Part shown: in pieces, positions 1-64,000 of the stretch
Layout: every line of letters begins with the position of its first letter
Numbering within the stretch: the stretch's first letter is position 1
DNA from: a virus
Length of the DNA: 64,000 bases
Direction: 5' to 3' (one strand)
Virus record (IMG/VR): IMGVR_UViG_3300009168_000007
Span: 1-64,000 of that record
Position numbers and translations under genes: made by a program
Notes under the pieces: generated by a model
Told to the model about the DNA's origin: nothing
The model's input: the letters and a program-made list of their open reading frames with translations, nothing else
Databases searched by the model: none

Positions 1-1266
1 CAGGTCATTGTATAACGTGGCTAGTTGGTCATCTCTACGATCAAGCGTAAATCCTGCATCCAATAAGTTGTTCGTCGTAAACCTTGGATTTGTAACGGGT
101 TTCCCGAACGGTGGTGGAACCTCTTTTGGTACCGGTGCAGCTACCATGGGCTCGATCTTCGGTTTGACTTTCGGCTCAACCTTCGGCTTAATTATATCCT
201 CCGGTGTTGCTACAATCGGTGGTTTCTTTTCGATCGGACTTAATAAGTCATTAACCGAGAGCACACGATTATTGACCACCATATCCTCGACCCGTAATTT
301 ACCCTCCTTATACAACTTGTAACGTGCAGGACCGAGGTATTGTTTCTGCCATTCATCAGGTTGGTTGGCCAAAAAGTCTTTAAATTTCGTTTTTGCCGGT
401 ACCTGATCGACCTCCTCAATCTTCCATGTCGTCGAGGTCGTACCATCTTTATGATGAACGATATGCTTCGATTCTTTCTTAATCGACGGGCGCGTTCGCT
501 CGTCGTCATAGTCGAAACGTGTTCGCGGCACGCGAATCGATCTACAAAGAACGTGAAGGGGAGGTGACGGTAAATCTGCTAGTTTCTTGGCGATCGTTCC
601 GTCATAATTGGCGCAAATTAGGGTCGTGCGGATATCAAGTGTTGCTACGAATATGAAGTCTTCGATAATATCCGCATTCTCCTCATAGACCTCATCACGC
701 GCCTTACTTGACACATGGTTGAAGGTCGTTCTTGCAATCATAAGGGCGCCTTTTCGGCCTATACCCTCTATGTTACGTAAACGTGTCACAGCTTGCGGGA
801 CGGTCTCAGCAAGAATCACGGATTGAGCCATCTCATTTGTGATTCTATGTTTTACTGACGCAAGATTATTATCGATAAAATCTGTGACCGTTCCTCCCGG
901 TAAAGGATCCGACATGATCACGCCGATTTGGCGTGCCGGTAGGGTGTAGGGTGTGTCGGCAAGGTCTTCTTTCTTTAGCGACATGAACTGTCGTTTCATG
1001 CCATTATATTCCGATTGAATAACCTTGGCCGATTGTTCATCGATAATATCGGAGTATTTCTTTGTAGTCTCAGCAAGAACACCGGTCAATTCAAGTTGGG
1101 CACGTTCGTATCGCATGCGAGAGAATGAGCCGCTCGTCTCCGCTACCCTATTCGTGACAGAGGACAGGGCGTCTTGTAGTTGTTTGAATAAATCTTGAGA
1201 CATCCCATTGGCGGCCGATTCGACCGCTAACGTGCGCCTCAAAATATACTCTTCCAACTTGGTCAT
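1..1266 (-). CDS. Mu F / SPP1 gp7-like head morphogenesis protein, cut by the window edge
   Basis: The frame opens with ATG at 1266 behind AAGG and stays open for 422 codons to base 1, so the C-terminus is missing. Residues about 160-260 show the minor head protein pattern: an RTTFNH segment, then ATLDIRTTLICANYDG and PPLHVLCRSIRVP. After this comes a segment of the type that follows this domain (QVPAKTKFKDFLANQ, LGPARYKLYKEGKL), then a Pro/Lys-rich linker. Such proteins sit inside the procapsid near the portal. Usually the gene follows the portal gene; here it lies after capsid and connector genes. The partial ORF at 63052-64000, a zincin peptidase, is probably its C-terminal half if the map is circular. 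The family call is firm; the fusion is an inference. Confidence 0.85.
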   Translation of the reverse strand, partial: MTKLEEYILRRTLAVESAANGMSQDLFKQLQDALSSVTNRVAETSGSFSRMRYERAQLELTGVLAETTKKYSDIIDEQSAKVIQSEYNGMKRQFMSLKKEDLADTPYTLPARQIGVIMSDPLPGGTVTDFIDNNLASVKHRITNEMAQSVILAETVPQAVTRLRNIEGIGRKGALMIARTTFNHVSSKARDEVYEENADIIEDFIFVATLDIRTTLICANYDGTIAKKLADLPSPPLHVLCRSIRVPRTRFDYDDERTRPSIKKESKHIVHHKDGTTSTTWKIEEVDQVPAKTKFKDFLANQPDEWQKQYLGPARYKLYKEGKLRVEDMVVNNRVLSVNDLLSPIEKKPPIVATPEDIIKPKVEPKVKPKIEPMVAAPVPKEVPPPFGKPVTNPRFTTNNLLDAGFTLDRRDDQLATLYNDL

Positions 1267-1269
1267 AGT

Positions 1270-1812
1270 TTACCTTACAAACTCGAATGTTCCACCATGT
1301 CTCGCATCGTCCGATAACCAGGGGCGCAAGAGCGCTTCGACCGCGGCGAGGGATCCCCCAGCCGCCTGCTCAAGTAACTCAGTATCGATTGTCTTAGATA
1401 ATCCAAATTCTAAGTCCACAGTCTGATACACCCCAATACTTTTGACCTGCTTCGCAGACCCCGATTGACCCGTAGTAGTATCCTGGTCGAGGTATTGCGC
1501 TTTAATCATCTCGAATTGTGCATACTTTATCTTACAATGAATGATCGTGGTATCCACGTCATTGAGTCGAGGAAATTCGCGTGCTTGTTCGTCGACACCG
1601 TAATAAGGACCACGCAACTTTGTACTTATTAATGGGTATCGGTCGATAGCTCTCGCGGCCGAGACTATTCTTTGAATCTTTATAGCTTCCGTAAATGCCG
1701 TCCAAATGGGGTTGAATTGTACATCGGCGAGAAAATAATCATCCGCCTCCGCCAAGGTCCCATAACTATTAGCATTTACCCCAGCCACAGTTGTATCAAG
1801 CGATAGGACCAT
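1270..1812 (-). CDS. Head-tail connector / adaptor protein (DnaT-like phage family)
   Basis: This 180-residue protein has the layout of phage connector proteins of the HK97 gp6 / DnaT-like type: a start such as NSYGTLAEADDYFLAD, a helical segment with AARAIDRYP, a short segment PYYGVDEQAREFPR, a second helix, then a C-terminal VEALLRPWLSD. Such proteins sit under the portal ring and join the head to the neck. It lies between a small membrane protein gene (17-bp overlap) and the head morphogenesis gene, which starts 4 bp after its stop. The assignment rests on pattern and position. Confidence 0.7.
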   Translation of the reverse strand: MVLSLDTTVAGVNANSYGTLAEADDYFLADVQFNPIWTAFTEAIKIQRIVSAARAIDRYPLISTKLRGPYYGVDEQAREFPRLNDVDTTIIHCKIKYAQFEMIKAQYLDQDTTTGQSGSAKQVKSIGVYQTVDLEFGLSKTIDTELLEQAAGGSLAAVEALLRPWLSDDARHGGTFEFVR

Positions 1813-2155
1813 TTTTCATCGCCTCCTCTTGATCACGATAATCTTTTACCATTGACATGTGGAACCGGCAAATATCATAACGATGACTAAACGCTTCTTC
1901 TAATCTTGCCACCGTTACGCCCTGGTGGCGTTGCTCATCGGCGATACTTTCTATTTTCTTTATCAGCCCGTTCGATATTTGTAATTGCATGTTAGAAACC
2001 TGTATCGTCACCGACTTTTCAAGGCCGTCTACCTTCGTCGATAATTTACCGAAAGTGAAGGATATGATTGCAACATTAATCAATACAGTTAGAAATAATA
2101 CGCACAAACTTATAATGATCGGGATAATACTAAATGTATTTACAGCTTGTTCCAT
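1796..2155 (-). CDS. Small membrane protein with a coiled-coil tail
   Basis: This 119-residue protein has one strong hydrophobic segment (residues about 8-38, FSIIPIIISLCVLFLTVLIN) followed by a heptad-like helical region (residues about 40-90) and a charged end. It overlaps the glycosyltransferase-like gene upstream by 26 bp and the connector gene by 17 bp, so it is translationally coupled to both. A single transmembrane helix plus coiled coil is seen in pinholins, spanins and some injected proteins, but nothing identifies which. Function unknown. Confidence 0.6.
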   Translation of the reverse strand: MEQAVNTFSIIPIIISLCVLFLTVLINVAIISFTFGKLSTKVDGLEKSVTIQVSNMQLQISNGLIKKIESIADEQRHQGVTVARLEEAFSHRYDICRFHMSMVKDYRDQEEAMKNGPIA

Positions 2156-3017
2156 TAAATACTCCCATGCCAGCCAAAAGGTTAATAGTTAACCCTGACC
2201 GAATTTCATCCGGACTCCATTGAGTATACGCGACTCTGTTCAAGAAATCTTGAACAATTGTTTTATTAATTTGTATTGAATCTGTTAACCCACTATAATC
2301 GGATTGACAACAAGAAGCATACGGGGCCTCTTTATCACAAAATACCGGTACCCCCGCGATCATGGCTTCAAACGCGATCCCGGACGAGTGAGTTACGACC
2401 GCTCTCGCATGCGTAACCGCTTCCATAGCCGTATTATGTATAACTTGTACGTGATGACATGATAATTGATAAAGGTCCGCCGTTCCCGGATGCGGTTTCC
2501 ATACGATCGGTTTACTCGTATATTCACGAATTTTACGAATTTGGTGTACCGCCCACGCCTCGACGTTCTCGAAACCCTTAGGTGGGTAGACTGAGCCCGC
2601 GAGCAATATATAATTTTCTTGCTTACGAGGAACACTTTCGGCGATAAGGCCAATTTCCTCAGCCCTATCAGGAGGGCATTCCTGCTCCATAAATTTATAA
2701 CGATCGGTAACGAAGATAGTCCTGTACGATCTATTGACCGGCCAGTATGAATCATCAAGGATGAACCGGCAACATTCGTGGGACGCGAGAACCTCTGAGT
2801 GACGTGGGTATGAACCGTTCACTACAACCGCGTCGCATACCTCTTTTCGACCGCTGGGGAACGACTTCAGGTCGATCCAGTCGATTGAGCAACCATGACA
2901 AATACACCCCGCCGCGAACAATTGTAGCGTGTCGGTATTACGGGCTTCTTCAGAACTCAATCCAAGGAGACTACTAGTAGGTTTTACGAGTTGGCGACCA
3001 TACAGAACTATCTTCAT
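2130..3017 (-). CDS. GT-B-like glycosyltransferase / capsule-polysaccharide-type protein
   Basis: This 295-residue protein reads like the nucleotide-sugar half of a GT-B glycosyltransferase. ENYILLAGSVYPPKG opens a Rossmann-like half, KPIVWKPHPG matches the xxKPHP element of Kdo/capsule transferases, and VVTHSSGIAFEAMIAGVPVFC matches their sugar-nucleotide site. Several Cys residues (CICHGC, HECC, CC) are unusual. The start at 3017 follows AAGGTAAA. It sits inside the head operon between a secreted protein and a membrane protein. It could glycosylate virion protein, host surface or modified DNA; the sequence does not decide. Fold call good, substrate unknown. Confidence 0.65.
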   Translation of the reverse strand: MKIVLYGRQLVKPTSSLLGLSSEEARNTDTLQLFAAGCICHGCSIDWIDLKSFPSGRKEVCDAVVVNGSYPRHSEVLASHECCRFILDDSYWPVNRSYRTIFVTDRYKFMEQECPPDRAEEIGLIAESVPRKQENYILLAGSVYPPKGFENVEAWAVHQIRKIREYTSKPIVWKPHPGTADLYQLSCHHVQVIHNTAMEAVTHARAVVTHSSGIAFEAMIAGVPVFCDKEAPYASCCQSDYSGLTDSIQINKTIVQDFLNRVAYTQWSPDEIRSGLTINLLAGMGVFNGTSCKYI

Positions 3018-3068
3018 TTTACCTTACCAATTGTGTTTGATCTATAAGACTAATTTGAGTGTAGCTTC

Positions 3069-3578
3069 TCACTCAGGAGGTTCTTCATATCTGATGAACA
3101 GCTTAATGTCGTATCCCGGGGTCACGGTCGATACAAGATCGGCACGAAGTACCCCTAATCCCTTGGCGTCTATAGGTCCGATGATCCCGACTCGATCGAT
3201 CACGGCCTGAGGGATACGTAACGGTAATAATGTATCAGGAGGTTGATTAATCGAAGCCCCGCCATTTAACGTTACGTACATTCCGCTGGGGAACATGGTC
3301 CCGTTATTTGCCGCTACCGTCGGCGTGGTCGTATTGATTACACTAATAAATATTTTCGGTGAACCTTTAATTTCAAACGACGCACCTTCGATATTCGTAC
3401 CGCCAATCCCGGTAAAAGTCGTCGTAGTTTCACTGATTTTAAATACACCCGTGAAATCGGACGAGGCCCGAATCTCAGATGTTGCGGTTACAGTCGCGGG
3501 GCTCGCGAACGTATTGGCCGATAACAAAGTTAATACGGCCATGATCATACATACAATAAAAACACGAAATTTCTTCAT
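3069..3578 (-). CDS. Secreted beta-rich protein with Sec signal peptide
   Basis: The 169-residue product starts with a textbook Sec signal peptide: MKKFR, a hydrophobic core (VFIVCMIMAVLTLLS) and a likely cleavage after ANTFA at about residue 26. The mature part is Thr/Ser/Gly-rich, without cysteine, and looks beta-stranded. The start follows AGGAGTAAGTCG. It lies between the HeH-domain gene and the glycosyltransferase-like gene in the virion operon. A Sec signal on a product of a head operon is odd: it predicts a periplasmic or surface location. No family recognised; the secreted gene at 7098-7595 has a similar composition. Confidence 0.65.
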   Translation of the reverse strand: MKKFRVFIVCMIMAVLTLLSANTFASPATVTATSEIRASSDFTGVFKISETTTTFTGIGGTNIEGASFEIKGSPKIFISVINTTTPTVAANNGTMFPSGMYVTLNGGASINQPPDTLLPLRIPQAVIDRVGIIGPIDAKGLGVLRADLVSTVTPGYDIKLFIRYEEPPE

Positions 3579-3607
3579 CGACTTACTCCTTTTAGGAGAG
3601 ATAATTT

Positions 3608-4003
3608 TTATTCCGCCTGGTTGGCGGCAAAAATGTCTTTACATGCTTGCACGGTATCCGACTTCGACTTTTTACGGTCAAGTTCGATACCGTGGGTGTC
3701 CTGCGCCCAAGCGAAACACTCGTCCTTGGTCATGGACCCAAAATTGGGCATGTCTAATGACTCAGTTTCCTCGACTTCTTCAACAGGACTGGGACCAACC
3801 GATTGACTATTAAATTGTTGGTCCATGATCGATTGTTCCTTTATCTCAACGGCTCTCCCGGGAGTAATCAGCATATTGGCAATCGATTCGGGAACGTCGG
3901 CCAGGAGAGTTTTATTCTCCTGGACGACAAACTCGACCCCAAAATGCCGGCACTTTGTCCCGGGCGCATACTTACTTTCGTGATCTCTTAATGTTATCTT
4001 CAC
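3608..4003 (-). CDS. Small head-region protein with C-terminal HeH/SAP-like motif, GTG start
   Basis: I place the start at the GTG at 4003, since AAGGAG lies seven bases upstream and the frame further up only shadows the capsid gene. This gives 131 residues. The N-terminus (KITLRDHESKYAPGTKCRH) looks like a small beta domain. The C-terminus (MTKDECFAWAQDTHGIELD, then KKSKSDTVQACKDIF) matches the helix-extended-helix pattern common in small proteins encoded next to phage capsid genes. It starts 28 bp after the capsid stop. Probably a head-associated accessory protein. Confidence 0.75.
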   Translation of the reverse strand: MKITLRDHESKYAPGTKCRHFGVEFVVQENKTLLADVPESIANMLITPGRAVEIKEQSIMDQQFNSQSVGPSPVEEVEETESLDMPNFGSMTKDECFAWAQDTHGIELDRKKSKSDTVQACKDIFAANQAE

Positions 4004-4031
4004 GGCAATCTCCTTAGTTATCGCTTGCCGC

Positions 4032-4970
4032 TCAGTCCTGGATGCTCGGAAGTCGGGCAATACCTCTACGATTGAAGCAAGCGAAGTTTGCGTATTGGAT
4101 AATGCGGTACAACATGGCGTCATAATCTTCCATCTCACCGATGTCCTTGACTTGGATACCCGCGGGCGTGGACGAGGGGTGAATACCGGCAATACCGAGT
4201 TTTCCCGATCCGTCGTCGAATACACCAGCATACACGGATGTAAGATCTCCACCGACAAGAGCCGCACCGTTTGCAGTCTCTGTGATCGGCAACCAATCAT
4301 TCGTGAACACGGGCACATTCATGAACATGGGGATGATCCGGGTCGTTCCATTAGGTAACGTGATAATGTGGGTCGGAGCCGTTCCGCCAAGTTGCTCATA
4401 AAGAGTCCAAAGAGAGTTGATGGTTCTAGAGTTCATGATAATCCAGTCCACCTCACCATCCTTGGCTTTCACAAGCGAAAGTAAGTCACGTAACAATTTG
4501 AACGAAATGGGTTGTCCGTTCGACGGGGCCGTGTATTGTTCGGAATCGATCAAGGACGCAAGAGAATGCATCGCGGGCGAAGTTCCCGTGCCCGTGGCCA
4601 TACCTTGCTGGAATAACCGTCCGATTTTCTTGGCCTTCTGGCTAATCTCGATCGCGGCCTGATCGACACCTGCGGAAAGCGACTGGGCTTGTACTAACCC
4701 GTCCATTTCAACGTCACCGATAATCTTTGTAGCGGTAAATGTGGCTTGTTCGTAGGTCGAGGGTGTGCGGTTAGTGATCTCGGAACCAATCGCATAAAAG
4801 TCTGCGTCACCAAGTGCTAACTCGCGATTAACCACGATCGCCTGTCCGTCGTATCCGATGAACGGCAGATAAACGAACCACGGGTTGACCGTGATGATAT
4901 CCTCGACGATCCCCGCTACGATTTCGTTATGGATAAATTTCGCGGCTTGTACTAATGTCTGTGTAGTCAT
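4032..4970 (-). CDS. Major capsid protein
   Basis: The 312-residue product follows the scaffold-like gene by about 40 bp and has the features of an HK97-fold capsid subunit. An N-terminal helical stretch (FIHNEIVAGIVEDII) precedes an early strand region (LALGDADFYAIGSEI). The middle A-domain part includes WIIMNSRTINSLWTLYEQLGG, and the C-terminal part includes PVFTNDWLP and a terminal FACFNRRGIARL. No protease-type prohead gene was recognised upstream. Position after terminase, portal and scaffold and before head-neck genes agrees. Assignment by pattern, not alignment. Confidence 0.8.
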   Translation of the reverse strand: MTTQTLVQAAKFIHNEIVAGIVEDIITVNPWFVYLPFIGYDGQAIVVNRELALGDADFYAIGSEITNRTPSTYEQATFTATKIIGDVEMDGLVQAQSLSAGVDQAAIEISQKAKKIGRLFQQGMATGTGTSPAMHSLASLIDSEQYTAPSNGQPISFKLLRDLLSLVKAKDGEVDWIIMNSRTINSLWTLYEQLGGTAPTHIITLPNGTTRIIPMFMNVPVFTNDWLPITETANGAALVGGDLTSVYAGVFDDGSGKLGIAGIHPSSTPAGIQVKDIGEMEDYDAMLYRIIQYANFACFNRRGIARLPSIQD

Positions 4971-5009
4971 TTCTCACCTTTTCTCCGCGACAAAGATTAT
5001 GGGTCGCGG

Positions 5010-5804
5010 TTACTTATTTAATGATTTTAACGCACCGGTCTGAAGACCGTGTGCGATCTTTCCAACTCCATACCGTTCACCGCTAGGGGCAATCGGTATA
5101 TTCGGCACGGTGATTCCACCACCTCGTGGGGGTCCACCGGCATTGTTACCAATCAAATAATGCTTGTTGCTCGGATCCGACGAAAATACCTCGATTGCTT
5201 TATCGACGGGCACGTGCTTCTTCACTTGTTTGTCGTTCTCGGTGATCTCAACCTCGAATAAGTCGAGGAACTGACCTTCGATCACCTTACCGGTTTCATC
5301 CCGCATCGGTTCACGTTTGTGGGTCTTCAACAATTGAGGAACCACGTCACGAGAAGTATTGATAAAGATCGGTTTACCCGTCTCTTTATCCGATGACGTC
5401 GACATGATCATATTCGTGACCTGATCGACCACACGGGCGTTCGCCAATTCCGTCACTTTTGCGGCCAACTTTTCGTTCTCAGTTTTGAGTTTCCCCATTT
5501 GAGCCGAGACTTCAGCTTCCGCCTGTCTTTTCGCGTTCACGAGTTCTTCCTCGACCTTGCTTAAACTCTCTTTTGTATTCGCCAACAATTTCTCCAATTC
5601 AGGAGTTTTATTGGCCTGAGACTCAAGAGTCGCGATTTGAGTAGCATATTCTTTCTTCTGACGGTTCAGGCGGTCCTTCACCACGTCGTCGATCCTGTCC
5701 TGAGTCATGATCCCCGTCGCTTGAACGGGCTCATCATCGATCATGAACCTTTGTCCATCTTCCTTCAGCAAGTAACCTTCATTATCGATCTTAAATTTAG
5801 GCAT
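5010..5804 (-). CDS. Capsid scaffolding-like protein
   Basis: The 264-residue product has a short N-terminal strand region, then a long charged coiled coil (residues about 40-135, rich in E, K, Q, A and L), then a region with TSSDKETGKPIFINTS and a Gly/Pro-rich end. This long-helix layout directly upstream of the capsid gene is typical of phage scaffolding proteins that fill the procapsid during assembly. It is about 40 bp from the capsid gene and about 110 bp from the 44-residue gene upstream. Confidence 0.75.
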   Translation of the reverse strand: MPKFKIDNEGYLLKEDGQRFMIDDEPVQATGIMTQDRIDDVVKDRLNRQKKEYATQIATLESQANKTPELEKLLANTKESLSKVEEELVNAKRQAEAEVSAQMGKLKTENEKLAAKVTELANARVVDQVTNMIMSTSSDKETGKPIFINTSRDVVPQLLKTHKREPMRDETGKVIEGQFLDLFEVEITENDKQVKKHVPVDKAIEVFSSDPSNKHYLIGNNAGGPPRGGGITVPNIPIAPSGERYGVGKIAHGLQTGALKSLNK

Positions 5805-5914
5805 TTTGTCATCTCCGAATCTTTCGTTATCCGTGGAACGTCCACGTGCGTTTTTGCTATAAAAGTTATTTCCGGCTATTCCGCTACCGTAGCGTTACAA
5901 GAGACTATTTGTGA

Positions 5915-6049
5915 CTATTTTTTCTTAGGGAACACTGATTCGGTTCCCACATAAGGATAAGTCAATCCTTTCTTTCCGGTCCAATACCCTGGTTTCGGGG
6001 TATAAGTCTTCATGTTACCGACAGGTTTTCCCATACTCATGGCTGGCAT
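5915..6049 (-). CDS. Tiny basic protein in the head operon (44 residues)
   Basis: A 44-residue frame starts with ATG at 6049, sharing bases with the stop of the upstream gene (TAATG) and lying behind AAAGGA. It reads MPAMSMGKPVGNMK, then a Tyr/Gly/Lys-rich stretch (TYTPKPGYWTGKKG), ending FPKKK. The coupled start and good ribosome binding site support a real gene. The 110 bp between its stop and the scaffold start hold no further gene that I can see. Function unknown. Confidence 0.55.
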   Translation of the reverse strand: MPAMSMGKPVGNMKTYTPKPGYWTGKKGLTYPYVGTESVFPKKK

Positions 6050-6357
6050 TAGAGTTCCTTTCGTAATTTTATGGTCCTTATGGGGGACCACAACACTCTT
6101 GGGTTACCCTGTGGCCCCAAGGTCACAGGCGCTACGGGTGCTATTATTTTATTTGTTCCAGGGGGCGGAGGTGGAACGGCCGTGGCGAGTTTATTCACGT
6201 GCCCCGTCGACCGCTGAATGGCCGCGATCTCAGATTTCTGACGCTCAAGTTCCGTGTTAACACGGCCCATGAGCGCTTCATCGTGTTTGATCCGTTCGGC
6301 CTCAGCGAGGGTTCGTGCCGCTTCTCTCGCTTCCCAATCCTTATCCGATATTATCAT
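6049..6357 (-). CDS. Small helical protein with proline-rich tail, head operon
   Basis: The 102-residue product has an acidic/basic helical N-terminal half (DWEAREAARTLAEAERIKHD) and a Pro-rich second half (AVPPPPPGTNK). It sits between the zincin gene and the tiny gene at 5915. A further 25-codon frame starting with TTG at 6431 and ending over its start codon (6354) may be translated, but I do not list it. Function unknown; its place before the scaffold suggests a virion accessory protein. Confidence 0.55.
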   Translation of the reverse strand: MIISDKDWEAREAARTLAEAERIKHDEALMGRVNTELERQKSEIAAIQRSTGHVNKLATAVPPPPPGTNKIIAPVAPVTLGPQGNPRVLWSPIRTIKLRKEL

Positions 6358-6434
6358 CTTGGCTCTCCGTTACGATCTGGAATTTGCGGATCTTGTAGCA
6401 ACGTCCGAGCCACATCTTCCAGGCCACACAATAG

Positions 6435-6953
6435 TTAGATCCCTCGCTCTGGTATGTCGTGAAGTAATTCAGCGGTAGAATTTGTTTTAGGTACCACATA
6501 ATTTTCGTCCCTTACGTAATGATAGAGTGTGCTCTCAAACCTTCTCACGAGGGCCTCTTCCTCATCGTCACATTGTTTTTCCGTGACGAATCGTGTATAT
6601 AAGCACGAGACGAGGTCCGCGAGCAGCAAATGAATGATCTCATGAAATGCCGTACGGTCGAGACCCCTGATGACCTCTTCCTCGGTCCTCGCGAGAGATA
6701 GATCATAACACATATTCAAGGTCAATTTAGCCGTGTGCGTATTCTTATCGCACATAATGTCCGCGATCTGGCATCCTTCGTGGTCGTTCTTGTATAAATA
6801 GAACACTTGCCATTGAAATAGGCCAAAGAACTGGTAATAGTGTAAACACCGTTGACGAAAATACTCTTTATGAGACTCAGTTAAGTCGACAATAGTTGTC
6901 TTCATATCCTCATAAAGTTTTGTCTCCATATTTGCATTATTAATATGTAACAT
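6435..6953 (-). CDS. Putative zinc metallopeptidase (HExxH) in the head operon
   Basis: The 172-residue product holds TAFHEIIHLLLADL, an HExxH zinc motif in a predicted helix, followed about 30 residues later by an acidic helix (CDDEEEALVRRFES) that could give the third ligand. This agrees with small phage zincin-like proteins. No signal peptide is present. The start at 6953 shares bases with the stop of the 47-residue gene upstream (TAATG). It might process head proteins, but I see no evidence for a target. Zincin call moderate, role unknown. Confidence 0.6.
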   Translation of the reverse strand: MLHINNANMETKLYEDMKTTIVDLTESHKEYFRQRCLHYYQFFGLFQWQVFYLYKNDHEGCQIADIMCDKNTHTAKLTLNMCYDLSLARTEEEVIRGLDRTAFHEIIHLLLADLVSCLYTRFVTEKQCDDEEEALVRRFESTLYHYVRDENYVVPKTNSTAELLHDIPERGI

Positions 6954-7096
6954 TATTTCTTACCCTTTTGGTTCCACATACCTAAACAAACGGCAATCGC
7001 TTGTTTAGAGTCCTTTGCTGTACCATCCCGAATGACCATCGGGACACACACCTTCATGAACGACTCTTTATCCTTATAGTTGTTCGGGTTCGGCAT
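6953..7096 (-). CDS. Conserved-type small phage protein (47 residues)
   Basis: The 47-residue frame reads MPNPNNYKDKESFMKVCVP and ends AVCLGMWNQKGKK. The order MPNP, FM, C, then a late AVC with Trp matches a short protein type that I know near portal and head genes in many siphophages. Its stop overlaps the next start (TAATG), supporting coupled translation. It starts two bases after the secreted-protein gene ends. Function unknown. Confidence 0.65.
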   Translation of the reverse strand: MPNPNNYKDKESFMKVCVPMVIRDGTAKDSKQAIAVCLGMWNQKGKK

Positions 7097-7097
7097 G

Positions 7098-7595
7098 TTA
7101 TTTTATCCAAACATACACGTAATAATCTCGACGTGTCAGGGTCGCAAGAAATTGAAATTCAAGAGACATGAAGCGACCCCAGGCCCGTTGGTCAAGGTAA
7201 AAGATCCCCAGGTCAGAGATCTGGGTTATGACCGCCATGTTCCTTGAGGCGCAAAATGGAGCGGCTCTCGAGTAAAATTCCAAGGTAGTTCCCGATGCTA
7301 TATTCGCGCCACTGATCGTAAGTTTTGGCATTACAGTCATGTCCTTGAGCGGTCCGTCGATCTGATACGTCGGACTAACGGATACGATCTGAAGAGAGAC
7401 GTAAGTTGCCGTGGCAATATCAATCGTAGCACTTGATACGACGGTCGCGGAAAGAGATCCGTCGGCCGTGACCGAATAGACCGTGGCGCCTGCGACTGAA
7501 CCCGATATATCGATCACCCCCGCGTGGGCGCACACGCCCGTGTACAATAAACTAAACAGTATAGCTATAAACATCGTTCTCATCGTCATGGTCAT
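7098..7595 (-). CDS. Secreted beta-rich protein with Sec signal peptide
   Basis: I choose the ATG at 7595, which follows AAGGAAAAGGACG; three more in-frame ATG codons follow closely. The 165-residue product starts with a Sec signal peptide (MRTMFIAILFSLLYTGVCAHA, cleavage likely after HA). The mature part is Ser/Thr/Val/Ala-rich and looks beta-stranded, with a hydrophobic aromatic C-terminus (RDYYVYVWIK). It overlaps the 56-residue Cys-rich gene by 44 bp in another frame. A secreted product between portal and capsid genes is unusual. No family recognised. Confidence 0.6.
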   Translation of the reverse strand: MTMTMRTMFIAILFSLLYTGVCAHAGVIDISGSVAGATVYSVTADGSLSATVVSSATIDIATATYVSLQIVSVSPTYQIDGPLKDMTVMPKLTISGANIASGTTLEFYSRAAPFCASRNMAVITQISDLGIFYLDQRAWGRFMSLEFQFLATLTRRDYYVYVWIK

Positions 7596-7722
7596 CGTCC
7601 TTTTCCTTATCTTGTCCACGTTCCCAACATCCGTGAACGATTTCATTTATTGTCGACTTGTCAAATTGAAAGCACCATTCAATCACGGTGCTATAATACG
7701 TACATCCACCACAACTACACAT
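7552..7722 (-). CDS. Small Cys-rich, acidic-tailed protein overlapping the portal stop
   Basis: A 56-codon frame starts at the ATG that overlaps the portal stop (ATGTGTAG). It begins MCSCGGCTYY, a CxCxxC cluster, has two more Cys (WCF, GCW) and ends in a very acidic stretch (DKEKDDDHDDEND). The coupled start, the Cys cluster and the lack of any other gene in this gap support it, but the last 44 bp overlap the secreted-protein gene. It may bind metal. Moderate confidence that it is expressed. Confidence 0.5.
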   Translation of the reverse strand: MCSCGGCTYYSTVIEWCFQFDKSTINEIVHGCWERGQDKEKDDDHDDENDVYSYTV

Positions 7723-9259
7723 TTGCGTTCTCCGGTGGTGTCGGGGACGCGGGTTGTGGGACCATATCTTCCGGCACAGGATTATTCGGAGCGTTAAACC
7801 CCGTTAATCCTTCCGTCTTCAACTTCTCGTCGTCGATCGCCTGGAGAAGCTTTTCCACGTCCGTGTCGTCGGCGAGAAGTTCACCGTCGACCAACATTTG
7901 TAAGAATGTCTCGAGTGGTAGTTGATTCTTGATGACCAATTCTGATAAAGCCTTGATCATCTCTACCTCGATCGCTGAGTCGTCAAAGTCACGATTGTAT
8001 TGAACATCCGCTACTTCCCGCATTTGGGAAATGTTCACGCGTTCCGTGGGCGTGATCCACAGGTAAAAGATATACCAGCAGAACATCTCGGATTGCTCAT
8101 AAAGCCACGAGGCGCTCTTAAGAGAGGTCGAGAATATACGTCGATCTTCCTTCTGCGAATCCGCCGACTGGACTTGGGCGGTGTCCTTCTTCGCCTGCGC
8201 CAGGGCGATCGAGAATATTCTGTAACGTAAATCTCGTATCGATTCCCTAAGTGACTCGAACCCCGCTCCATTTGTTTCCAGATAACCCGCATGGGCTTGG
8301 GGTTGCTCGGGTTGGGTCATAAGATGAAAGCCCTTACCGGAAACGATCTTTGACGGTTTGACGGGGCCGATCGTGTAAGGTATCGGATGCGAAGATAACC
8401 GTTCGAACCAATCAAGATCGGAGTCCTTGTTATAGATGAGTATGATGTGATCGATCACGGACTTAGCGACCGGCCAACCCGCAAAGTTGCTATACTTTAT
8501 GCCGAAGAACGGGACCACGGGAACGACACCCGTCGGGTTAGCGCCCTGTTCCACGACTTTAAAATCGGGGTTATTTGGCCCCGAACCCTTAATCTCCTCA
8601 TAAACAAACCATTGGTAGCGAGTCCAGATTTTCCATTGGGGTGTTACAATAACTTTTGAACCCCACATACCACCGCTCTCTTCATTTCGTGTTAACTTTG
8701 GGGAATAAATCACGACCCAATCGAGCATCATGTCGATATCGTTGAAACTACCGTCAAGGACCATGGATCCGTCAACCTGCTCGAAATACGGTCGATGATT
8801 TTGCGCCATATCGTCGGCTTGGGTGCGTACGATCTCCGCCCCGTTCTCGTCATATTGAACTTGCACGGGGGTCATGGAAACTTCGACCCAGTTGATACCG
8901 TCGATCTGAGCGTCTCGTGCCACGTTGAAGAAGAATACTTCGGCCGACGTACCCCGCATATCGACGTCATCTTTGTAAACATCCAACTTTGTGGTTAAGT
9001 TTCTTGTATGTTTTTTAGCAAACAAGAGAGACTGCCTGGCTGTAACAATCTTCTCGATCCACGGGTCAATGGTAGAACGTTTGCAGCGGAACTCATAGTC
9101 CTCCTGCTCCTCGTTCTTCTCCTTGTAAAGGAACTCCTGGACGTTGTTCTGCTCCTTTACCGACGCGGATCCCTCGTACATGATCCTGGATTTTTTGCGC
9201 AGGACCGAGGTTTTTTCATAGTCTTTACTGACTATATGTAAATTCATTTTTTCCGGCAT
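7715..9259 (-). CDS. Portal protein
   Basis: The 514-residue product follows the large terminase gene by one base, the standard position. It begins with a helical region containing CKRSTIDPWIEKIVTARQS and continues with the mixed alpha/beta core of DUF4055-like portals: IDGINWVEVSMTP, RYQWFVYEE, VVPVVPFFGIKYSNFAG. The long C-terminal helices (SIRDLRYRIFSIALAQAKKD; SADSQKEDRRIF) are the portal crown-type helices. The tail end is Pro-rich. Portals form the twelve-fold ring through which DNA is packaged. Confidence 0.85.
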   Translation of the reverse strand: MPEKMNLHIVSKDYEKTSVLRKKSRIMYEGSASVKEQNNVQEFLYKEKNEEQEDYEFRCKRSTIDPWIEKIVTARQSLLFAKKHTRNLTTKLDVYKDDVDMRGTSAEVFFFNVARDAQIDGINWVEVSMTPVQVQYDENGAEIVRTQADDMAQNHRPYFEQVDGSMVLDGSFNDIDMMLDWVVIYSPKLTRNEESGGMWGSKVIVTPQWKIWTRYQWFVYEEIKGSGPNNPDFKVVEQGANPTGVVPVVPFFGIKYSNFAGWPVAKSVIDHIILIYNKDSDLDWFERLSSHPIPYTIGPVKPSKIVSGKGFHLMTQPEQPQAHAGYLETNGAGFESLRESIRDLRYRIFSIALAQAKKDTAQVQSADSQKEDRRIFSTSLKSASWLYEQSEMFCWYIFYLWITPTERVNISQMREVADVQYNRDFDDSAIEVEMIKALSELVIKNQLPLETFLQMLVDGELLADDTDVEKLLQAIDDEKLKTEGLTGFNAPNNPVPEDMVPQPASPTPPENANV

Positions 9260-9260
9260 G

Positions 9261-10928
9261 TTAAAATATCCCCAGTCCTTTCATGGTATCTTCCGCATGC
9301 GGATCAAAGTACTCACCGCGCGGATAAAATGTCACTGCGATCGAGTCTGAGTAATCTGGCGATCGTCCCAATCGTAACTTAAGGTCTTCCTTCGGCTCGA
9401 TCTTGATCTTACCATTTGACATTATTTCCCATCTCATCTCGGTAAGTTCATTTGTCAACTCGTCGATCCTTGGAAGTGCGAGTTGACCGTCGTAAGCAGG
9501 GTCGAGATTATCCCGGAGCGCCCATAGGCAATATGCTCGCATGTTGGCGAACTCTCGCTCACCGCTAAAATCGTGTAGAAAATGGGCTTCTTCCGAGAAC
9601 TTAACCGAAATGGCCTTAACCTCTGACGGCAATTTCTCAAGATCATCACGTGCTTCTTCTAATGATTCGATCACGCGAGCGTATACCCCCGCGCCCTCGC
9701 CGATAGTGTCCACGTATGCTCGACCGCCACCGTTACGTCCCGCGACCTTAAGACGTGACACGATCCGACCGGCCGTGACCATGTGTCCTTGCTTCGAGTA
9801 GACGTCGGGCATACCGACATACATACCGAGACGTGGAGAAAATACCGTCAAATCATTCCCCATTCCAGCAACATCCACACCCAATTTAAATACTTCCTTG
9901 AACTTTTCAATGTTAAGTTTATAACGTTCCTGGATAATCTTCGCACCCATCGGATTCTGATTACGCCCGAGTTTATACTCGTTTAAAACCTCTTCCATTT
10001 GAGCATAAAGGTCATCCCATCGTCGATTAGCGGCCTCGATCCACGCGAGAGGCACGAGGGACGAATCATCTTGATCGGGGAACTCACCGATTACCTTAAC
10101 GAGAAATAGGTTGCTCGGTCGATACCAAGATCCCTCCCATTGAAAGTCGAAATACTTTTTTGAAACTGATTCTTTTGTGATCTTCTGGGTCCAACCAGTT
10201 TTACGAACATGTTCGTCGACCCATACCCAATCGACTTGACCGGGAATATCGTCCGTCTTGGAGAGAACGTTCGGCGCGTTCAAGCAATTCAACACAAATT
10301 TATTGTATAAAGTCGACTTGAACGCCTGATAGAACTCACCTTGCAAACGATTAGGGTTACCGACGAGCAATAATCGTGCGTTGCCGCCGGTGAGTAATCC
10401 CTCAATTGCCACGAACGTTTCGTCCTCGACCCCGGATGCCTCAGTTATAACAACCATGATGTTACGACTGTGAAATCCGGTCCAAGATTCAATGCTTTTA
10501 TCTGCCGATTTAAACGCTTCGAGGAACCAATTCGTAACACCTCGAAAGATGACCCTGGTTGACTGCAAGTAGCCTCCAAGAGACCACCCATGCTCCCTGA
10601 GTCTGTTATTTGCGTTATTAAATAGCGTACCAATTTCAGCCATCATGATCTTCTCGACCTGGCGCTGAGTTGGTGCTGTGTTTATAACCTTGGAGGGACA
10701 ATTCAAATACAAGAAACAAAGACTGGCTATAGCCGCGACAAAATCTTTACCGCGGGCATGGCCAGATCTCACAACCGTGCGACGGTTATGCTGAACGGAT
10801 TCCAAAATATCTTGTTGGTCATTATCCAACTTGGCGCCGAATATATCTCGGGCAAACTTGCACCAATCTCGTTGGTACGATTCTATTAATTCACGATCTT
10901 TATCCGGAATGGTCTCGACTACATGCAT
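9261..10928 (-). CDS. terL: Terminase large subunit
   Basis: The 555-residue product has the two-domain layout of large terminases. The ATPase half has a Walker A-like VVRSGHARGKD (residues about 52-62), Walker B VVITEASG near residue 165, and the coupling motif LLLVGNPNRLQGEF. The nuclease half has the RNase H-like acidic motif KLGVDVAGMGNDLTVF and a late YSDSIAVTFYP. It packages DNA through the portal by ATP hydrolysis and cuts the concatemer. It lies between the small terminase and portal genes. The Walker A loop is slightly unusual (GHARGKD) but fits this family. Confidence 0.92.
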   Translation of the reverse strand: MHVVETIPDKDRELIESYQRDWCKFARDIFGAKLDNDQQDILESVQHNRRTVVRSGHARGKDFVAAIASLCFLYLNCPSKVINTAPTQRQVEKIMMAEIGTLFNNANNRLREHGWSLGGYLQSTRVIFRGVTNWFLEAFKSADKSIESWTGFHSRNIMVVITEASGVEDETFVAIEGLLTGGNARLLLVGNPNRLQGEFYQAFKSTLYNKFVLNCLNAPNVLSKTDDIPGQVDWVWVDEHVRKTGWTQKITKESVSKKYFDFQWEGSWYRPSNLFLVKVIGEFPDQDDSSLVPLAWIEAANRRWDDLYAQMEEVLNEYKLGRNQNPMGAKIIQERYKLNIEKFKEVFKLGVDVAGMGNDLTVFSPRLGMYVGMPDVYSKQGHMVTAGRIVSRLKVAGRNGGGRAYVDTIGEGAGVYARVIESLEEARDDLEKLPSEVKAISVKFSEEAHFLHDFSGEREFANMRAYCLWALRDNLDPAYDGQLALPRIDELTNELTEMRWEIMSNGKIKIEPKEDLKLRLGRSPDYSDSIAVTFYPRGEYFDPHAEDTMKGLGIF

Positions 10929-11015
10929 TGTTATAAAGAAAATCCATTTGGATTGTTATCGGCGGACTTTCTTCTTACTGGTGGGTTTCCGTCGGGGAAC
11001 CTGCTACGTTTACGC

Positions 11016-11621
11016 TTAATCTTCTAATTCGTTGATGAACGACTCCGAATCGACAACGTTACTTTCTATGTTCATCCCCGCCATCGACGAGATGGTGTCG
11101 GCGAGGGATTTCACCGTCATATTTACGTTCGAGTTTATCTCCGCTCTATCTTTGTATTTTCCAGGAGCGTTTCCCTTGAGTAGAAACATAAGTAAACCGT
11201 CACTATATTGTTGTTCACGCCCGCACGGCATACCTTGATAATATATGATTCTCGATATGCCCTCGACCGCGCGCCTACGAGCCTCAGATTCCATTAACTC
11301 TACTGAGTACTCTCTTGCTTCCTCAACCGCGGCCTTGAATTCATCGCTCGTCCGCATATATTGATATACCGTGGTTGCCGTAACCCCCGCTACTTTACAG
11401 GACATTGTAAAATGCCCCGTTTTAGCAAAATTTTCTAAAAACTTCCCCTGTTTGTGGTAATCAAAACATTGACGATCGTGATGCTTAGATTTACCACGAC
11501 ATCCGTTTTCCCCCTTCTTAAATTGACCACTCTCGGTGCGGGACGAATCGACCTGATTCGTTGTACCCTTCGTCGCAACAATCGTGGCTTTTAATTTTTT
11601 ATTTTTACTTTCCTTCGACAT
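11016..11621 (-). CDS. terS: Terminase small subunit
   Basis: The 201-residue product is the first gene of the late operon, directly upstream of the large terminase gene. It has a basic, low-complexity N-terminus, a Cys/His segment (CRGKSKHHDRQCFDYHKQ), a helix-turn-helix (SCKVAGVTATTVYQYMRTS) and helical oligomerisation segments (FKAAVEEAREYSVELMESEA). Small terminases recognise the packaging site and stimulate the large subunit. The start follows AGAGGAAAGACG. An 87-bp gap separates it from the large subunit gene; I see no gene with a normal start codon there. Confidence 0.82.
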   Translation of the reverse strand: MSKESKNKKLKATIVATKGTTNQVDSSRTESGQFKKGENGCRGKSKHHDRQCFDYHKQGKFLENFAKTGHFTMSCKVAGVTATTVYQYMRTSDEFKAAVEEAREYSVELMESEARRRAVEGISRIIYYQGMPCGREQQYSDGLLMFLLKGNAPGKYKDRAEINSNVNMTVKSLADTISSMAGMNIESNVVDSESFINELED

Positions 11622-11660
11622 CGTCTTTCCTCTACCATATATTGTGTCAATCTAGAGAAT

Positions 11661-11689
11661 AATATACACCATGTTGTAGGAAAAGTAAA
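11661..11689 (-). promoter_or_regulatory. Putative late-operon promoter upstream of the small terminase gene
   Basis: Read on the minus strand, TTTACT (11689-11684) is followed after 17 bp by TATATT (11666-11661). This gives a transcript starting near 11654, some 30 bases before the first late gene. It is the only promoter-like site that I find before the late operon. Confidence 0.45.
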
Positions 11690-11953
11690 CCCCATTGTAA
11701 AAATATTTTTAAAAATTTTACCACATAGTGATTTATTTTATTCCCATTTCCGGTCCAGTTTTCCCTATATAATATTGTCCGGACCGTTTTTTGGTTATGT
11801 GCATATTCGTTTTCATACCGTTTTCAGGTCATTTACAAATCATTTTACCCCATAAATTTTAAAAGTTGGCCCATATACATATTGTATATTTAATAGCACT
11901 AGCGCCGTCACTTTTTACCATTTTTTGATTGCGCTGCAACAGTGCGTGTTTTC

Positions 11954-12036
11954 GTTACATCTGGATTTTGAGTTTTTCTGATACATCCGTGCACTATGAA
12001 CAAGTGTGCAAGAAAAAACTCAAATTACAATGTAAC
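11954..12036. repeat. Long imperfect inverted repeat (possible cruciform or RNA hairpin)
   Basis: GTTACAT (11954-11960) pairs with ATGTAAC (12030-12036). Inside, TTTGAGTTTTTCT (11967-11979) pairs with AGAAAAAACTCAAA (12011-12024) with one bulged base. The inner TGCAC (11990-11994) pairs with GTGCA (12006-12010). The left arm side carries the 11-mer ACATCCGTGCA. Total span is 83 bases. Confidence 0.75.
11983..11993 (+). repeat. 11-bp repeated motif ACATCCGTGCA, copy 1
   Basis: Exact copy of a motif found five times between 12.0 and 23.5 kb. This copy is inside the long inverted repeat. Confidence 0.7.
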
Positions 12037-13115
12037 AGAGACGGTGCACAAGCGTAAGATATTATAGTAAGTATAATCTCTTACGATTAACTAACATTAA
12101 AATATTGTCGTCAACGCCGGTCATATTACAACTCAATTTTAATTAAAGATGTGTTACATATTTTGGCCCAAAAATAAAATAAAATAAAATGAGACACTTT
12201 CAAAAAGTGCTAGAAAGTATACCACGATAAACACCGTATGTTACACCCGCATGGCTCCTACATTTGTGCAAACTGTCATTTTTGGCCCCAAACTTACCAC
12301 AATCATTTCTAATATAAGTACTTGATTTAATTGAATTTATATTAATTAATCGATATTAACAAGAAACTAGTCCGCCCTCAATTCAAGCAATGATCGTAGC
12401 ATCGCAATACAAATAAATATTTTCGCCACAGTTGCGACAAAAAGTTTAAAGCATATTAGCAATAAAATTTAGTCTCTACAAAGAATCTAAGTTTAATCTT
12501 TCCAAATAGTTAAGTTATATTTTTGTATTTTTATTTTTCTGGCTACAAAGTACCAATTCTCTCCTTAATAGACCTGACTACGCGAGAGTTTTTTTCAATA
12601 TTTATTAATTTGGTAAATTTAATTTTTCTCACGTAGCTAGGTTACCGATGGATACAGCTTGTATAATCTATATAAATTATATTAAATAATTAGAATTAAG
12701 GACCAACATAAAACCAAAACCACGTTCGAGATAAAAAATTTAACAACCACATTAAGTTTCTTTGTAAACACCACTTTTTTATCTCGCTACTTTTCCCAAC
12801 TGGTTCCTTGTACCTTATCCAATCCGAGTCCAACCCACAAACCCCAAAAATCTCACAAATTCGACAATCAACCCAACACATTTGTGCCCCCTGGGGCCCT
12901 AGGAAAACTACTATCCAACTATTTTCCTCAGTCACAACCATGAGCACACTCATTCTTTTTGGTAAATTTTAACCACTTCCAGACCAATTTTCACCCAGAT
13001 CCCCCGTCCGTCCAAAAACCCACAAAAACCGCCTCACAACCGTCCGTTCCCCAATTTCCTTTATATATCTATTGTACGGCCAAAACTTACCCCACGAAAC
13101 TTCGTCCACCGCTCA

Positions 13116-13204
13116 CCATAATTCTCTTGTAAACCATGTCGCGCATAATTTTTACCATGTCGTCATAATTTCTGCCATGCCGGTCGCCGAATCCCGCCAT
13201 GCCG
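13116..13204 (+). repeat. Array of five CCAT-type direct repeats (iteron-like)
   Basis: CCATAATT at 13116 is followed by CCATGTCG at 13134 and 13155 and CCATGCCG at 13175 and 13197. Successive spacings are 18, 21, 20 and 22 bp, close to two helical turns. The first three copies are also joined to an ATAATT element. The array ends 33 bp before the promoter-like site of the first early gene. It could be iterons of an origin or operators for the early promoter. Confidence 0.55.
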
Positions 13205-13236
13205 TAAAATTTTTTAAATTATTTTTACCACGGGTA

Positions 13237-13265
13237 TGTACACCGATAAAAATTGAGGCTACAAT
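13237..13265 (+). promoter_or_regulatory. Putative early promoter directly at the first early gene
   Basis: TGTACA (13237-13242) and TACAAT (13260-13265) are 17 bp apart. The predicted start of transcription falls on or next to the ATG at 13273, which has no ribosome binding site, so a leaderless mRNA is possible. Confidence 0.35.
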
Positions 13266-13272
13266 ACCCTAC

Positions 13273-14097
13273 ATGGCAACAACAAAACAGAAAGGTATTG
13301 TAAAAAGAAAGATTAAACTAATGAGGACCGATTACGCGAAGCCAGGGGAGAGCGGCCGTTTCGATTATCTAATGACCATTCCAACCCACAAACTGCATAA
13401 ACTTTTTCGCGCCTATTTTACTGGCGATGAGGATCCGGGATACTCGGTCATCAACGATTGCGACCACGATCTACTCGCACGTAAAATCATCAACCGCGAA
13501 AATAAATATCTTGCGCTCAATAAGGCGCTTCCACGTGAAGCGTATGAAAAAATAAATTACTACCTTGTAGAAGGAGACAGAGAAATGAAGAAGAAACGTG
13601 CACCCGCTAGCCAGTTACCGTCACCTCAGGAACAGTATGAAGAGCAACTCGCCGCCACCGGCAAGAAACCGGCTGCAGGCAAGAAAACCTTCACCAAGCA
13701 GGATGCGGAAGCGGCACCTCCCGCTACCGGCAAGAAACCCGTCGGGAAAAGAGCCGTTGAAACCGACGAGAAACCCGAACGAGGAACCCGTGTCCCGAAA
13801 GAGGTTAAGCTTCTTGGAGTCACCGACCCGAACGAGGTCCGTCCCGTCCGCGAGGGCACCTTGATGCACCAATTGGTCGAAGCAATGGTCGATGGCGTCA
13901 CGATCGACGAGGCGGTGGACCTTCTCAACAAGGAGGGTAAACCGAAAACTCCCGGCGCGATCAAGGCATGGTTCGCCACGATGCGTAAGAACCTTGGTTA
14001 CGGAGTTGACACGAAGATGGTCTCCGGCGTACCGACGTTCGTGCTTGTGTTTCCAAAAGGCATGAAGCAAGTTTCCGTAAAAGAAGCGAAGGAATAA
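13273..14097 (+). CDS. Basic, repeat-linker protein with C-terminal DUF3489-like domain
   Basis: I start at ATG 13273 (MATTKQKGIVKRKIK); upstream sequence in this frame looks non-coding. The 274-residue product has an N-terminal domain of unknown type and a low-complexity basic linker with ATGKKPAAGKK and ATGKKPVGKR repeats. The C-terminal domain (HQLVEAMVDGVTIDEAV, then a Trp and a KNLGYGV segment) resembles the small DNA-binding-like DUF3489. A second in-frame ATG at 13585 follows a strong AAGGAG, so a shorter form of 170 residues may also be made. As first early gene with a histone-like linker it may bind DNA. Function unproven. Confidence 0.65.
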   Translation: MATTKQKGIVKRKIKLMRTDYAKPGESGRFDYLMTIPTHKLHKLFRAYFTGDEDPGYSVINDCDHDLLARKIINRENKYLALNKALPREAYEKINYYLVEGDREMKKKRAPASQLPSPQEQYEEQLAATGKKPAAGKKTFTKQDAEAAPPATGKKPVGKRAVETDEKPERGTRVPKEVKLLGVTDPNEVRPVREGTLMHQLVEAMVDGVTIDEAVDLLNKEGKPKTPGAIKAWFATMRKNLGYGVDTKMVSGVPTFVLVFPKGMKQVSVKEAKE

Positions 14098-14107
14098 AGT
14101 TTTCCCC

Positions 14108-14320
14108 CAACGTGATCCTCCTCGCTGCATCACGTATCCCGCTCGCGTAATATGTTCATGGTGGAATGTCCACACTCCACTTCGGCGCGAGCGGGACGGT
14201 GATGTTACGAATTCGCGAGAGTGGGGCATCCCGCATCGGTGTGACGGTTCCTAGGTAACCGGCTATTGATCCGGTATGACGACCATGCGTCGATTCGAAG
14301 CGGCCCATGGTCGCATGACG
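14108..14320 (+). ncRNA. Candidate structured non-coding region with consecutive hairpins
   Basis: Between two genes lie hairpins in series: CGTGAT/ATCACG (14111-14134), CCCGCTCGCG/CGCGAGCGGG (14138-14195, with a nested GTGGA/TCCAC), ACCGG/CCGGT (14258-14275) and GACCATG/CATGGTC (14281-14312). No open frame of note crosses it. It is GC-rich compared with the neighbouring intergenic region. I could not match it to a tRNA or a known riboswitch. It may be a regulatory RNA or the untranslated part of the early mRNA. Confidence 0.35.
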
Positions 14321-14368
14321 ATAGTCGCGGGATGATCCCCACGTATGAAAGAAGAAAGGACCTACCTG

Positions 14369-14485
14369 ATGAGCGAATATGAATTAATCCACGAATGTGT
14401 CCTGTTATTTTTTGCGGTAGTGTTTCTTGGAGCCGCCGGTCTGACGATCCTTACGCTATTATTCTTTCCGCCGAGGAACTACTAA
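14369..14485 (+). CDS. 38-residue single-pass membrane protein
   Basis: A short frame starts with ATG at 14369 behind AAAGGA at good distance. It reads MSEYELIHECV, a hydrophobic helix (LLFFAVVFLGAAGLTILTLL), then FFPPRNY. The stop overlaps the start of the next gene (TAATG), which supports translation. It is too short for family assignment; small membrane proteins in early phage regions often act on the host envelope, but nothing here shows that. Confidence 0.6.
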   Translation: MSEYELIHECVLLFFAVVFLGAAGLTILTLLFFPPRNY

Positions 14486-15318
14486 TGTCGACACTCACCT
14501 ATTTAAAAACTATAGAGATGACCCGCACGGAACCCCTCAGCGAGATTCGTAAATACTTGCTCAAGCCATTCCATAAAGCGATCTGCATGAGACATAGCCT
14601 CTACACTCCCGATATGATTAAGGCGATCGCCGCGTCCCACCGAAACATGTGCCGATATTACACCGATTATCCCCGCATGTTTGCTGAACCGTTCCTGCCC
14701 GTCGACCTGACCTACAAATGGAATAAGTGGCTAGATATTATTGTCACATCCGTGATCGTGGCTCACTTCGGTTGCCGTGTGATCGTGCGTCATGCGGATC
14801 GGTCGATCTCACCGGTCGGACCGAACGACTACGTTCACGTTTGCGCTGAAATTTGTGACATAGTGAATAGATGGGCGTGGACCAAGTATTTTGGTATACT
14901 AAAACGCCCCAATCTCGCAAGAGATATCGAGGCATGTAGTTCTGATATGAACGAGGTCGCTCGTCATTGGATTATGGAACAATTCACCCGTACCCTCGAC
15001 AGTACACTCAACGACCATTATACCACGAAATGTGAAAAAATTCAATATGACGACGGTCTACGTACCTATATGCTACAATTGCTCGACGACCCTGTCGAAA
15101 CGTTGGAACAACGCCCGTATATCTCTGGTCGTATAAATCAATTCTTTGCCGGTCAATACGATTATACGACTAAACTTCCGCCAAAAACTCCAATGGCTAT
15201 TATAACTAACCGACCAAAAACTAAACATATCCAAGAGTTGATTAATGCGGGTATGACGAAAGAACAATTGAAAAAAAGATTATCAAAAAATCTAAAAGGA
15301 AAGAAAAGAAAGACATAA
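14485..15318 (+). CDS. Early protein of unknown function (277 residues)
   Basis: The start at 14485 is coupled to the membrane protein gene (TAATG). The product is mainly helical, with many His, Arg and Tyr residues, a Cys-containing centre (VHVCAEICDIVNRWAW) and a very basic C-terminus (KKRLSKNLKGKKRKT), which suggests nucleic acid contact. I do not recognise a family. It ends just before a tandem repeat and the promoter at 15356. Confidence 0.6.
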   Translation: MSTLTYLKTIEMTRTEPLSEIRKYLLKPFHKAICMRHSLYTPDMIKAIAASHRNMCRYYTDYPRMFAEPFLPVDLTYKWNKWLDIIVTSVIVAHFGCRVIVRHADRSISPVGPNDYVHVCAEICDIVNRWAWTKYFGILKRPNLARDIEACSSDMNEVARHWIMEQFTRTLDSTLNDHYTTKCEKIQYDDGLRTYMLQLLDDPVETLEQRPYISGRINQFFAGQYDYTTKLPPKTPMAIITNRPKTKHIQELINAGMTKEQLKKRLSKNLKGKKRKT

Positions 15319-15340
15319 AAATACATAAAAATACATAAAT
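15311..15340 (+). repeat. Short tandem repeat ACATAAAAAT
   Basis: The unit ACATAAAAAT occurs twice, followed by a partial third copy, over the end of the preceding gene and just before the promoter at 15356. It might act as an upstream element for that promoter. Confidence 0.6.
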
Positions 15341-15355
15341 ATTTTGCGCGGGGGG

Positions 15356-15384
15356 TTTACAGATTCGCGATGGTTGTGTATAAT
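15356..15384 (+). promoter_or_regulatory. Putative sigma70-type promoter
   Basis: TTTACA (15356-15361) is 17 bp from TATAAT (15379-15384). It lies about 50 bases before the DUF2786-like gene and after the 14485 gene, with a G-run directly upstream of the -35 element. Confidence 0.7.
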
Positions 15385-15437
15385 ATATGCAAGTAGATCA
15401 AATCTAACGTCTTTGGACTTTGGAGAGGAGAAACATC

Positions 15438-16112
15438 ATGTCTATGGATTTTGAGGAGCGAACACTACAACGAACCGAGGTTCTACGGAAGTTACAAAAA
15501 CTTTATGCGATCATGGAAGATACGCGGTCGAACGAGGGGATGGTCGAGAATGCCGCCTTGTTGGCGCAACGATTGATGGTAAAATATGATATCGACAAGG
15601 TCGAACTCATCGCCCCCGAGGACGATGAGGCGGTCAATCGGCTTACTAAAATTAAGCCAAAGTGCTGGTATCATAAAGCCTTTGCCGCAATGTTAGCATC
15701 TCATTTCCGTTGCGACTCGATCCGTAGTGGAAATAAGAACCTGTGGTTGGTCGGTATGGCAAGGGACGTGGAAATATGTGTCAAGGTCTTCGAGTCCGTG
15801 ACCAAGTGGGCGGAGAGACGCTACTATGTTTTGTATCGTGGCATGGATCCGTATCAAAAACGTATAGGAGCTCACAACTCGTGGATGAAGGGATTCATCC
15901 TTGGTCTCGATCGTAAATATCATGATCAAGTTACAAGCCACAAGTGGGAACTCATTCTCGTCAAGGATCCGCGAGTCGATGAGTTGGCTGAATCGATCGC
16001 CCCAAAGAAAACAAACGTGGATCATACACGTGCGCGATCGATGTCGGCGCAGGCGTATCGACAGGGGTTCGAGGAGGGGTATAAGTATGACGGGACGGAG
16101 AAACTAACATGA
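15438..16112 (+). CDS. DUF2786/DUF7168-like protein
   Basis: The start at 15438 follows GGAGAGGAG at seven bases. The 224-residue product begins with a DUF2786-type helix pair: VLRKLQKLYAIMEDTRSNEG, then NAALLAQRLMVKYDID. The centre (KPKCWYHKAFAAMLASHFRC, NLWLVGMARDVEIC) matches the domain that usually follows, in which a SprT-like or nuclease role has been suggested but not shown. The C-terminus has AYRQGFEEGYKY. It is widespread in phages and plasmids; function unknown. Confidence 0.75.
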   Translation: MSMDFEERTLQRTEVLRKLQKLYAIMEDTRSNEGMVENAALLAQRLMVKYDIDKVELIAPEDDEAVNRLTKIKPKCWYHKAFAAMLASHFRCDSIRSGNKNLWLVGMARDVEICVKVFESVTKWAERRYYVLYRGMDPYQKRIGAHNSWMKGFILGLDRKYHDQVTSHKWELILVKDPRVDELAESIAPKKTNVDHTRARSMSAQAYRQGFEEGYKYDGTEKLT

Positions 16113-16196
16113 ACCGGTCGCGTGAACTTTCTTGTAGTATCACGTGAGCAGGATACGTGGGGGATGTAAAGTTTTTGATTGGATTTTCTACCGGGA

Positions 16197-16207
16197 ACAT
16201 CCGTGCA
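16197..16207 (+). repeat. 11-bp repeated motif ACATCCGTGCA, copy 2
   Basis: Copy 2, inside a longer shared block (CCGGGAACATCCGTGCAATA). It lies 37 bp upstream of the -35 element at 16244. Confidence 0.75.
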
Positions 16208-16243
16208 ATATAAATAGGTTGCAAAAATAATGTGCAAAAGGTA

Positions 16244-16271
16244 TGTACAATTTCGCAAAACGTGATATAAT
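16244..16271 (+). promoter_or_regulatory. Cassette promoter 1
   Basis: TGTACA (16244-16249), 16 bp, TATAAT (16266-16271), within a block shared by the cassette promoters (GCAAAA before the -35; CGCAAAACGTGA before the -10). The leader has a small GAGCC-AAAA-GGCTT hairpin at about 16286. Confidence 0.8.
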
Positions 16272-16323
16272 ATAAGTATACTCACGAGCCAAAAGGCTTG
16301 TAACGACCAAAAGGAGAACGAAC

Positions 16324-16602
16324 ATGAGCGAGATTACAAAAAAGAACCTACTTGAGGCCATAAAGGAAATGGTCAACGACGTATTCACCGGAACATTTAG
16401 CACGCGCGAAATTAAGGTAAATTTTGTCGATACTTTAACCGGCAATACGGCCAGTAAAATGGCGGTGGAAATGTTGGAGGTGCCGTTCGAACTCATGTGG
16501 ATTGACGAGTATGATATGGGGGATGATTCTGACGTAAGTTTGGCGATCGAAACGTTGGATCATGCGACTTTCGTTCTTCATGTGGAAGAAATAGAAGAGT
16601 AG
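16324..16602 (+). CDS. Small acidic cassette protein
   Basis: The 92-residue product has its own promoter, an AAGGAG site and a terminator behind it. It starts with a helix (LLEAIKEMVNDVF), then a TREIKVNFVDTLTGN segment and a beta-rich acidic C-terminus. The order helix, charged strand, LTG, acidic end is also seen in the gene at 17340, so the two may be distant paralogues. No Cys and no membrane segment. Function unknown. Confidence 0.65.
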   Translation: MSEITKKNLLEAIKEMVNDVFTGTFSTREIKVNFVDTLTGNTASKMAVEMLEVPFELMWIDEYDMGDDSDVSLAIETLDHATFVLHVEEIEE

Positions 16603-16608
16603 AGTTTA

Positions 16609-16672
16609 TTCCCCCTCCCCAAAATACCGCGACGAGGCAACACGAGGCAACTTGGGGAGGGGAAATTTTTTT
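16609..16672 (+). terminator. Rho-independent terminator
   Basis: CCCCTCCCC (16612-16620) pairs with GGGGAGGGG (16654-16662), followed by AAA and seven T. The loop holds a direct repeat of ACGAGGCAAC. It closes the first cassette. Confidence 0.8.
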
Positions 16673-16691
16673 GTTGAATTTTCCGTCGGGA

Positions 16692-16702
16692 ACATCCGTG
16701 CA
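16692..16702 (+). repeat. 11-bp repeated motif ACATCCGTGCA, copy 3
   Basis: Copy 3, in the same block as copy 2 (CGGGAACATCCGTGCAATA) and at the same position relative to the promoter that follows. Confidence 0.75.
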
Positions 16703-16738
16703 ATACAAAGTATTGTAAAAATAATGTGCAAAAAGGGG

Positions 16739-16766
16739 TGTACAATTTCGCAAAACATGATATAAT
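16739..16766 (+). promoter_or_regulatory. Cassette promoter 2
   Basis: TGTACA (16739-16744), 16 bp, TATAAT (16761-16766), preceded by GTGCAAAAAGGGG. It drives the TadG-like gene. Confidence 0.8.
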
Positions 16767-16798
16767 ATACTTATCGACAAAACAAAAGGAGAAAGAGC

Positions 16799-17176
16799 AT
16801 GAAGAACAGGAATGAGCACGGTGGAGTATTGGTCATGGTCGCGGTATTGATACCGCTCGTATTCATCCCCATCCTGATGATGGTGTTCGGTTTTGGGATG
16901 ATTTACGCGTACAAGGGTATGGGCCAGAACGCGGCGGATGCGGCGGCACTGGCGGGAGCAGGATTACTCGCCGAGAATCTTTACTCCGACGACGGGGCGA
17001 TCGATTATGCGGTACTAAATGGAATCGACCGCGCGAACGTGAGCGTCTCATTGTTAGACACGAGCACGATCGAGGTGATTGTCTCGCAGGAGGTTAGTAC
17101 CCCATTGTTGACCGTGACGGTAAAGAATCGAGCCGTTGCGACAACAAGAGACGGAAAGATTGCGTTGATTGAATGA
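16799..17176 (+). CDS. TadE/TadG-like pilus-type membrane protein
   Basis: The 125-residue product matches the N-terminal part of Flp-pilus TadG-like proteins. After a short polar start comes GGVLVMVAVLIPLVFIPILM, a hydrophobic helix, then the hallmark QNAADAAALAGAGLL. The following part (YAVLNGIDRANVSVSL, IEVIVSQ) fits the strand pattern after it, ending in VKNRAVATT. Host TadG proteins are usually much longer; this is a short form. It has its own cassette promoter and AAGGAG site. It predicts an inner-membrane protein and may interfere with or mimic the host Tad pilus. Homology is clear by eye, role is inference. Confidence 0.75.
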   Translation: MKNRNEHGGVLVMVAVLIPLVFIPILMMVFGFGMIYAYKGMGQNAADAAALAGAGLLAENLYSDDGAIDYAVLNGIDRANVSVSLLDTSTIEVIVSQEVSTPLLTVTVKNRAVATTRDGKIALIE

Positions 17177-17190
17177 ACGAACGTGGTAAA

Positions 17191-17224
17191 TTCTCCCCTC
17201 CCCAACACCTCGGGGAGGGGAGAA
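17191..17224 (+). terminator. Strong 13-bp hairpin after the TadG-like gene
   Basis: TTCTCCCCTCCCC (17191-17203) pairs perfectly with GGGGAGGGGAGAA (17212-17224). No T run follows on the plus strand. It separates this gene from cassette promoter 3. Confidence 0.7.
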
Positions 17225-17262
17225 ATCCGCAAAAATATTTTATCCATTTTGTGCAAAAGGGG

Positions 17263-17290
17263 TGTACAAAATCGCGAAACGTGATATAAT
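17263..17290 (+). promoter_or_regulatory. Cassette promoter 3
   Basis: TGTACA (17263-17268), 16 bp, TATAAT (17285-17290). The leader contains the GAGC...GGCTC hairpin type seen after promoters 1, 4 and 7. Confidence 0.8.
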
Positions 17291-17339
17291 ATAAGTATAC
17301 TCACGAGCATAGAGGCTCGAACGACAAAGGAGAAAGATC

Positions 17340-17588
17340 ATGCAGGTATCAGCGAGTCAAATGGCGAGAGCAATCAAAAGTTTGATCGAAGGTTTAAACG
17401 ATGAAAAAATTACGAAGAATGAATTACGGGAAAAGTTTGCGGAAGAGTTGACCGGTGACAAGGACGCGGTTTCGGTGATCGAGGGGATTAAAATCTATGA
17501 ACCCAGGGATGATAAAGGATTTTATCCCATGATGATCATCGAAATTCATGAGGGCGAAGACGTAAGGTTGGATATGTTTAACGAATAG
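17340..17588 (+). CDS. Small acidic cassette protein
   Basis: The 82-residue product has a helix (ASQMARAIKSLIEGL), a NELREKFAEELTGDK segment and a beta-rich acidic end (MMIIEIHEGEDVRLDMF). Overall order resembles the product of 16324. It is preceded by cassette promoter 3 and AAGGAG and followed by a hairpin that abuts the next ribosome binding site. Function unknown. Confidence 0.65.
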   Translation: MQVSASQMARAIKSLIEGLNDEKITKNELREKFAEELTGDKDAVSVIEGIKIYEPRDDKGFYPMMIIEIHEGEDVRLDMFNE

Positions 17589-17601
17589 TTCATTTGAGGA
17601 C

Positions 17602-17628
17602 TCTCCCCCGCCATGACGGCGGGGGAGA
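17602..17628 (+). promoter_or_regulatory. Intercistronic hairpin abutting the next ribosome binding site
   Basis: TCTCCCCCGCC (17602-17612) pairs with GGCGGGGGAGA (17618-17628) over a five-base loop. AAGGAG of the next gene follows at once. Confidence 0.7.
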
Positions 17629-17642
17629 AAGGAGAAAGAAAC

Positions 17643-17822
17643 ATGTTGGTAAGAGCGAAAGATGTTCAATGCGGGATGAAGGTCAGATTGCTGACAAAGT
17701 TCGAAGTCGTGGTTGCAACGGAACGTGACAAGGGCAAGATCGCAATTCAAACTGAGGATATCAACAATCATCAGATCACTCGTCGAACATTTGAAGAGAA
17801 CGAGTTTATCACGCAAGAATAA
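17643..17822 (+). CDS. Small beta-barrel-like cassette protein
   Basis: The start at 17643 follows AAGGAGAAAGAAAC. The 59-residue product (MLVRAKDVQCGMKVRLLTKF at the start) looks like a small beta barrel and ends in an acidic tail. The opening pattern, V..A..V..G..V, recurs in the gene at 20338. Function unknown. Confidence 0.6.
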   Translation: MLVRAKDVQCGMKVRLLTKFEVVVATERDKGKIAIQTEDINNHQITRRTFEENEFITQE

Positions 17823-17847
17823 ATACGTATACGTGCTCGGGGTAGAA

Positions 17848-17880
17848 ATCCTCCCCCGCTGGCTGCACGGGGGAGGATTT
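17848..17880 (+). terminator. 12-bp hairpin closing the second cassette
   Basis: AATCCTCCCCCG (17848-17859) pairs with CGGGGGAGGATT (17869-17880) over a nine-base loop. It lies between a gene end and cassette promoter 4. Confidence 0.65.
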
Positions 17881-17919
17881 GTGTGGCAACAAAAATACAA
17901 AAATTATGTGCAAAAGGGG

Positions 17920-17947
17920 TGTACAATTTCGCGAAACGTGATATAAT
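17920..17947 (+). promoter_or_regulatory. Cassette promoter 4
   Basis: TGTACA (17920-17925), 16 bp, TATAAT (17942-17947), then the leader hairpin GAGCC-AAGA-GGCTC. Confidence 0.8.
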
Positions 17948-17998
17948 ATAAATATACTCACGAGCCAAGAGGCTCAAACGACCGAGAGGAGAAAGATC

Positions 17999-18193
17999 AT
18001 GATTAGATGCGGTTTTTGCGGGCGAGAGATCGATGACGAAATGCTTGATAAAGTTGAGACACCTTTGACGGCTATCATGTACGTTTCTGGCGTAAAAATT
18101 CAAGTTCATACCAAGGTCGAGGGCGTGGATCATCTTTGTGTCGAATGCTTGCGAAGAGTTGTGAACGACGGATTAGACGACATGTTCGATTAA
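17999..18193 (+). CDS. Small zinc-ribbon-like protein (CxxC...CxxC)
   Basis: The 64-residue product has RCGFCGREIDD at the N-terminus and HLCVECLRRVVNDG near the C-terminus, two CxxC pairs about 40 residues apart with a strand region between. Products of 22795 and 23000 have the same layout, so three related genes lie in this region. Such proteins probably bind one zinc ion. A role in protein or nucleic acid binding is possible but not shown. Confidence 0.7.
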   Translation: MIRCGFCGREIDDEMLDKVETPLTAIMYVSGVKIQVHTKVEGVDHLCVECLRRVVNDGLDDMFD

Positions 18194-18214
18194 CCACGAT
18201 TAAACAAAAATTTA

Positions 18215-18244
18215 TCACCCCCTGCTCGAAAGGGTAGGGGGTGA
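18215..18244 (+). promoter_or_regulatory. Intercistronic hairpin abutting the next ribosome binding site
   Basis: TCACCCCCT (18215-18223) pairs with AGGGGGTGA (18236-18244), and AAGGAG follows directly. Confidence 0.65.
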
Positions 18245-18258
18245 AAGGAGAAAGACTA

Positions 18259-18552
18259 ATGTTAAACGGGATAAAATTCAACACCACCATGCAATCGCAA
18301 CTGTTAACGTTATGGTACTCGCTCGACACACCGATCTACTCGCCGGTGGTCGACGGCATGAGCAACCTGAGCGAAAATCAAGAGTTCCGCCTCGTATCGA
18401 CCGACGATGATATCTACCTACTCAAATATAATGGAAAAAAGTCCATCCGCCTGTACCTCCTGAGTGGGGCGATTCTTCGATGTTACGCGGATAAATACTT
18501 TTGTGATGAATATTCAATCTGCGCAATCGACGCTCTCACAAATTCTTTGTAG
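18259..18552 (+). CDS. Early cassette protein of unknown function
   Basis: The start at 18259 follows AAGGAGAAAGACTA. The 97-residue product has a helical N-terminus (MQSQLLTLWYSLDTP), a strand region with RLVSTDDDIYLLKYNGKK and two Cys near the end (LRCYADKYFCDEYSIC). No family recognised. A hairpin follows the stop. Confidence 0.6.
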   Translation: MLNGIKFNTTMQSQLLTLWYSLDTPIYSPVVDGMSNLSENQEFRLVSTDDDIYLLKYNGKKSIRLYLLSGAILRCYADKYFCDEYSICAIDALTNSL

Positions 18553-18565
18553 AAAATCCACTACT

Positions 18566-18591
18566 CTCCCCCTTCGGGTCCGAAGGGGGAG
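18566..18591 (+). terminator. Strong hairpin after the 18259 gene
   Basis: CTCCCCCTTCGG (18566-18577) pairs with CCGAAGGGGGAG (18580-18591). No long T run follows. Confidence 0.6.
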
Positions 18592-18615
18592 GGTGCACAA
18601 CTTTGATTTGTAGCT

Positions 18616-18626
18616 TGCACGGATGT
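18616..18626 (-). repeat. 11-bp repeated motif ACATCCGTGCA, copy 4 (inverted)
   Basis: The reverse complement TGCACGGATGT is present, again next to sequence like the block around copies 2 and 3 (TTTCTACCGAGA on the minus strand). It lies about 45 bp before the gene at 18671. Confidence 0.75.
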
Positions 18627-18670
18627 TCTCGGTAGAAATTTTAACCGTGCCAAGACGTCCAGGAGGTTTT

Positions 18671-18880
18671 ATGAACAAGGTTCATCAGGCAAAATTAATC
18701 GTGTTACTTATAAAGTTACAGGAGCGTGAATTGACAATCTCACGTTTGTCGACGGATCCGATCGTCGTTGCACGTTCCGAGGCGACGTTGAGAACTGTCG
18801 GTTCCATCCTCGACGCAGTTCGCGGCGATTTCAGTCGTTTGCATGATCTTGCGAGCGGTTATATCCCATACAAGGAATAA
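18671..18880 (+). CDS. Small helical early protein
   Basis: The start at 18671 follows AGGAGG. The 69-residue product is helical and rich in Leu, Arg and Val (MNKVHQAKLIVLLIKLQERE). No Cys, no membrane segment. Function unknown. No cassette promoter is seen directly before it, but the inverted 11-bp motif is. Confidence 0.6.
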   Translation: MNKVHQAKLIVLLIKLQERELTISRLSTDPIVVARSEATLRTVGSILDAVRGDFSRLHDLASGYIPYKE

Positions 18881-18932
18881 TCATGCAGGATGAACTCGCG
18901 ACCAAAAAAATTCAATATGAGAGGAGAAGACC

Positions 18933-19253
18933 ATGATCACAAAAAATGAGATCGACGAGGTAAGAAAAAAACTTAATAATGCCGTACTTCCGTTGACGGA
19001 CGAGGAATATACTGACCTGCGGGAAAAGTATATCAACCTCATGTATAAAGCATCTGGTTGCTATGAGACGGCGGTCAACAAGATGTTGGACCGTAGGAAC
19101 GACGGACAAATCCCGTCGGTCGAAGAACAAGAAGACTTTATGAAACTCATGTGGGCCGCGGACTCATACTACGCGGTATTGATTGGGGCGAAACAGATCG
19201 ATGAATTGAAGAAATTAAATGATCGTCATGGACGACCGATCGAAAAAATATAA
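18933..19253 (+). CDS. Helical early protein of unknown function
   Basis: The 106-residue product is mostly helical and charged (LTDEEYTDLREKYINLMYKA; FMKLMWAADSYYAVLIGAK). It follows GAGGAG and ends just before a hairpin leading to the next gene. Function unknown. Confidence 0.6.
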   Translation: MITKNEIDEVRKKLNNAVLPLTDEEYTDLREKYINLMYKASGCYETAVNKMLDRRNDGQIPSVEEQEDFMKLMWAADSYYAVLIGAKQIDELKKLNDRHGRPIEKI

Positions 19254-19264
19254 CATAAAATAAT

Positions 19265-19291
19265 CCCCGCCGGCGAACTTGGTCGGCGGGG
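19265..19291 (+). promoter_or_regulatory. Intercistronic hairpin abutting the next ribosome binding site
   Basis: CCCCGCCG (19265-19272) pairs with CGGCGGGG (19284-19291), followed by AAAGGAG. Confidence 0.65.
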
Positions 19292-19306
19292 AAAGGAGAC
19301 CAAATC

Positions 19307-19513
19307 ATGCAAAAAATAGTGAATATGATTCATGACTTGATTACGATAAAAACTCAGTTCGTGGCCATGCGTAACAATTACGAAGCGCTACAAAGAGTGT
19401 CGACGACTCCGGACGAGTTCGAACCGCTCATCCACAAATGTGAGGACACGATCGATACTCTGGCGACTTTGATCGATGACGTTGCTCATGCGTTCATCAG
19501 GAGGCCGAGATGA
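19307..19513 (+). CDS. Small helical early protein
   Basis: The 68-residue product consists of predicted helices (IVNMIHDLITIKTQF; LIHKCEDTIDTLATLIDDV) and ends RRPR. Its stop overlaps the next start at 19510. Function unknown. Confidence 0.6.
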   Translation: MQKIVNMIHDLITIKTQFVAMRNNYEALQRVSTTPDEFEPLIHKCEDTIDTLATLIDDVAHAFIRRPR

Positions 19514-19965
19514 AAACTTCCGGAACATACGAAAAAATATTTTGGATTGTGGACCATGCCGGTAAAATAATATGGGGGTACGGGAGCCAAGGTTTTATAA
19601 GAGATGGACTATTTGTTCAAACCGAGTTCGGGAGCGAGGAACGTAATGGCGCGAACTTGGGGAATATTAAGACGTTCGTGGGAGGTTTGTTGGAAAGATT
19701 GGATCTACCTGGGTTGGCGAATTATAAAGAGATCACCCATACATTTGAGGCAAGTAAAAGAGATCATATATTTTTTCATCAATATCTACCGGTATACGTG
19801 ATTTTAAACGATATTTTATATCAGTATAAAATCAAGATGATTTCGACCGCGGATATCGAAACGATGTTTATTCAAAGAAAAACTCTCGCCGAACTTTTGG
19901 GCACGTCGGAAGATTTGGCCATTCCCATCGCTTGTAATCTATTGGAGAACAAAAATGAACGTTAG
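19510..19965 (+). CDS. Early protein of unknown function (151 residues)
   Basis: The start lies behind AGGAGG and overlaps the previous stop. The product has a beta-rich N-terminal half (KIFWIVDHAGKIIWGYGSQG) and a helical C-terminal half. It overlaps the next gene by 11 bp. I do not recognise a family. Confidence 0.6.
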   Translation: MKTSGTYEKIFWIVDHAGKIIWGYGSQGFIRDGLFVQTEFGSEERNGANLGNIKTFVGGLLERLDLPGLANYKEITHTFEASKRDHIFFHQYLPVYVILNDILYQYKIKMISTADIETMFIQRKTLAELLGTSEDLAIPIACNLLENKNER

Positions 19966-20263
19966 ACCGATCGAATCAGTTACGACCGCGACCGAGTTGC
20001 TGTTACGACAACAAGAATGTGATCTATGGTATAATGAAAATTATAGTCATGCGGATCCTTGCGACGTTCCCGGTGGACCCGCGTGGGAAGTGCCAAAAGG
20101 TTGGAAAGTTATCCATGACGATGGGGAACTTGAGTTGGTCGTCGAAGATCCGTGGGGTATGATAGTATGGTGGTGTTTCGACCATGACCATTGGGTGATG
20201 AACGACCGGTGGAAATCGGTATATAAAAGTGGCCGTAAAATAATTGCAAATAATTGCAAATAA
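19955..20263 (+). CDS. Trp-rich early protein of unknown function
   Basis: The 102-residue product is rich in Trp, Asp and His (GPAWEVPKGWKVIHDDGELE; MIVWWCFDHDHWVMNDRW). It is translationally coupled to the gene before it. The acidic, aromatic surface is unusual for its size; DNA mimicry or protein binding could be thought of, but no evidence supports either. Its 3' end runs into the tandem repeat before cassette promoter 5. Confidence 0.55.
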   Translation: MNVRPIESVTTATELLLRQQECDLWYNENYSHADPCDVPGGPAWEVPKGWKVIHDDGELELVVEDPWGMIVWWCFDHDHWVMNDRWKSVYKSGRKIIANNCK

Positions 20264-20270
20264 TTGCAAA
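20241..20270 (+). repeat. Three tandem copies of TAATTGCAAA
   Basis: The 10-bp unit is repeated three times without change directly upstream of the -35 element of cassette promoter 5. TTGCAAA elements also precede promoters 6 and 8. Confidence 0.8.
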
Positions 20271-20277
20271 AAGGGGG

Positions 20278-20305
20278 TGTACAAAATTGCAAAAGTGGGT
20301 ATAAT
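20278..20305 (+). promoter_or_regulatory. Cassette promoter 5
   Basis: TGTACA (20278-20283), 16 bp, TATAAT (20300-20305). The -10 side reads GTGGGTATAAT, as at 23965. Confidence 0.75.
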
Positions 20306-20337
20306 ATAAATATACCGATTGAGCAAGGAGAAAGACG

Positions 20338-20523
20338 ATGAAAAAGATTCAAGTAAAAATGGTCAAAGCGAGCGCGGTGAAAATTGGCGACGTGATTGTT
20401 ACCGACGACTTGTTGAAAGTAGCTTTTATCGAATCCAAAAATAATCAAATATCGTTTTGGAATGCGAATAAAACCGAACGAATGACTCTTCATGAAAACT
20501 ACCCCGTAGACATTAAAAAATAA
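20338..20523 (+). CDS. Small beta-barrel-like cassette protein
   Basis: The 61-residue product begins with basic residues and then VKASAVKIGDVIVTDDLLK, a strand pattern shared with the product of 17643. It follows AAGGAGAAAGACG and its own promoter. Function unknown. Confidence 0.6.
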   Translation: MKKIQVKMVKASAVKIGDVIVTDDLLKVAFIESKNNQISFWNANKTERMTLHENYPVDIKK

Positions 20524-20548
20524 TTTGCAAAATAATGCAAAAAAGGGG

Positions 20549-20576
20549 TGTACAAAATCGCGAAACGTGATATAAT
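20549..20576 (+). promoter_or_regulatory. Cassette promoter 6
   Basis: TGTACA (20549-20554), 16 bp, TATAAT (20571-20576). Transcription would start near 20583, about 15 bases before a strong hairpin. Confidence 0.8.
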
Positions 20577-20597
20577 ATAGATAATGAAACAAACAAA

Positions 20598-20619
20598 CCC
20601 CCTCCCGATCGGGAGGGGG
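20598..20619 (+). promoter_or_regulatory. Perfect palindromic hairpin in the 5' leader
   Basis: CCCCCTCCC (20598-20606) pairs with GGGAGGGGG (20611-20619) around GATC. The hairpin, the bases AAACGACCAAGGAGAAAGAC and the ATG recur almost unchanged at 22077-22121. Confidence 0.75.
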
Positions 20620-20640
20620 AAACGACCAAGGAGAAAGACA

Positions 20641-20808
20641 ATGAATCAAACAGCCACTTACAAGAACAATGGAAAGACCGCGATCATCATGATTAACGGA
20701 ATTCGCTTCGAGCGCAAAGTAATAAAGGAAGACGGCGGACGAATCCAAGTAAGAGCCCCTCACGCGAATATGTGGTACAGCCGATCAAGTATCGTTAAAA
20801 TTTACTAA
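20641..20808 (+). CDS. Tiny beta-rich cassette protein (55 residues)
   Basis: The start at 20641 follows AAGGAGAAAGACA. The product is basic and beta-rich (TAIIMINGIRFERKVIKEDG) with a Trp-Tyr near the end. Function unknown. Confidence 0.55.
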   Translation: MNQTATYKNNGKTAIIMINGIRFERKVIKEDGGRIQVRAPHANMWYSRSSIVKIY

Positions 20809-20821
20809 AACGACAAAATGA

Positions 20822-20853
20822 ACCTCCCCCTTGGCCCAGGTCGAGGGGGAGGT
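20822..20853 (+). promoter_or_regulatory. Intercistronic hairpin abutting the next ribosome binding site
   Basis: ACCTCCCCC (20822-20830) pairs with GGGGGAGGT (20845-20853), followed by AAGGAGAG. Confidence 0.65.
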
Positions 20854-20865
20854 AAGGAGAGAATC

Positions 20866-21123
20866 ATGGCAAAATGGGATCCATCAAAAGCAGCCTCTTG
20901 GAGTCAACCTTGGTCTCCGAATTTTACCATCGGCAAATACATTAAGGTCGAGATTAATTTCGACCGCGATCTTGGCCACACTGTAAAGATTAACGGATTA
21001 AAATGCAATAAAGGTTATCCGGATGTTCCGTCGGCTCGTGCGGCGGCGGTTCGTATCGCCAAAAACATGGTCGATCAAATGGCGAAGGATTTGAACGAAT
21101 TTGACCCCGAAAAAATTTTTTAA
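20866..21123 (+). CDS. Early cassette protein of unknown function (85 residues)
   Basis: The start at 20866 follows AAGGAG. The product has an aromatic N-terminus (WSQPWSPNF), a strand part (YIKVEINFDRDLGHTVKING) and a helix with ARAAAVRIAKNMVDQM. Function unknown; a small alpha/beta domain is likely. Confidence 0.6.
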   Translation: MAKWDPSKAASWSQPWSPNFTIGKYIKVEINFDRDLGHTVKINGLKCNKGYPDVPSARAAAVRIAKNMVDQMAKDLNEFDPEKIF

Positions 21124-21141
21124 AAATAATGCAAAAAGGGG

Positions 21142-21169
21142 TGTACAATTTCGCAAAACATGATATAAT
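21142..21169 (+). promoter_or_regulatory. Cassette promoter 7
   Basis: TGTACA (21142-21147), 16 bp, TATAAT (21164-21169), then the leader hairpin GAGCC-AAAA-GGCTC. Confidence 0.8.
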
Positions 21170-21223
21170 ATAGATTATACTAACGAGCCAAAAGGCTCAC
21201 AGAACGAGCCGAGGAGAAAGAAA

Positions 21224-21538
21224 GTGAATAAATCAATCATGAGCGACATTCTAAGAATCCAAAAAGTACTCACCATGGGCGAATCCTACGCGAAAGCGAA
21301 CGATAATGAGTATGATACTGATACGGTATCGGATGCGAGCATAGAATTAGAACGTTTAGCCAAGGCCGCAATTCAGCCTGAATTGACCCCCGAGATTATG
21401 ACCGCAATCTTAACCGTGAGCCGTGGGATTGGGGTTACGTTGTCCTACGCCTCGGGCGACGGTAATGATGATGACGTAAAGGAATGTGATAAAGCCTACA
21501 AGAACCTGGAAGAGATTGCTCACGAATTTTGCAAGTAA
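21224..21538 (+). CDS. Helical early protein with GTG start
   Basis: GTG at 21224 follows GAGGAGAAAGAAA; an in-frame ATG lies five codons on. The 104-residue product is helical and acidic (EYDTDTVSDASIELERLAKA; DGNDDDVKECDKAYKNLEE). Function unknown. Confidence 0.6.
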   Translation: MNKSIMSDILRIQKVLTMGESYAKANDNEYDTDTVSDASIELERLAKAAIQPELTPEIMTAILTVSRGIGVTLSYASGDGNDDDVKECDKAYKNLEEIAHEFCK

Positions 21539-21553
21539 TTGTTCGGGTCCCTA

Positions 21554-21578
21554 CCGCCTCCTCCACGTGGGGAGGCGG
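21554..21578 (+). promoter_or_regulatory. Intercistronic hairpin
   Basis: CCGCCTCC (21554-21561) pairs with GGAGGCGG (21571-21578), with CCACGTGG in the loop. It lies about 30 bases before the next start. Confidence 0.6.
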
Positions 21579-21607
21579 CAGACATCCGAGCGAAAAGGAT
21601 AACAAAG

Positions 21608-21814
21608 ATGAAGATTACCATACAGGTCATGTTTAAGGTTAGTAAACCGTTCACCCCCAATTGGAATAAATTTAATTCTGATATGACGAAATATGCCGGC
21701 TATAACGTATTTCACATGACCTGTGATGGATGCGGCGAATTGGTCGACATGGAAGGAATGCCGGACCTTGGTATTTGCCGTAAATGTTGGGATGAAGAAC
21801 AGCATGAAAATTAA
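21608..21814 (+). CDS. Small protein with CxxC zinc-binding pattern
   Basis: The start at 21608 follows AAGGATAACAAAG. The 68-residue product is beta-rich at the N-terminus and ends with CDGCGELVDMEGMPDLG and CRKCWDEE, two CxxC pairs about 19 residues apart. A one-zinc ribbon is likely. It differs from the three other CxxC genes here in spacing. Function unknown. Confidence 0.6.
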   Translation: MKITIQVMFKVSKPFTPNWNKFNSDMTKYAGYNVFHMTCDGCGELVDMEGMPDLGICRKCWDEEQHEN

Positions 21815-21836
21815 TTTGCAAAATTTGCAAAAGGGG

Positions 21837-21865
21837 TGTACAAACCTGCTGTAACGTGATATAAT
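21837..21865 (+). promoter_or_regulatory. Cassette promoter 8
   Basis: TGTACA (21837-21842) and TATAAT (21860-21865) are 17 bp apart. The spacer (CTGCTGTAACGTGA) differs from the other copies, but AAAAGGGG before and ACGTGATATAATATAG after are kept. Confidence 0.75.
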
Positions 21866-21899
21866 ATAGATTATAGATTAAACCGAATGGAGAACGAAG

Positions 21900-22064
21900 A
21901 TGACGAGCGAGACGAAAGAATACACGGTCGAATACAAACCGACAAGAACGAACGAGTGGATTGACGCGCGGGAACTCTTTGATTCCAAAGAGGACGCGGA
22001 AGAAGCGGCAAAAAAGTACCGTAAAATTATGCCGAAATCTGAATGGCGCGTGGTTGAACTTTAA
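21900..22064 (+). CDS. Tiny charged cassette protein (54 residues)
   Basis: ATG at 21900 follows GGAGAACGAAG. The product (MTSETKEYTVEYKP at the start; EDAEEAAKKYRKIMP) has a beta-alpha pattern and ends SEWRVVEL. A helix of the SKEDAEEAAKKY type after a strand is common in small phage proteins. Promoter before and hairpin after mark it as one cassette. Confidence 0.6.
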   Translation: MTSETKEYTVEYKPTRTNEWIDARELFDSKEDAEEAAKKYRKIMPKSEWRVVEL

Positions 22065-22076
22065 AGAATGAAATAA

Positions 22077-22098
22077 CCCCCTCCCGATCGGGAGGGGG
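22077..22098 (+). promoter_or_regulatory. Perfect palindromic hairpin abutting the next leader
   Basis: CCCCCTCCC (22077-22085), GATC, GGGAGGGGG (22090-22098). It is a near copy of the element at 20598 including the bases up to the next ATG. Confidence 0.75.
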
Positions 22099-22120
22099 GA
22101 AACGACCAAGGAGAAAGACA

Positions 22121-22567
22121 ATGAGAGCGAAACAAATCAGCACATCGAATTTGCTCGAGATGATCAAACAAGGCACGAAAGAAGTTATGGCTGAAAACCG
22201 AAAAGTATTGGATAAATTTCGGGCCTTATTAGATGAACAAGGTTATATGACCTCGATCATTCATGGTGGAAATAATGTGATACGGGCGGAATTCTTCTTT
22301 GAGCATAAACTTCACAAAGATATTTTGGATTTTGAAGTCGACAAAAACGACGAACAAGGTTCAATGAAAAAATTTATCGATCTACTTGTTCACCATCAAA
22401 CTGAGTTGAAAAACAACACGACAAAATTGAATATGCACGCAAATTGCGCGTCCGACAAGTTTGCCTATGCGGTCAAGACTGCGATTTATATGGCCCAACT
22501 GGACATGATCGACTACATTAAAAAAATGAGACATTTGATCTTGACAAATGAGTTAAAGATGATATAA
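22121..22567 (+). CDS. Helical early protein of unknown function (148 residues)
   Basis: The product is helical and charged (LLEMIKQGTKEVMAENRKVL; IAQLDMIDYIKKMRHL type end). Its last 27 bases contain the promoter at 22541-22568. Function unknown. Confidence 0.6.
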   Translation: MRAKQISTSNLLEMIKQGTKEVMAENRKVLDKFRALLDEQGYMTSIIHGGNNVIRAEFFFEHKLHKDILDFEVDKNDEQGSMKKFIDLLVHHQTELKNNTTKLNMHANCASDKFAYAVKTAIYMAQLDMIDYIKKMRHLILTNELKMI

Positions 22568-22568
22568 T
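22541..22568 (+). promoter_or_regulatory. Promoter inside the 3' end of the 22121 gene
   Basis: TTGACA (22541-22546), 16 bp, TATAAT (22563-22568). It is closest to the sigma70 consensus in this region and differs from the TGTACA copies in its spacer. Confidence 0.8.
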
Positions 22569-22591
22569 ATAAATGGTCAAAATAAATAAAC

Positions 22592-22614
22592 CCCCCTCCC
22601 CGAACGGGAGGGGG
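22592..22614 (+). promoter_or_regulatory. 5'-leader hairpin
   Basis: CCCCCTCCC (22592-22600) pairs with GGGAGGGGG (22606-22614). With a transcript start near 22575 it lies in the 5' leader. AGTTTTGGAGG follows. Confidence 0.65.
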
Positions 22615-22631
22615 AGTTTTGGAGGAATAAA

Positions 22632-22802
22632 ATGGATGCTTATATGAAAATAAAAAACTCGTTGGCAGAGATGCTTGAGAGCGCAAAAGATATCGAAGAT
22701 AATGAGACGATACCAAATGAAGTTTGCGAACAAGCATACGATATTAGAAACCGGATCGAATTAATTCAGATCTTATTGCCGAGGATAAAGAACCATGAAT
22801 AA
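22632..22802 (+). CDS. Small helical early protein (56 residues)
   Basis: ATG at 22632 follows GGAGGAATAA. The product is helical (MKIKNSLAEMLESAKDIEDN; YDIRNRIELIQILLP) and its stop overlaps the next start at 22795 by eight bases. Function unknown. Confidence 0.6.
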   Translation: MDAYMKIKNSLAEMLESAKDIEDNETIPNEVCEQAYDIRNRIELIQILLPRIKNHE

Positions 22803-23028
22803 AACATTCTGTGATAACTGTGGGGTCGAGATCGGAGTGCACGACCGTAATGTGGTGAAGAAAAAGTATAAACCTCAACAACGATCGGCCGAATATGTGA
22901 CGGTCGTGCTTGAAGTAACAATCGAGGGATGTGACGATCTTTGCTTAGATTGTCTCAGAAAATTGGTTGAAGAAGAAAGTAAAAAGGAGGAATCGACTGA
23001 TGATCAAGACCTATTGCGATCGATGTGA
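22795..23028 (+). CDS. Small zinc-ribbon-like protein (CxxC...CxxC)
   Basis: The 77-residue product has FCDNCGVEIGVHD and DLCLDCLRKLVEEE, the same layout as the products of 17999 and 23000, with a basic linker and strand region between. It ends in a charged tail. The next gene starts inside it at 23000. Probably a zinc-binding scaffold; function unknown. Confidence 0.65.
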   Translation: MNKTFCDNCGVEIGVHDRNVVKKKYKPQQRSAEYVTVVLEVTIEGCDDLCLDCLRKLVEEESKKEESTDDQDLLRSM

Positions 23029-23197
23029 AACAGAACTCGTGCATGACGTACAAAATACCGTAGTCAATCCAAAAGTGTACAATGTAGCATTTAACCATAG
23101 GAAAGTGAGAATCACGATCAGGGCGCACGGACAAGACGTTGGTCATATATGCTTAAATTGCTTAAAAAATATTTTCAAGGACGGTGTGGAAAAATGA
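23000..23197 (+). CDS. Small zinc-ribbon-like protein (CxxC...CxxC)
   Basis: The start at 23000 follows AAGGAGG. The 65-residue product has YCDRCETELVHD and HICLNCLKNIF. It is the third member of the local family and overlaps the gene before it by 29 bp and the gene after it by 4 bp. Confidence 0.65.
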   Translation: MIKTYCDRCETELVHDVQNTVVNPKVYNVAFNHRKVRITIRAHGQDVGHICLNCLKNIFKDGVEK

Positions 23198-23463
23198 ACA
23201 AGACAAAGTCAATCAGAGTATTGGACACCCAGTTTCACCGTGACGGCACCATCACGTATTGGTCAGTCTACAAGAGAGTATGGGTGAGAAGGGCGTCGAC
23301 GATAGAGAACAGAGAGCTCGCGGCCATGGGTCCAATCGAACGGGAGAAGGTGAAATGTCATCTTCAAAAATGCTCGACAATTCCACGTGTCGAGATGAGC
23401 GAGTACATGACGGATAACTCAGTTATAGTTAATGTCACTTACGTGACCACAAGATGTTTCTAG
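23194..23463 (+). CDS. Early protein of unknown function (89 residues)
   Basis: The start at 23194 overlaps the preceding stop (ATGA). The product is basic and beta-rich (RVLDTQFHRDGTITYWSVYK) with two Cys in the middle (KCHLQKCST) and one at the end. It lies last in this run. Function unknown. Confidence 0.55.
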   Translation: MNKTKSIRVLDTQFHRDGTITYWSVYKRVWVRRASTIENRELAAMGPIEREKVKCHLQKCSTIPRVEMSEYMTDNSVIVNVTYVTTRCF

Positions 23464-23533
23464 TAGATCGTTCCCCCACGTACCGTCGCTCATGATTCGT
23501 ATTTTGAATTTAGTGCACAACTTGGGTTTGTAT

Positions 23534-23544
23534 TGCACGGATGT
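23534..23544 (-). repeat. 11-bp repeated motif ACATCCGTGCA, copy 5 (inverted)
   Basis: TGCACGGATGT, again inside the longer block (GCCGGGAACATCCGTGCAAT on the minus strand). It lies about 90 bp before the gene at 23631. Confidence 0.75.
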
Positions 23545-23630
23545 TCCCGGCGGAAAACCGGTTGAAAAGAACAACCCAGAGCATGAGCGGCGGTGGTGGA
23601 TGTACGATCACTCAAAAAAGGAGAAAAGTA

Positions 23631-23921
23631 ATGACTAGGGAGCCAGGATTGAACGGTTTACTTAACATGGATAAAATCAGCGAGGGTCAGAGAGCCGCGA
23701 ACGCGATTCCGCGGGTGATGGAGATCACCGAGGATCTATCCGATCAGGTCGTCAAGATTATATTCGACACGGTCGAACGGATCCGTGCGGCCACAAAACC
23801 TTGTTCGATTATCGTCGCGCCGGTTGTCCATGATGATATCGCCGTCGGTTCCGGAGAACGGATGGCGGAGATGGAAAAAATCAACGAGAATCTATATGCC
23901 CTCGAGCGCGGAAAAAAATAA
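23631..23921 (+). CDS. Early protein of unknown function (96 residues)
   Basis: The start at 23631 follows AAGGAGAAAAGTA. The product is helical (MEITEDLSDQVVKIIFDTVE; RMAEMEKINENLYALERGKK). No family recognised. The inverted 11-bp motif lies upstream in place of a cassette promoter, as for the gene at 18671. Confidence 0.6.
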   Translation: MTREPGLNGLLNMDKISEGQRAANAIPRVMEITEDLSDQVVKIIFDTVERIRAATKPCSIIVAPVVHDDIAVGSGERMAEMEKINENLYALERGKK

Positions 23922-23942
23922 ATAAAATTTTTTACGGGGGTA

Positions 23943-23970
23943 TTTACTGGTAGTTAAAAGTGGGTATAAT
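23943..23970 (+). promoter_or_regulatory. Putative promoter before the small membrane protein gene
   Basis: TTTACT (23943-23948) is 16 bp from TATAAT (23965-23970), with GTGGG before the -10 as in cassette promoter 5. The -35 is weaker than in the TGTACA copies. Confidence 0.6.
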
Positions 23971-23989
23971 ATAAAACTGATAAGACACT

Positions 23990-24070
23990 CCCCTCTCCCA
24001 GAGGGGGTTCTTTCTCCTCCGCTGAAAAGGCGGTCGTTAATCGGTCACGTAGGGGTGATCTTCGCTCGGT
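23990..24070 (+). promoter_or_regulatory. Structured 5' leader
   Basis: CCCCTCT (23990-23996) pairs with AGAGGGG (24000-24006), followed by GTTCTTTCT. Further on, GTAGGGG and CCCCTAC can pair at about 24049-24079. The leader from the promoter to the ATG is about 140 bases, long for this region. Confidence 0.5.
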
Positions 24071-24118
24071 CGCCCCTACCTACGGACGAACGACCAGAAA
24101 AAGAAACGGAGAAAAATC

Positions 24119-24232
24119 ATGATTAGTATTTTGACGATAATTGGTATCCTTATTATTCTCGTGGGCATGGACATAGTTAATAGGGCGAATGAGCGACGGA
24201 ACATCGACCGAAGAATAAAAAATATTTTTTAA
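24119..24232 (+). CDS. 37-residue membrane protein
   Basis: ATG at 24119 follows GGAGAAAAATC. The product is one hydrophobic helix (SILTIIGILIILVGMDIV) followed by a very basic tail (ERRNIDRRIKNIF). It would sit in the inner membrane with the basic tail inside. Own promoter and structured leader support expression. Function unknown. Confidence 0.55.
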   Translation: MISILTIIGILIILVGMDIVNRANERRNIDRRIKNIF

Positions 24233-24272
24233 ATTTTTATCCGCACGGGTATACCACCCTATTAATAAAGGG

Positions 24273-24316
24273 TATAATACTCGCATGGAGCAAAACATAA
24301 CGGGTCGGCCGACCCG
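24273..24316 (+). promoter_or_regulatory. Putative promoter and palindrome before the DUF932-like gene
   Basis: TATAAT at 24273-24278 has only a weak -35 (ATACCA region). An ACCCT/AGGGT inverted repeat (24256-24273) overlaps it and could be an operator. A perfect palindrome, CGGGTCGGCCGACCCG (24301-24316), lies in the leader just before the AAGGAG site. Confidence 0.5.
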
Positions 24317-24337
24317 AAACGAGCAAGGAGAAAGACG

Positions 24338-25429
24338 ATGAAAACAGGAATTACATTACAAGAACTCAGCAAGCAGGTCACGAGCGAAAATAAACGCAAA
24401 CAAGATTACGTCGTACCGACCAAATGCATGCAATTAGATCATGTCGATGGTAACATACGACTTACCTTCGACGGTCTCAATCACCCGCCAATGAGCATGA
24501 CCGACGTATCCCACACGCAAGCATGTGTACAAACAAAGATTCCAAAAAAATATTATGACCTAATGAGAGAAGCCGCACCGGATCTACTTGTGCGTAACGT
24601 GAATCATTGGTGGAAGCAGGATAGTTCAAAACGCCTCGTGCGAACCATGAACTCAACGAAGAAAGATGGTATTCCTACCGCACGAGCAATCCTCTCCGAT
24701 CATTATCGTCGAATCGATAATTATGACCTCATGGGGACCATCCTTCCGATCTTAACTAACGGGTCAGAAACTTCCTTCACGAACGTGGAATCATGTGACA
24801 TTTCCGACACAAAATTATACCTGAAGGTATCCCATCCGGGGATTAATGCCGAGATTAAAAAGGGCGATATCGTCAGGGCGGGGATTTGTATCACCAACTC
24901 GGAGGTAGGTTGGTGCTCGTTCAAGGTCGAACCTCTTATCTATCGCCTAGTTTGTAGCAACGGCCTTATCGTGCCGGACGCCACGATGAAGAAATATCAT
25001 ATCGGTTCACGACTCACTTCCGACGAAGATCTCATGAAAGTATTTAGTAATGAGACCATTCAGACTGCGGAAAAAGTCTTCTTCATGAAGGTTCGCGATG
25101 TCGTCAAGGCGGCATTCAACGAGGTCGAGTTCATGGAACATGTGAACGTGATCAAGGCGGCAATGGAGAGTAAACCGATCCAACAACCGGTTGCGGCGAT
25201 CGAAGTTCTCACTCATGCGGGGACTGTGTCGGAACCGGAGGGTGAAGGGATCCTCAACTTTCTCGCTCAGGGCGGGGATCTCAGTCAATGGGGACTCGTC
25301 AATGCTGTAACACGATACTCACAGGAGGTTGAATCGTACGAGCGTGCTACGACATTGGAACACGTGGGCGGGGAATTATTATACATGCCCGAAAACAAAT
25401 GGCTTGATATCGCCGTGGCGGCGAATTAA
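24338..25429 (+). CDS. DUF932-family phage/plasmid protein
   Basis: The 363-residue product has the marks of DUF932: a start with TLQELSKQV, a central RAILSDHYRRIDNYDLM, a GICITNSEVGWCSF strand pair and YRLVCSNGLIV. The family is widespread on phages and plasmids; its function is not known, though it often lies next to replication or recombination genes. Length fits the family. It follows AAGGAGAAAGACG and is closed by an 11-bp hairpin just after the stop. Confidence 0.85.
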   Translation: MKTGITLQELSKQVTSENKRKQDYVVPTKCMQLDHVDGNIRLTFDGLNHPPMSMTDVSHTQACVQTKIPKKYYDLMREAAPDLLVRNVNHWWKQDSSKRLVRTMNSTKKDGIPTARAILSDHYRRIDNYDLMGTILPILTNGSETSFTNVESCDISDTKLYLKVSHPGINAEIKKGDIVRAGICITNSEVGWCSFKVEPLIYRLVCSNGLIVPDATMKKYHIGSRLTSDEDLMKVFSNETIQTAEKVFFMKVRDVVKAAFNEVEFMEHVNVIKAAMESKPIQQPVAAIEVLTHAGTVSEPEGEGILNFLAQGGDLSQWGLVNAVTRYSQEVESYERATTLEHVGGELLYMPENKWLDIAVAAN

Positions 25430-25440
25430 TGTTAATATTA

Positions 25441-25476
25441 GGACGGTCCCCAGGAGCACTCTCTTGGGGACCGTCC
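25441..25476 (+). terminator. 11-bp perfect hairpin after the DUF932-like gene
   Basis: GGACGGTCCCC (25441-25451) pairs with GGGGACCGTCC (25466-25476) over 14 bases. It begins 12 bases after the stop codon. No T run follows on the plus strand. Confidence 0.7.
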
Positions 25477-25491
25477 ATCATTGGGGATAAC

Positions 25492-25761
25492 ATGGATAAT
25501 AAAGATGAATTACCACCGAATGGACCATTGGTCGAAAATAACCCAATGGAAGATAAGGTGGAAGAAAAAATATTGGACGATTCAGATCTATGGAGTATAT
25601 ATGTGGTCATGGTATTAATGGTCATGACACGACCGTTATACTATGTATGGATAACGGTAATATCAATCTGTGGCCAACAAGAGAGTGAACGTGGTCCTCC
25701 GCGTAGATCACAGACGTGCACTTTATCATATTTGTTTACATTTTATGTTATGTTTAGGTAA
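25492..25761 (+). CDS. Small acidic protein with one membrane segment
   Basis: ATG at 25492 follows GGGGAT. The 89-residue product has an acidic N-terminus (ENNPMEDKVEEKILDD) and a hydrophobic stretch (WSIYVVMVLMVMTRPLYYVW). The ribosome binding site is weak and the last third has an unusual composition, so the gene is uncertain. Confidence 0.4.
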   Translation: MDNKDELPPNGPLVENNPMEDKVEEKILDDSDLWSIYVVMVLMVMTRPLYYVWITVISICGQQESERGPPRRSQTCTLSYLFTFYVMFR

Positions 25762-25832
25762 AGGGAATAGTTTCCCGCAATATCGACGCCGTTACGGCGT
25801 TATACCAATCTCAAATTCCGAAAAGGAACCTC

Positions 25833-26075
25833 ATGTTGTACGCGTCACTTGAAAGGACATCATACATGCCCTCGAACATAAGTTTTCGTTACTTTTTCGT
25901 GACAGCCGACACCATAGAAGAACTGGACAATTTCGCAAAAAAACATAAACTAGATTATCATCGCGGGGAAAAAATCGCCCCCGTGAGCGAGCGCTTGCGT
26001 AAGACATGCATGAATGAAGGCATACATGTCATTACAATAGACGAATTTAGACTCAAAAAGAAATCGATAAAATAA
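25833..26075 (+). CDS. DUF4031-like small protein
   Basis: ATG at 25833 follows AAGGA; a second in-frame ATG at 25866 follows AAAGGA and is equally possible. The product has the DUF4031-like order: RYFFVTADTIEELDNFAKKH, a polar middle, then RLRKTCMNEGIHVITIDEF. Length 80 residues. Function unknown. Confidence 0.55.
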   Translation: MLYASLERTSYMPSNISFRYFFVTADTIEELDNFAKKHKLDYHRGEKIAPVSERLRKTCMNEGIHVITIDEFRLKKKSIK

Positions 26076-26336
26076 GTGGTAATCGTTGGGCGATTTTATG
26101 TCGCCAAAATTGCCACTAAGTATGAGTTCGTCTTTGTGACAAGTAAGCGCGAGAACGATAACGGTTTTGACACATGCCGTGTCAAGATTTTGCGAAATGG
26201 CAGTTCAAAAATCCTGCCGACTAAATGTTTCTCGAAAGAGATACCGCTCAGCGAGTCTGAAACCATGGCGGTGGTGTATCATGTTCCATTGTCAAGACTC
26301 AAAAAATGCAGTTTGTTACATATAGACTATATATAA
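26076..26336 (+). CDS. Small beta-rich protein, start uncertain
   Basis: The frame opens with GTG directly after the preceding stop and has no clear ribosome binding site. A hairpin (AGTGG at 26075 with CCACT at 26112, plus inner pairs) covers the start. The 86-residue product reads VGRFYVAKIATKYEFVFV and has a CFSKEIPLSESET segment. Function unknown. Confidence 0.4.
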   Translation: MVIVGRFYVAKIATKYEFVFVTSKRENDNGFDTCRVKILRNGSSKILPTKCFSKEIPLSESETMAVVYHVPLSRLKKCSLLHIDYI

Positions 26337-26363
26337 TTTATATATAAAAGAAAGTTTACGAAT

Positions 26364-27104
26364 ATGAAGGACCATAGTTCTGTCAAAAAATATAATACCA
26401 CCCAGTTAAATGTTGCCGAAACGTTCGAGCGGCATATCTATCACCGAGATTATTTTGCCCATTACCTTAGATGGACGCACGTACTCAAATGCGCGCGTAG
26501 TGCAATGAAAATACTTGATGTGGGGTGTGGGTCAGGTAATCTCTACGAAGTGTTCTACCGCAACCGGTTTCAACCGAAACGATACCTCGGGCTCGATATC
26601 AGGAAGAAAACAATCGAATTGAACCGTGTTAGGTTCCCCAAGGCCGAATTTGAGGTGCAAGATCTTTGCCGCCCGTACGATTATACCGATAAATGGGACA
26701 TGATCGTCTCGTTCGAGGTGATCGAGCACATAGGCAAACAAAATGGTGAAATCTTTCTCGACAATATCGTTCGCCATGCCCACGGTAAAACGATCATCCT
26801 CCTTTCTACCCCTTGTTTTGATCCGCAAGTTGGCGCCGCAGACAACCACATGATCGAAGGTGAAGTCGGTGAGTTCACGTACCCTGAACTCAAGGAATTA
26901 CTACAAAAATTCTTTGTGATCGACCGTGTGTATGGAACGTTTGCTTCCATAAAAGATTATAAACCGAAGATGAGCAAAGCCCATCAGGAGATGTTTACTC
27001 AACTGTCCACATATTACGATAGCAACATAATGTCCGTGATCTTTGCTCCACTCTATCCCGAATGTTCTCGTAATTGCATTTGGAGGATGCATATACCAAC
27101 GTGA
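26364..27104 (+). CDS. SAM-dependent class I methyltransferase
   Basis: The 246-residue product has motif I KILDVGCGSGNLYEVF (residues about 50-65), motif II LGLDIRKKTIELNR and the strand-4 segment WDMIVSFEVIEHI. This is a complete Rossmann-fold methyltransferase of the methyltransf-11/23 type. No DNA-methylase catalytic motif (PPY or PC) is visible, so the substrate may be a small molecule, sugar or modified base. It is followed by the glycosylase-like gene with a GTGA overlap. Confidence 0.8.
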   Translation: MKDHSSVKKYNTTQLNVAETFERHIYHRDYFAHYLRWTHVLKCARSAMKILDVGCGSGNLYEVFYRNRFQPKRYLGLDIRKKTIELNRVRFPKAEFEVQDLCRPYDYTDKWDMIVSFEVIEHIGKQNGEIFLDNIVRHAHGKTIILLSTPCFDPQVGAADNHMIEGEVGEFTYPELKELLQKFFVIDRVYGTFASIKDYKPKMSKAHQEMFTQLSTYYDSNIMSVIFAPLYPECSRNCIWRMHIPT

Positions 27105-27550
27105 TTATTTTTGGGTTGTTGCAGAACCAATATTTAAAGAATCCCGAACGAATGGTGGATATGGTAAAAAGATACGGGGAGGACTCCCGTGAGGTATTTA
27201 CAAAACATGCCCTATTTGCTGGATGTAAAACAGGGCAAAATCTCACGAGGATCTTTGGTCCTGAAGCGAAAACATGGATATGGGTAAACTGTACGCCACA
27301 AATAGGACGTACGACGAGTGAGCGATTTCCAACCGATCTTGATTATATTATTGGAAAGTTGGAACACTACCAACCCGATATCATCATGGCTTTCGGCGGT
27401 CAGGCACGGGACGCGATGAGAAGAATAAAGACAGATGTTCCGGTTATTTTTACTGTTCATCCGGTCAATTGGGATCATGGGTCAACCGATCGATTATATA
27501 CGGCGAGAAATGAACTAGATAGATTAAAGGAGACATTCGATGGGCAATAG
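27101..27550 (+). CDS. Uracil-DNA glycosylase superfamily-like protein
   Basis: I place the start at GTG 27101, which overlaps the previous stop; a TTG at 27074 is an alternative. The product shows the UDG-fold order: ALFAGCKTGQNLTRIFG (like the G-x-SG-x-L element), WVNCTPQIGRTTSERF, then YQPDIIMAFGGQARDAM (as kPxxilalGxxA), then VIFTVHPVNW for the HPS motif. Key residues differ from family 4/5 enzymes (no GExPG), so activity is uncertain. Position between a methyltransferase and a nucleotide kinase fusion suggests a part in base handling. Confidence 0.6.
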   Translation: MIIFGLLQNQYLKNPERMVDMVKRYGEDSREVFTKHALFAGCKTGQNLTRIFGPEAKTWIWVNCTPQIGRTTSERFPTDLDYIIGKLEHYQPDIIMAFGGQARDAMRRIKTDVPVIFTVHPVNWDHGSTDRLYTARNELDRLKETFDGQ

Positions 27551-28589
27551 ATTATTGAACGACGTGTATGAGTTTCATAAAAAATATAATGTTCCAATTA
27601 TGGATGAAGGATCATTGGGTTTTGCCGAGGATGGTCTGATAGACGCAAAAATTAATCACATAAAAGAAGAAACAAGTGAAATTATCGATGCATGGGCAAA
27701 GGAAGATATTTATGATTTTGCCGATGGAATCGTAGACCTTATTTATGTAACATTAGGACTTGCGATCGTGTGTGGTATACCGTTTGACCGCGTGTGGAAT
27801 GAGGTACATACCTCTAATATGAAAAAGGTAGCGGTAGAACGATTAGATCAAAGTAAACGAGGTAATCGGTGGGATGTCGTAAAACCTGAAGGTTGGGAAC
27901 CCCCGAACATTGAGAAAGCTTTCACGAGCGCAAAATATCCTTCGGATAATTATGACTTCAATCGCATATTTGTTCTTGAAGGTCCCGACGGATGCGGGAA
28001 AACAACCCTTGCGAAACAAATGATGTTCTTGATGAGAGGGCTTGGTTTATATCCGTATTACCGTCATTTTACATATCCATTATGGCCGAACGTATCGGAC
28101 TACATGGCTAATATTATGGTAGACGCGGTCAATCAAATCAAGCATGGACCCGTGATCCTGGACAGGTCGTTCATATCGGACATGTTCTATTCCCGCGTGT
28201 TCCGTCATAATCGTGGCATAATGTTAGAGGATGGTATGGCGGAGACGTTGGATTTACTACTCCAGAGAAATGACGTGGTAACGGTTGTTTGCCTACCGGA
28301 ATTTGATGAGTATCGTAAGAACTATATTACAAAATTGAAGGACCATACCGAAATACACACCGAAATTGCCGGCATGGATTGTATCTATATGATGTATTCA
28401 ATGTTACAAAGATCTCAACGGGTGATCCCGTACAACTACAAGATAAACAATATACATTATATCACAAAGTCAATGGAGAAACATATCAGCCAACATGAAA
28501 TTTCGATCTTCGAATATGCACATTATATCGTAAATAACGTGTCGGCCGAAGAGTTACGAGGTAATAGCTATGGCGCTATCGGCGTATGA
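27540..28589 (+). CDS. Fusion of MazG-like NTP pyrophosphohydrolase and dNMP kinase
   Basis: Residues 1-115 are MazG-like/PRA-PH-like: KEETSEIIDAW gives the ExxE metal motif, DFADGIVDLIYVTLG the ExxD counterpart, and EVHTSNMKKV is the usual end. Residues about 140-349 are a P-loop nucleotide kinase of the thymidylate kinase class: FVLEGPDGCGKTTLAKQ and VILDRSFISDMFYSR. The first domain would cleave a dNTP to dNMP, the second phosphorylate a dNMP. Joined, this resembles T4 dCTPase plus dNMP kinase. The start follows AGGAGA. Domain calls are good; substrates are not visible. Confidence 0.8.
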   Translation: MGNRLLNDVYEFHKKYNVPIMDEGSLGFAEDGLIDAKINHIKEETSEIIDAWAKEDIYDFADGIVDLIYVTLGLAIVCGIPFDRVWNEVHTSNMKKVAVERLDQSKRGNRWDVVKPEGWEPPNIEKAFTSAKYPSDNYDFNRIFVLEGPDGCGKTTLAKQMMFLMRGLGLYPYYRHFTYPLWPNVSDYMANIMVDAVNQIKHGPVILDRSFISDMFYSRVFRHNRGIMLEDGMAETLDLLLQRNDVVTVVCLPEFDEYRKNYITKLKDHTEIHTEIAGMDCIYMMYSMLQRSQRVIPYNYKINNIHYITKSMEKHISQHEISIFEYAHYIVNNVSAEELRGNSYGAIGV

Positions 28590-28761
28590 CGAGGGATACG
28601 CCGCCGGTCGTATAGATAGCCATGACGGCGTAAAACCAAAACCCGATACGAACCCATACTCACTCTCTTGTAAAAAGAAACGTCGAGCATGGGAGAACGG
28701 GTACCTCACAGGGTACCAGGGAAAACCACAAAGGCAACATATTTTGCCATGGAGTGAATGA
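28570..28761 (+). CDS. Rmf/CrpP-like small protein
   Basis: The 63-residue product has the ribosome modulation factor pattern: AYDEGYAAGRID, NPYSLSCKKKRRAWENGYLT, then GYQG. Rmf binds ribosomes in stationary phase; phage relatives are common and may bind ribosomes or have other roles. It overlaps the kinase gene by 20 bp and the next gene by 4 bp. Confidence 0.7.
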   Translation: MALSAYDEGYAAGRIDSHDGVKPKPDTNPYSLSCKKKRRAWENGYLTGYQGKPQRQHILPWSE

Positions 28762-29372
28762 TGAGTGAACCTTTAAAAATAGAAGACCGTCAAAACAATT
28801 CTGAACAGAACGAACTAGTGGAAGAACTCATCAAGTTAAAAAATGAGTTCTACAATGTAGCCATGAAGAGTATGCATGAACATGGTGAAATGGCCAAGTT
28901 ACAGGAAAAATCGGCGGAGGAAGCAGAACTTGAATTAATGGACAAGTTTGAACACGATAAAGCAAAATTTTACAAACAACTCGCGTTGAAGGATTCCGCG
29001 GTTATGCATGAAATAAATAAACTCCGCGATCAAAACTATCCTGCCGACGACCCAAATCCAAGGGAAGATATTCGTAATTCACTTGAGTTTCGGTTACGGG
29101 TTGTTCTGAATAAGTATTTTCGTGATGGTTGTATATGTCCAAAGGACCTTAACAACCTAAAACTCGATTTTCAATCCATGCTCGTATATCTCGAGACGAT
29201 CATGAATGATAAACAAATTGTTTACAATCATGGTTATATTCTCAAGCAGATATTTAAAATTATTACCGGTCGAAGTCACAACTATGAACGAGAAAATGCT
29301 ATTATCGTTCCAAAAATAAACTCGACTATACCAATCACGGCGGTTGGTATAAACAATGAAGATTCTAAGTAA
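28758..29372 (+). CDS. Coiled-coil protein of unknown function
   Basis: The 204-residue product is helical and charged throughout its first 100 residues (LVEELIKLKNEFYNVAMKSM), then has CICPKDLNNLKLDFQSML and a less regular end. No catalytic motif is visible. Coupled to both neighbours by overlaps. Confidence 0.6.
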   Translation: MMSEPLKIEDRQNNSEQNELVEELIKLKNEFYNVAMKSMHEHGEMAKLQEKSAEEAELELMDKFEHDKAKFYKQLALKDSAVMHEINKLRDQNYPADDPNPREDIRNSLEFRLRVVLNKYFRDGCICPKDLNNLKLDFQSMLVYLETIMNDKQIVYNHGYILKQIFKIITGRSHNYERENAIIVPKINSTIPITAVGINNEDSK

Positions 29373-29907
29373 AGACCAAAGTTTACGGATGTTTCAGCAG
29401 GGATTATTCGGGAATGCGGTCCGGCTCTGGATGAATCCCACAGAATTTTTGTCAGACCTCTCATTTAAGGGAACCCGTGTATCGATTCGATATAATGGAA
29501 TCAACGGCGGCGGACCGCGACAATTCAAGGTGCCCGTTCATGACATACCCTACGTAGTTTCTTGTTGGGTGCTTCGTGGTTACGAGTATGATAGGATTAT
29601 CTTCAACGAGGATATGTACGACATTGCATGGGTGCAATGCGAAGTGATGGATCTTCCGGGGGGACTTTATTTAGGTTACAAAGAGATCACGAGTGATCAG
29701 TCGCTCGCGAACCGTGAATTAAATTGTTTGGTTGGATTACAAGCGAAACAATATCTCATGGCCCACATGGATCCGTCGTCCTATAACGATATGTGGGCAT
29801 TATTCGACGAATATCCAGATTCGGTGATCGAGTTAACAATATGTCATGAGCAGATCGGAAATATCCCAGGTAGAAATACTATATTCTTCGAGGTAAGGAA
29901 CTATTAG
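29356..29907 (+). CDS. Unknown protein (183 residues)
   Basis: The product is rich in Tyr, Trp and Asn with mixed strands and helices (VSIRYNGINGGGPRQFKVPV; MDLPGGLYLGYKEITSD). It overlaps the gene before by 17 bp. I recognise no family. Its place in the nucleotide/replication operon is the only clue. Confidence 0.6.
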   Translation: MKILSKDQSLRMFQQGLFGNAVRLWMNPTEFLSDLSFKGTRVSIRYNGINGGGPRQFKVPVHDIPYVVSCWVLRGYEYDRIIFNEDMYDIAWVQCEVMDLPGGLYLGYKEITSDQSLANRELNCLVGLQAKQYLMAHMDPSSYNDMWALFDEYPDSVIELTICHEQIGNIPGRNTIFFEVRNY

Positions 29908-29908
29908 C

Positions 29909-30133
29909 ATGTCATACGACCCTGACGATATGATGGAGGAAAAACCCGTACCTGCGCACGTGCGGGAGAAACTGAAGCAGGCCAGCAAATTTAACGAAGA
30001 TATTGTTCGTTACAAGGAAATGGTCGACCATGAAGGTGAATTCAACCGTGCCGAAAGGCGGCGGAGAACGAAGGCAATTGTGAAGATTCAAAAGAAGGCA
30101 AAGAAAGTGAGGGCCAACCATGGAAAATATTAA
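29909..30133 (+). CDS. Small basic helical protein
   Basis: The 74-residue product is acidic at the start (DPDDMMEEKPVPAHV) and strongly basic in its second half (RAERRRRTKAIVKIQKKAKK-type helix). The basic helix suggests nucleic acid binding. It overlaps the thyX gene by 14 bp. Confidence 0.55.
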   Translation: MSYDPDDMMEEKPVPAHVREKLKQASKFNEDIVRYKEMVDHEGEFNRAERRRRTKAIVKIQKKAKKVRANHGKY

Positions 30134-31103
30134 AAGTAGTATGTTAGATATGAAGCATAAGATCGGCAATTTTGGATTTGTCGAAGTCGATGGGATGTTT
30201 GGCGACGAAAATACAATTGTGAAAGTCGCCCGACAATCGATCGGCACAAATATGCCGAAACATGATAAGATCACCTTGATCAAAGAGATCGTGGAATACC
30301 GGCATGGGACCCCGCTTGAAGCGTTAAAGATTCGACTCCACGTGAAAGTTCCTCGTCACGTGTGGGAACAATGGAAACGGTACCGTACCGCTTCATTTGT
30401 GGAATTTTCGACTCGCTACTCCGAAGCCATGTTGGATGCGGAAGTACCGAGTACTACCGATCTTCGATTTGAATCCGAAAAGTTGGTCGATTATCCGACA
30501 AATCGGCAAAAGATCATCGAATTGATTCAAGAATTTACCGATCGATCGTCAACATTATATTCGGAATTACGAAAGTATGGGTTGTTAAAAGAAATGGCTA
30601 GGGGAGTACTAACCATGCTCACGTACACGGAGGCTTATTGGACGATCGATCTCAATAATCTCTTATACCATTTTTGTCTTCAACGATTAAACCCGCATGC
30701 ACAAAAAGAGTTTCGTGATTATGCCTATGTCATTTCTAAAATCATAGCAGAATGGGTTCCGAACGTGTGGAATGCCTTTGAAAATTACTGGTTAAATTCC
30801 TTAACTTTTTCGAGGGACGAGATCATGGCCATGAATGGACGTGATATGTACACTAATATTACTTACTTTGCCATGACAAAAAAAGAACACACGACCATGG
30901 CAAATAAGTTAAAAAGGTTAGGATTAAATCCTGTAGCCTTTATGGCCAATATCGTTGTGAAGAACGATAATTGGTTCATTGAGAATGTTGATTTATCGAA
31001 TTTATCGACCACGCATGTGGACAATATAGTAATGAAAGACGATAAATATTTTACAAACAGAACTTATCCCGCTTATCCCGATAGATCTGATGGAGAAAAG
31101 TAA
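30120..31103 (+). CDS. thyX: ThyX-like flavin-dependent thymidylate synthase
   Basis: The 327-residue product contains EYRHGTPLEALKIRLHVKVP and a ThyX motif in the form RYRTASFVEFSTRY (residues 87-100; consensus RHRxxSxNExSxRY). H88 is replaced by Tyr and the Asn by Val, while both Arg, both Ser, Glu and the final RY are kept. The later LTYTEAYWTIDLNNLLYHF and AQKEFRDYAYVI fit the FAD/dUMP-binding helices. It is longer than usual at the C-terminus. It would convert dUMP to dTMP using FAD and NADPH. Fold confident; activity uncertain because of the two changes. Confidence 0.8.
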   Translation: MENIKSSMLDMKHKIGNFGFVEVDGMFGDENTIVKVARQSIGTNMPKHDKITLIKEIVEYRHGTPLEALKIRLHVKVPRHVWEQWKRYRTASFVEFSTRYSEAMLDAEVPSTTDLRFESEKLVDYPTNRQKIIELIQEFTDRSSTLYSELRKYGLLKEMARGVLTMLTYTEAYWTIDLNNLLYHFCLQRLNPHAQKEFRDYAYVISKIIAEWVPNVWNAFENYWLNSLTFSRDEIMAMNGRDMYTNITYFAMTKKEHTTMANKLKRLGLNPVAFMANIVVKNDNWFIENVDLSNLSTTHVDNIVMKDDKYFTNRTYPAYPDRSDGEK

Positions 31104-32038
31104 TGTCATTTGAGAACGATTTAACCTGGTCATATTCGCGGTATAACAAATTTAGCATGTGCAAGCGCCAATATTTCTATCATTACTATCTGTCATGGGG
31201 TGGATGGAATATTGGCGCACCGAAGGATGTCCAACTGGCCTATCGTTTGAAAAACCTTATGGGGTTAGCCGGTTGGGTTGGCGACACGATCCATAAGGAG
31301 ATCGAGACTTTATTAAAGATGCTATCCTCCGGCACGACAATGAGCAAAAAAATTCGTGCCGACATTCTTCGAAATTTGCCGAAACAAATGACGAAGGAAT
31401 GGTTAGCCTCCAAAAAACAAACAATGGAGGGGAATCCAAAATCCCTGTGGTTAATAGACCACTATTATAGTCTACAGGTAGATAATAAACTACAGGGACT
31501 TATCACTCAGGCCGTAGAGTGTATGTCCAATTTCCTCGACTCAGGTTTATTCTCTAGTATATTAAAATTAAATATACCGGAGAATTGGTTATCGATCGAG
31601 GAACTAAAATTTACCTTTGTTGCTGGGACAAAAGTGTGGGTAAAGATCGATTTTATCTATAAGGATGATAAGGATTATCTTGTTATGCTCGATTGGAAGA
31701 CGGGTAAGCGCAAAACGGCGGATGCGGCCCAGATGGGGATTTACGGTTGCTATTTACGTGAAACATATAATACATTTCCGGCATACAAAATTAAAGCCGT
31801 TGATGTTTACGTGAATAACAATCCACCGGTCCTTGAACCTTGGATAATTAAGGACAAGGATATTAAGTATGCTGAACAAATGATCACAAAAAGTATTGGC
31901 GAGATGATGGATCTTCTCAAAAAGAAGTCCACTAATACACCAAAAACAATTCAATACTTTCCAAGAGTCAATACGACTTGCCAGGGTATTTGTAACTGGT
32001 GTGGTTTTAGGCAATTATGCCATGGAGTCGACAAATGA
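31103..32038 (+). CDS. RecB/Cas4-like PD-(D/E)xK nuclease with Fe-S cysteines
   Basis: The 311-residue product opens with TWSYSRYNKFSMCKRQYFYHY, the typical start with first Cys. GDTIHKEIETLL gives the motif I helix, WVKIDFIYKDD and VMLDWKTGKRK give the D...D-x-K active site, and AAQMGIYGCYL the QxxxY helix. Near the end, TCQGICNWCGFRQLC holds the other Cys of a probable Fe-S cluster. Such nucleases act as single-strand exonucleases in replication or recombination. The gene touches thyX (ATG over the stop). Confidence 0.85.
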   Translation: MSFENDLTWSYSRYNKFSMCKRQYFYHYYLSWGGWNIGAPKDVQLAYRLKNLMGLAGWVGDTIHKEIETLLKMLSSGTTMSKKIRADILRNLPKQMTKEWLASKKQTMEGNPKSLWLIDHYYSLQVDNKLQGLITQAVECMSNFLDSGLFSSILKLNIPENWLSIEELKFTFVAGTKVWVKIDFIYKDDKDYLVMLDWKTGKRKTADAAQMGIYGCYLRETYNTFPAYKIKAVDVYVNNNPPVLEPWIIKDKDIKYAEQMITKSIGEMMDLLKKKSTNTPKTIQYFPRVNTTCQGICNWCGFRQLCHGVDK

Positions 32039-32799
32039 ATAAAAATTACTTGACGGCAGAGGAATATTTCGAAGGGTTACTCCCAGAGTCCAAGGTTCAA
32101 TATTCGCTTTGGATAAAAGGGCGTGCGGGCGGATCGGTCGTTAAACGATTCGAGGATGATATTAATCACGCAAGGCGGTATATAGAAGAACATAAGAGCG
32201 GATTAATCAAGGGCGATATGACCGCAGGTTTTATCGATTATTATGGTGGAGATGTGGTCGGTGAATCGATTAATGAGCACAATCAAGAATTAATGATTAA
32301 GGCTTACAACGCCCTAGCCTTAATCTCCTTGGAAAAAGACGATATAAAACCTGTGCTACAATATAGTGATCTTGATTATTCGCTCGACGGTTTGATCTCG
32401 ATTTATCGGGATAAGTTGAAGGGTATCCAAAGGTCAATGCGTCGTATACACGATATTGACGTGAACGACCAACGTCTTGTTCACGTATGGTGGAATATAA
32501 TGTTTCAAAGAACCATTAAACCTCCGGCACAAACGGAACTATACACAAAATTATTTACATCGATCTTCATTTACCCGTGCGCATACCCACATAGAATATT
32601 TAGGTTGCCATGGATACGTGCAGCTTTATCGTCAGGATTCGAATATTGTCAACTATTTGGTCCGTACATAAATGTAAAAATAGCCACCACAAAAACGGCA
32701 GACGACGTTAAAAAATTATTATGTTATGATCCGACCCATATCACGGTTCATATCATGGAGGACGGCGATGATCCCACCGAAAACAATGACACTATCTAG
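32035..32799 (+). CDS. Unknown protein (254 residues)
   Basis: The start at 32035 overlaps the nuclease stop. The product is mostly helical (DDINHARRYIEEHKSGL; LISIYRDKLKGIQRSMRRIH) with an aromatic middle (FIYPCAYPHRIFRLPWIRAA). No motif recognised. The 3' end overlaps the dCMP deaminase gene by 32 bp. Confidence 0.55.
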   Translation: MNKNYLTAEEYFEGLLPESKVQYSLWIKGRAGGSVVKRFEDDINHARRYIEEHKSGLIKGDMTAGFIDYYGGDVVGESINEHNQELMIKAYNALALISLEKDDIKPVLQYSDLDYSLDGLISIYRDKLKGIQRSMRRIHDIDVNDQRLVHVWWNIMFQRTIKPPAQTELYTKLFTSIFIYPCAYPHRIFRLPWIRAALSSGFEYCQLFGPYINVKIATTKTADDVKKLLCYDPTHITVHIMEDGDDPTENNDTI

Positions 32800-33280
32800 T
32801 GCGTTTAGCATGCAGGAGACTTGCCTCGCGGTTGCGGGAGTAATTGCGATCTCAAGATCGAAGGACCCACGTACTAAAGTGGGTGCGGTGGTGTATGACC
32901 CGGAAACGGGAGGAATGTTCTTTGGGTATAATGGGTTCCCAAAAAATATTCCTGATGAAACGGCCATTTGGGAAACACCTAATAAGTACGACTATGTCGT
33001 ACATGCCGAGGTAAATGCTATCCGTAAGGCCACTTCAGCTCTAGGCCATCATGTGTCACGGTGCGAATTATATAGCACCAATCATCCCTGTCATTGTTGC
33101 ATGAAGGATGCAATCATACCGGCGGGGATCAAGAAGATCCGTTATATTAATTCTCACCCTGAGGACGAGTTAACGGACGAGTGGATTAAGATGCTTGAAA
33201 TTGATGTTAGACAATTGACCATCCACATGACGTTGGAGTTAACGATTAATGGAAAAAAAGTAACATATACGACAAAATAA
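32768..33280 (+). CDS. dCMP deaminase
   Basis: I start at ATG 32768 behind GGAGG. The 170-residue product has the zinc-deaminase set: DPRTKVGAVVYDPETG, VVHAEVNAIRKAT (HAE with proton-shuttle Glu) and NHPCHCCMKDAIIPAG (PCxxC). It converts dCMP to dUMP, the substrate of ThyX. Length and motifs fit phage dCMP deaminases. The C-terminal strand region (HMTLELTINGKKVTY) is extra. The next gene starts over the stop (TAATG). Confidence 0.88.
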   Translation: MIPPKTMTLSSAFSMQETCLAVAGVIAISRSKDPRTKVGAVVYDPETGGMFFGYNGFPKNIPDETAIWETPNKYDYVVHAEVNAIRKATSALGHHVSRCELYSTNHPCHCCMKDAIIPAGIKKIRYINSHPEDELTDEWIKMLEIDVRQLTIHMTLELTINGKKVTYTTK

Positions 33281-34824
33281 TGACCACAAAAATAGATGTT
33301 GCAAAAAGACTTGCGGATAGGAAGGTTGAAGATTACAAGAAAGCCAACGTGGTTTTGCCTCCTTGTAACTTTTCGTTTAGGACAAAACCGTATAAACATC
33401 AGAAAAAAGGTTTCTTGTTAACTCGCGACCAACCAATTTTTGCTTTAACGATGGACATGGGTACAGGTAAAACAAAAGTAATTATCGACAATATTTGTTA
33501 CTTGTTCATTAAAGGCAAAATCAATGGGGCCATAATCGTGGCACCCGCAAGCATGTATTTCCAATGGTCGCTTGAACAATGGCCGGAACATGCCCTTGAG
33601 AGTGTGATGTCGCGAACCAATATTATTTTGTGGGACGCGGCAAAAGCACCTAGCATGTTAAAGTATGACTTCCGTGGTCATCAGGACCGGCTTGATCTTC
33701 TCGTCATGAATGTCGAGTCATTCTCGGCTCACAAGAGACATCGAGCATCGGGAACCATGATGGCTATGCGGTTTCTAAAATATCGTAAGGCCATGTTCGT
33801 GGTCGATGAATCGACCATCATCAAAAGTACGACCGCGAGCCGTACTAAAGTTATCTGTAATCTAGGACATCTGGCCCCGTATAGACGTATTCTTACGGGC
33901 ACGCCTGTCACAAATTCGCCACTTGATTTGTATGGACAGTTCTCATTCCTAGACCAATCGATATTGGGTAGAAGTTTCGTAGCGTTTAGGGCTAAATATG
34001 CGGTATTGGAAGATCGATATGGTGCTGGTGGACGATCGTTCAAAACAGTCGTTGGTTATCAATGCCTCGACGATCTAAAGAAAACTATTGATCCTTATAC
34101 ATATCGTGTTACGAAAGAGGAATGTATCGATCTTCCTGAAAAAGTTTACCTTAAGTATGAGGTAAAATTAGGGAAAGAACAGCAAAAAATTTATGAGCAG
34201 ATGCGTGATCAAATGATCGTGGATTTGGGTAATGAGGAGTTCATCACGGCACAACTTGTTATCACAAAGATAATTAAGTTGCGCCAAATCCTCTGTGGTC
34301 ATGTGTTGACGGACGATGGGAGTGTTCACGCGGTTTTAGATTCAAATCGAGATGACGTCTTGCTCCATGTGCTGGAAGAAATGAATGGCAAGACAGTTAT
34401 ATGGTCGACGTTTATAGAATCAGTTGAACATATTGTTCAAAGATTATCAAAACAATATGGCCAAAAATCGATCATAAAATTTGCAGGTCGAGAAACACTT
34501 TCCCCAACAGATCGACACCGTATGGTCGATGAATTCAATAATAATTCGAAGGTACAATTTTTTGTAAGTACCCAGATGAAGGGGAAGTTTGGGTTGAACC
34601 TAGTCGGTGGAAATAATATGATTTACTACAATAATGATTATTCTCTCGACGTGAGGTTACAATCGCAGGACCGAATAAACCGTATCGGGCAAATAGCGAA
34701 AAAGATCACGTATGTGGATCTTTATGTTCCTGGTACGGTGGAGGAGAAGATATTTAAGATATTGAGAGAACGAAAAGACATCCTCGATTTTATTAACGGG
34801 GATAATTGGAAGGAATGGATATGA
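33280..34824 (+). CDS. SNF2-like superfamily 2 helicase / ATPase
   Basis: The 514-residue product has motif Q/I TKPYKHQKKGFLLTR and LTMDMGTGKTKVIID, a Walker B variant VVDESTIIK (DEST instead of DEAH), motif III RILTGTPVTNSPLD, motif V FFVSTQMKGKFGLNL and motif VI VRLQSQDRINRIGQ. It is a compact SNF2-type translocase as in many phage replication clusters, probably acting in replication restart or DNA remodelling. Confidence 0.88.
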   Translation: MTTKIDVAKRLADRKVEDYKKANVVLPPCNFSFRTKPYKHQKKGFLLTRDQPIFALTMDMGTGKTKVIIDNICYLFIKGKINGAIIVAPASMYFQWSLEQWPEHALESVMSRTNIILWDAAKAPSMLKYDFRGHQDRLDLLVMNVESFSAHKRHRASGTMMAMRFLKYRKAMFVVDESTIIKSTTASRTKVICNLGHLAPYRRILTGTPVTNSPLDLYGQFSFLDQSILGRSFVAFRAKYAVLEDRYGAGGRSFKTVVGYQCLDDLKKTIDPYTYRVTKEECIDLPEKVYLKYEVKLGKEQQKIYEQMRDQMIVDLGNEEFITAQLVITKIIKLRQILCGHVLTDDGSVHAVLDSNRDDVLLHVLEEMNGKTVIWSTFIESVEHIVQRLSKQYGQKSIIKFAGRETLSPTDRHRMVDEFNNNSKVQFFVSTQMKGKFGLNLVGGNNMIYYNNDYSLDVRLQSQDRINRIGQIAKKITYVDLYVPGTVEEKIFKILRERKDILDFINGDNWKEWI

Positions 34825-35132
34825 GTAAAGTATTCGTGGTTCAAGATTCTCCCGGTAAAAGTTTACTGGGAGCAAAAAATTTTGGTGAACTGAGAGTAAT
34901 TATCAACAACTCAAAGGAACAAACTTCCGAGATCGATAATACTCAATATGTTGATATTATGAAGGAAAAACTTCGTGGGTTTTCTGACCGTGATTATATT
35001 CTCCCAATCGGAGATCCGTCATTAATTGGACTTGCCTGCGCAATTGCAGCAGGTTTGAACGGTGGAAGATTCAAATGTCTCAAATGGGACAGAAGAGAAA
35101 AGGAATATTATGCAGTTTCCTTTAAGGTATAA
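34821..35132 (+). CDS. Unknown small protein of the replication operon
   Basis: The start at 34821 overlaps the helicase stop behind GGAAGGAAT. The 103-residue product has the pattern KVFVVQDSPGKSLLGAKNFG and YILPIGDPSLIGLACAIAAG, then a basic-aromatic end. A protein of this pattern accompanies helicase genes in several phages, to my memory. Function unknown. Confidence 0.6.
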   Translation: MSKVFVVQDSPGKSLLGAKNFGELRVIINNSKEQTSEIDNTQYVDIMKEKLRGFSDRDYILPIGDPSLIGLACAIAAGLNGGRFKCLKWDRREKEYYAVSFKV

Positions 35133-35136
35133 CATC

Positions 35137-35412
35137 ATGGCACAAAATATGAAATGTGGAAATTGTGCATGGTCCTTGCATCTTATCGTAAGGACCGAGC
35201 AAGTCGAACTTACGCGGGCGAACACAATCGGAGCCACACCGAAGACGAATGTGGTAAGACAGGAGATCGATAAGGGATGGTATTGTCGGAGTAATTTTAA
35301 ATGGTCGACGGACACTGGCGATTGTGAAATTGCTCCTGATGCACCCGCATGCCCTATCTTTATAGTAAGATTGGATGAAGACGCGCCACTCGATCCACAA
35401 TATAAATTCTAG
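35137..35412 (+). CDS. Small Cys-containing protein
   Basis: I start at ATG 35137 (MAQNMKCGNCAWS); an in-frame ATG further up is less likely. The 91-residue product has Cys pairs at the start (CGNC) and single Cys later (WYCRSN, GDCEIA, PACPIF), a pattern fitting a zinc site. Function unknown. Confidence 0.55.
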   Translation: MAQNMKCGNCAWSLHLIVRTEQVELTRANTIGATPKTNVVRQEIDKGWYCRSNFKWSTDTGDCEIAPDAPACPIFIVRLDEDAPLDPQYKF

Positions 35413-35420
35413 GAGGAATT

Positions 35421-36032
35421 ATGGTTGCAACAAATAAGTTACAGCAGGCGGCACGGAAGATGTCGCCTGATGAGAAAAAGATGGCCACAATCAGTCTCCT
35501 TGTAGCGAAGTATGTGGCCATTTCCGAGGAGATCGATTCGAGGGAGGCCGATCTCAAAATCAGGAAAATCGATCTTCGTAACATTGTTGAGGTTGAACTT
35601 CCTGAGGCCATGGATGAACTGGGGGTCACGCAATTTCAAACAGCTGACGGCTTAGAGATTGAAGTGAATAATGAGACCGCCGGCAACATCTCTGAAGCCA
35701 ATAAGGAAGCCGCCCATAAGTGGCTCAGGGATAAAGGTTATGGCGATATTATCAAAACCCAACTAATTATTTGGTTGGGTAAGGGAGAAGATAAGTTAAA
35801 GTCAATCGTAACCACGTTTCTTGATAAGAAGAAAATTGGTTACGAAGATAAGGAAGGAGTTCATGCACAAACGTTGAGAGCATTCATTAAAGAATGCCGC
35901 AAAAATGGCGTAAAGTTACCCGAAGATCTCTTCGGGTTATATGATTACCGTGTTGCAAAGATAAAGAAACTAAAGAAAGATATGAGTAAAACCAATGAAA
36001 AAACAACCCACGCCCGCGCCAGCAAAAAATAA
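35421..36032 (+). CDS. Helical replication-operon protein
   Basis: The start follows AGGAGGAATT. The 203-residue product has a coiled-coil N-terminus (YVAISEEIDSREADLKIRKI), a small domain (TQFQTADGLEIEVNNE) and a basic tail. A protein of this kind often precedes a phage single-strand binding protein. The overlap of 38 bp with the next gene supports a functional link. Function unknown. Confidence 0.6.
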   Translation: MVATNKLQQAARKMSPDEKKMATISLLVAKYVAISEEIDSREADLKIRKIDLRNIVEVELPEAMDELGVTQFQTADGLEIEVNNETAGNISEANKEAAHKWLRDKGYGDIIKTQLIIWLGKGEDKLKSIVTTFLDKKKIGYEDKEGVHAQTLRAFIKECRKNGVKLPEDLFGLYDYRVAKIKKLKKDMSKTNEKTTHARASKK

Positions 36033-36906
36033 ACCGGTACAAAAAGCATCCGTGAAAACGGCTCCACCGAAGGGCACAAAGAATGCTCTGGTGGTGAAAG
36101 AAAAAACCGCACCACCAGTAATTGCATCGTTAGCGAATAAGATGTATGCGAATCGTAGTCGAGGACTACAAAATATTACCCTTGATGATGTAGCCATACC
36201 TTTCGTATCGATTATTCAATCGGGATCCCCACAGAAAAATCCGCGGCATGAGAAATATATAGAGGGTGCCGAAGAAGGAGATATATTCAACACGGTTACG
36301 AATGAATTATACGCATCCGTGGATATTGTCCCTACGGCCTACAAGAAAGTATTTGTGGAGTGGAAGGATCGAAAAACCGGCGGTGGATTTGTCCGTATTC
36401 ATGATAAAAATTCGGCAATCGTTCAGAATGCAAAACGTAATGAGGACGGTAAGATTGTTCTTAGTAACGGTAACCTACTCGTAGAAACAGCCCAGTTCTT
36501 CGTATTACTTGTGGATGTAGATAACCAGGACGATATCGTGGGGGTTCAACGGGCCGTACTTGCATTCACAAGCACCCAACTCAAGAAATCACGGAAATGG
36601 GTCACTCAGATGCGTGAGTTAATGTTAGACGGTGATGAGGGATTATTTAATCCACCCATGTTCGCCTATATCTATACAATATCAACACAGAGTGAGTCAA
36701 ACGACAAGGGTTCGTGGTTCGGGTGGAACATTGAGATAAATAAAATGGTTGAATCCGAAAGATTATTCGATTTAGCCCAACAATATTCGATATCGATCGA
36801 CGCCGGTGAAGGTCCTGAGGTTGATTATAGTAAATCAGGAATGGACACAGATGTGGTTCCTCCGGTCGAAGACGGCAATGACGACGATGAGCATGACGCC
36901 TATTAA
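35995..36906 (+). CDS. Putative single-stranded DNA binding protein
   Basis: The 303-residue product has a basic Pro/Lys-rich N-terminus, a core starting LDDVAIPFVSIIQSGSPQ, an EGDIFNTVTNELY segment, strand-rich middle and a strongly acidic C-terminal tail (EDGNDDDEHDAY). The IPFxxxxQ start and acidic tail are typical of a class of phage proteins annotated as SSB-like. It lies before primase and helicase genes. Call based on pattern and context. Confidence 0.6.
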   Translation: MKKQPTPAPAKNKPVQKASVKTAPPKGTKNALVVKEKTAPPVIASLANKMYANRSRGLQNITLDDVAIPFVSIIQSGSPQKNPRHEKYIEGAEEGDIFNTVTNELYASVDIVPTAYKKVFVEWKDRKTGGGFVRIHDKNSAIVQNAKRNEDGKIVLSNGNLLVETAQFFVLLVDVDNQDDIVGVQRAVLAFTSTQLKKSRKWVTQMRELMLDGDEGLFNPPMFAYIYTISTQSESNDKGSWFGWNIEINKMVESERLFDLAQQYSISIDAGEGPEVDYSKSGMDTDVVPPVEDGNDDDEHDAY

Positions 36907-36948
36907 ATATTAATTGCGTAGTTAAATGTAGTCAGCATGTGTTATATA

Positions 36949-36973
36949 GGAGAGGGGCCAAAAACCCCTCTCC
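36949..36973 (+). terminator. 9-bp hairpin between SSB-like and primase genes
   Basis: GGAGAGGGG (36949-36957) pairs with CCCCTCTCC (36965-36973) over a seven-base A-rich loop. No T run follows, and the primase start is 18 bases on, so it may be an attenuator or RNA-processing or stabilising site. Confidence 0.6.
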
Positions 36974-36990
36974 ACTTTGGTGAGGTGGTC

Positions 36991-38499
36991 ATGAATGTAG
37001 TCGATAAATTTGCCGCTTTATTTCAGGGGCTCAAACGTGCTTATGGTACGTATGAGATCGAAGAAGAAAAAGACGGTAAGAAAGTAGGGAGTGCAAGAAC
37101 AATAGTAGGAAAGTATGATAGCAATAATTGGAAAAGTCATCTTAATGGTCATATCGGGTTAGGGATCATTCCGATCATGGACGATAATACCGTGTCATGG
37201 GGGGTAATCGACGTAGATCGTTACGATTTAAACCCGAAAGAATTTAGTTGTAGCATTCACACACTTCCTTTTGTAATGTGTCGATCAAAATCGGGAGGCC
37301 TGCACATATTCCTATTCACAAAAGAGACCGTGCCAGCATCATTGATGAAAAACAAGTTGACGGAAGCGGCGGGAACACTTGGATTTGGCGGGTGCGAAGT
37401 ATTCCCTAAACAAACAAAGATAATTGCGTCTAAGGGTGATTTAGCTAACTGGCTAAACATGCCTTATTTTAATGCGAAAGATACCGAACGTTATTGTATC
37501 GCGAATGGTACAATACTCTCGGTGGAAGAATTTATTGAATACGCTTACTCGAAGCGTATTACAAAAAAGGAGCTCGAGAAATTTTCGGTACCGGTCGGCG
37601 GGCAATCTGACATATTCCCCGACGGTCCACCTTGCATAAATTATTTAGCAAAATTATCGTTCCCAAAGGGATCGCGTAATAATGGTCTTTTTGGTATCGG
37701 AGTTTACTTACGTAAATCTGATACCGAAAATTGGGAAACCGTACTTAATGAATGTAATAAAAAATATATGAAACCTCCGCTCAATGTTTCGGAGGTTAAA
37801 ATGGTAGTTAAGTCGTTAAATAAAAAGGTGTATAACTACAAATGCACCGACCAACCTTGTGTTTCACATTGCGATCGTGCACTTTGTTTAACTCGAGCGT
37901 ATGGCATAACTGACGAATCTAATCACGTTATACCTGTGGTATCTTCGATCATTAAATTCCTTACCGATCCCCCAATTTATTTTCTTGACGTTAATGGACG
38001 AAGGATCGGACCGGTGATTATAGACGAATTGATCGTGCCATTTCGGTTCCAACGTTTGTGTGCACAGGAATTAAATACCATGATCCCAACGATGAAAAGA
38101 ACAGATTGGGACGGTATGTGGAATAGATTAATGGAGAATGTCGTAAACGTGGATGTACCTTTCGAGGATTCAAACAAGGGACAACTCATGCAACGGTTGA
38201 ACGAATTTTGCACGGGTCAAAAGATGACATCAAATATCGATCAAATACTTGTTGGTCGAGTTTATTATAATGAGGAATTACTTGAGTATTGGTTTCGTGG
38301 CAGAGATTTCCTAGACTATATTTCTACACAATCATTTAAGGGGTTGGACCCAAATGAGATTTACTCCATTTTAAAGAACTATGGTCTAACAAATAATACA
38401 ATACAGGTAAAAGAAACGACGTTAAATGTGTGGGTTTACAAACCCACGATTATTACAACACCCGTAGCGCCACACATGGAACCGGAGCACCCATACTAA
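36991..38499 (+). CDS. Archaeo-eukaryotic-type (AEP) primase with PriCT-like domain
   Basis: I start at ATG 36991 behind GAGGTGG. The 502-residue product has the AEP catalytic set: SWGVIDVDRYDL (D74, D76), CRSKSGGLHIFLF (sxH) and GGCEVFPKQTKI (third acidic/Lys site). A PriCT-like region follows (FPKGSRNNGLFGIGVYLRKS), then a Cys motif (CTDQPCVSHCDRALC). The last 180 residues are of unknown type. It would start DNA synthesis in this phage. Its stop overlaps the helicase start (TAATG). Confidence 0.82.
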   Translation: MNVVDKFAALFQGLKRAYGTYEIEEEKDGKKVGSARTIVGKYDSNNWKSHLNGHIGLGIIPIMDDNTVSWGVIDVDRYDLNPKEFSCSIHTLPFVMCRSKSGGLHIFLFTKETVPASLMKNKLTEAAGTLGFGGCEVFPKQTKIIASKGDLANWLNMPYFNAKDTERYCIANGTILSVEEFIEYAYSKRITKKELEKFSVPVGGQSDIFPDGPPCINYLAKLSFPKGSRNNGLFGIGVYLRKSDTENWETVLNECNKKYMKPPLNVSEVKMVVKSLNKKVYNYKCTDQPCVSHCDRALCLTRAYGITDESNHVIPVVSSIIKFLTDPPIYFLDVNGRRIGPVIIDELIVPFRFQRLCAQELNTMIPTMKRTDWDGMWNRLMENVVNVDVPFEDSNKGQLMQRLNEFCTGQKMTSNIDQILVGRVYYNEELLEYWFRGRDFLDYISTQSFKGLDPNEIYSILKNYGLTNNTIQVKETTLNVWVYKPTIITTPVAPHMEPEHPY

Positions 38500-40022
38500 T
38501 GAAAACAACATTAATCATGGGACCCCCGGGAACGGGGAAAACAACCACATTAGTGAATATTCTAAAAAGTTCGCTTAAAAAATATAAGCCGTACGAGATT
38601 GCTTACTTATCGTTTACTCGTAAAGCCGCGTATGAAGCACGAGATCGCGTGATCACACAGGTCACCGGCTTTGCGCCCGAGGAATTTTTGTATATTTCAA
38701 CGATACATTCGATCACGTTTAACCTCCTTGGATTATCCACAAGGGATATGTTCGGATATGAACATGCTGTTTATCTTGGTAGGAAATTGGGTGTGGATTT
38801 ATCAAATGTACATAGGGTTGTTGGTGATGATGACCTTCAGGTCGTTTCTTTTGCTCAGGATGAAGGTTCTATCATGTTGGCGATAGATAATTTTGCTCGG
38901 ATCAAATGTATAACGTTACGCGAAGCGGCTAACCAGTTCAACTCAAGCACTCCGATTGACTACGTAAAACTCGAATGGTTTTGCGAGAGTTATTCACGTT
39001 ACAAGAAACATAACGGGATACTCGATTTCACGGACATACTCGAGCAATATATTGACCGTGGTATTGTCCCTAAATTGAAGGTCGTGATTATTGACGAGGC
39101 CCAAGATTTGTCATCGCTACAATGGCGCGTAATTGAAAAGTTAACTTGTAACGTTGATAAAGTGTATATAGCGGGGGACGACGATCAGGCTATATACGAG
39201 TGGGCGGGGGCGGATGTGGACAATTTCCTCCACATCAAAAAAGATGAGTATAAGGTCCTTGGTCAATCATACCGATTGCCGAGACAAATATATGAATATG
39301 CGAATCAGATCTCGTCAAGAATTGAGAACCGGTACCAAAAAGATTGGCTGCCGAACAATGACGAAGGATCGGTTTCGTATGTATCAAGTTGCGAGGAGTT
39401 ACCGCTACAAACTGGTAACTGGATGATCCTGTGCCGTAACAAAATGTTTACAAAAACGTTTGAAAAACATTGTTGGTCGCAGGGTTTTTCATATAAGTCA
39501 TACAACTTTGATTCATCAAAATTGGAGGCGATTACGGTCGCTAAATATTGGGAAAAGATGAGGAATGGTTCGGCGTTGACGACGGATCAAGCGACATTGG
39601 TCTATAAATATCTACGCCCAGGTACGGGCGTGGACAAAAAATTTAGTAGAAATTTGAAATGGCGGCAGGACTTGCCGCTCACGATGAATAATCTCGTTGA
39701 ATATTATGGACTATTAAAGACTGAGATATGGCACAAGTCGTTGGAGAAAATAAATCCAGGACTAGTATACTATATCATTGGTATGTTACGGCAAAAGGAA
39801 CCGACAAATCACTATCGGATCCTGATCAGCACGATTCATGCCGTTAAGGGCGCAGAATGTGACAACGTGGTTGTGTGCCCTGATATGACGAATATGACCC
39901 ATCTTTACATGAACAAGGATCATGCACGAGAAGATCGTGTCTTTTATGTGGCAACAACGAGGGCAAAAAAAGCTCTCTACTTATTATACCCGAAAAAAGA
40001 GCGCCATTATACGCTCCCGTAG
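38499..40022 (+). CDS. UvrD/Dda-like superfamily 1 helicase
   Basis: I start at ATG 38499, coupled to the primase stop. The 507-residue product has Walker A IMGPPGTGKTTTLV (residues 6-19), motif Ia LSFTRKAAYEARDRV, Walker B VVIIDEAQDLSSLQW, motif III AGDDDQAIYEWAGAD, motif V STIHAVKGAECDNV and motif VI FYVATTRAKKALYLL. It is a complete SF1A helicase and likely the replicative or repair helicase. Confidence 0.9.
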   Translation: MKTTLIMGPPGTGKTTTLVNILKSSLKKYKPYEIAYLSFTRKAAYEARDRVITQVTGFAPEEFLYISTIHSITFNLLGLSTRDMFGYEHAVYLGRKLGVDLSNVHRVVGDDDLQVVSFAQDEGSIMLAIDNFARIKCITLREAANQFNSSTPIDYVKLEWFCESYSRYKKHNGILDFTDILEQYIDRGIVPKLKVVIIDEAQDLSSLQWRVIEKLTCNVDKVYIAGDDDQAIYEWAGADVDNFLHIKKDEYKVLGQSYRLPRQIYEYANQISSRIENRYQKDWLPNNDEGSVSYVSSCEELPLQTGNWMILCRNKMFTKTFEKHCWSQGFSYKSYNFDSSKLEAITVAKYWEKMRNGSALTTDQATLVYKYLRPGTGVDKKFSRNLKWRQDLPLTMNNLVEYYGLLKTEIWHKSLEKINPGLVYYIIGMLRQKEPTNHYRILISTIHAVKGAECDNVVVCPDMTNMTHLYMNKDHAREDRVFYVATTRAKKALYLLYPKKERHYTLP

Positions 40023-40036
40023 AAAGGAGAAAGAAG

Positions 40037-40270
40037 ATGACGAGGAATAGCATGAATAAGGAGCGACAAATTATTGATACGTGCCGATTATTAGAACAAA
40101 TATTGGGGTTAGACCATGGCTTAATTACTAGTGATATATTTAACATGATTAGTATTCTAATTATAGGAACATTTTATTCAGAAGAAATATCAGAAGAAAT
40201 ATACAAGTTGGCTGATGTGGTCGAGGAAACACTCGACCAAGAATTAGAAATAGCAAAATCATGGAGGTGA
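40037..40270 (+). CDS. Small helical protein
   Basis: The start follows AAGGAGAAAGAAG. The 77-residue product is helical and acidic at the end (IYKLADVVEETLDQELEIAK). It is the first of three short genes before the ThyA-like gene. Function unknown. Confidence 0.55.
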   Translation: MTRNSMNKERQIIDTCRLLEQILGLDHGLITSDIFNMISILIIGTFYSEEISEEIYKLADVVEETLDQELEIAKSWR

Positions 40271-40273
40271 CAC

Positions 40274-40453
40274 ATGAGCATATCATTGAAAGAAGCTAAA
40301 CGTTTAGTAAAAGAATTAGATGAACTTGATGAACTAACTGATTGGGAATCACGGTTTATCGAGTCAATGGTTGATTGGGTGATTGAACAAAATCGTCACC
40401 CAACAGAAAAGCAATCGAATATATTACAAAGAATGGAGGAAGATTATTTATGA
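40274..40453 (+). CDS. Small phage protein with LTxWExxFIxS pattern (59 residues)
   Basis: ATG at 40274 follows GGAGGTGACAC. The product reads MSISLKEAKRLVKELDELDE, then LTDWESRFIESMVDWVI and PTEKQSNILQRMEEDY. This order, a W-x-x-xFI-x-S helix and a KQ-x-x-ILxRM helix, is common in short phage proteins encoded in replication clusters. Its stop overlaps the next start. Confidence 0.7.
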   Translation: MSISLKEAKRLVKELDELDELTDWESRFIESMVDWVIEQNRHPTEKQSNILQRMEEDYL

Positions 40454-41661
40454 GACACATATTCGCCAAGAATGTAAATTATGCCTTCGTCGAAGGTATA
40501 ACCTTAATCGGTAAATACCATATAGAAGTAGCACCGAGAGGTATGAAGACGTTTGAATTTGATTCACCCGTTGTTACACAATACCAATTTCCATGCGAAT
40601 GTATATTATTCAACCGGTTCCGCCAGATTAATCCATTTTTCCATTTCTTTGAATCATTATGGATATTGGCAGGAAGAAATGATGTGGAGTTTCTTCGTCA
40701 ATTTAACGAAAAAGTTGTAGACTTTTCTGATAATGGTGGTCAATTCCATGGAGCCTATGGATATCGATTAAGAAAACTTGAAAGAATAGTTATTCCGTCG
40801 TATAAGCGCACTATAATAGACACTATAACGATCAAGAGAGATCAGTTAGTCGAGATCGTAAAACTCTTGAAAAGAGATCCTAGTTCTCGGCAGGGGGTTC
40901 TTCAAATATGGGACCCGATAATCGACTTGAATGTCGAATCATCCGATATTCCTTGTAACACGACCGCCTATTTCAAGATACGAGGCAATTATTTAAATAT
41001 GTCCGTCTTTTGCCGGTCGAACGATCTCATCTGGGGAGCCTATGGTACAGATTGTGTGCAATTTAGTACCATACAACAATATCTAGCCATGAAGTTAGGA
41101 TTATCTGTAGGAACGTATCACCACTGGAGCGATAGTTTACACGTGTATATCGAACGACCAGATTGGGAATTATATAGTAGTATGGCTGAATGTGGACGAT
41201 TACTCGCTGAGGATCCATATTTAACGGGCGACATTATTCCGAGATATATAATTGGTGACGCCGATCAATTCGATCTTGATATGGAGTTATTTTTTCATAT
41301 ATGGAAAGAACTTTGTGCTAATATCGACCACATTTATGGAATAAATTTATGCCCTGGACCCATGAGAAACGACAATTATGAATGGTACCATGACCTAATC
41401 GACCGTTTTGATCATCCATATTTTCGAACAGCCGTTATTCCAATGTTCGTTATGTGGCGATATCATTTATGTTGGAAGAAGTACGGTAAGTTACCGAAAC
41501 ATCATACCCCGATTAAGGATTTACTATATAGTCATGATGACTTAAGGTGCGATTGGATACTGGCCGCCGTAAGGTGGCTATTCAAGAAAGAACACAAAGA
41601 GGTTCTTCATGTTGACGATTGGATTTATTCTAGTAATTATCGTAATAATTTTTTGGTGTAG
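40450..41661 (+). CDS. ThyA-family enzyme with Asn-to-Asp change (dCMP hydroxymethylase-like)
   Basis: The 403-residue product aligns by eye with thymidylate synthase: SSRQGVLQIWDP (phosphate-binding Arg), DIPCNTTAYFKI (catalytic C169), FCRSNDLIWGAYGTDCVQFS and GTYHHWSDSLHVY (HxY). Counting back from the GLSVG turn, D201 falls at the position of the conserved Asn (E. coli N177) that reads the uracil ring. Asp there is known from dCMP hydroxymethylases such as T4 gp42. As a ThyX is also encoded, the predicted substrate is dCMP. The C-terminal about 150 residues are extra. Family sure, substrate inferred. Confidence 0.8.
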   Translation: MRHIFAKNVNYAFVEGITLIGKYHIEVAPRGMKTFEFDSPVVTQYQFPCECILFNRFRQINPFFHFFESLWILAGRNDVEFLRQFNEKVVDFSDNGGQFHGAYGYRLRKLERIVIPSYKRTIIDTITIKRDQLVEIVKLLKRDPSSRQGVLQIWDPIIDLNVESSDIPCNTTAYFKIRGNYLNMSVFCRSNDLIWGAYGTDCVQFSTIQQYLAMKLGLSVGTYHHWSDSLHVYIERPDWELYSSMAECGRLLAEDPYLTGDIIPRYIIGDADQFDLDMELFFHIWKELCANIDHIYGINLCPGPMRNDNYEWYHDLIDRFDHPYFRTAVIPMFVMWRYHLCWKKYGKLPKHHTPIKDLLYSHDDLRCDWILAAVRWLFKKEHKEVLHVDDWIYSSNYRNNFLV

Positions 41662-41896
41662 TATTGGAGGATTTTTCTGTGGTCAGGTTAATGTATTATG
41701 TAACAGTAAAATAATAAAACCTGACAAATATATGTATGTTTTTTGTATTGTCCTTACGCCATATATACTAGTTCATCGTATTGGAGTATATTTAAATGTT
41801 AAAAAAGAAGAACGGAAAATTGATTTGGAGTCCAACAAAAGATCTACCAGACCTTTCGTCGGCAAGGATGATCGCAGTGGATACGGAGACCTATGA
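41609..41896 (+). CDS. Small membrane protein overlapping the polymerase gene
   Basis: ATG at 41609 lies inside the end of the ThyA-like gene, behind AGAGG. The 95-residue product has two hydrophobic stretches (IGFILVIIVIIFWCSIGGFF; MYVFCIVLTPYILVHRIGVY) and a polar tail that overlaps the polymerase gene by 101 bp in another frame. Function unknown. Confidence 0.5.
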   Translation: MLTIGFILVIIVIIFWCSIGGFFCGQVNVLCNSKIIKPDKYMYVFCIVLTPYILVHRIGVYLNVKKEERKIDLESNKRSTRPFVGKDDRSGYGDL

Positions 41897-43733
41897 TCCA
41901 CATCTATTGGAGAATGGTCCGGGAGGATATCGCGGTGATGGACGATTATTAGGAATATCGATCGCCGTGGATGGTTGGTCATGCTACTTGCCGTTAACTC
42001 ATCCTGTAATCGGTAACGATTATAACATGGATATTAATACAGTAAGAAGATGGTTTAACGATCAAATGACGAGGAGGAATCAACCTAAGGTTGGGGCCAG
42101 AATTATCTACGACCTCGAATGGTTGGACTCGTCGGGGTTTGAACTTTCGGGACCATTTTATGATGTCCAGGTCGCCGAACCATTACTAGACGAATATCGA
42201 AAGACCTATCACTTGTTGGGTCTTTGTCAACAATATCTTTCGGAAAAAGACTGGAAGATCACGAATCAACTTGAAGTCGATGCCGAACAATACATCGGTA
42301 AATTTAAAGGTGATGTAAGAAAATATTTGTGGCAATTACCTGCCGATGTTGTAGCTCCATACGGCGAAATGGATGCTATAAGTACGTTGAAGGTATTCAA
42401 GAAACAATTTCCATTGATTACATCTCAAGGACTTGACAATGTATTTAATATTGAAACTTCACTCATTCCTATGCTCTTGGAGATGAGGAAAAAAGGAATA
42501 CGGATTAATATGAAGAAAGCCAAGAAGAATATGGCGGTATTACAAGAAAGTGAACGTGACGCCATGAAGGAGATCAAAGATCTCGTCGGTTGGGAACTAG
42601 CTATCCGTTCCCCTGATGATCTTCAAAAAGCATACGATAAATTGAAGATTGATTACCCGCTCACGAAGAAAACAAAAAAGGCTTCGATCACGTCGGATTG
42701 GTTACAAAATCAGGACGATCCGTTATCTTCACTTATACTCAAGACTCGACGGATTAATACGGCATGGAATAACTTCATTGAGAAGGGGATATTCCAACAC
42801 GTTTGTGATGGTCGTATTTATTGTACCTTTAATCAACTTCGTAGCGATGAATATGGCACGGTATCAGGAAGATTCTCGTCTTCCCAACCAAACCTACAAC
42901 AACAACCGGGAAGAACGGAATCATTCTCAGAACAAATTCGTGAATTGTATGTTCCGGACTCGGGGGAGCAATGGTGGCAAATTGATTGGTCACAAATAGA
43001 GTACCGGTTCATGGTCCATTATGCCTACATCCGCGGACTAAGAAAAGCAAACGTGGCCAGGGATAAGTATTGTGATAATCCCAAGACCGACTTCCACCAA
43101 ATGGTCGCGGATCTTTGTGGGATCGACCGTAAACCCGCAAAGAACATCAATTTCGGGTTGGCCTACGCCATGGGCAAGTCGAAGTTGGCCGTAAAACTTG
43201 GCCTTCCCAAGGCCGAGACTGATATAATCTTCAAGAAATATTTTGAGGAAACTCCGTTCATCAGTTTATTGTTGGAGGATGTGGGAAAAAGAGCGGACGC
43301 AAAAGGATACATCACCACGATTCTCGGTCGTCGGGCGAGGTTCGACTTATGGGAACCAAAGGGAAATTACAAAGGTAAGGAAGATTACAAGGAACCGTTC
43401 AATCATGATCTAGCCGTGAGCGCGTACGGGGAGAATGTCGTACGGGCGCGCACGTACACGGCACTTAATCGTCTTATCCAAGGATCCGCGGCTGATTTGA
43501 TGAAGTTGGCCATGGTAAAAACTTATGAGTCAGGTGTGTATGGGATTCTCGGAATACCAGGAATCACGGTCCACGATGAACTCGACGGGTCCATGCCGAA
43601 AACAAAAGAGGCTAAAAAGGCCCTCATGGAAACGGCCAACATCATGGAGACATGTTTAAAACTCGAGGTTCCAATCGCTACAGATGTTGCGATAGGTCCA
43701 GATTGGTACCATGTAAAGGACATAGAGAGATGA
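41796..43733 (+). CDS. polA: Family A DNA polymerase
   Basis: The 645-residue product has an N-terminal 3'-5' exonuclease (AVDTETYDP with D29 and E31, a later YDLEWL) and a polymerase domain with motif A WQIDWSQIEYRFMVH, motif B RKPAKNINFGLAYAMG and motif C TVHDELDGSM. There is no 5'-nuclease domain, as usual for phage enzymes. The exonuclease residues look intact. It is the replicative polymerase. The start follows GGAG; the stop overlaps the next start (ATGA). Confidence 0.95.
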   Translation: MLKKKNGKLIWSPTKDLPDLSSARMIAVDTETYDPHLLENGPGGYRGDGRLLGISIAVDGWSCYLPLTHPVIGNDYNMDINTVRRWFNDQMTRRNQPKVGARIIYDLEWLDSSGFELSGPFYDVQVAEPLLDEYRKTYHLLGLCQQYLSEKDWKITNQLEVDAEQYIGKFKGDVRKYLWQLPADVVAPYGEMDAISTLKVFKKQFPLITSQGLDNVFNIETSLIPMLLEMRKKGIRINMKKAKKNMAVLQESERDAMKEIKDLVGWELAIRSPDDLQKAYDKLKIDYPLTKKTKKASITSDWLQNQDDPLSSLILKTRRINTAWNNFIEKGIFQHVCDGRIYCTFNQLRSDEYGTVSGRFSSSQPNLQQQPGRTESFSEQIRELYVPDSGEQWWQIDWSQIEYRFMVHYAYIRGLRKANVARDKYCDNPKTDFHQMVADLCGIDRKPAKNINFGLAYAMGKSKLAVKLGLPKAETDIIFKKYFEETPFISLLLEDVGKRADAKGYITTILGRRARFDLWEPKGNYKGKEDYKEPFNHDLAVSAYGENVVRARTYTALNRLIQGSAADLMKLAMVKTYESGVYGILGIPGITVHDELDGSMPKTKEAKKALMETANIMETCLKLEVPIATDVAIGPDWYHVKDIER

Positions 43734-43930
43734 CAATAGAGCATGTTTTGTGGGGTATTATATTATGGTCCGCATTAATAATTATAACTGTATCAGTCGT
43801 GGTTGAAGTTGTCCACGTTAAACGAACAACTTATAAAATTGTCATGGCCGTATCAAGCATAATCCTAGGATTATTCGCCTTATTAGGTTTTATACTTTGG
43901 TTGATTGCTATGGGAGAGTATTATGTTTAA
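43730..43930 (+). CDS. Small two-helix membrane protein
   Basis: I start at ATG 43730, overlapping the polymerase stop. The 66-residue product has two hydrophobic helices (VLWGIILWSALIIITVSVVV; IILGLFALLGFILWLIAMG) with a basic turn between. It lies upstream of the nuclease and lysozyme genes. A holin-like or envelope role is possible; the more typical holin candidate is at 45152. Confidence 0.55.
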   Translation: MTIEHVLWGIILWSALIIITVSVVVEVVHVKRTTYKIVMAVSSIILGLFALLGFILWLIAMGEYYV

Positions 43931-44582
43931 CACGGAAAAGGACTTGAATCAGTTTTTACAAACTAAATTGGCGAGTCAAGCTCGATTGTTGCATTGGCAA
44001 CGAGTAGAATCGTCCATCGGATCGGGAACCCCTGACGTCAATTTCTGTATTGACTCACATGATTGGTGGATAGAGTTAAAAGTGATTTCTCTTAATACTA
44101 TCACAAGAGAAACACAAATAAAGGTAAAATGGCGACCTGGGCAGGTCGCTTGGTTAGTGAATCGGATCAAAGCCGGTGGGAACGCTGGTGTTATGATCGG
44201 GGTAACTATTACTAGAGTAAATATGTCATCGTTGATATTTGTAAGATCGATCGAAGGGATTTTATCCCTTCGAGGATTTATTTCGATAAAAGATCTAATG
44301 AGTATGGATGGTGCCTATATCATGGATATTGAGTTACCTCGATTTAGCAACCTATTATATAATAGATTAATAAAGGAGAATGAGTATGATCAGTTTAACA
44401 AATTTGTTGAAACATCAGGAAGGGATAAAATTGCAGGCGTACAAGGACAGTCTGGGGAATTGGACGATCGGGATCGGTACGTTAATCACCGACCCAGTCA
44501 CCATCAAAGAACTAGACAAAGGAAGAAAGATAAAAATATCAAAAGTAGCAGCGGAATTTCTGTTACAAAAGGGAATAGATGA
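43923..44582 (+). CDS. VRR-NUC-like PD-(D/E)xK nuclease
   Basis: The start at 43923 follows GGGAG. The N-terminal 110 residues show the VRR-NUC order: TEKDLNQFLQTKLASQARLL, GSGTPDVNFCIDSHDWWIELK (GTPD, then E-x-K) and the later RPGQVAWLVNRIKAGGNAGV. Such nucleases are usual near phage helicases and polymerases and may resolve junctions. The frame continues for 66 codons inside the lysozyme gene, giving a basic, low-complexity tail that looks like overprinted sequence. Confidence 0.78.
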   Translation: MFNTEKDLNQFLQTKLASQARLLHWQRVESSIGSGTPDVNFCIDSHDWWIELKVISLNTITRETQIKVKWRPGQVAWLVNRIKAGGNAGVMIGVTITRVNMSSLIFVRSIEGILSLRGFISIKDLMSMDGAYIMDIELPRFSNLLYNRLIKENEYDQFNKFVETSGRDKIAGVQGQSGELDDRDRYVNHRPSHHQRTRQRKKDKNIKSSSGISVTKGNR

Positions 44583-44862
44583 GGCGGTTGGGATTGTCAG
44601 CCGCTTTCTTGGCCCCAAATTTAAGTTAAGCGGCTATCGTCTTATGGCCCTACAAAGCATGGCTTATTGTATGGGCAACCGGTTGCTTCAATTCGAAAAT
44701 TTATACGAAGCATTATTTAATGGCCAGTATAAACAAGCGGGTAAAGAAGTGCTTAACTCAAAGTGGGCAAAAAAGCAAGCCAAAAATAGAGCCATGGCTA
44801 CGGCTTATATGGTCGAATACAACAAGCTTCCTAAAGAGTATAGATTCTTGGAGAAAAAATAA
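44386..44862 (+). CDS. Endolysin, T4-lysozyme-type (GH24)
   Basis: I start at the second ATG, 44386, since AGGAG lies seven bases before it. The 158-residue product has the GH24 catalytic triad in HQEGIKLQAYKDSLGNW: E12, D21 and T27, corresponding to E11, D20 and T26 of T4 lysozyme. There is no signal peptide, so it needs a holin. It cleaves peptidoglycan at the end of infection, yet is encoded on the early strand. Confidence 0.9.
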   Translation: MISLTNLLKHQEGIKLQAYKDSLGNWTIGIGTLITDPVTIKELDKGRKIKISKVAAEFLLQKGIDEAVGIVSRFLGPKFKLSGYRLMALQSMAYCMGNRLLQFENLYEALFNGQYKQAGKEVLNSKWAKKQAKNRAMATAYMVEYNKLPKEYRFLEKK

Positions 44863-45068
44863 TGCCTAAGAAAGCAAGAATTGACCTTATAATAAAAGAA
44901 TTACAAGGGGAACTGCGATTTATTAATTGTAAAATCGATAAATCGCTACAAAATGCGTCAAAAGATTTACATCAACATATGACGGAGGCTCTCGATAAGG
45001 CTTACGCGAAAGGACTAGCAAGAGCACTTGAGATAGTACAACATCACGGTATCCCACCAACCATGTAA
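44862..45068 (+). CDS. Small helical protein next to the endolysin
   Basis: The ATG overlaps the endolysin stop. The 68-residue product is helical and basic at the start (KARIDLIIKELQGELRFINC), without a membrane segment. It is the last gene of the plus-strand unit. Function unknown. Confidence 0.55.
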   Translation: MPKKARIDLIIKELQGELRFINCKIDKSLQNASKDLHQHMTEALDKAYAKGLARALEIVQHHGIPPTM

Positions 45069-45069
45069 T

Positions 45070-45118
45070 AAAAAGTTGGGTAGGACCAAGGAGACAGCCT
45101 AGAGATAGTCCTACCCAA
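45070..45118 (-). terminator. Rho-independent terminator of the late (minus-strand) operon
   Basis: TTGGGTAGGAC (45076-45086) pairs perfectly with GTCCTACCCAA (45108-45118). Read leftwards, the stem is followed by CTTTTTATTAC, a proper terminator for the late transcript. On the plus strand there is no T run. It lies between the two convergent units; a second small hairpin (AGTCC/GGACT) is at 45122-45135. Confidence 0.75.
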
Positions 45119-45151
45119 TCAAGTCCTTACGGACTATGTGCAGCAAGAAGT

Positions 45152-45439
45152 TTAATTTGTATCCATTGTCGATGGTGGTACACCTTTAATCAATGAGCTT
45201 CCCGCACTCACCGCACTCCTTCCACCGATCGCGTTCAATCCAAATGCTACACCGTTAAATACTACATCCTTAAATGTATAATTATCAGGTGATACGATAA
45301 ACCAAGAAATAAGTACCCCTAACACGCATGCAATAATAGGGAGTAATTTATTATTTACGAGAGTTGGACGTAATTTTAACGGTTCAAGAATAAGAGCGAT
45401 AATGACCCCTATCGTAATAGTATTGTTATCAAGATCCAT
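45152..45439 (-). CDS. Holin-like membrane protein
   Basis: The 95-residue product has a short acidic start, a hydrophobic helix (TITIGVIIALILEPL), a second one (LLPIIACVLGVLISWFIV) and a third weaker one (VVFNGVAFGLNAIGG), with a polar end. Size and topology fit a phage holin. The start follows AGGAG. It is the last gene of the late operon, facing the endolysin gene across the terminator. Confidence 0.7.
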   Translation of the reverse strand: MDLDNNTITIGVIIALILEPLKLRPTLVNNKLLPIIACVLGVLISWFIVSPDNYTFKDVVFNGVAFGLNAIGGRSAVSAGSSLIKGVPPSTMDTN

Positions 45440-45471
45440 GATGCTACTCCTTTATTTTAATGTATGGTTCA

Positions 45472-46326
45472 CTATTCTCTAAAAAGGTATTCATTACACC
45501 CTAAACTACCTCCGCAGGTTTTCATCTTTTCCAAAATAAAATTCCTTTTCCGGAAAAAATATAGTATTTCTTCCGGTTTTGCCACCTCGAAAGGGTATCC
45601 ACCTACCCAGTCCACCATATTATGCCATCGACTCATCCCACGGTTCATATCGTACGTGGACCATGAGCGAAGATAATTAATTCTTGAGGAAATAAATCGG
45701 CGTGGTGAAAAAAACAAAGATAACGGATTAAAAAAATACATCAACTCTCTAGGAATCATCACGAAAAATATAAATGAATTTTGTAAAAATAATGGCAATT
45801 TATTATATGTCTTTTTAATTATATGCCAAAATTTGCTCCATCCATTTTGATCGTTATAAATTGATATATAAAGTAGTCCGTTAGTTTTTGCCAAATTGGT
45901 AACATTAGATAACGCTTGCCACATGTTACCCGTATGATGTAAAACACCCCAGGAATATACCACGTCATATTTTTCCAAACTCGTCAAGAAACTCTTGTCC
46001 AATATCGAACCCTCTTCTATAGTCCAAGAATCATCATTGGGGAAGTATCTATTTTTTAATTCTCTTGTGCATGCGACTGATTGTAGGTCATAATCAAAAG
46101 AACATACTTTAGCGCCTAACCTGCGAGCGGCCAAAGAGAAAGCACCACTACCAGAACCAACATCAATAAAACTTTTTCCTTTTAAATCACTAACATCTAA
46201 CATGTCTTTCAAAGAGTTTTCGAATTTTACTATTCGTTCCTCATTTAATAACAATAAAAAGTGCTTCCAATTTTGACCAAAAGCGAAACGTTCACCTGAG
46301 CATATCTCCTTATCGATACTAATCAT
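45472..46326 (-). CDS. SAM-dependent methyltransferase, likely a moron
   Basis: The 284-residue product has motif I FIDVGSGSGAFSLAARRLGA, the acidic motif CSFDYDLQSV and YDVVYSWGVLHHTGNM, a complete class I methyltransferase. The middle (LFLQNSFIFFVMIPRELMYF) is hydrophobic and may contact the membrane. It is of the type found in sugar and lipopolysaccharide gene clusters. Base use is more AT-rich than in the tail genes beside it. It may modify a surface sugar. Family sure, target inferred. Confidence 0.75.
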   Translation of the reverse strand: MISIDKEICSGERFAFGQNWKHFLLLLNEERIVKFENSLKDMLDVSDLKGKSFIDVGSGSGAFSLAARRLGAKVCSFDYDLQSVACTRELKNRYFPNDDSWTIEEGSILDKSFLTSLEKYDVVYSWGVLHHTGNMWQALSNVTNLAKTNGLLYISIYNDQNGWSKFWHIIKKTYNKLPLFLQNSFIFFVMIPRELMYFFNPLSLFFSPRRFISSRINYLRSWSTYDMNRGMSRWHNMVDWVGGYPFEVAKPEEILYFFRKRNFILEKMKTCGGSLGCNEYLFRE

Positions 46327-46345
46327 AATAGTTTTGCCTTTTCAA

Positions 46346-46537
46346 TTAATCCTTTAATTTAACATCACTATTGATGTGTAATTCACCGTTCGTGATTTCA
46401 CACGAACGTAATAAATCGTTATAAATCAAATGATCGGCCTTAAGATCGACCGTTTGAACGCTCCCACACCCAATGATTACAATGAGACTAAGTGTGGCTA
46501 TAAATAATTTAATTTTGGAACAACAATTTGAGATCAT
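46346..46537 (-). CDS. Small lipoprotein
   Basis: The 63-residue product has a signal sequence (KIKLFIATLSLIVIIGCGSV) with a lipobox-like IIGC, giving a lipid-anchored mature part of about 38 residues. In Gram-negative phages such small lipoproteins can be outer-membrane spanin subunits, or exclude further phages. No matching inner spanin was recognised next to it. It overlaps the gene before by 29 bp. Confidence 0.6.
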   Translation of the reverse strand: MISNCCSKIKLFIATLSLIVIIGCGSVQTVDLKADHLIYNDLLRSCEITNGELHINSDVKLKD

Positions 46538-46904
46538 AAATAAACTCCGTGACTCCTGTAATATTAGCCGTAGCCCCTGTTAATCGGAACTGCGTAGGTA
46601 CGGCAGGTACCGTAAACTCTATTGTAGCACTTCTTGGGCTCTCGATCATAACCGAACGATCCGTACCTCCGCGAATATATGACGAAACTGCGACCTCATA
46701 TCGCCCGGGAACGAACGGGAGTGATACTTCCTTCACTCCCTTACCCGTTACGGCCGATTGAATCGGCCATGTGGTCGAGCCATATCTTCTCGCATATACT
46801 TTGTAGCCATCCACGATCTCATCGCTCGGGCAATCCCACATAAACTTGATTTCCGTTGTGATGGCTAATGCTGCGAAAACTACAAACGACAATAATACAT
46901 TCAT
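46509..46904 (-). CDS. Secreted fibronectin-III-like protein
   Basis: The 131-residue product starts with a hydrophobic signal-like segment (MNVLLSFVVFAALAITT) and then an FN3-like strand pattern: FMWDCPSDEIVDGYKVYARR, LPFVPGRYEVAVSSY and TIEFTVPAVP. FN3 domains in tail regions help bind surfaces. It follows the fibre gene by 12 bp. Export is predicted, which is unusual for a virion part. Confidence 0.6.
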   Translation of the reverse strand: MNVLLSFVVFAALAITTEIKFMWDCPSDEIVDGYKVYARRYGSTTWPIQSAVTGKGVKEVSLPFVPGRYEVAVSSYIRGGTDRSVMIESPRSATIEFTVPAVPTQFRLTGATANITGVTEFIYDLKLLFQN

Positions 46905-46916
46905 AATAATTTACCT

Positions 46917-49900
46917 CTACTTCAGTATGGCGGCTTCCAATACGGATAGCCGTTGTAAAATTGATTCTTGATTATACTGTAACATCATGAGTAACTGTGA
47001 CATGTTCACGCCCGTTACTTTACCGTTCTCATTGTACGATTTTAATTGGTCAGGAAAATCGGGATCTTTGATATCGACCCCAAATTGGTCCTTACGATTA
47101 GGGTTTGTTTTTGCTTGTACCCAATAGGCATGAGCCTTCGTGTATTCTTCTGGTTGGTCTACATAATCAGTTTCAACAGGTTCCTGACCGACACGCCAGT
47201 CGAATTTAATCAATTTAACCTTGGCTATTTTTTCAGGTCCTACCATCTCAAGACCGGATTGCTCAGTCGGTGGCATAACAAAATTTAAGTATCCAACTTC
47301 GCGAATGTTTTCTTTTAACCCGGGATCCGACCATAGATCCCATGATGTAGCAATCGGGTTTGTGGGCGCCCCTGAAGAAACTGTAATCACATTCAATATT
47401 TCAGTTTCCGTTGCATATCCGACTTTTGACGTCGGTGAACTCGACGCGATCAAAACATCGTTGGCAAGTGGTTGATTAATCCAATTCATTTTACCTGTTT
47501 GACCGGATTGAATATATGGTTGAACAAGTCCTGGACCAAATTTATTACCATTAATATAACCTGTCGATGGACTTGTTGAATAATCATCATAATAAATTCC
47601 CGGTGACGTACCGACATCATCACTGATAACATTATTTGCAATTAAAGTTCCAGTTGAATTTTGAATATCTATTGCAGCCGTATTTGTGGCTGCTCCGTTA
47701 TTAAGAATGTAATTATTTAACAAACAAGTATTAATTGATAAAGAATTATCTCCTATTTCAATACCACTAAGACTATTATTATAAATATAATTACCAATCA
47801 CAAAAGTATAATCGGCGCCATCCCATATACGTATACCTGCTAAAGTATTACTATAAACATAATTATTTTGTATACTATTATACTTGCCATTTATAATAGT
47901 AATACCTTCTTCGGTATTAGAATATGATACACAACTATTGATAGTTATGTTATCACTACCTGTAGTTGTTGCAATCCCGATACCAGTATTATCTTTTGCA
48001 ACACATCCGGTTAGTTGATTAAAATCTCCTGTTATTTGAAACCCATCATTAGTATTATTTCTACTTGTACAACCGGTGCTAGTTGTAAAACCATCTAACT
48101 CAAAACCATTTGCCGAGTTACCGTAGGCCATACAATTCGATAATGAAATATATACGTTAGCATTCGTATTTCCTACAACAAACCCATCTACTGCTCCAAC
48201 AGCTAAACAATTTATTAATGATGTTTCTTCGGATACTCCTATAACATTAAATCCGGTTGTAATACAAGAAATTGCAACACAATTTATATAACTATTTCTT
48301 TTTGTGGTATCGGCCATATAACCGGTAGTACATGCGTATGCATAACAATTTTGCCATAATACAGGGGTAAGTTGTCCTGCATCTGGACTACTAAATCCTT
48401 GGTTAAAATTCTCCGTCCAAACATGATCGACTACCGTATAATATGCACGACTAACGTCGATACCAAAATAATATGCATTTGTTCTCCATGCAGTATTACC
48501 TATTAACTTAAAATCTTTTAATAAACATCCGGCCATTAAAGTTGAATCCCAATCGACACATATAATACCTGGGGTCGTAGATCCTGGCGTAGATGTAGCA
48601 ATTAAAGCGGTAGAAAAACCACTACCAACTAGATTAATATTCGGTGTAGCTAATCGAATAATACTATTTAAGTTAAACGTTCCCTCAAGTAGTTTAACTG
48701 TACCGCCTCGCTTTCCAAGAGAGTTAATGGCGGCTTGGATCTCAAGGTTATCCGCCGTACCATCACATATATAATCCGCATAAATAGAATTACTAGAATC
48801 CGTGGCCGCTATAATGATCGTCTCGGCCGCGTGCCATGATCCTGTGGCCGTACTATTAATCCATTCGGAGCCATTATATTTGAGGACCTCATTTGTGGAA
48901 GGTCCGGTAAGTACGACGTCCGTAAGATCGTTAAGGGCGGAAGCACCCCCACCACCGGAAATATCATCGCTCGCTTCCCAAATAGTAGCGTCTGCGTTCC
49001 ACTTGAGGACTTGGGTGTTAGACTTATTGGTCGCGGAAACATTTGTGATATCTTCCATGGCCACGGATCCGGGACCACCGGATACATCATCACTTGCCTC
49101 CCAAATGGATTCTCCGGCATTCCATTTAAGGACTTGGGTATTAGACTTATTGGCCGCAGAAACATTTGTGATATCTTCCATGGCTGTATACCCAGGACCA
49201 CCAGAAATATCATTACTTGCTTCCCAAATACTTGCACCCGCATTCCATTTGAGGACTTGACCGACGATCTTTTCGATTTCAGATACATCGGTGATATCCC
49301 CCATAGCCACACTTTCAAGTCCTGTTAGATCTTGACTCGCTTCCCAAATTGATTCGTCGGCATTCCACTTGAGAACTTGGCCGACGGACTTGTTCGCCTG
49401 TGAAATATCGGTAATTATAGTTGTAGCCACACTCGGTAATCCAATATCGTCACTCGCCTCCCAGATGTTTGCTCCGGCGTTCCATTTGAAGACTTGCCCG
49501 ACGGATTTATTCGCCTGTGAAATATCGGTAATTATAGTCGTAGCCACACTTGTTAAACCAACATCATCACTTGCCTCCCAGATGTTTGCTCCGGCGTTCC
49601 ATTTTAATGCATCTCCGACCACCTTATTCGTAACCGAAACATCAGGAATATCATCCAACGAGTTTAATGGCGTAGCATTATTCGGAAATTTTGCTACAAA
49701 TGCGGGTATATCCGAGTCGAACATGGGGACTGTCCCTGACGCCGGATTAATGATATTGAACGGAGTACCATTAATGACCATTGTGGCTGCAAGAATTTGA
49801 TCCCCCGTTATATCTCCTGTAGCATTAATTACGTTCGCTTGGAATGTTCCCGTAATATCAGCATTCCCGTTCCATAAACGACGGCTCGTTTGAGCCATGA

Positions 49901-49949
49901 CAATTTGGGAAACCATTAATACAAAAATAATAAACACATATTTTTTCAT
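46917..49949 (-). CDS. Beta-helix tail fibre/spike with signal peptide and S74-like chaperone end
   Basis: The 1010-residue product begins with a Sec-type signal (MKKYVFIIFVLMVSQIVMAQ). Residues about 100-350 hold six repeats of about 40 residues (core LKWNAxxxIWEAS) and a seventh variant. A pectate-lyase-type beta helix follows (LEIQAAINSLGKRGGTVKLL at its start; many Asn/Ser-rich turns). From residue about 874, SDPGLKENI with Ser and Lys, then a coiled-coil end, matches the peptidase S74 self-cleaving chaperone. It is likely the receptor-binding or depolymerase fibre. The signal peptide is surprising. Confidence 0.8.
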   Translation of the reverse strand: MKKYVFIIFVLMVSQIVMAQTSRRLWNGNADITGTFQANVINATGDITGDQILAATMVINGTPFNIINPASGTVPMFDSDIPAFVAKFPNNATPLNSLDDIPDVSVTNKVVGDALKWNAGANIWEASDDVGLTSVATTIITDISQANKSVGQVFKWNAGANIWEASDDIGLPSVATTIITDISQANKSVGQVLKWNADESIWEASQDLTGLESVAMGDITDVSEIEKIVGQVLKWNAGASIWEASNDISGGPGYTAMEDITNVSAANKSNTQVLKWNAGESIWEASDDVSGGPGSVAMEDITNVSATNKSNTQVLKWNADATIWEASDDISGGGGASALNDLTDVVLTGPSTNEVLKYNGSEWINSTATGSWHAAETIIIAATDSSNSIYADYICDGTADNLEIQAAINSLGKRGGTVKLLEGTFNLNSIIRLATPNINLVGSGFSTALIATSTPGSTTPGIICVDWDSTLMAGCLLKDFKLIGNTAWRTNAYYFGIDVSRAYYTVVDHVWTENFNQGFSSPDAGQLTPVLWQNCYAYACTTGYMADTTKRNSYINCVAISCITTGFNVIGVSEETSLINCLAVGAVDGFVVGNTNANVYISLSNCMAYGNSANGFELDGFTTSTGCTSRNNTNDGFQITGDFNQLTGCVAKDNTGIGIATTTGSDNITINSCVSYSNTEEGITIINGKYNSIQNNYVYSNTLAGIRIWDGADYTFVIGNYIYNNSLSGIEIGDNSLSINTCLLNNYILNNGAATNTAAIDIQNSTGTLIANNVISDDVGTSPGIYYDDYSTSPSTGYINGNKFGPGLVQPYIQSGQTGKMNWINQPLANDVLIASSSPTSKVGYATETEILNVITVSSGAPTNPIATSWDLWSDPGLKENIREVGYLNFVMPPTEQSGLEMVGPEKIAKVKLIKFDWRVGQEPVETDYVDQPEEYTKAHAYWVQAKTNPNRKDQFGVDIKDPDFPDQLKSYNENGKVTGVNMSQLLMMLQYNQESILQRLSVLEAAILK
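48840..49640 (-). repeat. Tandem coding repeats in the fibre gene
   Basis: About seven units of roughly 115-125 bp encode the IWEASDD-type modules. The two units near 49440-49560 and the two near 49010-49170 are most alike, suggesting recent duplication. Confidence 0.75.
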
Positions 49950-49960
49950 TGACCTATCTC

Positions 49961-50611
49961 CTATGCTCCATAATAAGCAATCTCTACGTTATCCGTTCCA
50001 ACCGGAATTGCATCCAAATATTCCGGCGTTATTTGATCATAAGTTCCCGAACCGGGTGACGATTCTGTAACCTGATAATCCTTACCACTACCACGACGAA
50101 GTCGAAGTCCCTGAACATAAACTTCTACCGTCGTTGGATCCACATTCGCCCCAATTGGGAGTACGATCACAGCCCCAAGACCATCCTTAAAAGCCACAGT
50201 TTTATCGATTGGAATCGCGGACCCCGATCCTACGGCCGCAATTCCTATCACATTTGTTCCATCACAATATACAAATTGCGCTTCGGTAGGGTTAAGTGTA
50301 ACCCCCGATCCTGCGACCGTTTTAATAATCACATCAAAATCTGTGCCGTTGTGCCATAGCATATAGGCATGATTATTATTAGGAACGATCAAATTGACGT
50401 CGGCGCCAAGGGCGCCCGAACATTTGATCACAAGACACCTGATCACCGATGTGGCCGTTGGGGTCACATTCCCTGATAACCCCGTAAGATCTACCGTCAA
50501 CAGTCCCGCAATCGCCCCATCAAATATTTCGAAGGCCTCGTTTGCGGTGACCTCCTTTTGGTTCTGTGACTCCTCAATCAGAGTTACCGCTAAATTTGTG
50601 GTTGTACTCAT
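49961..50611 (-). CDS. Tail-tip / fibre-attachment protein
   Basis: The 216-residue product starts AVTLIEESQNQKEVTANEA, a start seen in phage proteins between hub and fibre genes (often DUF2793-like), followed by beta-rich sequence (VIRCLVIKCSGALGADVNL). The C-terminal part (VEVYVQGLRLRRGSGKDYQV) is a strand domain of the fibre-tip type. It lies between hub and fibre genes, so an adaptor role is likely. Confidence 0.6.
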   Translation of the reverse strand: MSTTTNLAVTLIEESQNQKEVTANEAFEIFDGAIAGLLTVDLTGLSGNVTPTATSVIRCLVIKCSGALGADVNLIVPNNNHAYMLWHNGTDFDVIIKTVAGSGVTLNPTEAQFVYCDGTNVIGIAAVGSGSAIPIDKTVAFKDGLGAVIVLPIGANVDPTTVEVYVQGLRLRRGSGKDYQVTESSPGSGTYDQITPEYLDAIPVGTDNVEIAYYGA

Positions 50612-53600
50612 TATACTATTGCCTCCGTTCCATATCCTCGATCGACAATTGCACTTATTTGATATATGATAAGGGAGACGGGATCTCCCGGTGTTAATCC
50701 ATCTGAAGTTTGATCCGCGGCCGAATATGTAATGGTCGGGGACGTGGCCACAATATTGCGCAGGACCGTACCCGTGGGCCCAATAATTTCAATGTCATAC
50801 GATTCCGACGACTCACCCAATATCACGGTTCCACTCGCATTAACCCAATCACCCGCTATTCTCGTACGTCTTTTCCATGTGACCGTTAAGTTATTTGAAC
50901 CGTCACGTGTTCCAAATATGTAGCATGGACTGTATGGCATAAGAGGTTCGCCGATCGAGGCCACATCCACAACAGGTGCGTCCTCTAAATGTGAACCGAT
51001 CGAAACTCCCTTGTAATACCGGTGAGCATTAATCTCTGCCGGCAATAAGTTATGTTTAAGGATCGTATAGGCGTCAAGTAAAATAAATGTGTCACCCGCG
51101 ACATGTCCATCAATAAAATAGTTCGATCCTCTCCGACCACGAAGTAGGTTTGTAAGTCGGTATAAATTTGTCCCAGTTAGAGTAGCGGTGGTGAATTGAA
51201 TCACCTCCCACCCCGTGCCGCATTTTAATAATGCGGCATTCGAACCGTTAAGAACCTGTAATTCCGTCTTTGATTCCAACGTCCCCCTTACAAGAGAGAC
51301 ATCGAGATATTTGTAACGTTCCCACGTGGCCCATTGATTTGACGTGCCGAGGGCATTCATCGCATGACCCCACGTTACCGAATGTAACGCAGTAGCTATT
51401 TCATCGTACAGTTTATTGTCCTGTGATTTGAATATGACCGCCCCGCGCCAACCCGTCAAGTAAGAACAAGCAGCAAAGTAGAGCGGTGTGGCCGATCCGC
51501 CGTAATCGTCGAAATCGCGGAGTAAGTTGGTATTGAGCGGAATCAATTCCGTCGGACCAACAAGTTGTAGCGTGTTAGTCAACAACGTTGACCCACCAAA
51601 ACCCTCTAGTAATGAGGTATAGTTGTCGGGGTCGTTGTGTGATACTTGTAACTCGATCCCCAGACCACTTCCTACCGTCGCTTTTACAACCCTCACCGTA
51701 TAAGAGGTTGTGCCGATCGTCAGGGTTCCCACATCCGATGGATCGATTAACATATAATTCGGCCCAAGACGAAGTTCATGTCCGACTCGCTCATTCCATA
51801 TATGATAAAGATACTTGGCCGCAATTTGTTTGGCCTCGCTCGGAGTAAGGTCGATCGCTAACTCGATCGATTCGACCTGAGTCGATTTTACCGTATCGGC
51901 ATGTCTCGCATGCCTTGCTACATTTTGTTGATAGGCTCTTTGACGATCGATAAAAACAACATCGAATTCTTTTGGGAGTTGGGATTCCTCGACTTGAATC
52001 TCGGAGTTCTTGACGTCGGACTCGACCCCAAGATCGTCTTCATCGATCGTAAATGAACTTGCATCGCCAAGTAGATTAAATTTTATTTTCCAATCGGATT
52101 CTACGCCATTCACAAAATAGCCAAGAAGTAACGGCATGATCGCAGATTTTGCACTCATTTGGCGACCGATAAGATATCCATACACATTAATAGCAGTTAA
52201 GTCAGTTACATCGATGTCCGCGGCCACTAACTTCTTTGATCGTACGGCCATGTCGGTGATGACATCATCTAATGTTTCCGGTAGTCCCGTCAATCGATCG
52301 AGATAACATCGCAGAATAGTATCATGAGTATAAGGTGAACCAAACACGGACGAATTATCTGCACGCCAAATCGATTTCGATTCGTCGTCCCAATAAATGT
52401 CACCAATACCACCATAAGATGTACCCCAATTCGACCATGAATATGGACCATAGATCACCTCAAGAGTCGAGGCTTTTAAAATTGTGGCGCCAATATGACT
52501 GGCGATAATGATATTACCATTTTGAACACCAATACGAGAGTTCGTTCTAAACTGAGGATAGTTCGGAATATCAGTAGAAGTTGCTGTAGCAATAACCGAC
52601 ATGTCCTCGATGTCCCATTTAATTGCGGCTATACCGTCATAGTCGTAGGTTTGTTTGCTTGCAAATATAATTAATGAATGATCATCAGGATAATAAATAA
52701 AACTTGATGGTCCGTGAGGTAAGTAAGCGGTTAAACTGATAATTCCATAAGCCCCCGTTACCACCTTTGGTGTACCAAAATATGTGTCTTGATCCGAATT
52801 ATCCACAAGTATAGCGGATACGCGGTATAGTCCTGCACCGCTCGATGCTCCTGTAGCACCTATAATTCCCAAAACCCAAATGATCGAATCTTTATCGACA
52901 ACCACATCAATCGGGCTATACCCACCACCGAACCATGATGAATTAAATGAGATTCTGCCTAAATAACGAAGGTCGTCGAGTGACTCGTCCGGTTGTAAAT
53001 CGCTTGTATCGAGAGCCATAAGATTACGCGAAATAAAATCAATACGTCCACCATAAAAATATGAGGCTACAATCAATACTTTTTCATACCCAACGAACTG
53101 TGGCATATTTGCTGCAATTGAAATACTATGTGCTTGTATACACCACCATGCCGAAGCGTTCCATTGATTAATTAGTCCGCATTCGTCGATAATCTCCAAT
53201 GTATTCGGGTCGATCTTATAATATTTATCGGTTTTAGTATCCACATCATCTTGACACCAGATAAACCCCTCAGGGTCAATCGATAATGTAGTACTATTTA
53301 ATGAAATACTTAACGTATTATATGCGACCTCGGCATTCGTTGTAATATTAAATTTTGAAATTTTATTCCCACCTACCACATATATGTACGGGCGAATAGG
53401 ATCACGTATAAAACAATTAGTGCCTGGATATGTTATTCCCGCGTTTGTCGGCCAAAATCGTTCCGACGGATATGACACGGCGCCGTTAAACGAGATCGTG
53501 GCTTCAATCAATGGGATTCTACCGCCATATTCTGTCAGATCAAAATCCTCAAATACTACATACACGATCCCACGATATGCGGTCGCATTCCCTACGCCCT

Positions 53601-54099
53601 TGATCGACTCGATCGTCGAATCAGGTTCCTGGGTCTCAGTTCCCTTGTAAAATTTGAACCGCACAGGTTTTGTAACATTTGTCTTAAGGTCACCCGAGTT
53701 TGTTATATCATAAATCAACTTTCCATCACAATATAGTTGTAAAAGATCGTATGCGGTCCTACCCGCAAAAGCAACCGCAAACGACTTGCTATATGTATAT
53801 GTAATTTGAGTGGCGGAGGCACCTCCCTTTCCTCCCACTTTTTTCTTATTGACCGTTTCATTAAGTTCCGTCGACCAAATCACAGAACCCGCCCAACGGT
53901 GTGTTCCGTAACCAATCGGCAAAGGTGTCCCATAATCGGCAGTTTGAACTTTATTATCGGTTACCCGTGGACCATACATAGTTTGGTGTGGTGAAAATAA
54001 CCATCCACCCAACATGGCGCCGGCAACCCATCCTACAGGTCCGACCCCAAATTGAGATCCTACGGCCGCTCCACCTACCGCTAACAATAATTGTGCCAT
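50611..54099 (-). CDS. GTA gp15-like baseplate hub / host specificity protein with inserted propeller-like region
   Basis: The 1162-residue product starts with a Gly-rich hydrophobic segment (GPVGWVAGAMLGGWLF), then GPRVTDNKVQTADYGTPLPI and YGTHRWAGSVIWSTEL, the normal start of this hub family. Residues about 215-635 carry repeated strand units (IYVVGGNKISKFNITT; EGFIWCQDD; HSLIIFASKQ) resembling a beta propeller and apparently inserted. Then LDDVITDMAVRS and SAIMPLLLGYF resume the family pattern. It forms the tail tip and contacts the receptor. The start and stop overlap the neighbours. Confidence 0.82.
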   Translation of the reverse strand: MAQLLLAVGGAAVGSQFGVGPVGWVAGAMLGGWLFSPHQTMYGPRVTDNKVQTADYGTPLPIGYGTHRWAGSVIWSTELNETVNKKKVGGKGGASATQITYTYSKSFAVAFAGRTAYDLLQLYCDGKLIYDITNSGDLKTNVTKPVRFKFYKGTETQEPDSTIESIKGVGNATAYRGIVYVVFEDFDLTEYGGRIPLIEATISFNGAVSYPSERFWPTNAGITYPGTNCFIRDPIRPYIYVVGGNKISKFNITTNAEVAYNTLSISLNSTTLSIDPEGFIWCQDDVDTKTDKYYKIDPNTLEIIDECGLINQWNASAWWCIQAHSISIAANMPQFVGYEKVLIVASYFYGGRIDFISRNLMALDTSDLQPDESLDDLRYLGRISFNSSWFGGGYSPIDVVVDKDSIIWVLGIIGATGASSGAGLYRVSAILVDNSDQDTYFGTPKVVTGAYGIISLTAYLPHGPSSFIYYPDDHSLIIFASKQTYDYDGIAAIKWDIEDMSVIATATSTDIPNYPQFRTNSRIGVQNGNIIIASHIGATILKASTLEVIYGPYSWSNWGTSYGGIGDIYWDDESKSIWRADNSSVFGSPYTHDTILRCYLDRLTGLPETLDDVITDMAVRSKKLVAADIDVTDLTAINVYGYLIGRQMSAKSAIMPLLLGYFVNGVESDWKIKFNLLGDASSFTIDEDDLGVESDVKNSEIQVEESQLPKEFDVVFIDRQRAYQQNVARHARHADTVKSTQVESIELAIDLTPSEAKQIAAKYLYHIWNERVGHELRLGPNYMLIDPSDVGTLTIGTTSYTVRVVKATVGSGLGIELQVSHNDPDNYTSLLEGFGGSTLLTNTLQLVGPTELIPLNTNLLRDFDDYGGSATPLYFAACSYLTGWRGAVIFKSQDNKLYDEIATALHSVTWGHAMNALGTSNQWATWERYKYLDVSLVRGTLESKTELQVLNGSNAALLKCGTGWEVIQFTTATLTGTNLYRLTNLLRGRRGSNYFIDGHVAGDTFILLDAYTILKHNLLPAEINAHRYYKGVSIGSHLEDAPVVDVASIGEPLMPYSPCYIFGTRDGSNNLTVTWKRRTRIAGDWVNASGTVILGESSESYDIEIIGPTGTVLRNIVATSPTITYSAADQTSDGLTPGDPVSLIIYQISAIVDRGYGTEAIV

Positions 54100-54509
54100 T
54101 ATAGGACTCCATTAAAACTATAGCATTCACGTGCCAGGTTCATCCATCTCTCGTCAAGATGATGTTCCACCACCATCCCACGAGTAAATAGGGCATGGAT
54201 AATTAAGTTCGACCCACAATAAATACCCACGTGACATGGATATCTAGGTAAAGCAAAAGTAAGAATATCACCCGGTTGTCTCTCTTGTAGATACTTATGT
54301 ACAAGATTTGACCTTAATTCGTTCATGAATATATGGCGATCGGGCGATCTTTCATACGCCACATAGTCATAGTTTGTTAAACCAAGATCCTTACCGACAC
54401 ATATTATAAGTCCAATACAATCGATACCGTTACGACTACGACCCTGATGAACGAACGGAGTTCCAATATAACATTTCGCGGCCTTAACGATATCATCTCG
54501 TATGATCAT
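54099..54509 (-). CDS. NlpC/P60-type tail peptidase
   Basis: The 136-residue product has the catalytic Cys in RSRNGIDCIGLIICVG, the His in YPCHVGIYCGSNL and a following IIHAL. It is the tail-tip cell-wall hydrolase of the GTA-like module (GTA gp14 place). It would open peptidoglycan peptide bonds during DNA entry. It overlaps the genes on both sides by one to four bases. Confidence 0.88.
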   Translation of the reverse strand: MIIRDDIVKAAKCYIGTPFVHQGRSRNGIDCIGLIICVGKDLGLTNYDYVAYERSPDRHIFMNELRSNLVHKYLQERQPGDILTFALPRYPCHVGIYCGSNLIIHALFTRGMVVEHHLDERWMNLARECYSFNGVL

Positions 54510-55357
54510 GCTTTTGCGTCCGGATATTCATAAAGAGCGTCCCTGCCGATTACGTCAGGACACCCCCTAAAATTGACATAATTACTATAGGCCTTACAAG
54601 TAACTTCCCTCTTATCACAGCCCTTCCAAATATCTATCGTATCACCGTTCGCAATCGTGAACGGGGCCAACGTATACAAAGAGACTGTACCGTCCACGGT
54701 CGAAGTTTTAATTTCGTATGTTACACCAAGGTTGGCGCCTGATGTAAATGTAACTTTCCCCTCGTCAAATACGTTAGCGGCTGAGTATATAATCCCCGTC
54801 GTCGTGAATGTTTTCTGATTCACGGCTACGTCGATTGCCCCCGATTGTTTGACGAGGGTTAAATCGTACCCACATCGGGTGTCGCCAAAATCGGCATCAC
54901 ATTCGGGACTAATGAGTCGTAATATATTTTGATCAAGAGCACTAGCAAGTCCCCTCAAATCGGCGATATACTTATCGTCCTCCATCCTTATCTCACCGAT
55001 CCATCCTCTCTGTAATTTAATAATTCCCATGGTGAGATCCGCCCAATTGACCGTAAATACATAAATAGCCGCGTTCACGTATTTTTGAGCACGAATGTCA
55101 TTCGCCGTAATGGCGGCGCTATCAAGGATGCTTGTAATCTCTTGGTTATTCACCCCAAGATCTATATTCTGTACAAGGTTCGTACGGTCGTATCCCGTAT
55201 TCGCTTTATACACGACCCCATCGTAAGTTAAATTACGATCGTGGTCAGTAAACCCAAGCACGGTTTCATCCTCACGGACGATTTTCCAGCATGTTGCCAA
55301 TGTGGTTACTCGTCCAGCAATATGTGTGCCCAACTCAGACGAGCAACTCTTCGTCAT
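54506..55357 (-). CDS. DUF2163-type tail-tip protein (GTA gp13-like)
   Basis: I start at ATG 55357, which follows GAGGAAAAAG, rather than at the ATG further up. The 283-residue product has HIAGRVTTLATCWKI, VLGFTDHDRNLTYDG and, at the C-terminal half, the Cys pattern of the family: CDADFGDTRCGYDL, then GCDKREVTCKAYSN and FRGCPDVIGRDALYE. It belongs to the baseplate hub, where members can carry an Fe-S cluster on these Cys residues. Confidence 0.87.
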   Translation of the reverse strand: MTKSCSSELGTHIAGRVTTLATCWKIVREDETVLGFTDHDRNLTYDGVVYKANTGYDRTNLVQNIDLGVNNQEITSILDSAAITANDIRAQKYVNAAIYVFTVNWADLTMGIIKLQRGWIGEIRMEDDKYIADLRGLASALDQNILRLISPECDADFGDTRCGYDLTLVKQSGAIDVAVNQKTFTTTGIIYSAANVFDEGKVTFTSGANLGVTYEIKTSTVDGTVSLYTLAPFTIANGDTIDIWKGCDKREVTCKAYSNYVNFRGCPDVIGRDALYEYPDAKA

Positions 55358-56009
55358 CTTTTTCCTCCACAATCGTGATTTGTCCCCATGTATGATTATC
55401 ATAAAATTTCATCGAGGCCTTCATGTGATCAACCCCAAAACGGCAATGACAATAAAACTCGAATGAAGCTTTTACAAGATGACCATTAGCCGGTAAATGA
55501 CCGGCAACAAACGTGATTACACCGAGATTATAGTTGACGGTATAATCGACCCCCTCTTCCTTGACCACACTATTGACCGTTACCGACCATGGGTTAGTTT
55601 CACCATCCCAGAATGAGGCTGAAGTCGACGGATTTATTTTTGTTAAAGTTCTTGTATAGGTATAAGCACCGGATGTATATAATTTTTTACATTGAAATTG
55701 GGTCAACGACCCCGTGCCCGTGCCAAGTGTTTGTAATGTAGCATAATCGTCTGCCCAATCGTGAAACTTGAACGAATAACCTTGACCATATCGAGCATAA
55801 AAGAAAGCCAATAAGGCTTGAAATTCCGTCTCACTTTTTACCGCATGGGCAACATCCCACTCACCCCTTGCAATCGACCAATCGATATTACGACGGTCGC
55901 GACCTCCCTTGGGGTCGAAGATTGTGGTTTTAAATTTAGGCCCCCCGACCGCGTCCTGCGCGATCGAATCAGGAAATACCACATCATGAAATGATGCTGG
56001 AACGGCCAT
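55335..56009 (-). CDS. DUF2460-type distal tail protein (GTA gp12-like)
   Basis: The 224-residue product has the family order: FHDVVFPDSIAQDAVGGP, WDVAHAVKSETEFQALLAFF, RYGQGYSFKFHDWADDYA, then a strand domain with WSVTVN and VDYTVNYNLGVITF, and FYCHCRFGVDHMKAS at the end. It forms the ring joining tail tube and hub. It starts three bases after the tape measure stop. Confidence 0.9.
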   Translation of the reverse strand: MAVPASFHDVVFPDSIAQDAVGGPKFKTTIFDPKGGRDRRNIDWSIARGEWDVAHAVKSETEFQALLAFFYARYGQGYSFKFHDWADDYATLQTLGTGTGSLTQFQCKKLYTSGAYTYTRTLTKINPSTSASFWDGETNPWSVTVNSVVKEEGVDYTVNYNLGVITFVAGHLPANGHLVKASFEFYCHCRFGVDHMKASMKFYDNHTWGQITIVEEKDDEELLV

Positions 56010-56011
56010 GA

Positions 56012-58999
56012 TTAACTCCTATTCCGCGCGCGCATGAGCGCATACGTTTGATCTTCATCGATTTGTTTTTTTGATTTCACAAATGTGCCCGGATCGGGCG
56101 TGATAATATTCCAACTATTATTGATGTTAAATACACGCTCCCCACCGCCACGTACTTCGACGGGGATTCTTTCCCCCGAAGGAATGGGAAGAAAAGCTTC
56201 CCTACGGTACTTTTCCCCCGCAAGGATCGTTGGGCCATTTGTAATTCCGGACGTGCTATGTGTACGCGTGGGCATGGAACCTCCGTCGCCAAACATCATA
56301 GATTTTGGGATCCACACGCCCCCGTTCGCCGCGGGCATGGGGCCAATAAAATTGGGTGATCCCGGTGCAGGAGCTTTACCACCGCCGAATAATCCGCCCA
56401 ACCAATTGAATAATCCTCCACCACCCTGAGCCATATTTCCTAAACCCCCTGTCATATCTCCCCCCATCATACTCGCCATCATGGGACGCACGACCATGGC
56501 CCGAGTGATCTCCGATACCATCATATCGGAGAATGCTTTCATGTCGAATGTTCCTTTTGTGATAAACTCCGTGAGCATGTCTTCAAGTCCCGAAAAAGCC
56601 TTTGACATAACGTCATAGGTTGTCTTTGCCGCGTCCGTCGCGGCATCTTTATAGTCCTTGAACGCAACCTTAGCACCCGACAGCCAAGAATTTTCTTGTA
56701 ACATAAGTTGTTTCTCTTGTTCCTGTTGACGCTTGAACGCCGCCGTCATGGCGTTCGCATAAGTCGTATGATTGATCAAACCTTCACCGACCAATTTATG
56801 AAGTTCCTTCACCGTCTTATTATATTCAGCCATGGCGTCGAACTGGCGCCGATATCCATCCGCCAATTGCTCCAAGGCCTCTTGTTGTTTCTTTAACTCT
56901 TCGTTGCGACGCTTGAGTTCGTCCGCGTTTATTTTTGCAACATCTGCGTTATATTTCTTTTCAAGACTGATAAGAACCTCATTTGTGGCGGATCTCATAG
57001 CTTTCTCTTGCTCCGCCGAAAGCCCCTTTGTTGCCAACCGATCAGTAAGCGCCCGTTCGAGTTGCAACTTTCCTTCATCATATTCAAATTTAGTCTGACT
57101 AAGTCTTTGTTCCACACCCTCAAGTCCTAACTGCACGGACTCATGTTCATACCGGCGGCGAAGATCCGACATACTTTGAATATAATCCTTATACATGTCG
57201 GCGGCTTTTTCTTGTTCCTGTTTTTGTTTCTTTTGTGTTTCCTCATCGCTAGCCATATTAATAGGTGTTGGAGTTCGAGTAGGATCGGCATATCGACCTA
57301 ATCCTTTTTTACCTATATTCTCAATCGACCGTTGATAATCATCTAATACTCCTTTGCGCAATTCCTCAAAATATGAAGCCGAAGGAGGAATAATTTGGCC
57401 CTCGATCATTACGCCCGAGAGTTTGCCGATAGTCTTATTGTATATATCAGCAATCCCATTTAACGTATTTGTAAAAACGGTGATTACTTTCGACAGGTCC
57501 TCGGCCATATTAATCTGAAATAAATTAAAGGTAGTAGTCATCCCTGTCACTTTAGCTTCCCAAATATCCGATACCATATTAATAGTATCAGCAAGTTTTT
57601 GGAGCAAATAAATTGTTTCATCGATCGGAAGGTGCGCTAATAATCCATTCGAATCCTCTACCGCCTTGTTCCACTCAATCTGGGCTCCGGTTACAAGAGA
57701 GATAACGTGAGCCATGATCCGAATAATTCCTGAAATGGCGCTGAGGACCGCGGTGAAGCCCGCGCCCATCCACTCATCGTTCGCATCGACCCATTTCTCC
57801 GTCGCCTGTGTGACGGCAATCAATGAATCTAAGAACTGACTTGTTCCCTCCGAAGTCATAAGTCCGAGTTTCACGAGCACTTTATCAAGGCTATTCATCA
57901 ACGTGTCCCACTTGGCGTTGACCGTGGTCTTATAATCAGCCCATGCTTTTTCCGTCAAACCAAGCGATTGTTTCGTTCCGTCAAGCATCATTTTGACGCC
58001 AGCAAAGTCCTTGGCTTGTAGGGCAAGGATCCCCTGCATGGCTTCGATCGACCCGTAGAACTTACCGTAGTTAACCCCAGCATCATTCGCGGCCTTGTTG
58101 AGCATCTCCAATGCCGGTATCAAACCCTTCGTCTGAATCAATTGAATCGCGGTTTGGTAACCCATATCCTTCAGGGCTTTTGACATCTCTTCCGTCGGGT
58201 TGATTAACTTTTGGAATAGGTTCTTCAATGACGTGGCGGCGGTATGAGTATTCCCCGCCGTTAATGTAACTTGAGCAAGTGCCGCACCAAGTTCAAACGA
58301 TGTTGCACCCGCGTTGTGGGCGATTGCGGATACCTCACCTATGACTGAGGCGAGTTCCGCAAACGTAGTTTGGCCGTAATTTTCAATTACGAATAATAGA
58401 TCTGATGCTTGGGTCGCGGTTTTAATCTCGCCCTCGAATGCGGCCATCATCTTTGTGAGCGCAAGAATAGCCGTGGCTTGGTCGAGGTGTGCGGCTTTGG
58501 AGGCCTTTGATGCGACGGTAAGAAGATCAAGCGCATCGGCTCCCGCTTTTGCACCCGATGATATAGCATTATAATAGCCCGCGGCAAGATCGGATGGGCG
58601 TCCGAGGGCAGAGTCCAATGCCATAAGATCTTCCCTCATTTTGCCGAAAGGTGTACTTGTTACACGACCTAGATCGATGATGATAGATTGAAATTCCGCG
58701 GCACGACGGATAGCAGGAATAAGAGCCGCGGTCATGGCCGCGACCCCCACGGTTACACCTGCGATAGCAAGACCGAGAGGGATCATGGTGCTACGTAGAG
58801 CCGTCGTACTTACGCCCATCTTTTCCAAGGTCTGCATGGCTCGACCCATTTTTCCTTGGTAGGCGTCAGTCTTCGTACCGGTCTGATCGAGTTGCATACC
58901 TAACTTGGCGAGAGTACCCTCGATCTTTTTTACTTTTAAAGATCCGGAATCATCTACGTCGAACTCTAGGACGAGGGGTGGTAACTGGCTGACTGCCAT
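56012..58999 (-). CDS. Tail tape measure protein
   Basis: The 995-residue product, counted from ATG 58999, starts MAVSQLPPLVLEFDVDDSGS. A TTG at 59062 behind GAGGAG would add 21 basic residues. Domains: a helical N-terminus, a hydrophobic segment, the TP901-type region (SSGAKAGADALDLLTVASKA), more membrane-like helices (ISGIIRIMAHVISLV), long coiled coils, and a lambda gpH-like end (GITNGPTILAGEKYRREAFL). It sets tail length and is ejected with DNA. It overlaps the chaperone frame. Confidence 0.9.
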   Translation of the reverse strand: MAVSQLPPLVLEFDVDDSGSLKVKKIEGTLAKLGMQLDQTGTKTDAYQGKMGRAMQTLEKMGVSTTALRSTMIPLGLAIAGVTVGVAAMTAALIPAIRRAAEFQSIIIDLGRVTSTPFGKMREDLMALDSALGRPSDLAAGYYNAISSGAKAGADALDLLTVASKASKAAHLDQATAILALTKMMAAFEGEIKTATQASDLLFVIENYGQTTFAELASVIGEVSAIAHNAGATSFELGAALAQVTLTAGNTHTAATSLKNLFQKLINPTEEMSKALKDMGYQTAIQLIQTKGLIPALEMLNKAANDAGVNYGKFYGSIEAMQGILALQAKDFAGVKMMLDGTKQSLGLTEKAWADYKTTVNAKWDTLMNSLDKVLVKLGLMTSEGTSQFLDSLIAVTQATEKWVDANDEWMGAGFTAVLSAISGIIRIMAHVISLVTGAQIEWNKAVEDSNGLLAHLPIDETIYLLQKLADTINMVSDIWEAKVTGMTTTFNLFQINMAEDLSKVITVFTNTLNGIADIYNKTIGKLSGVMIEGQIIPPSASYFEELRKGVLDDYQRSIENIGKKGLGRYADPTRTPTPINMASDEETQKKQKQEQEKAADMYKDYIQSMSDLRRRYEHESVQLGLEGVEQRLSQTKFEYDEGKLQLERALTDRLATKGLSAEQEKAMRSATNEVLISLEKKYNADVAKINADELKRRNEELKKQQEALEQLADGYRRQFDAMAEYNKTVKELHKLVGEGLINHTTYANAMTAAFKRQQEQEKQLMLQENSWLSGAKVAFKDYKDAATDAAKTTYDVMSKAFSGLEDMLTEFITKGTFDMKAFSDMMVSEITRAMVVRPMMASMMGGDMTGGLGNMAQGGGGLFNWLGGLFGGGKAPAPGSPNFIGPMPAANGGVWIPKSMMFGDGGSMPTRTHSTSGITNGPTILAGEKYRREAFLPIPSGERIPVEVRGGGERVFNINNSWNIITPDPGTFVKSKKQIDEDQTYALMRARNRS

Positions 59000-59812
59000 G
59001 ATCGTCTCGTTTCTGCTTCTCTTGTTGCTCTCGTTCTTGACGTTCCTTTTCTTGAACGCCAAGTACTATCTCCTCTACGACACGTGCTTGATCGAAGAGA
59101 GATAGTTGAAAATCAGGGCCGAGTCCTTCCAGTTCCATGACCCTAAAAAATACGGCCCAATCGAACGTCCCATTCGCATTTCGGCAAAGCCACGTACGTT
59201 CTAATATGCTATGAATGAGCATATTATCATGATTGATTTGTGGCATTTCGTTCGGGCACGTATGGCACGGTAACCGTAGTCGGTGCCCGAGTTTTTCCTC
59301 TTTCTTTTTATATAATAGTTTACAAACCTCGTTACAATGGCGAGGTCCGAAGTTGACGCTACGAGAAGCAATCCAACTCCAGACCTGCTTTAGTTTCCCA
59401 TTGCAACATCTTCTTTTTTGTCCTCAGGCACGTCCTCCTCGTCATCAAGGACGTGCGTCTCATCCTGGAACATTGCGAGCATGACGAGATTCGCGAAACT
59501 TGCACACCTTTCCGAAAGTAATTTTTTATTCTCAGGGGTGCATGGTAGGCTATGGCCATCTGGCCCACAAATATCATCCCAATCAACCACGGACGTGACG
59601 AAGCGTTCATTATCTCTAGCCGCGACATTGATTACGGCCTTACCCTTATTGTGTTTGGTGTACCGTTTCTCAATTGCGAACTCTTGAGTACGAGACAACT
59701 TACGGTAAAAAATAGTAAAATGACTTTTACTGTAAACCGTACCTTCGAATGCTTTGTTCGTGTTATCGATCGATTGGTTTTCTGACCTAGTTAAATCTAA
59801 TATTAATGTCAT
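58950..59812 (-). CDS. Tail assembly chaperone, -1 frameshift product (gpGT-like)
   Basis: From the heptamer at 59399-59393 the -1 frame is open without a stop to 58950. A shift gives about 287 residues: 140 of the G part plus 147 of the T part. The T part has a Cys-rich start (RHCNEVC, then CHTCPNE), a helical middle (HSILERTWLCRNANGTFDWA) and a charged Glu/Gln/Arg-rich end. The frame joins an open stretch of 98 codons that otherwise lacks a ribosome binding site. It overlaps the tape measure start. This is the normal layout of siphophage tail chaperones. Confidence 0.8.
59390..59399 (-). promoter_or_regulatory. Programmed -1 frameshift site GGGAAAC before TAA
   Basis: On the minus strand, GGGAAAC occupies 59399-59393 and is read as G GGA AAC in the zero frame, followed directly by TAA. 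After slipping, GGG AAA CTA is read. The type G GGA AAx is that of lambda G/T (GGGAAAG). Confidence 0.82.
59390..59812 (-). CDS. Tail assembly chaperone, unshifted form (gpG-like)
   Basis: The 140-residue product lies between tail tube and tape measure genes, the place of lambda gpG. It has a beta-rich N-terminal part (FTIFYRKLSRTQEFAIEKRY), FVTSVVDWDDICGPDG and an acidic C-terminus (VLDDEEDVPEDKKEDVAMGN). The last codons ATG GGA AAC sit on a slippery heptamer just before TAA. Confidence 0.82.
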   Translation of the reverse strand: MTLILDLTRSENQSIDNTNKAFEGTVYSKSHFTIFYRKLSRTQEFAIEKRYTKHNKGKAVINVAARDNERFVTSVVDWDDICGPDGHSLPCTPENKKLLSERCASFANLVMLAMFQDETHVLDDEEDVPEDKKEDVAMGN

Positions 59813-59841
59813 TGGTGGTCTCCTTGTAAATAGATTATATA

Positions 59842-61305
59842 TTAAGCATCATACGCCGGATTCAGATTGACTAAAGTTACCTTTATTGCTGTTGCATCCG
59901 CATCATCTTGGTAATATGCCTGGAAATCAAGATCAAGAACAACCCCCTGCGGACCAGCAATATCAGGTGAAGAGAACTGATACTCAAGTTCATCAATATT
60001 AAATGTCAACGAACTTTCTCCATCAGGATGCGTGAACGCTAGTTCAAGTGAAGTCTCCGTATCTTCGTTCGCTTTTTCAAGAATTGTGTCGTCTTCGAAT
60101 ACAGCCGAGATCGACCCACTGACACCGGCGATACCTGACGGAAGTCTACGACGAACACCACCACCGCCGATCGTGAACCCGTCACCATCGAGATTATTTG
60201 ATACATTCATGGAGAGTGTACGTAACAATTCGGTCGATACTCCACCCTCCTTTGCTGAACCATCCGCCATCTCATAACGTGAGAATGTATGCTCAGCTAT
60301 ATCGATCGCCCCACCGCCAATATAATCAGCATTATGAAGAATGGCTTGTACAGTTTTTGTAGATACTTGACCAGGGTCGACCGATCCGCCACGAGTAGTT
60401 TTAGCCGTCATATTTGAACCATCCGTCTTTACGGTAATGAAAGCTACCTTATAATCCGTGTCATAAATGATCATATCATCAACGACCGCGTCCGCTTGGG
60501 CAGCCGAAAAATCTACATCCCCTGCCGCACCGATCGTGATCGTGGAAGCAACTTTCACATCCGTTGATTTTACGTAAGTTGCCCCCATAATATCAAATGT
60601 AGCGATCAGTTGGTCCCCCGCTCCGTTTGCGGTAATTGACATACCGTTAATCTTGAGTCCTTTGAACAGTTGATAAATTGGGATATCGTGCGAACAATCG
60701 TGGGTCTCAAGAACAAATGACGGAAGTTCATCACAACTATTCACCTTAAATACGTGAGAGAATATAATCCTCTTGATTGATACGACCGCTTTTGCTGGGC
60801 TAGCGGCCACATCCACTACTGTATCAAGTCCATACGCATCTACGAGCACACACACGGTCGTGCTTGTGATCGATTTAATATACGCGGTGACGTTCGTATT
60901 ATAAATAATTTGATCACCCACCTGCCATGCCGTTTGTTCGACCGATAACGTAGCTACTCCTGATGATATTACAATATTCGGTGCCCCCGTCTTAATATCG
61001 TCCGGCGTCGATGGAGTAGTCGTCGGATTACCAAGAAGCATAGCGAGATGATGTCCAAAGTTTACACGATCAACGGGTACGACAAGTTGCCCCGTTACAT
61101 CCTTGTTCCCCTTGAACGGTTTCATCGGATTCCGATTACCTCGTAACGTCGGGGACGTGTTCTTCGGGGTAACCGCCTTAATTGTGCATGAGTTATACGG
61201 GATCTTACGAGGTTTCTTTAAGGCCTCGGATTTTAGCGTCTTATAAGACGCCTCACGGTCCCAGTACAATGTCGTGGATGCTCCACGTGCTTGTTCGTTT
61301 GCCAT
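59842..61305 (-). CDS. Major tail tube protein
   Basis: The 487-residue product lies between terminator and chaperone genes. It is Thr/Val/Gly-rich and strand-rich, with the N-terminal NEQARGASTTLYWDREASYK and CTIKAVTPKNTSPTLRGNRN pattern of large tail tube proteins. A middle region (INGMSITANGAGDQLIATFD) is the tube-subunit motif of this class, and several further Ig-like strands follow. It forms the tail tube hexamers. Size is at the upper end for tube proteins. Confidence 0.82.
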   Translation of the reverse strand: MANEQARGASTTLYWDREASYKTLKSEALKKPRKIPYNSCTIKAVTPKNTSPTLRGNRNPMKPFKGNKDVTGQLVVPVDRVNFGHHLAMLLGNPTTTPSTPDDIKTGAPNIVISSGVATLSVEQTAWQVGDQIIYNTNVTAYIKSITSTTVCVLVDAYGLDTVVDVAASPAKAVVSIKRIIFSHVFKVNSCDELPSFVLETHDCSHDIPIYQLFKGLKINGMSITANGAGDQLIATFDIMGATYVKSTDVKVASTITIGAAGDVDFSAAQADAVVDDMIIYDTDYKVAFITVKTDGSNMTAKTTRGGSVDPGQVSTKTVQAILHNADYIGGGAIDIAEHTFSRYEMADGSAKEGGVSTELLRTLSMNVSNNLDGDGFTIGGGGVRRRLPSGIAGVSGSISAVFEDDTILEKANEDTETSLELAFTHPDGESSLTFNIDELEYQFSSPDIAGPQGVVLDLDFQAYYQDDADATAIKVTLVNLNPAYDA

Positions 61306-61317
61306 TTCTTGCCTCCG

Positions 61318-61749
61318 TTACGTGATAATATCGAATGGTATATTATAATTCTCTTGGTACCACCCCTTACGGGCTTCATCCACTTCCGTGGGTGACATGG
61401 TAAAGGAGGTTCCAAACTCTAATCGACAATTCCCTTCCGTGCCGACTAAAAACTTCTTACGCACGAGAAGTGTATCGAGCGTATCGGCAATTGTTTCTAT
61501 ATCCCCATGTCCCGTGCCTTTGCGCACGAACATTTGGATCGTCAACGTACATGAGTGTCGTTCACCCAATTTCTGGGCAAGGTTTAATGTCTCATGTGTG
61601 GAATCCGCGGCGAACACAAACAAAGCAATATATTGTGTCAAGGCGTCAGTGACTAACTCCCTATTCATGAATTGGATACTAGTCAATGTCCATGACGTGT
61701 TGAACAAGGTCTCGATCTTTCGGTATGCTAGATTATTTATATTAACCAC
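61318..61749 (-). CDS. Tail terminator-like protein
   Basis: The 143-residue product starts with the alpha-beta pattern of terminators (NINNLAYRKIETLFNTSW), has strands with THETLNLAQKLGERHSCTLT and a helix IETIADTLDTLLVRK, then ends with strand LEFGTSFTMSP. It caps the tail tube on the head side. The gene overlaps its neighbour at 61742 by 8 bp. Confidence 0.75.
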   Translation of the reverse strand: MVNINNLAYRKIETLFNTSWTLTSIQFMNRELVTDALTQYIALFVFAADSTHETLNLAQKLGERHSCTLTIQMFVRKGTGHGDIETIADTLDTLLVRKKFLVGTEGNCRLEFGTSFTMSPTEVDEARKGWYQENYNIPFDIIT

Positions 61750-62191
61750 GGTATCCCACCGCCTGTCTCCAAAGTTTAATGGCTCTTTCTCGACCCAGCA
61801 CGTAGATCCCCTTTGGGGCTTGTTTGCTGTGGCCCATTTCTAATTTCCACGCGTAAGCGACGGAGTTAGAAATATAAACGGTAAACTTCTTTTGATTTCC
61901 CCATCCCTTTTTTATTTGATCGACAACCGACTTTGCTTTTGTGATGCTCGTGGCTGCATTATGTAACGTACATTTCGGCGTGATCAGGGTTTTTCCCGAC
62001 GTGTTGAGACTACCGATATTAATTTCATGACTTGCCCTGTACCTCCCCGTATCGACCGGTGAGATATAAACCATGTACGTGTACGTCGAGAATATAATCT
62101 CCCTCGCGATCTTGTATTGTTGGTCGATCGACTGCGAGGCTACAGCCCCGAACACCTTGAGTATATCGTCCATGTTGTGGTGTTTCATCAC
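61742..62191 (-). CDS. HK97 gp10-like tail completion / neck protein
   Basis: The 149-residue product has the hallmark MVYISPVDTGRYRASHEINI, then a helix and YISNSVAYAWKLEMGHSKQA. This matches the neck protein family (HK97 gp10). It joins tail and head. Four-base overlap with the preceding gene. Confidence 0.85.
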   Translation of the reverse strand: MMKHHNMDDILKVFGAVASQSIDQQYKIAREIIFSTYTYMVYISPVDTGRYRASHEINIGSLNTSGKTLITPKCTLHNAATSITKAKSVVDQIKKGWGNQKKFTVYISNSVAYAWKLEMGHSKQAPKGIYVLGRERAIKLWRQAVGYRG

Positions 62192-62583
62192 AGTCTCCTA
62201 GCAATCACCATCCACGTTAAAGTTGTGGCGCCTAAACTTCTCGGATTAATATCGACAATCTGATACTTAAGTCCACCGATCGTAAGCGTGTCCTTGGATG
62301 AAAGATCCGTGGGCACAGTACCGTTCACACGACTGATCGTTACAAAGAGATCTCCCCGTTCTAGGATCTCTATCTTGGATACATCCTCCAACGTGGCTGC
62401 CCGAATGGCCGCGGTCACAGTGTAAGTTGCGGTTGTGTCGGTCGATTTACCCGTCGATGGAACGAACGCGCCCCTTGTGATACGGGTGATCGTTATACTT
62501 GTTGTAAATGTTAATCCTGGGACCATGGCCCCACTGAAAACATTCTTTACGATATTACTGATGACCGTGTTAATAACAGGCAT
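62188..62583 (-). CDS. Head completion / head-tail stopper protein
   Basis: The 131-residue product is strand-rich: FTTSITITRITRGAFVPSTG, TVTAAIRAATLEDVSKIEIL, ERGDLFVTISRVNG and KYQIVDINPRSLGATTLTWM. The pattern and its place between connector and gp10-like gene agree with a stopper protein that closes the portal after packaging. Confidence 0.75.
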   Translation of the reverse strand: MPVINTVISNIVKNVFSGAMVPGLTFTTSITITRITRGAFVPSTGKSTDTTATYTVTAAIRAATLEDVSKIEILERGDLFVTISRVNGTVPTDLSSKDTLTIGGLKYQIVDINPRSLGATTLTWMVIARRL

Positions 62584-62585
62584 AA

Positions 62586-62834
62586 TTATTCCACGTAACT
62601 TTTCTTTCCCATGAAGGTCCTTATTGTAACAACCTCCTGGAACGCATTTGAATCAAAATCGTCGGCCGCAAGTTCAAATAACTTTTTCGCATCACTTACT
62701 TCGACTTCGTTATCGACCACGGCCGTTTGAAATGACATCAATCTTCCGAATAACTTACTGTCCACGTCCTCAAACTCGTCGAAAAATCCTTCGTTACTAT
62801 CCTTCTTTCCCCCTATCCATCGCTCGGTCATCAT
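62586..62834 (-). CDS. Small acidic head-operon protein
   Basis: The 82-residue product is acidic (FFDEFEDVDSKLFGRL; ELAADDFDSNAFQEVV) and predicted helical. It lies between the Cys-rich gene and the stopper gene with spacings of 2 bp. Function unknown. Confidence 0.6.
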   Translation of the reverse strand: MMTERWIGGKKDSNEGFFDEFEDVDSKLFGRLMSFQTAVVDNEVEVSDAKKLFELAADDFDSNAFQEVVTIRTFMGKKSYVE

Positions 62835-62836
62835 GA

Positions 62837-63055
62837 TTATCCTTTCTCGTATTGAATCCCATTGTCCCCCGGAAATGGTTCTAAATGGGGATTATTGCCC
62901 AATGAGATCTCATCGGGAATCCCATCGGGAAATGCTGCACATGTATAGTTACCCGTATCCGTCGTAAATGAACCATCCTTTTCTACCGGAGCCGTATTAG
63001 CGACTCCAAAGAAAAATTTACATTTACGAATATGGCACTTCGGTTCCATCATCAT
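62837..63055 (-). CDS. Small Cys-containing phage protein with CAAFPDGIPDEI motif
   Basis: The 72-residue product has CHIRKCKFFFGV at the start and CAAFPDGIPDEISLGNNPHL, then EPFPGDNGIQYE. I know this motif order from short conserved proteins encoded beside phage head morphogenesis genes; the three Cys may bind metal. Its start overlaps the stop of the peptidase ORF. Confidence 0.7.
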   Translation of the reverse strand: MMMEPKCHIRKCKFFFGVANTAPVEKDGSFTTDTGNYTCAAFPDGIPDEISLGNNPHLEPFPGDNGIQYEKG

Positions 63056-64000
63056 GTCGATCCTCCGTATACGATCTCCTTTATAAAGTCCTCTAATTCT
63101 TTCGGGAGTAGTCCACGGTCCCCATACTCTGGATGAAGATAAGCCGCAAAAGCCTCCGCGAACATCTCCAATTCCGTCGAATCAGCATAACGAGAGATCT
63201 TATCCTTTATTATACCCTGATTTTTGAACTTTGTAAATAGTTCGAGAACCTTAACTTTTTGTCTCTCTGTTATAATATTATGATAAATATAATGACCATA
63301 TTCATGAGTCGTAACGGTCTCTATATCCTGGCCGATCGACCACTCACCAAACTTTAACGTGCCTCTTTGACGCTTAAGCAATGGGGCGCGTAATTCGATC
63401 AATCTCGTATTATTTGCAAATGTGTATGAATAGGCTCCTACTGCATTCCGTGACCCAGTTATCGGACCCGATTTTAATTCAAATAATTTAAGTCTACGAG
63501 TTTGGCGTACATTGGCCAACTTTTCATACAAAAATTCCGACTTATTCCAGATACTTGTTAATGCTTTACCGATACCATTATAAATTTCCTGAGCATTCGT
63601 TACCCCCTCCTCCGCCTTGCTCTTTGTCATCATATTAAACGTGTTCTTAAGTTCAACAAGTGACCAGGTCGCTTTTTCTTCGATCTTCATGATCGGTGCG
63701 GGTAACACACTCTCGGCAACCTGCTTATATCCGATGTACTTTTTGTATTTTGCGAGAGCGTCTATATCCGTGTCGAAATCCATGCCGCCTGACCATTCAC
63801 GATCACGGAGGATCCACTTACCGATCGATTGCGAGAATGCATCAGGACCTCGCCCCATTGCTACATTACGCTCAAGATTCGCGAGATCCCAGATCGATCG
63901 TGGATCGACCTCGCTCACGAGCCGTCGTGCATAATTATATTCTTCCGGCGTAAATACCCGTGTCAGGGTATCTCTCTGCTCAATCAACCAATCACTAATA
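63052..64000 (-). CDS. Zincin-like metallopeptidase domain, cut by the right window edge
   Basis: The frame is open from the right edge to 63052; a TTG at 63987 is the first possible start, but nothing suggests a ribosome binding site there. The domain has TTHEYGHYIYHNIITERQKV (HExxH) and, 45 residues on, STELEMFAEAFAAYLHPEY, giving the third Glu ligand of a gluzincin-like active site. It could be the C-terminal part of the Mu F-like protein at the left edge. Frames agree only if two bases plus a multiple of three are missing between the edges. Peptidase call good. Confidence 0.75.
   Translation of the reverse strand, partial: ISDWLIEQRDTLTRVFTPEEYNYARRLVSEVDPRSIWDLANLERNVAMGRGPDAFSQSIGKWILRDREWSGGMDFDTDIDALAKYKKYIGYKQVAESVLPAPIMKIEEKATWSLVELKNTFNMMTKSKAEEGVTNAQEIYNGIGKALTSIWNKSEFLYEKLANVRQTRRLKLFELKSGPITGSRNAVGAYSYTFANNTRLIELRAPLLKRQRGTLKFGEWSIGQDIETVTTHEYGHYIYHNIITERQKVKVLELFTKFKNQGIIKDKISRYADSTELEMFAEAFAAYLHPEYGDRGLLPKELEDFIKEIVYGGST

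Follow-up and report, generated by a model that had tools for sequence, protein, structure and literature searches.

This phage, which we analyzed in a window of 64,000 nucleotides (positions 1 to 64,000 of IMG/VR record IMGVR_UViG_3300009168_000007), probably builds its DNA with chemically altered cytosine. The central gene (positions 40450–41661, + strand) encodes a ThyA-superfamily pyrimidine hydroxymethylase, predicted to be dCMP-specific, from a family whose other members work on the thymine side of phage DNA; its target has apparently been changed by one amino-acid swap. From gene content and residues, we consider it likely that the phage replaces cytosine with a 5hmC-type base through this switched enzyme of dUMP hydroxymethylase lineage. 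The initial annotation had suggested a T4-like pathway for modified cytosine. A dCMP-directed ThyA-family enzyme and a separate dTMP source, ThyX, agree with that suggestion, but we trace the enzyme to the dUMP hydroxymethylase clade and not to T4 gp42, and we judge it to be a dCMP hydroxymethylase of independent descent.

The product of 40450–41661 matched the profiles Thymidylat_synt (2.1e-17) and phrog_5131 (3e-88), and the top Foldseek match of its structure model was the CMP hydroxymethylase MilA. No second ThyA-family match was found in the whole record. Asp201, encoded by a GAT codon (41050–41052, + strand), aligns with the Asn177 column of E. coli thymidylate synthase (TS), confirming the proposed Asp at the base-reading position. 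The register is safe because the invariant residues G199 and V203 lie on either side, which also rules out T200 as a base reader through misalignment. Asn stands in this column in every relative examined, including 80/80 of the nearest IMG/VR relatives, so that Asp in the window is more than chance. The Asp form of the corresponding DNA pattern matched this phage only among 2.9 million viral contigs, and the Asn form matched 115 further stretches, confirmed as members of the dUMP hydroxymethylase clade. A second Asp-form match, in bacterial genomes, was a chance match with no TS at that place. A one-off sequencing error is unlikely, since a second contig from another metagenome (99.988% identity over 16.3 kb) carries the same Asp at 201.

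The residues around the catalytic Cys169 bear on both chemistry and substrate. Asp166 lies three residues before it (D166-I-P-C169), which predicts hydroxymethylation: this activity is marked by an acidic residue (Asp or Glu) at Cys-3, and in T4 dCMP hydroxymethylase D145N abolishes it and Asp179 is the cytosine determinant (PMC6400193). The base-reading Asp is common to MilA, T4 gp42 and BcmA, while TS and the SPO1 dUMP hydroxymethylase have Asn (PMC5175136). In canonical TS, N177D redirects the enzyme to dCMP, making it a dCMP methylase; Asp177 marks TS on modified-cytosine contigs, and only two positions, among them E. coli position 147, discriminate most strongly (PMC8670742). At the last of these the window enzyme has Asn170, the uracil-clade residue, instead of the Thr found after the catalytic Cys in 80/80 cytosine-type enzymes, and this is the main caveat against a cytosine reading. 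The enzyme also has G101-A-Y103, with Gly in place of the Ser of the T4 Ser-x-Tyr motif (Ser94-x-Tyr96) and thus no Ser/Thr-x-Tyr; AXL3 gp28 likewise has G-A-Y at this site. Taken across Cys-3, Cys, Cys+1 and column 177, the code is L-C-H-N in E. coli TS, D-C-N-N in the uracil clade (80/80), D-C-T-D in the AXL3-type cytosine clade (80/80) and D-C-N-D in the window.

By its sequence, the enzyme is a member of the dUMP hydroxymethylase clade (SPO1/SP82, Pseudomonas M6/YuA, PaMx11; PHROG 5131). A free tree placed it with the SP82G and M6 enzymes (99 SH-aLRT), although an alternative placement among the cytosine-type TS enzymes was not formally rejected in an AU test (p 0.215). It is homologous to the enzymes of these phages over its full length (31–39% identity), and further clade features present in it are a GAYG motif carrying an insertion of one residue, Asp three positions ahead of the Cys, Asn directly behind it (Asn170) and a C-terminal extension. 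Unlike the clade, it has Asp201 in place of the Asn expected of a dUMP hydroxymethylase, and its surroundings differ as well. The 5hmdU DNA kinase, a marker of M6-like thymidine hypermodification (PF18723), was present in 47/47 uracil-type and 1/50 cytosine-type records and had no match in the window. Conversely, ThyX occurred in 0/47 uracil-type and 17/50 cytosine-type records and is encoded by both the window, together with a MazG-kinase, and AXL3.

The remaining genes, which had been described as unrelated parts, instead represent a recurrent cassette of AXL3-like phages (Stenotrophomonas AXL3, PW916, ctUtU524, ct3Et533 and 80 IMG/VR loci) consisting of a methyltransferase, MazG, a kinase with a UDG-like domain and a dCMP-hydroxymethylase-type TS. 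The order methyltransferase, MazG, kinase, TS is never scrambled. The window keeps the first three in this order, shares Asp in the base-reading column and lacks the cassette's own D-type TS beside the kinase, where unrelated ORFs follow. Instead of a TS at the cassette's site, the window has a uracil-clade member with the Asn-to-Asp switch at that clade's usual site, flanked by the UvrD-like helicase and PolA genes just as in the syntenic IMG/VR relatives. MazG homologues lay less than 10 kb from the TS gene in 0/80 uracil-type versus 71/80 cytosine-type cases, and methyltransferase homologues in 8/80 versus 62/80. Comparative genomics thus supports a tie between the window methyltransferase, MazG and kinase and cytosine-type phages, in keeping with the proposal that MazG and the kinase are functional analogues of T4 dCTPase and gp1. 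AXL3 has the same cassette plus ThyX, and its DNA modification is recognized by restriction resistance: 35 enzymes whose sites contain G/C fail to cut AXL3 DNA, which is cleaved by TasI and Tru1I only (PMC7504290).

The cluster genes reported initially are indeed present as a co-directional block on the + strand. The cassette's class I SAM methyltransferase (MT1, 26364–27104; Pfam Methyltransf_23, 6e-13) is a candidate modifying enzyme. Beside it lies a UDG-fold protein (27074–27550; PF03167, 0.0026, under the family cut-off) related, as a profile search was needed to reveal, to the C-terminal domain of kinases in cytosine-type cassettes; tblastn gave no match in the relatives' loci gathered at that stage. 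This freestanding protein is probably a split-off of that kinase domain. Next comes a MazG-type NTP pyrophosphohydrolase (PRA-PH, 2.6e-11) fused to a dNMP-kinase-like P-loop domain (27540–28589), a fusion seen in 0/55 of the cassette set and predicted to act as dCTPase and 5hm-dCMP kinase. The block continues with FAD-dependent ThyX (30120–31103; Thy1, 2e-36), a PD-(D/E)XK Cas4-like nuclease to which we assign no pathway role (31103–32038) and a dCMP deaminase (32726–33280; 5.8e-16), whose true start may lie further in. The ThyX, Cas4-like and ORF 32017–32799 proteins had no tblastn match in the relatives' loci gathered at that stage. The replication block that follows (33280–40022, + strand; SNF2 helicase, Pam3 gp32/33/34-like proteins, primase and UvrD-like helicase) is common to uracil-type and cytosine-type relatives. 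Immediately after the TS-like gene comes a family A DNA polymerase gene (41796–43733, + strand), an arrangement also seen in uracil-type relatives. The polymerase has a below-cut-off DpoZ match; no adenylosuccinate synthetase family was found, and hence no PurZ, so we rejected a Z-genome.

Gene content, the uniqueness of Asp201, the clade and cassette assignments and the loss of the 5hmdU kinase are all shown by sequence; from them we infer the substrate, the product and whether the methyltransferase modifies it further. MazG would degrade dCTP to dCMP, which the ThyA-like enzyme would hydroxymethylate, with Cys169 attacking C6, Asp201 reading and protonating cytosine N3, and Asp166 activating water. 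Phosphorylation of 5hm-dCMP by the kinase domain together with host enzymes would then yield the triphosphate used by the family A polymerase, while dCMP deaminase would feed dUMP to ThyX, so that ordinary thymine is still made. This plan and its two key Asp residues resemble the T4 pathway of gp42, dCTPase and gp1 kinase, but the TS comes from another clade, the dCTPase candidate is MazG-type, the kinase is YorR/TMK-like and no glucosyltransferase is demonstrated in this phage. Modified-cytosine contigs from MetaGPA similarly have an Asp177 TS adjoining PRA-PH and dCMP deaminase domains (PMC8670742). Unlike those contigs, neither the window nor 49 cassette records had a carbamoyltransferase (PF02543), and we rejected 5-carbamoyloxymethylcytosine.

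Although a cytosine target is well supported by these sequence comparisons, four other explanations must be weighed. It is unlikely that the enzyme still acts on dUMP (or on both substrates), with Asp201 tolerated in a phage making 5hmU or a thymine hypermodification. Its clade and Asn170 would fit; however, Asp occupies the base-reading column in 0/80 aligned relatives, and the window departs from the 47 tested relatives in lacking the 5hmdU kinase and having ThyX, and carries the cytosine cassette. Production of 5-methylcytosine by a dCMP methylase, with replacement of C as in Xp12, is very unlikely. Asn-to-Asp alone makes canonical TS such a methylase (PMC8670742), and AXL1 has a D-type TS adjoining a related MazG (40% identity) and dCMP deaminase; the authors who described AXL1 propose 5mC on the ground that it is related to Xp12. 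AXL1, however, has Asn at Cys-3, where the window has Asp166 and D145N abolishes hydroxymethylation in T4, and it has the DHFR needed for reductive methylation, which we did not recognize among the window proteins scanned. The window enzyme's clade, moreover, consists of hydroxymethylases.

T4-like glucosylation or other capping of 5hm-dCMP is quite unlikely. The GT-B-like glycosyltransferase of the initial annotation (2130–3017, minus strand) lies outside the cluster, in the head operon on the opposite strand, and had marginal matches (Epimerase_2, 0.012; surface-carbohydrate TIGR04396, 0.0036; KpsC, 0.09). None reaches its curated cut-off, these weak kin work on surface polysaccharide, and IMG/VR held no relatives besides the same phage. 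The T4 beta-glucosyltransferase family gave no match, nor did the positive control. Given such marginal matches and a place in the head operon, glucosylation is not supported. Finally, dCMP deaminase, ThyX and MazG occur also in phages with ordinary DNA, yet a plain nucleotide-salvage set and a virion without an altered base are most unlikely: a second, hydroxymethylase-type ThyA protein would be superfluous, Asp166 and Asp201 would make a poor TS, and the cassette is conserved in phages including AXL3, with its refractory DNA.

We therefore return to 5hmC-type replacement of cytosine by a member of the dUMP hydroxymethylase lineage that probably took over cytosine through Asn-to-Asp at 201 and stands in for the cassette's usual dCMP hydroxymethylase; of the replacement or hypermodification proposed initially, the cytosine target is supported, and the product may be 5hmC or a further modified base. 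More tentatively, this one natural change may have sufficed, with the rest of the uracil-type active site kept and the cassette's resident enzyme displaced, and the cassette methyltransferase and its UDG-fold partner may act on 5hm-dCMP or on DNA containing 5hmC, producing a previously undescribed cytosine modification.

If true, this would be a natural counterpart, within the hydroxymethylase family, of the classical TS N177D mutation, and would mean that phages can swap their modified pyrimidine by one residue and changed neighbors (5hmdU kinase lost; ThyX and dCTPase gained). The predicted two-residue code (Leu/Asp at Cys-3; Asn/Asp at column 177) could annotate hundreds of virome "thymidylate synthases." The analysis also exposes a recurrent, uncharacterized cassette in phages like AXL3 with restriction-resistant DNA, and the window enzyme offers a natural test case for base-specificity change in hydroxymethylases.

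The window spans 64,000 of the 64,533 bases of a record for an uncultured virus, and the open reading frames that the initial annotation had named were all found where it placed them, all on the plus strand and in a single co-directional block. Searches of Pfam, PHROGs and NCBIfam gave clear calls for the ThyA-type thymidylate synthase (TS), ThyX, dCMP deaminase, PRA-PH/MazG and a class I methyltransferase; for the kinase domain and for the UDG-like protein, single-sequence matches were weak. A second methyltransferase (45472-46326, minus strand) lies in the structural operon near a beta-helix protein (46917-49949) and is probably unrelated to DNA modification. An internal repeat of ~540 bp (48951-49604; 75% identity, offset ~120 bp) lies inside the long beta-helix/tail-fibre-like gene.

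Asp201 of the TS-like enzyme (40450-41661, plus strand), initially read as replacing the base-reading Asn, does align with E. coli TS Asn177 (column 177) in MAFFT alignments; the neighboring residues G199 and V203 were invariant in a 33-row alignment. Its closest annotated relatives, at 31-39% identity, came from PaMx11, M6/YuA, Sonora and SP82G, which are phages of the dUMP-hydroxymethylase group. An IMG/VR scan with the clade profile yielded 583 relatives, and the best 80 all carried Asn at column 177 (80/80). The Asn-form DNA pattern of the motif matched at least 120 stretches; among the matches listed, 115 new loci, some on contigs already counted, were all confirmed as clade members with Asn. 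The Asp-form pattern matched one stretch only, on a second contig of the same phage; over 16,310 bases this contig and the window differ at 2, and the TS-like protein is identical in both.

A maximum-likelihood tree placed the window enzyme with SP82G within a 50-row uracil-type clade (99 SH-aLRT), separate from the AXL3-type cytosine clade. Grouping it with the cytosine clade was not rejected by the AU test (p = 0.215), and the tree alone is therefore not final; a shared insertion, Asn170 and a C-terminal extension agree with the uracil-type placement. By parsimony, the Asn/Asp state changes four times on the sampled tree. An AlphaFold2 model (mean pLDDT 85) best matched the CMP hydroxymethylase MilA.

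In T4 dCMP hydroxymethylase, the Asp three residues before the catalytic Cys is required and activates water, and D145N yields no 5hm-dCMP (PMC6400193). The window enzyme reads Asp166-I-P-Cys169, as does its clade, whereas this residue is Leu in E. coli TS and Asn in AXL1, which is related to the 5mC phage Xp12. Judged from sequence, the residues at Cys-3 and column 177 would form a code in which Leu/Asn marks TS, Asp/Asn dUMP hydroxymethylase, Asn/Asp the AXL1 type and Asp/Asp dCMP hydroxymethylase; the last three classes draw in part on enzymes described in the literature (T4, SPO1, MilA) and are otherwise an inference. The window enzyme is Asp/Asp. Two of its residues, Asn170 and Gly101, depart from cytosine-enzyme signatures. 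Gly101 is no sign of uracil specificity because AXL3 gp28 has the same residue; Asn170 is the main objection to a clean switch to cytosine.

Two uracil-type loci (L053 and L103) run gp33/gp34-like, primase, UvrD-like helicase, methyltransferase, 5hmdU DNA kinase, TS and PolA, and in a third (L059) the 5hmdU DNA kinase occupies the same interval. Thymidine hypermodification in M6 proceeds via 5hmdU and this kinase (PMC6449724). Among the uracil-type records tested, 47 of 47 had the 5hmdU kinase and 0 of 47 had ThyX; the window is opposite for both genes, with ThyX and without the kinase. Of 50 cytosine-type records, 17 carried ThyX and 1 the 5hmdU kinase. The two sets thus differ much more than chance would produce (Fisher test, 3e-6 for ThyX and 4e-27 for the kinase), although the records are not independent. 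One of them, G084, has both a 5hmdU-kinase-like protein and ThyX and is a possible second mixed phage.

By tblastn, the window methyltransferase (26364-27104) hit five phage records only, including AXL3, PW916 and ct3Et533; there MazG, kinase and an Asp-bearing TS come after the methyltransferase. Scanning IMG/VR with the cytosine-type TS gave 252 relatives, the best 80 all D-C-T-D. Near the TS, a MazG homologue was present in 71 of these 80 versus 0 in the uracil set, and a methyltransferase homologue in 62 of 80 versus 8. The cassette order was invariably methyltransferase, MazG, kinase, TS, and several cassettes continue with PolA, gp33, gp34, primase, UvrD and SNF2. The window primase grouped with the cytosine-type sequences (98 SH-aLRT), and for PolA and SNF2 the nearest rows by path were cytosine-type; those for the UvrD-like helicase were uracil-type. 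Given these neighborhood and replication-gene affinities, the window resembles a cytosine-type phage that has lost the TS of its cassette. The replication block also encodes, at 34806-36906, proteins like gp32, gp33 and gp34 of cyanophage Pam3, common to uracil- and cytosine-type phages.

Among cytosine-type kinases, 46 of 55 were long, with a C-terminal domain of ~120 aa that reaches Pfam UDG (best 9e-4, 6/29 members). When all ORFs of the window were ranked with a profile of this domain, the UDG-like protein (27074-27550) came first (E = 0.007, against 0.24 for the second); hhalign assigned the pair 71% probability. A model of the protein (pLDDT 70), built on alignment rows that are these same kinase domains, matched UdgX and family-4 UDG (Foldseek 7e-5). 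We consider the relationship moderately supported, and the same three domains thus appear differently wired: MazG plus kinase::UDG in the cytosine-type set, UDG plus MazG::kinase in the window. The single-ORF MazG::kinase (27540-28589) occurred in 0 of 55 cassette records. The UDG-like domain may serve in base sensing or error removal for 5hm-dCMP. The best solved relative of the kinase profile was SPBc2 YorR; those that followed included NDUFA10 and thymidylate kinases, and hence the fold is dNMP-kinase-like; this much of the proposed analogy to T4 gene 1 kinase stands, but kinship to T4 gp1 was not borne out by the profile matches.

The suggested DNA glycosyltransferase was not demonstrated: the GT-B-like candidate in the head operon (2130-3017, minus strand) is weak. 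It resembles KpsC and proteins of surface-carbohydrate metabolism only weakly. Carbamoyltransferase and PurZ-type genes were looked for and were absent.

All functional statements on the window phage derive from its sequence and from relatives described in the literature. Of 37 restriction enzymes, only 2 cut AXL3 DNA, and both have A/T-only sites (PMC7504290). On contigs with modified cytosine, MetaGPA detected TS with Asp177 alongside PRA-PH and dCMP deaminase domains (PMC8670742). The methyltransferase family of 26364-27104, found in most cytosine-type cassettes, has more distant members that adjoin the 5hmdU kinase in a small number of uracil-type phages (L053, L103), and may act on 5-hydroxymethyl groups. 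The window looks like a cytosine-type phage in which an enzyme of the uracil clade, positioned as in uracil-type phages, fills in for the lost cassette TS; we infer that the events ran in this direction.
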